Source of the DNA: Stigmatella ashevillena | Lineage (GTDB): Bacteria > Myxococcota > Myxococcia > Myxococcales > Myxococcaceae | Reading direction: 5' to 3' | Assembly: GCF_028368975.1 (NCBI RefSeq) | Contig: NZ_JAQNDM010000002.1 | Coordinates: forward strand, 1,674,001 to 1,738,000 | DNA: 64,000 nucleotides | Part shown: positions 1 to 64,000 of the stretch, piece after piece | How the letters are laid out: each line of letters opens with the position of its first letter | How positions within the stretch are numbered: the stretch's first letter is position 1 | Program-made: the position numbers and the translations under genes | Notes under the pieces: generated by a model | The model's database searches: none | The model's input: the letters and a program-made list of their open reading frames with translations, nothing else | Told to the model about the DNA's origin: nothing

Positions 1-2
1 AC

Positions 3-3000
3 CACGATGGACATAGCAGCACGCTGATCGCCCCCAGCAGCGAAGCCCAGGCCGCCCTCCTGCGCGAGGTGCTCGCCAGCGCCCGGCTGAAGCCAGAGGA
101 CATCACCTACGTCGAAGCCCATGGCACGGGCACCCCGGTGGGCGATCCGCTCGAGTTCAGTGCCCTGCGCGAGGTGCTCGGAGGCGAGCGCGAACAACTC
201 CTGCGAGTGGGCGCTGTGAAGTCGAACCTCGGCCACCTTGAGTCCGCGGCCGGCATGGCCAGCCTCCTCAAGGCCGTGCTCACGATCGAACGCGCCGAGC
301 TCGCTCCCAACCTTCACGTGGACCGCGTCAATCCTCGCATCGAGTTGGCGGGCTCCGGCTCGGCGATCCTCACCGAGCGTGTACCCTGGCAGAAGCCCCC
401 TCGAGGGCCTCGCCGGGTCGGCATCAGCAGCTTCGGATTCGCGGGCACCAACGCCCAGGCCATCCTCGAAGAGCCCCCAGAGAGCCCCATGGAGTCGCCT
501 CCTTCTCCTCGTTCACGGCACATGCTCTGTCTGTCGGCCAGGAGCGACACCGCTCTCGCCGAGCAGGCCCGCCGCTACCAGCGGCACCTGCGGGAGCGCC
601 CCTCGATTGAACTGGCCGACCTCTGCTTCACCGCTGCCGCGGGCCGGTCGCACTTCGAGCACCGCGCGGCCTGGGCCCTCGAGAGCCGCGAGCAGGCCAT
701 GGCAGCCCTTGACCGGCTCGCGCGCGGCGAGGCCTCCGAGGAGATTGCCCTCGGGAAGCGTACGTCCGATCAGCCACCGCGCGTGGTGTTCCTGTTCACG
801 GGACAGGGCTCGCAGTACCCCGGCATGGGCCGCTCCCTCTACGCCCAGGAGCCCGTCTTCCGCGACGCCTTGGACTCCTGCGCTCTCGCCTTGCAGGGCC
901 TGCTTCCCAAGCCCCTGCTCGAGGTCCTCTTCTCTCCTCCTGACGACCCCTCCATCCACCAGACCCTCTACTCTCAGCCGGCCCTCTTCAGCCTCCAGTT
1001 CTCTCTCTGCAAACTCTGGGAAAGCTGGGGCGTACGACCCTCCGCTCTCATCGGCCACAGCGTCGGCGAGTTCGCTGCTGCCTGTCTCTCTGGCTCCCTG
1101 GACCTTCACGACGCTCTGCGCCTCGTCTCCTCTCGCGCTCGCCTCATGCAGTCCTTGCCTCTGAACGGCTCCATGCTCGCAGTTCAGGCTCCCTCTGACG
1201 TCGTGCGCCAGGCTCTGCCTTCCTCCTCTTCTCACCTCGTCTCCATCGCCGCCCTCAACGGGCCTCGCAGCACCGTCCTTTCTGGCGAACACAACGCACT
1301 TCTCCACATCGCCTCCTCACTGGAACTCTCGGGCATCAAGTCCCAGCGCCTCTCCGTCTCCCACGCCTTCCACTCCCCTCTCCTGGAGCCCATCCTCGAT
1401 GAGTTCCAGCGCTTCGCTGCCTCCATCCCCTCTCGCCCTCCTCGCTTAAAGCTCATCTCCAACCTCTCCGGCCTTCCCTTCTCCCAAGGCCAAGCACCTG
1501 ACGCCCTCTACTGGCGCAGGCATGCTCGTGAGCCTGTTCTCTTCGAACAGGGCATGCGCTCTCTGGCTGACTCCGGCTTCTCTCTCTTCCTGGAGATCGG
1601 TCCTCACCCCACTCTCTCCTCCCTGGCTCGCACCTTCCTGGACAGCGGCGACGGCGCGCAAACCTGGCTCTCATCGATGCATCGGGAGCGCGACGAGTCG
1701 GCCCAACTCCTCGCCAGCGCAGCCGCGCTCTACGCCCGAGGAGTGGACTTCGACTGGGAGGGCTTCTATCGCCATCGCGGAGGCCGCAAGGTCTCCCTGC
1801 CCACCTACCCCTTCGAGCACAAGCGCTACTGGATCCCGCCCGAGTCCCGGAGGGGAGGCCTCGACGCCGATGGCGCGCCCCTGCACCCGCTCCTTGGGCG
1901 GCGCCTGCCATCGGCCCTGGCGACCATCCCCTTCTGCTCGGAACTCAGCGCGGAGGAGCCCGCCTTCCTGCGAGACCACCGTGTCCACGGGATGACCCTG
2001 TTCCCAGCGACCGGGTACGTGGAGCTGGCGCTCGCCGCCGTGCGCGCGATCCACGGTGAGGGCCCCTGCACGCTGAAGAACCTCGGCTTTGAGCGAGGCT
2101 TGATGCTCCCCGAGGGCGGCAGGCGCCGGGTACAGGTGCTCGTGACGCCCGCGGGCACGGAGCGAGCGTCGTTCGAGATCCACGGCCAGGGCACTGGCAA
2201 AGACGAAGAGACCGCCTGGATCCTGCACGCCCGTGGCGAGGCTGTGTTCGAGCGGCCCGCCCTCGCGCAAGAGGAGGTGAGCGCGTGGAAGCGCCGACTG
2301 ACCGACGCGGTAGATGTCGCGGCGCAATACCAGGCACTGACGGACGAGGGGCTTGAGTATGGCCCCGGCTTCCAGGGCCTGACGGAGGCCTGGACCTCGA
2401 GCGCAGCCCCAGGAGAGGCGCTGGCCACGGTGCGGCTACCGCGGGAGCTGAGCGAGGACGCGGGGATGTACCGCCTCCACCCTGCGATGCTGGACGCCTG
2501 TCTCCAGGCGATCGCCGCGGCGCGACGCTCCCTGGCGGGCTCCAACCCCCACTCCCAGGACACCTATCTGCCGGTGGGAGTAGACGAGCTCACCTTCTAC
2601 CAGAGCGCCACCGAGGTGCTCTGCTATGTCACGGTCGAGGAGCGCGGCGCGGGGCCTGGAGCAGCCAGGATGATCTCGGCCCACCTCATGCTGGTGGACA
2701 TGCAGGGGCGGCCCGTGGCCCGGCTGCGTGGGCTCAAGCTCCAGCGCGTCGATCGAGGCGCCCTTCGCCTCATGGCGAAGCCCCAGGTTCGGGACTGGTT
2801 CTATGAACTCACCTGGAAGAAGCTGGCGAGCGAGCCGACGGCCTCGGCGAAGCCCGCCGCGCAGGAGCCTGGAACCTGGTTGGTGCTGGCGGATGCGGGC
2901 GGAGTGGCGCACGCGCTCGTCGACGTCCTCACACGCCAGGGACACCGCTGCCTGAAAGTCGCTGCCTCGCCCGCCGGAGTCCCCAGCGGAGCCGAGGGGG

Positions 3001-5804
3001 CATCGCGCTCAGAGGCCACACGGAAGATCGACGCCTGGGTCGATCCCACCCGGCCTGAGGAGTTCGACCGGCTCGTGGCCACCGTCCACGAGCAGGGCCG
3101 ACTGCTCGGAGTGATCCACCTGTGGGCGCTGGATGACCATGCCCTCCGGGAGACCTCGGAGGACTTCCTGGTCGCCGACCAGCAACGGACGAGCATCAGC
3201 GCTCTCCATCTCGTGCAGTCGCTCGCCCGCGCGCGCGGTGAGCCCCCAGCCCTGTTCCTGGTGACGCGCAGCGCCTGGTCCGTGCTCGATGGAGACTGCG
3301 TGTCCGCTCCTCAGGCCTCGCTGTGGGGCCTGGGCCGGATCATCGCCCTGGAGCACCCCGAACTCCGCTGCCGCCTCATCGATCTCGATGGCCGCTCCGG
3401 GCCCCACGGAGCCCTGAACGCCGAGGGCGCTGAAGGCCCCGGAGACCTCGTGGCCGCCGCGGAGGCCCTCGTGGCCGAGTTCAAGCACGGCGGGGACGAG
3501 CCGCAGGTGGCCCTGCGCGGTGATCAGCGCTACGGCGCGCGCCTCACCCGCCTGCGCAAGCTCGGCGCCGAGGCCGAGGAGCGCCTGACACGGCCCCCAG
3601 GCGAGTCCTTCGCGCTCGAGACCCGGCGGCCGGGCATCCTCGAAGAACTCACCTTGGGCCCGGCGCCGAGGCCTCTGCCCGGGCGGGGGCAGCTCGAGGT
3701 CGAGGTCGCCGCCGCTGGCCTCAACTTCCGTGATGTGATGAACGCGATGGGCACCTACCCCGGTGGCCCGGAGCCCATGGGCGGTGAGTGCGCGGGTCGC
3801 GTGACGGCCCTGGGCGAGGGCGTCTCAGGCTTCGCGGTCGGTGATGAGGTGGTGGTCGGCCTGACCCGAGGCGCCTTCCGCCGCTTCGTGCTCGCCGATG
3901 CCCGCTTCGTGGCCCACAAGCCGACCACGCTCGACTTCAGCGAGGTGGTGACGCTGCCGGTGACCTACCTCACCGCGGCCTATGGGCTGTTGCGCCTGGC
4001 AGCCTTGAAGCCAGGCGAGCGCGTCCTCATCCACGCGGGAGCTGGAGGCGTGGGACTGGCCGCGATCCAGCTCGCCCAGCGTGCGGGAGCGGAGATCTTC
4101 ACGACGGCTGGCAGTCCTCGCAAGCGCGACCTCCTGCGCTCGTTGGGCGTCGAGCACGTGCTCGACTCGCGCTCGCTGGCCTTCACCGATCAGATCCGCG
4201 CCTTGACGAAGGGCCGGGGCGTGGATGTCGTGTTGAACTCCCTGGCCGGCGAGTTCGTCGCCAAGAGCATGGCGCTGCTCGGACCTGGCGGGCGCTTCAT
4301 CGAGATCGGCAAGGTCAACATCCTCCGCCCGGAAGAGGTGCCCACTGGCGTGAGCTACCACGCCTTCGACATCGGCGAGGTGTGCGCGCGCGAGGACTCA
4401 CTCTGGAAAGAGATGTTCGATGACATCCTCCAAGGGATCGAGGTCGGCAAGCTGCGGCCCCTGCCCCACGAGGCATATGCCATCGAAGAGGCCCGGAGCG
4501 CGTTCCGCTACATGGCCCAGGGTCGGCACATCGGCAAGCTGGTCCTGACATTCGGAGAGAACCCCACCGAGGGCTCGAGTCCTCGCGTCCCCATTGCCAC
4601 GGACGGCGCCTACCTGATCACCGGAGGCCTCGGCGGACTCGGCCTGCGCGTGGCCCGCTGGCTCCTGGAGCGCGGCGCCGACCAGGTCATCCTGGTCAGC
4701 CGCCGCCGTCCCTCGGACGAGGTCCAGTCCCGGCTGCGCGAGCTGGAAGCCATTGCGCCCGGCGAGGCTCGCGTCGTCGTGGCCCTCGGCGATGTCGCGC
4801 GAGCCCAAGACCTGGAGCGGATCCTCGACTCGATCGGTCGCTCGCGCCGACTGCGCGGCATCGTGCATGCCGCTGGCTTCGTGGAGGATGGCATCCTCGC
4901 CCGGCTGAGCCAGGACAGCATGGCGCGGGTGATGGCGCCCAAGATGCTCGGAGCCTGGCACCTGCACCAGCTCACGCGCCACCGGACGCTCGACTTCTTC
5001 GTCGGGTTCTCGTCCATGACGTCACTGCTCGGCAACCCCGGGCAGGGCAACTACGCCGCGGCCAACGCCTTCCTGGACGCCCTGATGCACTACCGCCGTG
5101 GCATCGGCCTGCCGGGCCTGAGCGTCAACTGGAGCATCTGGCGCGAGGTCGGCATGGCCGCCGCAGATCCTGCTCGACGGCTGACTCCGCTCGAGTCCCG
5201 TGGGATTGACGCCATTGGCCCCGATGAGGGCATCGCGGCCATGGAGGCCCTGCTCGCTGGCAGGATCGCCCAGGCGGGCGTCATGGCTGTCGATTGGAAT
5301 CGATACCTGGGCAGCGCCGCAGCGAGCGCCCCGCCGACCCTGGCCCACCTGGTACAGGCCCGGAATCGAACGACCGCCTCGCCCGCGAGCAAGGCCCCGC
5401 AGGCGCTGTCGCCAGAGGGAGTGGAAGAGGCGCTCATCGCCGAGATCCGCCGGGTGCTCGACCTGGACGAGGATCTCCACGTCAACCCTACCGAGCCACT
5501 GGATCAGTTGGGGCTCGACTCGCTCATGGCCGTGGAGCTGCGCAACCGCCTGGGCGCGCTGCTCGGGACCACCCTGCCCGCGACCCTCCTCTTCGATTAC
5601 CCGAGCATCCAGGCCCTGGCCGGCTACGTGCGGACCGAGGTGCTGCACACGGCCGCCGAAGAGCCCGCAGCCGTGGAGCCCCCTCCGGCCCTGGCCATGC
5701 CCGCGAGCGGAAACAAGGTGGCCGCGATCCTGGCCGCCATCGATAACTTGTCCGATGCAGAGCAACAGCAGCTCCTGGAAACCCTTTTGGATGGGGAGGC
5801 ATAG
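3..5804 (+). CDS. Type I polyketide synthase, fully reducing module [KS]-AT-DH-ER-KR-ACP (5' partial)
   Basis: The gene enters from the left edge; the frame is open from base 3 and the first visible residues are already mid-KS, so the start and KS active-site Cys lie outside. Visible order by nucleotide: KS C-terminal half with EAHGTGT and NLGHLES (about 3-480); AT 788-1641 with GHSVGE (Ser codon 1059) and HAFH, predicting malonyl-CoA; DH from about 1880 with an intact H-x3-G-x4-P (HRVHGMTLFP) and LDACLQ; ER about 3630-4540 with a nucleotide-binding GAGGVG; KR about 4605-5160 with GGLGGLG, Ser and Tyr in GQGNYAAAN; ACP with GLDSL (Ser codon 5520). The C-terminal ~30 residues look like a docking helix. 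All three reductive domains appear intact, so the module should leave a saturated two-carbon unit. The stop TAG overlaps the GTG start of the next gene by one base. The AT is part of an 854-bp repeat with foreign-looking codon use. Confidence 0.95.
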   Translation, partial: HDGHSSTLIAPSSEAQAALLREVLASARLKPEDITYVEAHGTGTPVGDPLEFSALREVLGGEREQLLRVGAVKSNLGHLESAAGMASLLKAVLTIERAELAPNLHVDRVNPRIELAGSGSAILTERVPWQKPPRGPRRVGISSFGFAGTNAQAILEEPPESPMESPPSPRSRHMLCLSARSDTALAEQARRYQRHLRERPSIELADLCFTAAAGRSHFEHRAAWALESREQAMAALDRLARGEASEEIALGKRTSDQPPRVVFLFTGQGSQYPGMGRSLYAQEPVFRDALDSCALALQGLLPKPLLEVLFSPPDDPSIHQTLYSQPALFSLQFSLCKLWESWGVRPSALIGHSVGEFAAACLSGSLDLHDALRLVSSRARLMQSLPLNGSMLAVQAPSDVVRQALPSSSSHLVSIAALNGPRSTVLSGEHNALLHIASSLELSGIKSQRLSVSHAFHSPLLEPILDEFQRFAASIPSRPPRLKLISNLSGLPFSQGQAPDALYWRRHAREPVLFEQGMRSLADSGFSLFLEIGPHPTLSSLARTFLDSGDGAQTWLSSMHRERDESAQLLASAAALYARGVDFDWEGFYRHRGGRKVSLPTYPFEHKRYWIPPESRRGGLDADGAPLHPLLGRRLPSALATIPFCSELSAEEPAFLRDHRVHGMTLFPATGYVELALAAVRAIHGEGPCTLKNLGFERGLMLPEGGRRRVQVLVTPAGTERASFEIHGQGTGKDEETAWILHARGEAVFERPALAQEEVSAWKRRLTDAVDVAAQYQALTDEGLEYGPGFQGLTEAWTSSAAPGEALATVRLPRELSEDAGMYRLHPAMLDACLQAIAAARRSLAGSNPHSQDTYLPVGVDELTFYQSATEVLCYVTVEERGAGPGAARMISAHLMLVDMQGRPVARLRGLKLQRVDRGALRLMAKPQVRDWFYELTWKKLASEPTASAKPAAQEPGTWLVLADAGGVAHALVDVLTRQGHRCLKVAASPAGVPSGAEGASRSEATRKIDAWVDPTRPEEFDRLVATVHEQGRLLGVIHLWALDDHALRETSEDFLVADQQRTSISALHLVQSLARARGEPPALFLVTRSAWSVLDGDCVSAPQASLWGLGRIIALEHPELRCRLIDLDGRSGPHGALNAEGAEGPGDLVAAAEALVAEFKHGGDEPQVALRGDQRYGARLTRLRKLGAEAEERLTRPPGESFALETRRPGILEELTLGPAPRPLPGRGQLEVEVAAAGLNFRDVMNAMGTYPGGPEPMGGECAGRVTALGEGVSGFAVGDEVVVGLTRGAFRRFVLADARFVAHKPTTLDFSEVVTLPVTYLTAAYGLLRLAALKPGERVLIHAGAGGVGLAAIQLAQRAGAEIFTTAGSPRKRDLLRSLGVEHVLDSRSLAFTDQIRALTKGRGVDVVLNSLAGEFVAKSMALLGPGGRFIEIGKVNILRPEEVPTGVSYHAFDIGEVCAREDSLWKEMFDDILQGIEVGKLRPLPHEAYAIEEARSAFRYMAQGRHIGKLVLTFGENPTEGSSPRVPIATDGAYLITGGLGGLGLRVARWLLERGADQVILVSRRRPSDEVQSRLRELEAIAPGEARVVVALGDVARAQDLERILDSIGRSRRLRGIVHAAGFVEDGILARLSQDSMARVMAPKMLGAWHLHQLTRHRTLDFFVGFSSMTSLLGNPGQGNYAAANAFLDALMHYRRGIGLPGLSVNWSIWREVGMAAADPARRLTPLESRGIDAIGPDEGIAAMEALLAGRIAQAGVMAVDWNRYLGSAAASAPPTLAHLVQARNRTTASPASKAPQALSPEGVEEALIAEIRRVLDLDEDLHVNPTEPLDQLGLDSLMAVELRNRLGALLGTTLPATLLFDYPSIQALAGYVRTEVLHTAAEEPAAVEPPPALAMPASGNKVAAILAAIDNLSDAEQQQLLETLLDGEA
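788..1641 (+). repeat. 854-bp near-identical direct repeat, copy 1 (AT domain)
   Basis: This copy matches 7543-8396 at a constant offset of 6755 bp. Reading both copies, I found one difference (T at 1613, C at 8368), and the encoded residues are identical. It begins in FLFTGQGSQ and ends in ARTFL, so it is exactly one AT domain. Its codons differ from the flanks: Ser TCT/TCC, Pro CCT, Leu CTC and occasional AAA/GAA, with a pyrimidine-rich sense strand. Immediately outside, both copies diverge fully. Confidence 0.95.
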
Positions 5805-8800
5805 TGTCCCTCCGACGCAAGACCGCCTTGGCCAGCCGCTTCGCCCGCAAGCTGCAGCGCCATACCACCGAGCCCATCGCTGTCGTCGGCATGAGCTGCC
5901 GCTTCCCGGGCGCGCCCGACCTCGAGGCCTACCGGCGGCTGTTCTCCGAGGCCTGGGAGACCCGGCGAGAGATCCCATCGGAGCGCTGGGACAACAACGC
6001 CTATTACAGCCCGACGCCGGGGCTCCCCGGCGCCATCTCCACGCGCCATGGCGGCTTCATCGATCACATCGATCGCTTCGACGCCGGGTTCTTCCGCCTC
6101 ACTCCGCGCGAGGTCGAGGCCATGGACCCCCAACACCGCCTGCTGCTCGAGCTGGCATGGGAGGCCTTCGAGTCGGCGAGCATGCCCCCGCGCGTCCTGT
6201 CTGGCAGCCAGACCGGTGTGTTCGTGGGCATCTCGACCTTCGACTACGTGGATCTCACCGACACCCACGCGCCGGATGGCTACACGAACACGGGCCTCTC
6301 CCACAGCGCGGCCGTGGGGCGGGTATCGTACTTCTTCGATCTCAAGGGCCCGTGTGAGGCCATCGACACGGCATGCTCCGGGTCGCTGGTCGCGGTCCAC
6401 AATGCCTGCCAGAGCTTGCGCGCGAACGAGGTGGACTGCGCCCTGGCCGGAGGAGTCAACGCGCTCATCGCGCCCTACGGCTTCATGGGGTTCTCGCAGG
6501 CCGGGATGATGGCGCCGGATGGCCTCTGCAAGACCTTCGACGCCCGAGCCGATGGGTACGGCCGGAGCGAGGGCTGCGGCATGGTGGTGCTCAAGCGGCT
6601 GTCCGACGCGCGGCGCGATCGCGACATCATCCATGCGCTCATCACAGGCTCGGCGGTGAACCACGACGGCCGCAGTCAGGGCTTCACCGCTCCCAACGGG
6701 CTGGCACAGCGGGATGTGGTGCAGCGAGCGTGGAAGCTCGGCGGCTATGGTCCCGAGGACATCGATTACGTCGAAGCCCACGGGACGGGCACGTCCCTGG
6801 GGGATCCTCAGGAACTGCTGGCGCTGAGCGGCATCTTCCGGGGCCGAGAGACCGCCGACAAACGCGTCGTGGTGGCCTCGGCCAAGACCAACATCGGGCA
6901 CTTGGAGTCCGCGGCCGGCATCGCCGGGCTCATCAAGCTGGTGCTCATGGTCCGTGACGCGGAGATCTTCCCGCACCTCCACTTGCAGCGGACCAACCCC
7001 AACATCGATCTCGGCACCCTGCCGCTACAGATCCCCACCGAGCGCCGTCCGTGGCGCACGCGCGCGTCCAGGCGCGTGGGGGGAGTGAGTTCCTTCGGCT
7101 TCAGCGGCACCAACGCCCACGTGCTCGTGGAGTCCGTAAGCGATGAGGCGGAGCCCGAGGCCACGGAGGCAGCAGGCGCGGAGACCGGCGACGGCGCGAG
7201 CGCCAGTGAAGGCGCGAGCCCCAGTGAGACCGCAGCCCCACCGCCGCCACCTCCGCTGCCCCTGCGTCCGGTGCAGATCGTGCCCCTGTCGGCCCGCTCG
7301 CGCACAGCACTCACGGCCCTGGCGGGACGTTGGTCCCGGCACACCCGTGAGCACGTGAGCGATGAGCTGACGGATCTGGCTTTCACGGCCGCCACGGGTC
7401 GCCACCACTTCGAGCATCGCGCTGCCGTCGTGGCCTCTTCGCGGCGTGAACTCGATGCCGCGCTCGATGCCGCGCGTCGCGGAGCTGAGGACAAGAACCT
7501 CGTGCAAGGTGGCGCTCGGCCTCGGGTTCAGCCCAAGCTGGCGTTCCTGTTCACGGGACAGGGCTCGCAGTACCCCGGCATGGGCCGCTCCCTCTACGCC
7601 CAGGAGCCCGTCTTCCGCGACGCCTTGGACTCCTGCGCTCTCGCCTTGCAGGGCCTGCTTCCCAAGCCCCTGCTCGAGGTCCTCTTCTCTCCTCCTGACG
7701 ACCCCTCCATCCACCAGACCCTCTACTCTCAGCCGGCCCTCTTCAGCCTCCAGTTCTCTCTCTGCAAACTCTGGGAAAGCTGGGGCGTACGACCCTCCGC
7801 TCTCATCGGCCACAGCGTCGGCGAGTTCGCTGCTGCCTGTCTCTCTGGCTCCCTGGACCTTCACGACGCTCTGCGCCTCGTCTCCTCTCGCGCTCGCCTC
7901 ATGCAGTCCTTGCCTCTGAACGGCTCCATGCTCGCAGTTCAGGCTCCCTCTGACGTCGTGCGCCAGGCTCTGCCTTCCTCCTCTTCTCACCTCGTCTCCA
8001 TCGCCGCCCTCAACGGGCCTCGCAGCACCGTCCTTTCTGGCGAACACAACGCACTTCTCCACATCGCCTCCTCACTGGAACTCTCGGGCATCAAGTCCCA
8101 GCGCCTCTCCGTCTCCCACGCCTTCCACTCCCCTCTCCTGGAGCCCATCCTCGATGAGTTCCAGCGCTTCGCTGCCTCCATCCCCTCTCGCCCTCCTCGC
8201 TTAAAGCTCATCTCCAACCTCTCCGGCCTTCCCTTCTCCCAAGGCCAAGCACCTGACGCCCTCTACTGGCGCAGGCATGCTCGTGAGCCTGTTCTCTTCG
8301 AACAGGGCATGCGCTCTCTGGCTGACTCCGGCTTCTCTCTCTTCCTGGAGATCGGTCCTCACCCCACCCTCTCCTCCCTGGCTCGCACCTTCCTGGCGAA
8401 CCCTCAAGGAGACGAGGACGAGCGGGTCTGGCTCTCGTCTCTCTCTCATGAGAAGGACGACACCCAGAGCATCCTGGAGAGCGCGGCCGCGCTCTACGCC
8501 CACGGGATCGAGTTGGACTGGGCGCGTTTCCACGAGCGCCGTCCGGCCCGGAAGGTGCTCCTGCCCTCCTACCCCTTCGAGCGCAAGCGCCACTGGCTCG
8601 CTCCTGCGAGCAAGCAACAACCTCTGGCTCCCAAGGCAGCCAATGGCCACCCCCTGCTGGGCCGACGCCTGCCATCGGCCATGCCTGGGGCGCAGTTCGA
8701 AGCCATCCTGGGCGCCGGGTCACCCGCGTATCTGTCCGGCCACCGCATCTACGGCCTAACGGTCTTCCCAGCGACTGGGTATGTGGAACTGGCCCTCGCC

Positions 8801-9913
8801 GCGATGCGTGCCGTGGTCGGTGAGCACCCGTGCGAACTCGAGAACGTGTCCATCGAGCGCGCCCTGATCCTTTCCGACGACAGCCAGCGCAGGGTCCAGG
8901 TGCTACTCGTGCCCATGTCGCACGAGAGTGGCGAGGAGCGGTTCCGCTTCGAGATCCACAGCCAGCCCTTCCAGGGCGATGACGTGGAGGGGCCGATCAT
9001 GCCCTGGCTCCTCCACGCGAGGGGCGAGGCCCGCAGAGACACCGCGACCCAGAGCATGCCCCCCCCTCCCCACCAGACCGCCGAGAGCGCTGCGGCCATG
9101 CTCAAGAGTGAGGTCGAGATCGCTCCAAAGGACTTCTACAAGGTCCTGACCGAGCGCGGCATGGGCTACACAGGTGCGTTTCGGCCCCTCACCTCGATCC
9201 GGCGTGGATCCCACGGCTCCGGCATGGCCTTCGCGCATGCGGCCCTGCCCGCGGAGGAGCACTCCCACCCGGTGCAGCCGAATGCCCGCCATGTGGTCCA
9301 CCCAGCGCTCCTCGACGGCTGCTTGCAGGCCATCGGGGCCGCACTCACCACGAAGTTCGCGGCGGGCAACGCCATCAACATGGCCTATCTGCCGGTGGCC
9401 ATCGGGCGCGTGCGTCTGAGGCGCCCCCCTGGCAACGAGGTGTCGAGCCACGTGGAAGTCCAGTTCGACAAAGGCCTGGAGTACAGCGCCACGCTCTCCG
9501 TGTTCTCCGCCGATGGCTCGCCCGCGCTCGAGATCGAGGGCCTGCGCATGCAAGGCGTGGAGCGCTCGCGCCTGCGCGAGGCCACCTCGGAGCGACAGCA
9601 GGGCGCGGACATCCTGCACAAGCTCGGAGAGGCCTCGCTCACGGAGCGCTGGGGGCTGATGGTCTCCTTCCTCGCCAACCAGGTCGCCGACATCATGGGC
9701 ATCGAGAGCAACGAGATCGAAGGAGGGCTCATGTACTTCGAACTCGGCATGAACTCGCTGGGCTCCGTGGAACTCCAGTACCGGATCCAGAAGAACCTGC
9801 GCTGCGAGCTGCCGAAGAACCTGATCGTCGACTACGAGAGCACCGAGTCCCTGGCCACCCGCCTGCTCACCCAAGTGTTCGGCCAGGACTCCTTCCAGAG
9901 GGTGCAACCATGA
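5804..9913 (+). CDS. Type I polyketide synthase module KS-AT-DH-ACP (no KR)
   Basis: The 1369-residue protein starts at GTG 5804, which overlaps the upstream stop by one base. Order: N-terminal basic linker; KS about 25-450 with active Cys191 in TACSGS (TACSSS is usual), HGTGTS and NIGHLES; AT about 581-865 with Ser671 in GHSVGE and HAFH (malonyl); DH about 949-1235 with His980 in HRIYGLTVFP and Asp1171 in LLDGCLQ; ACP with Ser1318 in GMNSL, where the usual Asp before Ser is Asn. The DH runs directly into the ACP. There is no KR, so the intact-looking DH would have no beta-hydroxy substrate made in this module; it may act on another module's product, receive a KR in trans, or be idle. The C-terminus ends soon after the ACP with no TE and no clear docking helix, so this could be the last extension module, with release by the separate hydrolase at 11336. 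The stop overlaps the radical SAM start (ATGA). Confidence 0.93.
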   Translation: MSLRRKTALASRFARKLQRHTTEPIAVVGMSCRFPGAPDLEAYRRLFSEAWETRREIPSERWDNNAYYSPTPGLPGAISTRHGGFIDHIDRFDAGFFRLTPREVEAMDPQHRLLLELAWEAFESASMPPRVLSGSQTGVFVGISTFDYVDLTDTHAPDGYTNTGLSHSAAVGRVSYFFDLKGPCEAIDTACSGSLVAVHNACQSLRANEVDCALAGGVNALIAPYGFMGFSQAGMMAPDGLCKTFDARADGYGRSEGCGMVVLKRLSDARRDRDIIHALITGSAVNHDGRSQGFTAPNGLAQRDVVQRAWKLGGYGPEDIDYVEAHGTGTSLGDPQELLALSGIFRGRETADKRVVVASAKTNIGHLESAAGIAGLIKLVLMVRDAEIFPHLHLQRTNPNIDLGTLPLQIPTERRPWRTRASRRVGGVSSFGFSGTNAHVLVESVSDEAEPEATEAAGAETGDGASASEGASPSETAAPPPPPPLPLRPVQIVPLSARSRTALTALAGRWSRHTREHVSDELTDLAFTAATGRHHFEHRAAVVASSRRELDAALDAARRGAEDKNLVQGGARPRVQPKLAFLFTGQGSQYPGMGRSLYAQEPVFRDALDSCALALQGLLPKPLLEVLFSPPDDPSIHQTLYSQPALFSLQFSLCKLWESWGVRPSALIGHSVGEFAAACLSGSLDLHDALRLVSSRARLMQSLPLNGSMLAVQAPSDVVRQALPSSSSHLVSIAALNGPRSTVLSGEHNALLHIASSLELSGIKSQRLSVSHAFHSPLLEPILDEFQRFAASIPSRPPRLKLISNLSGLPFSQGQAPDALYWRRHAREPVLFEQGMRSLADSGFSLFLEIGPHPTLSSLARTFLANPQGDEDERVWLSSLSHEKDDTQSILESAAALYAHGIELDWARFHERRPARKVLLPSYPFERKRHWLAPASKQQPLAPKAANGHPLLGRRLPSAMPGAQFEAILGAGSPAYLSGHRIYGLTVFPATGYVELALAAMRAVVGEHPCELENVSIERALILSDDSQRRVQVLLVPMSHESGEERFRFEIHSQPFQGDDVEGPIMPWLLHARGEARRDTATQSMPPPPHQTAESAAAMLKSEVEIAPKDFYKVLTERGMGYTGAFRPLTSIRRGSHGSGMAFAHAALPAEEHSHPVQPNARHVVHPALLDGCLQAIGAALTTKFAAGNAINMAYLPVAIGRVRLRRPPGNEVSSHVEVQFDKGLEYSATLSVFSADGSPALEIEGLRMQGVERSRLREATSERQQGADILHKLGEASLTERWGLMVSFLANQVADIMGIESNEIEGGLMYFELGMNSLGSVELQYRIQKNLRCELPKNLIVDYESTESLATRLLTQVFGQDSFQRVQP
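7543..8396 (+). repeat. 854-bp near-identical direct repeat, copy 2 (AT domain)
   Basis: Second copy of the AT cassette at 788-1641, in the same orientation and in frame. The edges coincide with the AT domain: upstream linkers (PRVV- against PKLA-) and downstream linkers (DSGDG against ANPQG) are unrelated between copies. The CT-rich codon use stops at both borders. This looks like recent gene conversion or domain exchange rather than duplication of a whole module. Confidence 0.95.
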
Positions 9914-11325
9914 ATCCACCTGTTGGCAAGTCCGCGCGCTCCTCCGTCGAGTCCGCGCGGGACTTCATCGAGCGCAACCTGAACACGCGCCAGGTGAACA
10001 AGGTGCTGCACGCCTTCCCCTCACCGCGCCTGTGGCAGGAGACGGAGATCCCGGTGCGCGAGCTGCTCGAGCAGCGCAAGGCGGCAAAGCAGAGCCGCGA
10101 TCTGGCCCTGTACATCGCCGTGCCCTACTGCATTCGCACCGATCCGGATCGCTGCGGATACTGCCTGTTCCCCGTCGAGGTCTACACCGGCAACAACGAC
10201 CTGGAGACCTACTTCGACTACCTGCGCCGCGAGGGCGAATTGTACCGGGGGATGTTCGAGCAGGATCGAATCGTCAACATCTACTTCGGCGGCGGCACCT
10301 CCAACCTCTACCGCGCCGACAAGTACCCCCAGCTCATGGAACTGGTGCGGCAGCACTTCGCACTGCCGGACGGCATCTCCATCACCCTCGAGGGAATCCC
10401 GCAGCTCTTCACGCGCGAGAAGCTGCAGCAGATCAAGGAGAGCGGGATGAACCGCGTGAGCATGGGCGTCCAGCAGATGAACGACGAGCTGAACGCGCTC
10501 AGCGGCCGCAAGCAGACCGTCAAGCACACCCTGCAGACGATCGAGTGGTGTCAAGAGCTGGGGCTGCCGTGCAACGTGGACCTCATCTTCGGCTGGCCAC
10601 GCCAGACCGTGGCCACGATGATGAAGGACCTCGAGCTGCTGGTGAGCACGGGGATCCACCACATCACCCATTATGAGCTCAACGTCGGAGGCCCTACCGA
10701 CTTCGCCCTGAACCGCCGCCACGAGCTGCCCTCGGTGGAGGAGAACCTGGAGATGTACCGGGTGTCGCGCGACTTCCTGAAGAGCCGCGGCTACGTCCAG
10801 CTCACCCCGTACGACTGGGAGAAGATCGACGCTCCGGAGCAGAGCCTCTACGAAGAGTGTGACCGCGAGTTTCGCGCCATGGACATCTTCGGCTGGGGCT
10901 ACGCGGGCGTGTCCCAGTTCTCAGGCGCCGGTGGCGGGAACGCCTGGACCTATCGCCAGCACACCTCGGTCAAGGACTACTACCAGGCCATCGATCAAGG
11001 CCGGATCCCCTTCGAGCGGGGCTTCGTCCACCAGGAGGTGGACCACCGCCTGTCGCAGCTCTTCCGCAACTTGCAGGGCCTGGACGTGGATCTCGATGCG
11101 TACAAGAAGACCTTCGGGATCGAACTCCTGGAGGAGTACGTCGGCGCCTGGCAGGCCCTGGGCGAGCGAGGCTTCATCGAGATCGACGGCAGGCGGCTGC
11201 GCCTGGTGGGGGATGGCGTGTTCTACACGCCCATGATCCAGACGCTGCTCTCGCGCGAGCGCATCGCCGAGCTGAGCCGCTCGCTCCACGCCCAGGCGCG
11301 GTCCGCCCCCCCGCCCGCAGCCTGA
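9910..11325 (+). CDS. HemN/HemW-like radical SAM enzyme, probable polyketide tailoring
   Basis: A 471-residue protein of the coproporphyrinogen oxidase-like (HemN) radical SAM family. Seen: cysteines 74, 82 and 85 where the 4Fe-4S/SAM site is expected, a YFGGGT motif at about 125-130, the segment NRVSMGVQQ with a downstream DLIFGWP like the HemN core, and a HemN-like C-terminal winged-helix segment near 390-450. The cluster is spaced C-x7-C-x2-C instead of the family's usual C-x3-C-x2-C, with Asp, Pro and Asp in the extra residues. The start ATG overlaps the stop of the KS-AT-DH-ACP gene, so the two are translationally coupled. Known relatives inside PKS/NRPS clusters (Jaw5 of jawsamycin, C10P of CC-1065) make cyclopropanes or transfer methyl/methylene groups. 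A similar radical modification of the polyketide is inferred here, not shown. A heme-pathway role is less likely given the context. Confidence 0.85.
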   Translation: MNPPVGKSARSSVESARDFIERNLNTRQVNKVLHAFPSPRLWQETEIPVRELLEQRKAAKQSRDLALYIAVPYCIRTDPDRCGYCLFPVEVYTGNNDLETYFDYLRREGELYRGMFEQDRIVNIYFGGGTSNLYRADKYPQLMELVRQHFALPDGISITLEGIPQLFTREKLQQIKESGMNRVSMGVQQMNDELNALSGRKQTVKHTLQTIEWCQELGLPCNVDLIFGWPRQTVATMMKDLELLVSTGIHHITHYELNVGGPTDFALNRRHELPSVEENLEMYRVSRDFLKSRGYVQLTPYDWEKIDAPEQSLYEECDREFRAMDIFGWGYAGVSQFSGAGGGNAWTYRQHTSVKDYYQAIDQGRIPFERGFVHQEVDHRLSQLFRNLQGLDVDLDAYKKTFGIELLEEYVGAWQALGERGFIEIDGRRLRLVGDGVFYTPMIQTLLSRERIAELSRSLHAQARSAPPPAA

Positions 11326-11335
11326 GGATCCCTGC

Positions 11336-12250
11336 ATGAGCCAGCCCACCTCCCACTTCCTTGAAGGCGACGGGGCGAAGATCCACTACCTGCGCTGGAA
11401 CGAACCCCATGAGGGCCGTCCGACCGCAGTGCTCACGCATGGCCTGGGCTTCGTGGGGGCTTCGTGGATGCTCCTGGCGTGTGAACTCGCGCGCGATTAC
11501 ACGGTCTACGCCATCGACCGCCGCGGCCATGGGCTCAGCGAGCTGACGGGAGAGCGTGACTTCTCGTTCGAGCTCTTCAGCCGCGACCTGATCCTCTTCC
11601 TGGATACCCTCGGCGTGCGGGGCGCTTATGGCATCGGCCACAGCTCGGGGGCCACGGACATGCTCCTGGCCGCTGCTGCGCGTCCTCATGCCTTCGAGCG
11701 CATCCTGGCCGTAGAGCCCACCGCGCAGGATCCGCGCGCCCAGCGCGAGCCGGATCCCACGCTGTCGGAGCTGTGCCAGGGGTTCGTCGAGCGCACGCGC
11801 TACCGCAAGGGCCCGTATCCCAGCCGCGAAAAGGCGCTCGAGATGTTGCGCAAGCGCTCGCCTATCCAGAACTGGCACCCCGAACTGCTGCGCGCCCAGA
11901 TTGATCATGGCTATCGCGACGCTCCGGGCGGAGGGGTCGAGCCCTGCTGCCCACCCACCGTCGAGGCCGAGATGCTGGTCCCCATCTTCCAGACGATGGA
12001 GAACCGCTACCCTGGCCGCGAATTCGAGCGCCTCCTGGAGATCAGGTGCCCGGTGCTCGTCATCTCGGCCGACGAGAGCAACCCCGTCTTCGGGGCCATG
12101 GCCGCGCTCGTCGCCCAGGTGATCCCGGGAGCCCGCCTCGAGCATCGCCAGGGAGCCACCCACTTCTGGCCTCAGGAGCGTCCAGACGAGTTCGCTCAGC
12201 AGGTCGCCACCTTCGCCTCCACCGTCACGAGGTCACCGACATGGACCTGA
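11336..12250 (+). CDS. Alpha/beta hydrolase, candidate stand-alone thioesterase or tailoring hydrolase
   Basis: A 304-residue single-domain alpha/beta hydrolase. Seen: an oxyanion-type THGLGF segment near residue 35, DRRGHG after strand 4, nucleophile elbow G-H-S-S-G with Ser103, a late Asp in VLVISADES (about 242), and catalytic His in GATHFW (about 275). No signal peptide. GAGGA lies 7 bases before the ATG, overlapping the radical SAM stop region; the two genes are separated by 10 bases. The preceding PKS lacks a thioesterase, so release or editing of the chain is a reasonable role. Lactone opening, ester hydrolysis or hydrolytic tailoring are alternatives, because the fold does not define the substrate. 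The last codons overlap the next gene. Confidence 0.85.
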   Translation: MSQPTSHFLEGDGAKIHYLRWNEPHEGRPTAVLTHGLGFVGASWMLLACELARDYTVYAIDRRGHGLSELTGERDFSFELFSRDLILFLDTLGVRGAYGIGHSSGATDMLLAAAARPHAFERILAVEPTAQDPRAQREPDPTLSELCQGFVERTRYRKGPYPSREKALEMLRKRSPIQNWHPELLRAQIDHGYRDAPGGGVEPCCPPTVEAEMLVPIFQTMENRYPGREFERLLEIRCPVLVISADESNPVFGAMAALVAQVIPGARLEHRQGATHFWPQERPDEFAQQVATFASTVTRSPTWT

Positions 12251-13092
12251 ATTCCGACATGGCCCTTCGCATCTACGAGCAGGTCTTCTGGGGCATCGAC
12301 AAGCCGCTGGCCTATACCCTGGAGGAGGACGAATCCGGGGCGCGCAAGCCCGTCTCCATCCCCGCGGGCATCCCCTGGTACGCCAGCCACCCCGATCCCC
12401 GCATGCCAGTGTGGTTCCTCCAGGAGCTCATCGCCGAAGCCTCGGCCAAGAGCATCACCGGCCTGTCCCTGGCAGGGTGTCGGCAGCTCGATGACGAGGC
12501 CTTCGCGCACCTCCGCGCCGCCTCGCACCTCGAAGTGCTCGACCTGTTCAACACCCGTCTGGGTGACGCCGGGGCCGCGGAGCTTGGAAAGCTCACGGCG
12601 CTCCGATCGCTCAACCTGGCAGGCACGGCCATCACCGATCGTGCGTGCGAGGCGATCGCGTCCCTGCCCGCGCTCGAGACGCTGCACCTCGGGTGGACCG
12701 AGATCAGCGATGTCGCCCTGGCGTCGCTGTCAGCAGCACCGTCGTTGAAGACCCTGGATCTGCGTGGGACCCGGATCACCGACGCAGGACTGGCCCGGCT
12801 GGCACGCCTGAAGAGTCTCCGGGCACTGAGCCTGCAAGAGACCGGCATCGGTGATGCCGGAGTGGCCGCACTCGAGCCGCTGGCACCCGTCCTCGAGCGC
12901 CTATACCTGGGCTACACCCGGGTGACAGACGCGTGCGTCCCCAAGCTCGCGGCGTTCGCGCGCTTGCGCACCCTCTCCCTCCGGGCAACGGTGATCAGCG
13001 CCGAGCAGGAGAAGAAGCTCGCCGCAGCGCTGACGGTCCTTGGAGGCGTCGGGACCGGGCCCCAGGGCATCCAGGAAGGCTTGATTCGCTGA
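12241..13092 (+). CDS. Leucine-rich-repeat protein of unknown role in the PKS operon
   Basis: A 283-residue protein. I chose ATG 12241, which overlaps the hydrolase's last 10 bases; an upstream in-frame start would run out of phase through the hydrolase gene. Residues 1-70 are a unique N-terminal cap (motifs WGIDKP, PAGIPWYASH). Residues about 72-252 form seven to eight repeats of roughly 24 residues of the form LxxLxLxxTxITDxxxxxLAxL. The tail of about 30 residues is glycine-rich. No signal peptide, transmembrane segment or catalytic motif is visible, so it is probably a cytoplasmic binding scaffold. Such proteins are not standard parts of PKS clusters. Its place between the hydrolase and the ligase-ER-ACP-KS gene, with overlaps, suggests co-expression and perhaps protein-protein contact with the synthase, but no function can be assigned. 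Confidence 0.85.
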   Translation: MDLNSDMALRIYEQVFWGIDKPLAYTLEEDESGARKPVSIPAGIPWYASHPDPRMPVWFLQELIAEASAKSITGLSLAGCRQLDDEAFAHLRAASHLEVLDLFNTRLGDAGAAELGKLTALRSLNLAGTAITDRACEAIASLPALETLHLGWTEISDVALASLSAAPSLKTLDLRGTRITDAGLARLARLKSLRALSLQETGIGDAGVAALEPLAPVLERLYLGYTRVTDACVPKLAAFARLRTLSLRATVISAEQEKKLAAALTVLGGVGTGPQGIQEGLIR

Positions 13093-13100
13093 GGACGAGG
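13091..13100 (+). promoter_or_regulatory. Ribosome binding site that sets the start of the ligase-ER-ACP-KS gene
   Basis: Purine-rich GAGGACGAGG ends 8 bases before ATG 13109 and begins at the stop codon of the LRR gene. It supports the ATG as start and coupling to the upstream gene. Confidence 0.6.
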
Positions 13101-13108
13101 CCTCGCCC

Positions 13109-16100
13109 ATGCTCTACGGACTTCTCCACCGCGCGGCACGTGCAGCTCCCGAGCGCACCGCGATCGTCTACGGCACCGCGCGCATCAGCTACCGCCGGCT
13201 GCTGCGCGGTGTCGAGGGCTTCGCCGCCGAGCTTGGCGCCGCAGGCCTCGAGGCCTCGGATTGCGTGTCCCTGGTCTTGGGCAACAATCCCCAGTTCGTG
13301 GTGGCGCTCTTCGCCGCAGCCCGGCGCGGGTGCGTGGTGCTGCCGCTGAGCCCGCAGCTCGCCGACGATGCGCTCGTTCGCTACTTCTCCGATGCCCGGC
13401 CGCGCAGGGTCGTCACCACGCAGGCCCAGGCAGAGCGATGCCGACAGGCCCTGGCTCGCAGCGAGCTGGAGGCGGCCGTGAGCGTCGTCTCGGACATCGC
13501 GCTCCCCGACGCTGACGTCGACCTGGATGCCCCCAGCGAGGCGGCACGGACGCCCTTCCGCGGCAGGGCCCTCTACCTCTACACATCGGGCTCAGAGGGC
13601 TACAAGAAGCGCATCTGCCGCACCCAGGAGAACCTGTATTACGAGTCGATCAACTTCGTACACTCGGCCACGCTGGGACCTGAGGACACGGTCGGATGCC
13701 TGGTGCCGCTCTATCACTCCTACGGGCTGGGCAACGGGCTGCTCGCGGCCGTGGGCGCGGGATCCACCCTGGTCCTCCTGGCGCCCCGCAGCGAGGAGGG
13801 CGAACAGGTGGAGTTGCCCTTCGCCGCCCGAGGCAAGGAGGCGTTGGCGCTCCTCGAGCGCGAAGGTGTGCGCGTGCTCGCGGCCGTGGCCCACCAGTAC
13901 GAAGCCCTGGCGCAACTGCCTCGTGAGCCCGGCCAGCCGTCCACGCTGCCAGCGCTCCGGTGGTGCCTGAACTCGGGCAACCGGCTGCCTCTAGAGGTCT
14001 ACCAGCGCTTCCTGGAGCGCTTTGGCACTCCCATCCGTCAGCTCTATGGGTCCACAGAGACGGGATCAATCGCCGCCAACCTGATCACAGACGACAGCTT
14101 CCGCCCCGACGGGGTAGGTGCCTGCCTCGAGAACGTCAAGGTCTCGATCGTGGACGAGCAGGGTCAGGAGCTTCCTCCGGGCGCCGTGGGGGCCGTGCTG
14201 GTCTCGAGCCCTGTCCTGCCCCCCGACGGCTATGACGGACACCCGGAGGCCACTCGGGCGGCATTCTCGGGCGGCTTCTACCGCACCGGCGATCTCGGCT
14301 GCCTGAGCCAGGAAGGCATCCTGCGCATCGTCGGCCGCAAGCAGACCTTCATCGACACCGGCGGCTACAAGGTCGATCCCAGGAACGTGGAGACCGTGCT
14401 GCTCGATCATCCTTGGGTGCGCGAGGCCGTCGTCCTCGGGGTTCATGCGCCGGGGCTCGGCCAGGTGGTGAAGGCGGTGATCGTCGCGCAAGAGGGCTGC
14501 GACGAGGCCTCGCTCGTGCGGCACTGCCAAGGACGGCTGGCCGCGTACGAGGTGCCGCGCCTCTTCGACTTTCGCAAGGAGTTGCCTCGGAGCCCGCTGG
14601 GAAAGATCCTCAAGGAGGAACTCCTCGGTGGCGCGGGGGCGGGAGGAGGTTGCTTCGTCCTCGGCTCCGACGGCGCGTTCGGGCTGGAGCGGATGAACTG
14701 GAAGCGCGGCGAACCCCAGGCACCCGGACCGGGTGAGGTCCGGATCCAGGTCCTCGCCGCGGGCCTCGGCGCACTGGATGCGCGACTGGGCCAGGGCGAG
14801 TCCCCCGAGGCCTCATCCGGTGGCACCTCCGGAGCTTTGCGCTTCGGCAGCGAGTGCTGTGGCCGGGTCGTCTCGCTCGGCGAAGGGGTCACCCGCCTCA
14901 ACGTGGGTGACGAGGTCATCGCTGTCACCTTCGGCTGTCTCGCCAGCCATGTCTGTGTTCCCGAAGCGCTGGTCGTGCCCAAGCCGCGGTCTCTGACGGT
15001 GGAAGAAGCCGCGGCACTCCCTGCGACCTATGTGCTCGCCCACTACGCGCTGGTACAGGTGGCGAGGCTCCAGAAGGGAGAGCGCCTGCTCATCCATGCC
15101 GCAGGCGGCGGCATCGGGCTCGCGGCGCTGCAGACGGCCCAGCACCGGGGGGCAGAGGTGTTCGCCACAGCGGACAGCGAGGCCCGGCGCGAGCGTCTGC
15201 GCGCTTCGGGTGCCGCTCGCGTCATGGACTCCCACTCGCGGGCCCTCCCGGACGAGGTGCGCCAGCACACGCACGGCGGGGGCTTCGACGTCATCTTGAA
15301 CTCGCTGGATGGTGAGTTCCTCCCCCCGAGCCTGGAACTCCTGCACGAGGGCGGCCGCTTCGTCGAACTGGACAAGCGTGGCGCCCATGCCGACCACCCG
15401 CTCGGGCTCGGCCCCTTCCAGCGCGGGCTCGGCTTCACACTCGTGGATCTGCACGGCCTGCTGTCACACCGCCCGCAGCTCGTCAGCACAGTGCTGGCCG
15501 AGGTCGCCACGCTCGCGGAGGAGGGGGTGTACCGGCCGAGGATCGATCGCAGCTTCCCGGCCTCAGAGATACACGAGGCCTTCCGTTACTTGGAGACGGC
15601 CGCGTACGTCGGCCCGATCGTCATCGACCTACGCGACAGTGAACTCTCGGTGCAGCCCTCCAGCGCGCGCATCGAACCCGAGCTGCGCGGGGCGCTCGAG
15701 GCCGAGCTGGCCTCCCGCTCTCCCGAAGAGCAGCGAGCGTTTCTGGAAGAGCGAATCCGGGGTGAACTCGCGGAACTCCTCCGCACTGACCGCGCCACCC
15801 TGCCGCGTCGCGAGCCTCTGCGCACCCTGGGGCTGGACTCCCTGCACACCGTCCTGTTGCAGCAGCGCCTCGCGAGCATGTGCGGCATCGCCCTGACGGT
15901 GACCTTCATCTGGGAGCACCCCAGCATCGAAGAACTCGCCGCGGGGCTGCTGCGCGAGCTGCGCCTCTCCTCTAACAAGGGGCATGAGCAGACTCCCCGC
16001 ACGCGTGTCCCGCCGAGGATGGAGCGCACGCGTGACGAGCCCTTCGCCATCATCGGCATCGGATGTCGGCTGCCAGGGGGCACCACTTCCCCCTCGGCTT

Positions 16101-17344
16101 TCTGGGAACTGCTGTCGAACGGCGTGGATGCCATTCGCGAAGTTCCCGGGGAGCGATGGCGGGCGGACGACGTTCTCGCACGCGCTGGCGGCGCTCCCGG
16201 GCTCGTCGCCCCGCGCTGGGGCGGCTTCCTGGACGACATCGAAGGCTTCGATGCCTCCTTCTTTGGCATCACGTCGCGTGAGGCCCAGGCCATGGATCCG
16301 CAGCAGCGCCTGCTGCTCGAGGTGAGCTGGGAGGCTCTCGAGGACGCCGGCCTGCCGCCCCTTGGCCTGCGCGAGAGCCGCACGGGCGTCTTCGTGGGCA
16401 TGTCCTTCTCCGACTACGCCGCGCGGGCCCTCTACCCAGGCGACCTGAGCCGGATCACCCCCTACTCGAGCACGGGGAGCATCTTCAGCGTCGCGGCCGG
16501 GCGCATCTCCTATGTCCTGGGACTGAGCGGCCCCAGCCTCGTGGTCGACACGGCGTGCTCCTCTTCACTGCAGGCCATCCACCTCGCATGCCAGAGCCTG
16601 CGCACAGGCGAGTGCGACATGGCGCTCGCTGGCGGCGTCAACCTGCTCCTCGAGCCCCATGCGAGCCTCGCGATGGGCCGCATGGAGGCGCTGGCCCCGG
16701 ATGGCCGCTGCAAGCCCTTCGATGCCTCGGCGGACGGAATCGTGCGCTCCGAAGGCTGCGCCGTCATCGCCCTCAAGCCCTTGAGCGCGGCCTTAAGAGA
16801 CCGCGATCGCATCTACGCGCTCATCCGTGGCTCGGCGAGCAACCATGATGGACGCAGCAACGGCCTGACCGCGCCCAACGGCCGTGCCCAGCGGGCGGTG
16901 ATCCGGCAGGCGCTGGCGCGCGCCCGGGTCTCTCCGGCCGAAGTCGGTTATGTCGAGACCCACGGGACAGGTACTCGCCTGGGTGATCCCATCGAGGTCC
17001 ACGCCCTGGGTGACGTGCTGGGCGAAGGCCGCGACCCCGAGCGCCCGGTCCTCCTGGGCGCGGTCAAGAGCAACATCGGCCACACGGAGGCATGCGCGGG
17101 CGTGGCCGGTCTCATCAAGGCGTCGCTCGTCTTCCAGCACGGCACCATCCCGGCCAACCTTCACTTCCGTGAGCCGAACCCACACATTGCCTGGGGGCCT
17201 CTGGCGATGCGTGTCGCCGCCACGCCCGTGGCATGGCCGGAGCGTGAGGGCGAGCGTCGCATCGCCGGTGTGAGCGCGTTCGGCCTCAGCGGGACCAACG
17301 TCCACGTCATCCTCGAGGAGCCACCTCGAGGGTACGTCCCTTGA
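13109..17344 (+). CDS. PKS starter-type protein: acyl ligase-ER-ACP-KS, ending right after KS
   Basis: A 1411-residue protein. An adenylate-forming ligase occupies about 1-510, with YGSTETG, YRTGDLG and a C-terminal [10 protein letters not shown] carrying the usual Lys; its P-loop is divergent ([10 protein letters not shown] instead of TSGSTGxPKG). An MDR-type ER spans about 516-845 with AAGGGIG. The ACP has Ser911 in GLDSL. The KS spans about 976-1400 with Cys1150 in TACSSS, HGTGT and SNIGHTE. Ligase-ER-ACP-KS is the layout that opens RapA and FkbB, where a free cyclohexene carboxylic acid is activated and its double bond reduced; a comparable unsaturated acid starter is inferred here. The protein stops nine residues after the KS motif NVHVILEE, without the AT and further domains that normally follow. 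Either the module is split onto another protein or the gene was truncated at the nearby tRNA junction. It is the last plus-strand gene. Confidence 0.93.
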
Positions 17345-17377
17345 GGCTCCGTCAGGTTGACTCGCCGACTGCGGCCT

Positions 17378-17420
17378 AAAAAGCCAGCGGCCGGGACCCT
17401 TTGTTGAAAGATTCCGGCCG
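17378..17420 (-). terminator. Rho-independent terminator downstream of tRNA-Gly and the minus-strand operon
   Basis: Inverted repeat CGGCCGGGA (17388-17396) with TTCCGGCCG (17412-17420): nine pairs with one G-T. Inside it is a second short stem, CTTT/AAAG, closed by a GTTG tetraloop (17399-17410). On the minus strand the hairpin is followed after five bases by TTTTT (17382-17378). It starts 16 bases past the tRNA 3' end, as expected for a tRNA terminator, and could also slow plus-strand transcription from the left. The rest of the gap, 17345-17377 and 17421-17436, holds nothing I can recognise. Confidence 0.75.
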
Positions 17421-17436
17421 ACTGACTTCATTCGAG

Positions 17437-17508
17437 AGCGGGACAAGGGATTTGAACCCTCGATCCCTGCCTTGGCAAGGCGATGCTCTACCGCTGAGCT
17501 ATTCCCGC
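17437..17508 (-). tRNA. tRNA-Gly (anticodon GCC)
   Basis: The minus strand folds into a 72-base cloverleaf: acceptor 5' strand GCGGGAA, D arm GCTC/GAGC, anticodon loop TTGCCAA (anticodon GCC), T arm GAGGG/CCCTT with loop TTCAAAT, 3' strand GTCCCGC and discriminator T. CCA is not encoded; CTC follows. Two pairs are broken, both by bases in the 3' half: A7-G65 in the acceptor and C27-A41 in the anticodon stem; T26-G42 is a wobble. The 5' half is very close to bacterial tRNA-Gly(GCC). Bases 1-21 also encode the last six residues and the stop codon of the upstream PKS gene on the same strand. It is either a working tRNA with a weakened fold or an integration-site remnant. Confidence 0.88.
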
Positions 17509-20500
17509 GCATCCGCCTACGTCGCCTGACGCCTCAAGGCTCTGGTGGATGTAGCGAGCAATGGCGGCAGCGTTCGGGTGCTCCATTGGCAAGGTGACGG
17601 GGAGTGGGAGGCCCGTCTCGGCACGCAACGCATTCACCAGGTCCACCGCGAGCAGAGAGTCCAGCCCGAGCTCTTCCAGACTCCGCGTGGGCGAGACAGG
17701 GATGGCTTCGTCCAGCAGGAGCACAGTGCGGACGATTCGGCTCACATGGTCCAGCAGGAACTCTTCGTGCCGCTCCGAAGCGACCTTGCGGAGCGCGCTC
17801 ACGAGCGGAGGCTCCGTACTCGCGGACGCCACGGGACTCTGCACCTGCGAAGCCGGAGCCAAGGCTGACTTCGCCGCTCCGCCTCGCGTCAAGTCCTCCA
17901 GCAGGAGCCCCCGCACCGCGTTCTCGTCCTCGTAGCAAGACCAGTCCGCGGTCATGCCGAGCGCCCATGCGCGGTCGCTGCGCATCAGCCGTCCGAGGAC
18001 GTTGACGCCAAGCTCGGGGGCCATGGCCTGGAGCCAGTGCTTGCGCGTCGCAGAGGCGGTCGCGGCCATACCGGCCTGCCACGTCCCCCAGCTCACCGTG
18101 AGCGCCGGGAGCCCCCGCGCACGCTGAGTTGCGGCAAATGCGTCGAGGAAGGCATTCGCTGCCGCATACGCACCCTGCCCCGCATTTCCGAGCAGCGCCG
18201 CGATGGACGAGAAGCTCACGAAGAAATCCAACGGCTGCTTCCGCGTGAGCTCATCGAGATGGACCGCGCCGACCACCTTGGGGGCCAGCACCCGCGTGAA
18301 TGCGGAAGGATCCTGGTTCACCAGCAGCGCGTCCTCCAACACGCCTGCGGCGTGCACCACGCCCCGGAGCGGCGGCAGCTGCGCCGCCATCCGCGACAAC
18401 AGCGCCTGCACCTCTTCGTGGCGAGCCACGTCGACGCGCTCCAGCACGACGCGGACGCCACGCGCCGCGAGCTCCTGCTCGAGCGCGAGCACCTCCCGGC
18501 TGCCGGCACTCCGCCCCGCGAGGACGAGACAGCGTGCGCCCTGGTCCGCCATCCACGTGGCAACGGCCCGCCCCAGTGCGCCAGCACCTCCCGTCAGCAG
18601 GTAGCTCGCGTCGCGCCGGAACGTCACCGGCTCTCCGTGCCCCGCCTCTGCGCGCGCGAGCCGCGGCGTATGCCAGTCCCCACCTCGGAGCGCGGCACCT
18701 TGCGGCCAACTGCCGCCGAGCACCGCGCGGTACAGCTGCTCGGCGTCCGCCGGGTTGCCCGAAGCCTCCAGGTCCAACAGCCCGCCCCACAGTGATGCGA
18801 GCTCATCCGCCACGACGCGGCCCAATCCCCACAGCGCCGCCTGCGCGGGCGTGGGCAACTCGCCAGTATGGACAGCCTGCGCCCCTCGCGTCACGACGTG
18901 CACGCGGGCTCTCGCACTGGCTTTGACGAGCGCCTGCACCAGCGCCACCACCGGCCAGGAGACGCGGCTCGCCTCGTCGCCGAGTCCCCCTCCCTCCTCC
19001 CGGCTGTCCAGCGCCCACAGATGCACCACGCGCGTCAGCGGCGGTCCCCCGGCCCCACGGAGCGCCTCGAGCAGGCGAGTGTAATCCGCGGCCTCACCAG
19101 GGCGGACCCGGAAGCCGCCGGGCCCTTCGCTGAACGCATCGTCCGGGCGGACCATGACGACAGAGGCGGCCGGCGTGCTGCGGATGTGCGCCTCGAGCGC
19201 GTCCGCCACGCCACCTTCATCCGCGAGCAACAACCAGGTGCACGCTGTGGCCTCGACCTGCTGCGGGGTGGAGGCAGGGCTCCAGCGCACTTCGTACACA
19301 GACTCGCCGACGCGCTTCCGCAGCGAGGAAGGCAACTGCTCGCGCGCCATCCACTCGAGGCGAACCCCCCTCGCCTCCAGCCGGGTCTGGCCTTGCCCAT
19401 CCGTGAGCCACACGTCCGCAGTGGCGTCAGCCGTCCGACGCACTGTGCACGTCAGCAGCTCGCCCGGCGCTGCCACCTTGCCGAAGACCAGTCTTGCAAT
19501 CTCACCCGGGAAGAACGCCCGAGCCTCAGCTGGGGCGCTGACGAATGCGGCGGCCAGCAACGACGTCTCGAGGAGAAGCGGGTCCCAGCCCGTCCCGTCC
19601 CCCCCGGCGCGCACCTGCGCCACCGCCTCACGCCCGTTCGACCACACGGACTCGAGTCGCCGACCGGGCTCATGCCCCCACGTCCGGAGCTGCGAGGACA
19701 CCTGCTCGGTGCCGAGCCGTGTCCCTTCGTTCCCATCCGTCGCGATGGTCGGCGCCGGCCCAGGGGCGCCTCGAGGGAAGGACAGCGTCCCCGAAGCATG
19801 CCGCGTCCACGCGGGCGCCATGTCACCGTCGGGCGGGCGCGCGCTCGCGATTTCGAACGCGTAGCCGTCCTTCGCCGGGGTGAGCAGCAGCTGGCTCTGG
19901 AGCTCACCGGGCAGGTCCGTCGCCGCAAGCGGCGCCTGGAGCCGGACGCGCTGCAGCTCGACGAGCTCGCCGCCCGTCACCTGTTCCGCGGCCAGGTGCA
20001 CGCGCACCAGCTGAGCCGCGGAGGGGAGAGCAGGCCCGCCGTCGAACCGATGCTCCTTCGCGAAGGGGACCTCGGAACCACTCCAGCTCGCCTCGAAGCA
20101 GACACTGTTCCCTGCGAGCTCGCGCCGCGTGCCGAGGAGTCCAACGCTGCGAGCACTCTGGCGGTGAGGCCCCTGTGCCGCCGCTGCCTCCTCCAACCAA
20201 TAGCGCTCCTTGGCGAACGGGTAGATGGGCAGCGGGATGCGCGGGCCGCGCTCACCCCGATGGAGGCCGGAGAGCTCCACCTGTACGCCTCGCGCGACGA
20301 GCTCCCCGAGGCCCTCGAGCATCCCTCGTGCCTCCTCTCGCTCTGGTTTCAGTGACGCGACCCACGTCGCCGCCTCCGCAGTGGGCAGGCACTTGCGCCC
20401 CAAGTCGATCAGCGTCGCTTGCCGCCCCAGCTCCACGAACGTGTCGAACCCAGCCCCGCGCAACGCCTCGAGCGCCTCTCGGAAGCGCACGGGCTCGCCC

Positions 20501-22640
20501 GGCTGCCGACGCCAGTAGTCGGCGTGCGCCACCACTCCGGGCGCTGCCACCGCGCCAGTCACGGTCGATGCAAACACGCAGCGCGGGGGGCTGAAGCGCA
20601 CCTGCGCCGCCGCGCGCTCCCCGCGTTCGACCGCGAGCCTCAGCGCGTCCTCAAGGCTCATCACGCCCGCGACACTCGCCGCAGAGAGCTCGCCGGCTCC
20701 GTACCCGAGCACCCCCTCCGGACGCACGCCAAAGGACGCCCACAGCTCGGCCAGCGCGTACTGCGTAATGAACAGCGCTGGCTGAACGATAGACGCGTGT
20801 TCGAGCGAGCCCCGGCCGAGCAGCGCCTGCGTCACGTCGGCCCCGAGCGCCGACCCGAGCAGCTGCGCACAGCGCTCCACGGCCGCGCGGTACACGGGTT
20901 CGGTCTCGAAAAGTGTTCGTCCTGTCGTGGTGAGTGGTGCGAGCTCGCCCGTGAAGAGGAACGCTACCCGTGGCCGCTGCGACGCGGACGCCTCACCGGA
21001 CACCACCGTGCGCGAGGGCTTTCCCGCCGCGAATGCGCTGAGCGCCTCCTGAGCCTCTTCCCGGCTCTCCGCTACCACCGCCAGGCGGTGCGAGAGCAGC
21101 GCGCGCCCCAGGTGCGTGGACCGCGCGACATCCGCGAGCGCCGCCCCCCCCGGAGCCCCGAGCAGCGCGGCGTACCGGCGCGCGAGCTCTCGGAGTGACG
21201 CGGACGACTTCGCCGAGAGGGTCAGCAGATGCGCCGACCGGCCCGCGGACACCGGGCGCTGCTCGCGCACGGGCGCCTCCTCCATCACGACGTGCGCGTT
21301 GGTGCCAGACAGACCGAAAGAGCTCACGCCTGCCATCCGCGGCGCGCTCGCACGCTTCCACGGCTGCACCGACGTAGGGATGCTGAACGGCGACCCCGAC
21401 AGCTGGATACGCGGGTTCAATTCGGTGAAGTGCAGGTGCGGCGGGATGGCCTCGTGCTGCAGCGACAGTGCCACCTTGATGATTCCTGCGATTCCCGCCG
21501 CCGCCTCCAGGTGCCCCAGGTTGGTCTTCACGGACCCAAGCCCGCACTTCGAGCCGTCCTTCCGGCTCGCGAACAGCTCCTTGAGCGCGTCCACTTCGAT
21601 GGGGTCACCGAGCGGCGTCCCTGTCCCATGCGCCTCGATGTAGCCCACCTGCTCCGGCCTCACACCCGCGTTCCCAAGCGCCTCGGTAATCACCGCCTGC
21701 TGCGCCTGCGCGTTCGGCGCCGCGAGCCCTGTGCTGCGCCCGTCGTGGTTGACGGCAGAGCCGCGAATCACCGCGAAGATGCGGTCCTCGGCCGCGAGTG
21801 CATCCGGCAGCCGCTTGAGGACGACGACGCCGCAGCCCTCGCCACGCGCGAACCCGTTGGCGCGGATGTCGAACGACTTGCAGCGGCCATCCGGAGACAG
21901 GGCGCCCAGGCGTGACAACATGATCATGCTCTCGGGCGCCAGGAGCAGATTCACCCCCGCCGCGAGCGCCACGTCGGACTCACCGCAGCGCAGGCTCTGG
22001 CATGCCAGGTGGAGCGCAACGAGTGAGGACGAGCACGCGGTGTCCACCGTGAGGCTGGGGCCGTGCAGCCCGAGGAAGTGCGACAGGCGGCCAGCGAGCA
22101 CACTGGACATTCCGCCCGTCACCGAGTGCGCTTCGAAGCGCTCCGGACCGCGACGCTGCGCGAGGATCTCGTAGTCATGGAGGCAGCTGCCGACGAACAC
22201 GCCCACCGCGCGCCCCTTGAGGCTATCCGGTGGCAGGCCCGCGCTCTCCAGTGCTTCCCAGCCCACCTGGAGCAGCAACCGCTGCTGCGGGTCCATCGAC
22301 TGCGCCTCGCGTCCGGAGATTTCGAAGAATGGCGCGTCGAACCGGTCCACCTCATCGAGGAACGTGCCGTAGCGGGTGATCATTTTCCCGGGCGCCTGGG
22401 GGTCCGGATCGTAATAGTCGTCCACGTTCCAGCGCTCGCGTGGGACTTCGCGGACGGCGTCGGTCCCGGCGCGCAGGAACTCCCAGAAGCGCTCGGGGTC
22501 GTCGGCGCCGCCCGGGAAGCGACAGCCGATGCCGACGATGGCAACGGGGCTCGGGGTCTTCCCCACCATCGCTGCGAGCGCGGCGCGGTCCTCGGGTGTC
22601 AGCTCAGCCAGGATGTCCGAGATGGCTTGAAGCGCTTCGT

Positions 22641-22644
<4 letters not shown>
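17488..22644 (-). CDS. Type I polyketide synthase KS-AT(dead)-DH(dead)-KR-ACP, reading into tRNA-Gly
   Basis: A 1718-residue protein; the start ATG overlaps the giant PKS stop (ATGA). Order: N-terminal docking helices (1-30); KS about 35-460 with TACSSS, HGTGTP and NLGHLE; AT-like region about 560-755; DH-like region about 845-1080; KR about 1320-1500 with GGAGALG, Ser and Tyr in GQGAYAAAN, and an LED loop (B-type-like); ACP Ser1663 in GLDSL. The AT has YGAG where GHSxG is expected, so Tyr648 replaces His and Gly649 replaces the nucleophilic Ser; it is about 195 residues long, lacks the GQG motif and lacks the small subdomain with the HAFH/YASH motif. The DH keeps [10 protein letters not shown], but the second catalytic segment reads LLLETSLLA with no Asp. 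The KS and KR look active. The final six residues and the TAG stop come from the tRNA-Gly gene, and no C-terminal docking domain follows the ACP. A mutation or assembly error at the end cannot be excluded. Confidence 0.92.
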
Positions 22645-41221
<18,577 letters not shown>

Positions 41222-41225
<4 letters not shown>

Positions 41226-42379
41226 TCCGGGTTCACCGCAAACACCGGGAAGAACCCGACGTTGCCCTCGAGAAATTTCTGGGACAGCGCAGGCACCTCA
41301 TCGAAAGCGTGAATCCGCGCATCGATGGTGGGCATCCAGCCCTCTCGCTCGCCGTACTCGATTGCCGCGAGGACCTCCTCGCGCGTGCACATGTGCGTGT
41401 GGATGTACTGGTGGCGCTCGATGCACTCGGTGGCGCGCATGAAGGAGGTGGCCATGCCCTCCTTCCAACCGGCGGTGGTGATGACGCCCTCGCGCGAGAG
41501 CACCCGGCGCGTGACACGGAAGAACGGCGTGCCGATGTAGTCGACGAAGATCTGCACCATCCGCTTGTCGGTGTGCTCCTGCACCTCGCGGACGAATGCG
41601 GCCTCCGCCTGTTGGTACGCACGGCGGTAGGCGCCGTCGGTCCCCGCACGCAGCTCGTCGTAGTAGAGGTCGCCGAACCGGCGCCGGTCGAGCGCGGTGA
41701 CGCCGCTCTGACGGATGAGCCCGAGCCGCTCGTCCGACGCCGAGAGCATCACCGTGTTGCATCCGTGCCTGCGCGCGAGGTCCAGCTCCGCGAGCGTGGT
41801 CCCGCCGCCCCAGCCCCAGACGTGTGGCGCGGGGTTGCGCTCGTGGGGCACCATCAGCCGGTACGTCCCGAATGCCAGACGCCAGTTGGACCACGCCGTG
41901 GTGTAGCGCGCGGAAAACCCGGCCCACTGGGCATAGGAGTGCCGTGTCTTCTCGGGCAGCGGTACGAGGTCGCGCGCCGGAAGCACCATGCGCGTGGACA
42001 GGAAGCCCGTCGTCCCCGCCATGTCGTACGCGAACGCCTTCGTCGGGTAGCCCCAGGGGTCCAGCGCCGAGTCGGGGAGGATGAGCGCGCACTGCCCCTC
42101 CTTCCAGCCCTGTACCTCGTCGCCCACGCTCAGCACGCGCACGACACCCGCGTTGCCGATGACAACGCGCTCCTCACCGCGGAACCGGGCCACGTCGATG
42201 GGCTTGCGCTGGACGCAGTGGCCCATGTTGCCTTCCCAGGAACCGTAGAGCGGCTCGACGAGCACGTCCCGCGGGCCGGGGTCCGGCAGCGTGAGATCAC
42301 CGTAGACGAGCTCGGCCTGCTGGCCCGCGCTCGCCGCGTCTGCTGCGTAGAGGAACCACGCCTTTGCGCTCTGGCTCAC
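41222..42379 (-). CDS. MDR-superfamily reductase, crotonyl-CoA carboxylase/reductase-like
   Basis: A 385-residue protein. I chose GTG 42379 because a strong Shine-Dalgarno precedes it; an ATG at 42424 would lie inside the TE gene. The N-terminal half is GroES-like (PIDVARF, IGNAGVVRVLSVGDEV), then comes a nucleotide-binding segment WGWGGGTT near residue 190. A long insertion (about 230-275) before the FVDYIG strand and the late HTHMCT segment line up by eye with crotonyl-CoA carboxylase/reductases, but the protein is shorter than the usual ~450 residues and the CO2-site Glu region is not recognisable. If it is such an enzyme it would make an alkylmalonyl-CoA extender, matching the VAGH-type AT in the PKS at 47209-55665. 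It could instead be a trans-acting enoyl reductase. It sits between the TE gene and the giant PKS, and its stop overlaps the giant PKS start. Confidence 0.8.
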
Positions 42380-42380
42380 G

Positions 42381-42390
42381 TCTCTCCCTC
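42381..42390 (-). promoter_or_regulatory. Ribosome binding site for the MDR reductase
   Basis: GAGGGAGAGA on the minus strand ends one base before the GTG at 42379, with its GAGGGAG core about 5 bases from the start. It favours the GTG over the upstream ATG at 42424. This is one of the few starts in the operon that has its own clear site instead of an ATGA overlap. Confidence 0.65.
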
Positions 42391-42398
42391 GCTCTTGC

Positions 42399-45300
42399 TC
42401 ACGACGCCACCTTCGCCACGCCACGCTCCAGCTGCTCCAAGTGCCGCGAGAGCTCGTCGCGGACCACGTCGAGCACCGCCTCCGGCGCAGTCCGCACGAA
42501 CAGGTGCTCGCCCTGAATCATCCTCAAGGTGAAGTCGGCCACGGTGTGGTGCGACCAGCTGGCGGCGTTGTCGCGAGTCATCAGCGGGTCCTGTGTGCCG
42601 CACAGGGCCGTGATGGGGCAGGCGAGCGGCGGCTCGTCGGCGTACTGATAGCTGCCCACGAGCCTCAGGTCTGCGTAGAGCGGCGGCAGCACCACCTCGA
42701 GCATATCCGGGGAGGCGAACAACGCATCCGGGACGACTTTGAAGCGTCGCAGGAGCGCCGGGTCCGCGCCGTGTACCCCGGTGCGAATCAGCTCCGCGAG
42801 CGGCGCGGACGGGCCGCGGTACGGCGCATACGAGGCCGCGATGAACAGCCGCACCAGCGAAACGCCACGGCGTGCACGGACCCGCCGCGCGAGCTCGAAC
42901 GCGAGTAGGCCGCCCATGCTCGTGCCGAAGAAGGCGAAGGGCAGATCCAGTAGCGGAGCCATCTCGCGCTCCAGGGTGTCGAGCGCCACGGAGAGCTGCT
43001 CCACGGGCGGCTCGCCGTACCGGTTCTCGCGGCCGGGGAACTGGATGCGGCACACGTCCACGCCGCGCGGCAGCGCCTTGTCCCACCTACGGTAGGTGGA
43101 CGCTCCGCCTCCGGCGAACGGGAAGCAGAACAGGCGCAGGCGCGCCTTGTCCGCCGGTGTGCGCTCCGACCGGGCAATCCACTCCCCGCCTTGCATGGGC
43201 GCGGAGACACTCACGGGTGCGGCCGCAACTGGCTCCTGCGCCAGCCGCGCTGCAAGCGCTGAAGCGATGGCACGCGGTGTAGCAGTCGCCGTGAGCTGCT
43301 CCGCGGGCAGCTCCACCTCGAGGTCCTTGCGTATCCACCCCCGCAGCTCGGTGAACTGAATGGAGTCGAAGCCGAGCTCCCCCAGCGGTGCGTCTGGCTG
43401 AATTCCGGGCACGGGCGCGCCGTGGAGCGCCTCCATCTGACGCAGGAGGTACGTCTCCAACAAGCGCGAGCGCTCCGGCCTCGCGGCCGAAAGCAGCTGC
43501 GCGCGGTCCAGCCCGCTGGCGCGCGCTCGCTTTGGACGCGCCGCCAGTCTCCGGAGCACCTCGGGCTGGATGGGCGCGTAGCTCAGGCCCTCGTACGTCG
43601 TGATGACCCGGCCGTCCGCGTCGAGGAGCCGCACATCCGCGAAGAGCCGCGTCTCCCCGGGCGCGGACGGGCGCATGCGTGCGTGACCGAAGCGCTTCCC
43701 GCGCACGGACGTGAGGGCGCCGCGCGAGCGCTGCATGCCCACCCCCAGGTAGGCGCTCGATGCAAACTCGGACCCCTTCGGGCGCAGGACCTTCATCGAC
43801 TGCGCGCACGCCTCCGCCGCGCAGGCCTCCGTCAGCACGCGGCCTGCGAGTCCCGTCGCTTCGGGCTCGGCGAGGCCCGTCTCCGTCGGTTCGATCTCGG
43901 CAAGCAGCTCGCCGTCGCCCCACCACACTCGCGTCAGTCCCTTGAAGCTCGGGCCGAACCACTGGTCCGTGTCCGACCAGAAGGTCCGGTAGAACGCTTC
44001 GGCCGAGAGCTCGGTGGTGCAACGGGCGCGGATGTCGTCCAGCGCCGCTGCTTTGCCGACCGGCTCCCAGCCCTCGTCGATCATGCACAGCGTGCCCGCG
44101 CAGTGGCGCCTCCACTCCGGCGCGCCCCCCTGCGACGTGGGCGCGCTGTGGAGCTCGAAGCGCGCCTGCCCCGCCTCCACGTTCGACAGCAGGAGGCGGA
44201 CGCGCACCGGAGCCTCCTCATCGAGCGTGAACGGCTCGAAGAAGACGAGTTCCGAGATCTGCGCTTGCCCTTGTCCGCCCAGCACCTCTGCCCCGGCGAG
44301 GATGGCGAGGGAGACCTGCACCACGCCGCTGACGACGATGGTCCCGAACACACGGAAGTCGCGCAGCACGGCGAGATCCGAGGCGCGCACTTCTGCTTCG
44401 AACACCGGGCCGTTTTGCGTCTCGGTGCGGACCCCCAGGAGCGGGTGTCCCTCCCGGACGCGCGGGGCCGACGCCACCCGAGCTCTGCCCTGCATCCAGT
44501 AGCGCTGCCGCTGGAACGGATACGTCGGCAGCTCAAGCCGCCGCAGCCCTTCCGGAGAGAGCCTTTCCCATCGGATGTCGGCGCCACTCGCGTAGAGCTG
44601 TGCCACGCTGCCGAGGAACGTCGCCGCGTCGTCGCGCCTGCTCTTGAGTGAAGGGAGCCAGCGGTGGGCTCCTTCGGGCAGGCAGGTGCGCGCGAGCGAG
44701 GACAGCGTGGGGGACGGGCCCAGCTCGATGAACGTGTCCACACCGAGTTGGGCTAGCGCCATCACGCCGTCCGAGAAGCGCACGGGCTCGCGCAGCTGCC
44801 TGCGCCAGTAGGACGCGCCTGTGGCCGCTCCACCGTCGAGCCTCCCCGTCAATCCGGAGATCAACTTCAGCTGGGGCGCCTGGAACCGAAGTTTCGAGAT
44901 CGCCCGCTCGAAGTCCTCGAGGATGGGCTCCATCCGCGCCGAGTGGAACGCGTGCGACACGGGGATTCGCTTGGCCTGGATGCCCTGCGACTTCAGCGCC
45001 TCGACCCCGTCGGCCACCGCCCGCTCCTCCCCAGACAGGACGGTCTCCGCAGGCCCGTTGAGCGCGGCGATGCTGACATCCGGCCCCCGTGTGGCGAGCA
45101 CGGCCCTCACTGCTTCCTCACCGCACGCCGCGGCGAACATCGCACCGCCGGGGGGCAGCGCCTGCATCCGCTTCGCACGCTCGGCCACGAGCGTCACTGA
45201 GTCCTCGAGGGACAGCACTCCCGCGACGCACGCTGCTGCCAGCTCGCCGACGCTGTGGCCCAGCACCGCGACCGGCTCGACACCGAGCGAGCGCCAGAGC

Positions 45301-47208
45301 TCCGCAAGCGCGTACCCAAGGGAGAAGAGCGCGGGCTGCGTGAACGCGGTCTCGTTCAGGAGGCCCTCCGCACCGGCCTCCTCCGCATGCATGACGGAGA
45401 GGAGCGGCTGGTTCAGCCACGGCCCGAACAGCTCCGCGCAGCGTTCGAGGGCGCGGCGGAAGACCGGCTGGGTCTGGTACAGGCCCCGCCCCATCCCCAC
45501 GTACTGCGAGCCCTGGCCGGTGAAGAGGAAAGCCACCTTGGGCCGCGCTTCGCCGCGCACCACGCCCGAGACGACGCCCGCCCCCTCCCGGCCCTGGACG
45601 GCGCCCTGGAGCAACGCGCGCAGCTCGGACGCGCTCCGCCCCACTACCGCGAGCCGGTGCGGCAGGTGCGCGCGTCCGGTGTTCGCAGTGAAGCAGAGCT
45701 CCGGCAGGGAGAGCGAGGGGTTCTCCGCCAGATGCGCCTCGTATCTGGCAGCAAGAGCACGGAGCGCCTCCTCCTGCTTCGCCGAGAGCGTGAGCACCTG
45801 CGCGCGCTCCTCGCCGGGCACAGCAGGGCTGGCTGGCGCGTCCGGCGCCTCCTCGAGCACCACGTGCGCATTGGTCCCGCTTCCGCCGAAGGAGCTCACG
45901 CCGACAACGCGCCGTCCGCCGTCGCGCTCCCAGGGCCTCAGGGCGTCGTTCACCTGCAGGGGGAGCGCGTGCCACGGGATATCCGGGTTCGGCCGCGCGA
46001 AGTGGAGGTGCGGCGGCAGTTGCCTGTGGCGCAGCGCGAGCACCGTCTTGAGCAGCCCCGCGATGCCCGCCGCAGACTCGAGGTGCCCGAGGTTCGTCTT
46101 GACGGAGCTGACCCACAACGGGCGCTCGAGGGCGCGCCCTTCGGCGTAGACCTCCCCGAGCGCTCGCATCTCGATGGGGTCTCCGAGTGCGGTGCCGGTC
46201 CCGTGCGCCTCGACGCACTGAACGTCCGAAGGGCGTACGCCCGCGTTGGCCAGCGCGGCGCGGATGAGCTCCGTCTGCGCCTTCGGGTTGGGGACCGTGA
46301 GCCCGCTGCGGTGGCCGTCCTGGTTGACTGCCGAGCCACGGATGACGGCGAGAATGGGGGCACGCCGCTCGAGCGCGTCTGACAGCCGCTCGAGCACGAC
46401 GACGCCACCGCCCTCCCCGCGCCCATACCCATCCGCGGACGCGTCGAACGCCTTGCACCGCCCGTCTGGCGCGAGCGCTCGCGCCTTGCACAGGAGCAGC
46501 GTCCCGTTGGGCGACAGGATGAGGTTCACCCCACCTGCGAGCGCGAGGTCCGTCTCTCGCGAGCGCAGGCTCTGACAAGCCAAGTGGACTGCGACGAGCG
46601 ACGACGAGCACGCGGTATCCAGGGCCACGCTCGGCCCGCGCAACCCCAGCATGTACGAGAGCCGACCCGCGATGAAGCTCGTGGCATTGCCGCCAATCAT
46701 CAGCGGGTCCGCCGCTGTGGGCTCCACACCACCCGGCGGGTACTCGTGGTTGCTGATGCCGACGTAGACGCCAGTCGCGCTGCCTCCGAGCCCGAGCGGC
46801 GCACGGCCCGCTCTCTCGAGCGCCTCCCAGCACAGCTCCCAGAACATCCGGTGCTGCGGATCCACGGCGGCAGCCTCTCGCGCCGAGATGCCGAACAGCC
46901 CGGCGTCGAAGCGGTCCACGCCCTCGAGAAAGCCTCCGCGGCGCACGTAGAGTTTGCCGGGCGCCTCGGGATCCTCGTCGTAGAGCTGCTCCGCGTCCCA
47001 GCGCTCCTTCGGCACCGGCGACGTGGCATCGACGCCGTCACGCAAGAGGCGCCAGAACGCTTCCGGCGAGTCGGCGCCGCCAGGGAAGCGGCAGGCCATC
47101 CCGACGATGGCAATCGGCTCGCGCTTCTCGCGCTCGGCGGCCTGCGTCTTCAACCGGAGCTGTTTGATCTCCGCGAGCGCCTTCGCCAGCACGTCTTGAC
47201 GATTCAGC

Positions 47209-47228
<20 letters not shown>
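42399..47228 (-). CDS. Terminating PKS module KS-AT-DH(dead)-ACP-TE
   Basis: A 1609-residue protein. ATG 47228 is chosen because it is followed by a typical N-terminal coiled-coil docking segment (NRQDVLAKALAEIKQLR); it overlaps the upstream gene by 20 bases. Order: KS about 35-460 (TACSSS, HGTGTA, NLGHLE); AT with Ser659 in GHSVGE and HAFH (malonyl); a hotdog DH-like domain in which the catalytic His is Phe958 and the motif reads FRVFGTIVVS, so dehydration is not expected; ACP Ser1289 in GFDSI; TE about 1365-1600 with Ser1437 in GTSMGG, Asp in GTQDPL and His in GEHLF. There is no KR, so a beta-keto group reaches the TE. The TE has the PFAGGG and QFPGREN motifs of the discrete type II/NRPS editing family, but here it is fused to the end of the chain. 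The dead DH might guide cyclisation; that is speculation. Confidence 0.94.
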
Positions 47229-55661
<8,433 letters not shown>

Positions 55662-55665
<4 letters not shown>

Positions 55666-58600
55666 TCGCCGAGATCTTCCTCAGACAGCACGCTGCGCGT
55701 CAGCTCAAGCAGCTCAGCCGAGACTTCGTCCGCGGACAGCCCCTCGACCTCGGCCGCTGCCGCGTCCGTTCGCGGCTGCGGCGCCACGGGCGCGGATGCG
55801 GCTACGGACGCGGGCGCACCCGGGAACAGGCGCCCTTTGAGGTAGCGAGAGAAGCGCTCCACGGTCGAGTGGTCGAACAGGGCCGAGGTGGCCAGCGGCA
55901 CATCGAACGCGGCCTCCATGCGGCGCCGGAAGTGAACTGCGGAGAGCGAGTCCATCCCCAGCTCGTAGAACCCGCGCCAGGGCTCCGGCGGCCGCGAAGG
56001 CGGGTGCCCGAGCACCTCGCCGAGCTCCCCGCGCACGTGGGCAACGAGCAGTTCGTCCACCTCGTGTGGCGCTGCTGCCTTGAGACGCTCCCCGATCCGG
56101 GCTGCTGCGGGGGAGCTCCCGGCGGCCCCTGCCCGCCCAGCCGCGAGCTCCGCGAACAGCGCGGGCGGTCGCCGCGCGTCCGAGAACACGCCGTCCCAGT
56201 CCACCTGAGCGACGGCGACCTGAGGTCGTCCGCTCCCGAGCGCGGCCCCGAGCGCGCCGAGCGCGGCTTCAGGGGACATCGGACAGAGCCGGTGCGCTGC
56301 CCACCGCGCGGCGTCGAGTTTGGAGGACATCCCCGCGCCCGCCCAGGGACCGAAGTCCACGGCGGTCGCCGGGAGCCCGAGCTTGTGCCGGTGGTGCGCG
56401 AGCGCGCCGAGGAACGCATTGGCGGCGCCGTAGTTCGCTTGGCCGGGCGCACCGAAGAGGGCACCCACCGAGGAGAAGAGCACGAAGAGCTCCAAGGGCT
56501 GCCCTACGGTTAGCTCGTGCAGGCTCCATGCACCGTCGACCTTCGGGGCCATCACGTTGCGGAGCCGCTCGGGCGTGAGCTGAGGCAGCATCGCCTCGTC
56601 CAGTACACCGGCCGCGTGCACCACCCCGCGCAGCGGAGGCATGGACTTCGCCACGTGCACCAGTGCGTGGGACAACGCCTCACGGTCGACGACGTCGACG
56701 CTCGCCACGTGAACGTTGGCGCCCCTCGAGCGGAGCCGCTCCAGGGTCCCCGAGTGCGCTTGCAACGCAGGGCGACGCGCGAACAGCGCGAGGTGCCGGG
56801 CCCCGCGCTCCACCATCCACTCGGCAACCTGGAGCCCGAGCGCGCCGAGGCCGCCGGTGACCAGATAGGTGCCGTCCGACCGCAGCGATGGGGCATGGCC
56901 CCCTGCGGCCCGCACGCGCTCCAAGCGCGCCACGTACCGCCGCTCGCCACGCCAGGCAGCCTGTGACTCCCCATCCGTGCCGAGCTCTGCGAGCAGCTGT
57001 CCGGCGAGCGCGGTGCAATCCCCCGCGCCGAGATCCACGGCCCTGCACGAGAGCTCCGGCAGTTCCTGCTGCACCGAACGCGCGAAGCCCCAGAGCGGGG
57101 CCTGCGAGACGTCCACCTCCCCCCCTTCAACTGCCTGGCTCTCCCGCGTAACGAGCCAGAGCCGCGTGAGCGGCGTCACACCGGCCGCATGCAGCGCCTG
57201 GACGAGGCGCAGCGCACTCCCGGTACTCCGCACCTCGGCAGCACGGAGCGCTTCGAGCCCCGTGGCCGCTGCGTCGAGGCTGCAGGCGTGCACGACGCCC
57301 AGTGTGCCAGCCCAGCTGCTCGCCTGTACGATCTGTCCCTGGAACGGGGCAGCCGCGTCGAGCTCGCGCGTCACCTCGGCCGCAGAGAGGGACAGACACC
57401 GCTCGCCGCGCGCCTCGAGCGCCTTGACGAGCGAGGCGCCGACGCCACTTGCGTCGCAGAGCACGAGCCAGCCAGCCACGCTGCTGCTCCCAGCAACTGG
57501 CGCGGGCGCACTCCGCCAGGAGAGGGCGTACGTAACGCCGGGGGCTTCGTCGCTCCGGACGCCCGTCGCCTCGGGACCGCCGCGGCCCGGAAGCGGGTCG
57601 TCCACCCAGTAGCGCTCACGCTGCCACGCATAGCCGGGCAGCGCCACGCAGCGGCGCGCAGGGCCGTGCAGGGCCCGCCAGTCCAGAGCGGCGCCCTGGA
57701 CGTACAACTGGCCTGCGCTCTGCATCAACGTCTGCCACGCGTCGCGCCCGCTTCGTAGGCTCGCGAGGCAGACGGCCTCGGGAGGCAGAACGCTGGCCGC
57801 GAGGCCGGAGAGCACCGGCTGGGGCCCCACCTCGAGGAACAGGCCGCGTCCACCCTTGACGAGTGTCTGCACGCCCTGCGCGAACCGCACGGGCTGGCGC
57901 AGCTGTTGCTCCCAGTACCGCGCGGAGATGGACAACGCCTGCTCACCCGTGAGGTTGGTGACCCACGCCACCTTCGGAGGGCGAAAGCTGACGGACGCCG
58001 CCGCACGCCCGAACGCCGGGAGCGCCGGCTCCATCAGTGCGGAGTGGAACGCATGGGACACCGTGAGCGCACGGATCTTGGTACCGCGCGACGCGAGCGC
58101 GCCGGCGATCGTGTCGACGTCCGCCGCCGGCCCCGAGAGCACCACGCTGCTGGGGCCGTTGAAGGCCGCGAGCGACACCGCCGGGTGCATCGCCAGGAGA
58201 GGGCGGACCTCTGCCTCCCCTCCCTGGACCGCCACCATCACGCCGCCCGCCGGCAGTTGCTGCATGAGGCGCGCGCGCTCGGCGACGAGCCGGATACCTT
58301 CCTCCAGCTCGAACACGCCAGCGACGCACGCGGCCGGGAACTCGCCCACGCTGTGGCCGAGCACCGCGTCCGGCACCACGCCCCACTCGCGCCACACCTC
58401 GCACAGCGCGTACTCGAGCGCGAACAGCGCTGGCTGCGTGTACTGCGTCTGGTCCAGCAGCGAGCCCTCGCCGAAGAGCACCTGCGTGAGTGGCAGAGGA
58501 AGCACTCCCTCGAGCGCCCGCGCGCAACGGTCGATGGCCTTGCGGAACGTGGGGTGCGACTCGTAGAGCTCGCGGCCCATCCCCGCGTACTGCGAGCCCT

Positions 58601-60224
58601 GTCCGGTGAAGAGGAACGTCAACTGCGGCCGCTGCTCCGCATGGGGCGTCCTGCCTGCGACGATGTGGCCGTGCGGAGCACCCTCGGCGTATGCGTCCAG
58701 CGCCTCGGCGAGCTCGTCGTGGCTCCTGCACACCGCGGCGAGCCGGAAGGTGTGGTGCGCTCTACGAGCGCCGGACGTGAAGCAGATGTCCGCGAGCGCC
58801 TCGCGTCGGCCCGCCTCCGAGCGCAGGAAGGCGGCGTGCGAGCGGGCCTGCGCGCGCAGCGCAGGCTCGCTGCGCGCAGACAGGGTGAGCAGGCTCCAGG
58901 GCCTCGCCGCCACCACGGACCGCGCAGCTGGGGCCGACGGCTCCTCGATCACCACGTGCGCGTTGGTGCCGCCAATCCCAAACGAGCTGACGCCCGCACG
59001 GCGCGGATGGGCGCCCTTCGGGAACGGCTGAGCCCGGGGGGGCACGAAGAACGGCGTGGAGGGGAAGTCGCAGCCGGGGTTGGGCTCCTGGAAGTGTGCG
59101 AGCGGGGGCAGCTCTCCACGCTCGAGCACGAGGACCGCCTTGATGAGGCCGGCGATGCCGGCGGCCGACTCCAGATGCCCGAGGTTCGCCTTCACGGAGC
59201 CCACGGCACAGGTGCCCCGCGGCACGCCCGAGAACACCTCCGCGAGCGCTTGCAACTCCAGCGGGTCTCCCACCCGCGTCGCGGTGCCGTGACACTCGAG
59301 GTACCCCACCGTCTCGGGCTCCACGCCCGCGAGGCTCAGGGCCTCGGAGATGACGCGCGCCTGACCCTCGTGGCTCGGCGCCATGTAGCCCACCTTCGAG
59401 GCGCCATCGTTGTTGATAGCAGACCCCTTGATGACGGCGCGGATCGGATCGCCGTCCTTCAGAGCATCCTCCAGGCGCTTGATGACGATGACCCCCAGGC
59501 CACTGCCCTGAATGGTCCCGGCGCCGCGCGCGTCGAAGCTGCGACAGCGCCCGTCAGGCGAGAGGATGCCGCCCTCCTGGTAGATGTAGCCCACGCGCTG
59601 CGGGACTCGCAGGCACACGCCGCCCGCGAGCGCCATGTCCGACTCGCCGTCCAGCACGCTCTGACACGCGAGATGCACCGCGACGAGCGACGTGGAACAC
59701 GAGGTCTGCACACAGAGGCTCGGGCCGCGCAGGTTCAGCTTGTAGGAGACGCGGCTGGCCAGATAGTCCTTGTCGTTGGCAACCTGGAGCTGAAGGTGCT
59801 CGATGACGGGCATCGAGCCGGCCTCACGCAGGAACTTGCGGAGCAGGTACGTGGAGTAGCTGGTGCCCGCGAAAACACCGATGGCGCCCGAGTAGCGGCC
59901 AGGGTCCACGCCGCCGTTCTCCAGAGCCTCCCACGCGCACTCGAGGAACAGCCGATGCTGCGGGTCGATGAGCTCCACTTCCTTCGGGCTGAACCCGAAG
60001 AACTCCGCGTCGAACGTCTCGATGTCGTCCAGGACGGACGCGCGGCGCACGTACTTCGGGTTGCTCAGAGACGCCTCGCTGACGCCCGCCGCACGGAGCT
60101 CCGCGTCCGTGAGGTCGCTCACGCAATCGGCGCCGCTGCGGATGTTCTCCCAGAAGCGCTCGAGCGTGCTCGCGCCCGGGAAACGTCCCGCCATCCCGAT
60201 GATTGCCAAATCCGCGCCGCTCAT
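55662..60224 (-). CDS. PKS module KS-AT-KR-ACP accepting from the NRPS
   Basis: A 1520-residue protein; the start overlaps the NRPS stop (ATGA). KS about 1-425 with Cys176 in TSCSTS and HGTATR, a variant seen in KSs that take aminoacyl chains from NRPS modules, which fits the neighbour. AT about 530-825 with Ser625 in GHSVGE and HAFH (malonyl). A structural KR half lies before the catalytic KR (about 1115-1290; GGLGALG, Ser, and Tyr in GQANYGAAN; an LDE loop suggesting B-type). ACP Ser1426 in GMDSL. There is no DH, so the module should leave a beta-hydroxy group next to the amino-acid-derived heterocycle. The last ~30 residues form an acidic docking helix (LSADEVSAELLEL), matched by the coiled-coil N-terminus of the next protein. 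Confidence 0.94.
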
Positions 60225-63200
60225 CCTTCCGCCCCCTTGCGGCGCCCGCGCGCTTCTCGCCGCGCCGCCGCGCGGTCCGCCCCAGCCTGCACCGCCGCTG
60301 CGGGCCCGCTCCCCTTCTGCGCCAGGAATGCCGCGAGCGAGCGCACCGTTGGGAAGCGGAACGGGTCCGTGGCGCGCACGTCGAGCTTCAACGTCTCGCG
60401 CAGCGCGGCGGTGATGCGCACGATGGCCGTGGAGTCCGCGCCCAGGTCGAAGAATTGGCCGTCCACGCTGAGCTCGGTGAGCTTGAGCTCCTCCTGGACG
60501 AGCCGGCTGATTTGAAGCTCGAGCTCATTGCCCGGCGCGACGAACGCAGCCTTCGGCTGCGCCTGCGCGAGCGCGAGCCCGGCCAGCGCCTGGCGGTCCA
60601 CCTTGCCATTCGCGCTGAGCGGCAGCGAGTCCCCAAGCACGAGCGTGGGGAGCATGTGCGAGGGCAGCCGCTCGCGCAGGAACTCGAGGAGCGTCTCCTC
60701 GGACGCCTCCTGCTTGATGGACACGAACGCAACGAGCCGCTTCTTGCCGCCGGCAGGCGCGGCCACCGTCACCGCCGCCACCCGGACCGCCGGATGCTGC
60801 GCCAGTGCCGCTTCGATCTCCCCGAGCTCGATGCGGTGGCCCTGAATCTTCACCTGCAGGTCCTCGCGCCCGAGGAACTCGATGTTGCCGTCCGGGAGCA
60901 GGCGGCCGAGGTCGCCGCTGCGATACAGCCGCTCTCCGGTACGCGGATGCGTGATGAACTTCTGCCGCGTCTTCTCCGAGTCCCCCCAGTAGCCGAGCCC
61001 CACGCCGACACCCGCGATGTACAGCTGGCCGGGGACCCACACAGGCCGTGGCTCGAGCTGCTCGTCGAGCACGTAGTAGCGCGCGTTGGTCATCGGCCGT
61101 CCGTAGGGGATGCTCGGCCATGACGGGTCCACCGTCCCCACCGGGTAGCAGATGTCCCAGACGCATGTCTCCGTGGGCCCGCCCGCAGAGATGACCTGCG
61201 CCCCTGGCGCGAGCGCGCGAATGCGGTTGGGCAAAGTGACTGGCACCCAGTCCCCCGAGAGAACCACCTTGCGCAGAGAGGTCGGACGCGGCTGAGACGG
61301 GTCGCGCTCGAGCGTCTCGACCAGCATCTCCATGAAGGCGGGCACGCTATTCCAGAACGTCACCCGCTCGCGCGTCAGCAACTCCACCCAATGGAGCGGG
61401 TCCTTCACCGACGCCGCATCCGGCATCACCACGCAGCCGCCAGCCGCGAGCATCCCGAAGACGTCATAGACGGACAGGTCGTGGTTGAGCGCGGTCAGCG
61501 CGATGTTCCGGTCCCCGGTGCCAACGCCGAAGCGCGCGTTGACGTCGAGCATGCGGTTGACCGCGTTGCGGTGGCTGAGCATCGCCCCCTTCGGCACCCC
61601 GGTGGAGCCGGACGTGTAGATGACGTACGCGAGGTCCTCCGACGCGGGAGGAGCAGCCGGGCGCAGGGTTTCGGGGCCCTGCGGCTCGGCGTCCTCCACC
61701 AGGACGCGCTCGAGGCCCGGCGGCCAGAAGACCCTCGCGTCGACTTCCTGCTGCGTCAGCACCGCGCGCACCTGGCCCTGCTCGAGGAGGAGCTTCAGCC
61801 GCTCGGGGGGCAGCTCAGGGTCCACCGGCAGGTAGGCCGCGCCGCACCCATGGATCGCGAGCACGGCGACGAGCTGCTCCCACCCCTTCTCCAGCACCAC
61901 GCCGACAAGGCTGCCCTTCGTGCAGCCGAGTGCCCCGAGCCGGTGGCTGAGCGCGTTGGCGCGCCCGTGCAGTTCCCCGTAGGTCAGCGTGCGGCGCGGG
62001 CTGATGACGGCCTCGGCGTGGGGGCGCGCTTGCACCTGCTTCTGAAAGAGTGAGTACAGGGTCTCGGTGGAGACCGGTGCGTCCGTGGCGTTGAGCTCCG
62101 CGAGCAGCCGCACCGTCTCAGCCGACAGCGCCACGCGCCGCGGACGGACCTCCGTCCAGGCCGTCTCATCCATCGCGAGCTGCTCGAGCAGGAGCCGGTA
62201 GCTCTCGAACATCTGGTCCAGCATGCCGGAGGGGAACAGCTCCTCCACCGAGTCCCAGGACGCGGCGAGCCCCCCGTCCTCCTGCTGGACCTGGTTGTCG
62301 ATCCACAGCTGTGGCGTCTGTGTCAGCGTGAAGACCGGCTCGGAGATCTGCTTCCACGCGGACGCCCAGTCGGCGTAGCCCTCGGAGCGCAAGCTGAGCA
62401 GGCTCGCGAAGACGATGGGCAGCGACGCATTGGACGTCTTCTGGACGCGCGCCAGCTCCCGCAGCGCCTGCACCCCGCTGATGTGCTGCGTGTGCTCGAT
62501 GTCCTGCCACAGCTGGGCCTGGGTCCGCTGGACGCGCGACTCGAAGCTCTCCGGGACGGAGAGGTCCAGTCCCAGGAGGATCATCGAGGTGAAGTCACCC
62601 AGCAGCTCGTTGACCTGAGGGTGCATGGGCATGCGGCTGAAGAGCGGGATGTTGAGCGTGAAGCGCGGGCTCTTGCTCCAGGCCGCGAGCACCTCGGCGT
62701 AGACCGAGATGAGAACCGACGAGAGCGTCAGTCCGCGCGCCTTCGCCCTCGCCTGCAGCTGCGCCCAGCGCGTCGCATCCAACCGTGCCACCCGGCGCTT
62801 GAACCGGCTCGTCTTGAGCGAAGAAGGCGCGCGGGCCAGCGGGAGCTCCGGAGCGGGCGGCAGCTCGCGCACGCGCGAGCGCCAGTACGCCAGGGACTGC
62901 TGCGCCGTCTGGCTGTCGTGCAGCTTGCGCTCCGCAAGGACGTAGTCCCGGTACGAGATGTCCAGAGCCGACAGCTCCGCGTCCGGGTCCTGATACGCCC
63001 GGGCGACGTCGTACGCGAGCAGCGCGAGGCTGCCGCCGTCGAGTTGGACCAGGTCGACGCTCTGGTGGAGCCGGGTGGCGCCGCCGGGCAGGAGCGTCGC
63101 GCGAACCTCGACCTGCGGCGCCCGGTCGAGCGGGAGGACCTGGTGCGAGAGCTCATCGCGCACCTGCGCGAGCCCGACCTCGACCTCCGCGGGCGAGGCC

Positions 63201-63682
63201 TGACTCAGGTCGAGCACGCCGATGCGCAGCGGCGGGACTTCGCGAAGAATCTGCTGACGCCCGTCCGGGAGGATGACCGCCCGGAGCATGTCGTGCCGGG
63301 CGATGACCTTCTGCCAAGCGCGCTCCATCCGGGGCACGTCCAGGGGGCGGAAGTCGTGCTCCCAGTACACGTGGATGGACACCTCGCCCATCTCCACGGC
63401 GCCGCCCCGCCCCAGCCAGTACGCCTGCTGGATGTCGGTGAGCGGGAACGGCTCGTAGCGGTTCGCGGGGTCGGCAACGAGCGGAGGGACTTCGGGCTCG
63501 ACCGGCTGCGCCTTGCGCGCCCGGAGCAACGCGAGGAGCTGCGGCTTGTGCTCGGTGAGCCGCTGGCGGATCTCCGTGGTGAGCGCCCCCTTCGGAGCGT
63601 TCACGGACAGCTGGTCGCCCTCGCCGAGCGAGATATAAATCCCCTGCTGCGCGAGTCCGGAGAGAAGTTCGGTGACGCTCAT
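60221..63682 (-). CDS. NRPS module Cy-A-PCP with TubC docking domain, predicted cysteine
   Basis: A 1153-residue protein from ATG 63682, which overlaps the previous stop (ATGA); the longer frame upstream only reads through the ACP gene. Residues 1-55 are a TubC-like docking domain. Cy domain about 75-505, with the D-x4-D signature at Asp210/Asp215 in place of a condensation HHxxxDG. A domain about 530-1030 with TSGSTG, RSGDLG and Lys1027. Reading the specificity pocket by hand gives D735, L736, Y739, N778, V807, S809, A833, V841, W842 and K1027 (DLYNVSAVWK), close to known cysteine codes. PCP Ser1084 in GADS. Cy plus Cys should form a methyl-free thiazoline. There is no oxidase insertion in the A domain, so oxidation to thiazole would need another enzyme. 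Serine (oxazoline) is a less likely alternative. Confidence 0.94.
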   Translation of the reverse strand: MSVTELLSGLAQQGIYISLGEGDQLSVNAPKGALTTEIRQRLTEHKPQLLALLRARKAQPVEPEVPPLVADPANRYEPFPLTDIQQAYWLGRGGAVEMGEVSIHVYWEHDFRPLDVPRMERAWQKVIARHDMLRAVILPDGRQQILREVPPLRIGVLDLSQASPAEVEVGLAQVRDELSHQVLPLDRAPQVEVRATLLPGGATRLHQSVDLVQLDGGSLALLAYDVARAYQDPDAELSALDISYRDYVLAERKLHDSQTAQQSLAYWRSRVRELPPAPELPLARAPSSLKTSRFKRRVARLDATRWAQLQARAKARGLTLSSVLISVYAEVLAAWSKSPRFTLNIPLFSRMPMHPQVNELLGDFTSMILLGLDLSVPESFESRVQRTQAQLWQDIEHTQHISGVQALRELARVQKTSNASLPIVFASLLSLRSEGYADWASAWKQISEPVFTLTQTPQLWIDNQVQQEDGGLAASWDSVEELFPSGMLDQMFESYRLLLEQLAMDETAWTEVRPRRVALSAETVRLLAELNATDAPVSTETLYSLFQKQVQARPHAEAVISPRRTLTYGELHGRANALSHRLGALGCTKGSLVGVVLEKGWEQLVAVLAIHGCGAAYLPVDPELPPERLKLLLEQGQVRAVLTQQEVDARVFWPPGLERVLVEDAEPQGPETLRPAAPPASEDLAYVIYTSGSTGVPKGAMLSHRNAVNRMLDVNARFGVGTGDRNIALTALNHDLSVYDVFGMLAAGGCVVMPDAASVKDPLHWVELLTRERVTFWNSVPAFMEMLVETLERDPSQPRPTSLRKVVLSGDWVPVTLPNRIRALAPGAQVISAGGPTETCVWDICYPVGTVDPSWPSIPYGRPMTNARYYVLDEQLEPRPVWVPGQLYIAGVGVGLGYWGDSEKTRQKFITHPRTGERLYRSGDLGRLLPDGNIEFLGREDLQVKIQGHRIELGEIEAALAQHPAVRVAAVTVAAPAGGKKRLVAFVSIKQEASEETLLEFLRERLPSHMLPTLVLGDSLPLSANGKVDRQALAGLALAQAQPKAAFVAPGNELELQISRLVQEELKLTELSVDGQFFDLGADSTAIVRITAALRETLKLDVRATDPFRFPTVRSLAAFLAQKGSGPAAAVQAGADRAAARREARGRRKGAEG

Positions 63683-63999
63683 AGCTGGATGACCTCGCGC
63701 TCCTCGGCGTCTGGGCCGTGAGCGGGGGGCGGCGGTGGATCGGCCAGGGCACTGGACGCCGCCAGGTGGTGCTCGATGTCCTGCGCGAGGTCCGCGATGC
63801 ACGCGCCCGCGATCAGGCGCGCCACCGCGAGGTTGAACCCGAACTCGGACTTCAGCCTGCGTCGCAGCTCCACCGTCATCAGCGAGTCGAGCCCCAGGAG
63901 AACGAGCGACTTGTGCACGCTGAGCTCGCCGACGGCAACGCGCAGCGCCTTCGCGAGGTGGGCCGTCAGATGTGCCTGAAGGAGCGCGCGACGCTCCGG
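63679..63999 (-). CDS. C-terminal ACP of an upstream PKS (5' end outside the window)
   Basis: The frame is open to the right edge and ends in TGA overlapping the NRPS ATG. About 106 residues are visible: an ACP with GLDSL (helix 2 LMTVELRRRL), then a proline-rich linker (five Pro in a row) and an acidic tail ending EEREVIQL. A short acidic C-terminal tail just upstream of a TubC-bearing NRPS is what TubC domains bind, so this protein probably hands its chain to the NRPS. The rest of the PKS lies outside the window. Confidence 0.88.
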   Translation of the reverse strand, partial: PERRALLQAHLTAHLAKALRVAVGELSVHKSLVLLGLDSLMTVELRRRLKSEFGFNLAVARLIAGACIADLAQDIEHHLAASSALADPPPPPAHGPDAEEREVIQL

Positions 64000-64000
64000 A

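Follow-up and report, generated by a model that had tools for sequence, protein, structure and literature searches.

Two neighbouring PKS modules of Stigmatella ashevillena contain AT domains that are nearly identical in DNA sequence and differ in composition from the genes around them, which raises the question of whether the shared segment was brought in from elsewhere or was rewritten where it lies. We address this question in the window, the whole stretch of 64,000 nucleotides that was analysed. Its features are listed in Table 1, and positions are those of the window unless a contig is named.

Table 1. Features of the 64-kb window at and around the duplicated AT segments
Feature	Position	Strand	Remarks
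PKS ORF1, begins upstream of window	3..5804	+	KS (C-terminal part)-AT-DH-ER-KR-ACP
GRINS copy 1: AT domain, module 1	788..1641	+	pyrimidine-rich sense, 853/854 identical to copy 2
PKS ORF2	5804..9913	+	KS-AT-DH-ACP; KR domain not found
GRINS copy 2: AT domain, module 2	7543..8396	+	
Remainder of left block	9910..17344	+	collinear with G036
Radical SAM/HemN-like gene	9910-11325	+	
Alpha/beta hydrolase gene	11336-12250	+	
AMP ligase-ER-ACP-KS gene	13109-17344	+	
tRNA-Gly (gcc)	17436..17508	-	junction of left block (inverted vs G036) and right block
Right PKS block	17516..63996	-	92% identical, co-linear in G036; orientation reference

A nearly identical pair of AT segments

In a pairwise alignment the two AT segments differ only by a single T/C substitution at position 1613. 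Identity outside them drops to 30–50% within about 25 bp on both sides, the DNA flanking the two copies being unrelated at the nucleotide level, and the borders of each copy match the Pfam Acyl_transf_1 region of its ORF. A sequence-only reading made earlier had described one mismatch over 854 bp in dissimilar surroundings, with borders at the AT domain edges, and both descriptions hold. It had also assigned both domains to malonyl-CoA; the motifs GHSVG and HAFH are present in both copies, and from this malonyl-type signature (GHSxG and HAFH) both ATs are likewise predicted to be malonyl-CoA-specific enzymes. An assembly artefact or collapse of the copies is unlikely, because both lie within one 10.0-Mb contig and the independent assembly of a congener, G036, holds the same AT pair.

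The sense strand of both segments is pyrimidine-rich, with a GC skew of -0.35, a TA skew of +0.32 and a GC content of 0.63–0.65. GC3 is about 0.76 and T3 0.16–0.20, compared with 0.84–0.90 and 0.05–0.10 in most of the surrounding sequence, and elsewhere in the 64-kb window |GC skew| peaks at 0.175 among 855-nt tiles. The composition thus differs much as the sequence-only reading described, but its description of the codon use as foreign finds no support: what sets the segments apart is a strand skew and not the codons of a donor genome. The unusual codon use cannot be a donor signature, since the orthologous pair of G036 has a purine skew in place of the pyrimidine skew.

The two segments belong to the known class of GRINS, regions of about 1 kb with strong GC and TA skew whose sequence recurs at high identity elsewhere in the same PKS (PMC10394414, PMC9899208). 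The cut-offs used for both |GC skew| and |TA skew| are >0.15 (PMC9899208) or >0.25 (PMC10394414), and the class goes back to a 2021 PNAS paper, drawn on here as it is cited in PMC10394414, PMC9899208 and PMC11907408. Size and identity were judged by a length near 1 kb and no shorter than 500 bp, and by >80–90% identity to a second region within the same PKS cluster. The window pair is 854 bp long and 99.9% identical, has |GC skew| of 0.35–0.37 and |TA skew| of 0.31–0.32, and lies in frame within the ATs of a KS-AT-DH-ER-KR-ACP and a KS-AT-DH-ACP protein; a scan of the 64-kb window with published-style GRINS parameters returns these two segments as the only duplicates of at least 500 bp. In its size of about 1 kb, identity of >90%, GC and TA skew, centring on the AT and link to gene conversion, the pair resembles GRINS as the cited papers present them.

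Among the further ATs of this genome that were scored, comparable skew occurs only in a second duplicated pair, on contig C1. The copies of this pair (C1:243462-244842 and 254966-256349; L048 in G000, the same genome) are near-identical, and their sense GC skew is +0.35 when measured across the repeat and +0.45 when measured across the AT. Both cluster and skew are conserved in G036, G037, G038, G007 and G060, reaching up to +0.69.

Opposite composition of the orthologous pair in a congener

The two AT copies of G036 are 98.6% identical to each other and have nearly the same borders as the window pair, but they are purine-rich, with a GC skew of +0.30. Their TA skew is -0.07 to -0.09, and this magnitude (0.07–0.09) lies below the GRINS cut-offs. 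Purine/pyrimidine differences between the window and G036 ATs number 261, and the pyrimidine is in the window at 251 of these and in G036 at 10, whereas the flank gives 16 versus 22; for C/G differences the counts in the AT are 136 versus 2. The skew differences are commonest at third codon positions. Four-fold sites are C59 T24 G11 A4 in the window AT and G67 A12 C15 T4 in the G036 AT, and those of conserved residues match at 24% in the AT compared with 62–78% in the flanks. The proteins have shifted as well, the window AT being rich in L, S and P (L49 S42 P23) and the G036 AT in A, G, V and E (A38 G28 V28 E27), with 63% amino acid identity between them compared with about 68–88% around the AT. 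Orthologous ATs opposite in codon and amino acid make-up point to recoding in place, strand-asymmetric and acting at all three codon positions; a protein segment recoded relative to its relatives is a further trait of GRINS.

Block inversion and direction of replication

The AT pair lies in a left block of roughly 18 kb (C2:1673196-1691328) that is inverted in place between the window strain and G036, and which adjoins a tRNA-Gly gene and the collinear right block. The left block is 81% identical to its G036 counterpart, compared with 92% for the right block, and no left-block match beside the right block was found in G038 and G079. Together with the tRNA-Gly neighbour this suggests that the left block may be a separate acquisition or occupy an insertion hotspot. 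We note that the radical SAM/HemN-like protein encoded next to the PKS pair is 87% identical in G036, the next best match in the order being 27%.

The left replichore of the genome contains the window, an assignment backed by the position of dnaA at 5.68 Mb and by the sampled background skew of the + strand, which between 0.4 and 5.0 Mb is negative almost throughout. The PKS operon is therefore head-on to replication, and the leading strand is G-rich at the AT pair. On contig C11 of G036 the background skew is also negative on the + strand, and this weak skew on one contig suggests that the G036 block is co-directional with replication. As the left block is inverted in place, the two AT pairs share one polarity relative to the chromosome.

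Duplicated ATs in complete genomes of relatives

The relation between duplication, skew and replication was surveyed across 12 complete relatives and a total of 163 ATs, a non-random sample favouring the best-scoring AT matches, with loci oriented by motif and strand. Mean |skew| is 0.31 in the 23 duplicated ATs and 0.06 in the 140 non-duplicated ones. Sense skew is positive (sense G-rich) in all 17 co-directional duplicated ATs, several of which are orthologs of one cluster, and negative (sense C-rich) in all six that are head-on, so that the G-rich strand is the leading strand in 23 of 23, as it is in the window pair. Duplication alone is insufficient for skew: the AT triple of G006 (C1:3375412-3387628; L260, L263, L266), about 64 kb from dnaA, has copies 96–99% identical and is almost unskewed (-0.07), although it is homologous (76%) to a strongly skewed triple near the terminus in G037.

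The association of skew polarity with the leading strand is suggestive rather than proven, and we lean towards replication as what sets the polarity. A GRINS pair whose skew sign is random or historical, matching the direction of replication by coincidence, is an unlikely though still appreciable alternative. Independent head-on loci are few (two to three: the window pair, the G037 triple at -0.33 and the weakly skewed homologous G006 triple), and the replication direction of G036 is itself deduced; set against this are the uniform behaviour of the duplicated ATs in the complete relatives together with the window pair, and a skew that flips with block orientation at one and the same locus.

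Relatives and phylogeny of the AT segments

Trees were built from 48 ATs and their partner KSs. The AT tree has the form ((window1,window2),(G036-1,G036-2)), the four ATs forming one clade with support of 100/99, whereas the KS tree pairs window1 with G036-1 and window2 with G036-2, with support of 100/100. The ATs are thus grouped by genome and the KSs by module, a discordance of the kind that gene conversion leaves between copies of GRINS. It shows that the AT segments have been homogenised within each genome by concerted evolution, presumably through gene conversion. In this respect the sequence-only reading, which had proposed that conversion homogenised the two ATs, agrees with the trees.

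Across 92 genomes of the family, no AT comes closer than the orthologous pair of G036 (63% amino acid identity, 402 bits), and the next one is at 55% (329 bits); outside the family, the best match in GTDB genomes reaches 53%. A donor search across both sets found no close AT besides the G036 pair, and comparable skewed repeats were not found at the GTDB comparison loci. We conclude that this is very probably a GRINS pair that was recoded rather than imported.

Alternatively, the two lineages might have acquired separate replacements for the pair, each a different AT that was skewed beforehand and belonged to a related but unsampled AT clade, by GRINS exchange followed by conversion. The ATs of the window and of G036 lie 0.70 apart, roughly fourfold or more the distances between their KSs (0.14–0.19), the left block is the less conserved of the two, and no unskewed intermediate of the window/G036 AT clade was found, all of which such replacement would accommodate. 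Nevertheless, the four ATs are related most closely to one another, and the purine/pyrimidine differences run almost entirely one way, as recoding predicts, and we regard separate replacement as improbable.

More doubtful still is the natural AT swap favoured by the sequence-only reading, in which a foreign AT entered one module, was copied to the other and retained the compositional bias of its donor. Identity that ends at the AT edges and a composition unlike the flanks are what such a swap would leave, but the segment is most similar to the orthologous pair of a congener, and GTDB genomes lack a close AT. The swap is contradicted by the AT tree, in which the window ATs group with the G036 pair and not in a clade foreign to the cluster, and the skew is reversed in the ortholog. 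Selection on the codons or mRNA of the AT segment (purine loading or translation), for which the prevalence of third-position differences might speak, is rejected as scarcely credible, given that the orthologs are opposite in sense-strand composition and that amino acid make-up itself is shifted.

Comparison with known systems and a proposed mechanism

Recoding in place thus stands as the preferred reading, and the best overall explanation, which we consider probable, is a GRINS pair subject to gene conversion and in-place recoding whose polarity follows the chromosome strand. The AT-coding segments of the two modules would already have been paired before the split from G036, and repeated gene conversion, a recombination deduced from the trees, would keep the pair identical in each genome. 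Conversion would not extend beyond the AT, since the linkers on either side of it (KS-AT and post-AT) have probably diverged too far between the two modules to recombine. Meanwhile a strand-asymmetric process would recode the segments at every codon position, its direction set by the chromosome strand and not the coding strand, with the leading strand becoming purine- and G-rich. The window sense strand would then be C/T-rich because the operon is head-on to replication, and that of the inverted, co-directional G036 operon G/A-rich; orientation and skew are associated in the data, and the causal step is our inference. We narrowly favour the more specific version, in which recoding linked to conversion makes the leading strand purine/G-rich, so that inversion of a PKS operon causes its duplicated ATs to be rewritten in the opposite sense, amino acids included.

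To our knowledge, the source of GRINS is an open question. Simple cytosine deamination should leave the leading strand with an excess of G+T; in the strongest cases here that strand has G and A in excess, and therefore deamination of this kind fails as an explanation. As speculation at this point, the asymmetry might stem from mismatch repair with a strand bias, or from error-prone repair synthesis when conversion takes place at forks.

Several features depart from GRINS as presented in the cited papers. The pair is in a myxobacterial genome, orthologous copies have opposite skew, and the polarity, which is purine/pyrimidine in type, seems to go with the leading strand. GRINS are reported to be rare in Proteobacteria (PMC10394414). 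The literature search brought up no paper that connects GRINS with the direction of replication, and in the literature searched for GRINS we found no description of ortholog-specific skew reversal tied to operon orientation. The pair is reminiscent of the concerted evolution of PKS domains by gene conversion, in that copies within a genome are closer than orthologs and AT and KS trees disagree, but here conversion goes hand in hand with a directional recoding of the segment that it affects. As in the replication-strand GC skew of chromosomes, the leading strand is G-rich; unlike it, the AT skew is several times the sampled background (about 0.02–0.1), is confined to duplicated segments, and in the strongest cases leaves the leading strand A-rich and not T-rich.

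Orthologous GRINS of opposite skew in an inverted operon separate the coding strand from the chromosome strand, and they favour repair or conversion coupled to replication over selection on codons. The window and its inverted G036 ortholog constitute a natural experiment which, with somewhat better than even odds, shows that replication sets GRINS polarity, and they offer a testable rule, namely that the leading strand is G-rich. A strand-biased process can evidently push the sequence of an enzyme far, as judged by AT identity relative to the protein around it, while the catalytic motifs are kept, and this bears on PKS evolution and engineering.

Other AT matches in the window

Two further AT matches, both in leftwards-oriented PKS genes, are incomplete. 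The AT at 20284-20961 (-), in the PKS at 17488-22644, is internally truncated, covering only Pfam positions of about 1–118 and 212–317 in two parts separated by a short gap, and this split pattern recurs in several relatives. At 53623-53991 (-), in the PKS at 47209-55665, the AT match spans only Pfam positions 3–122.
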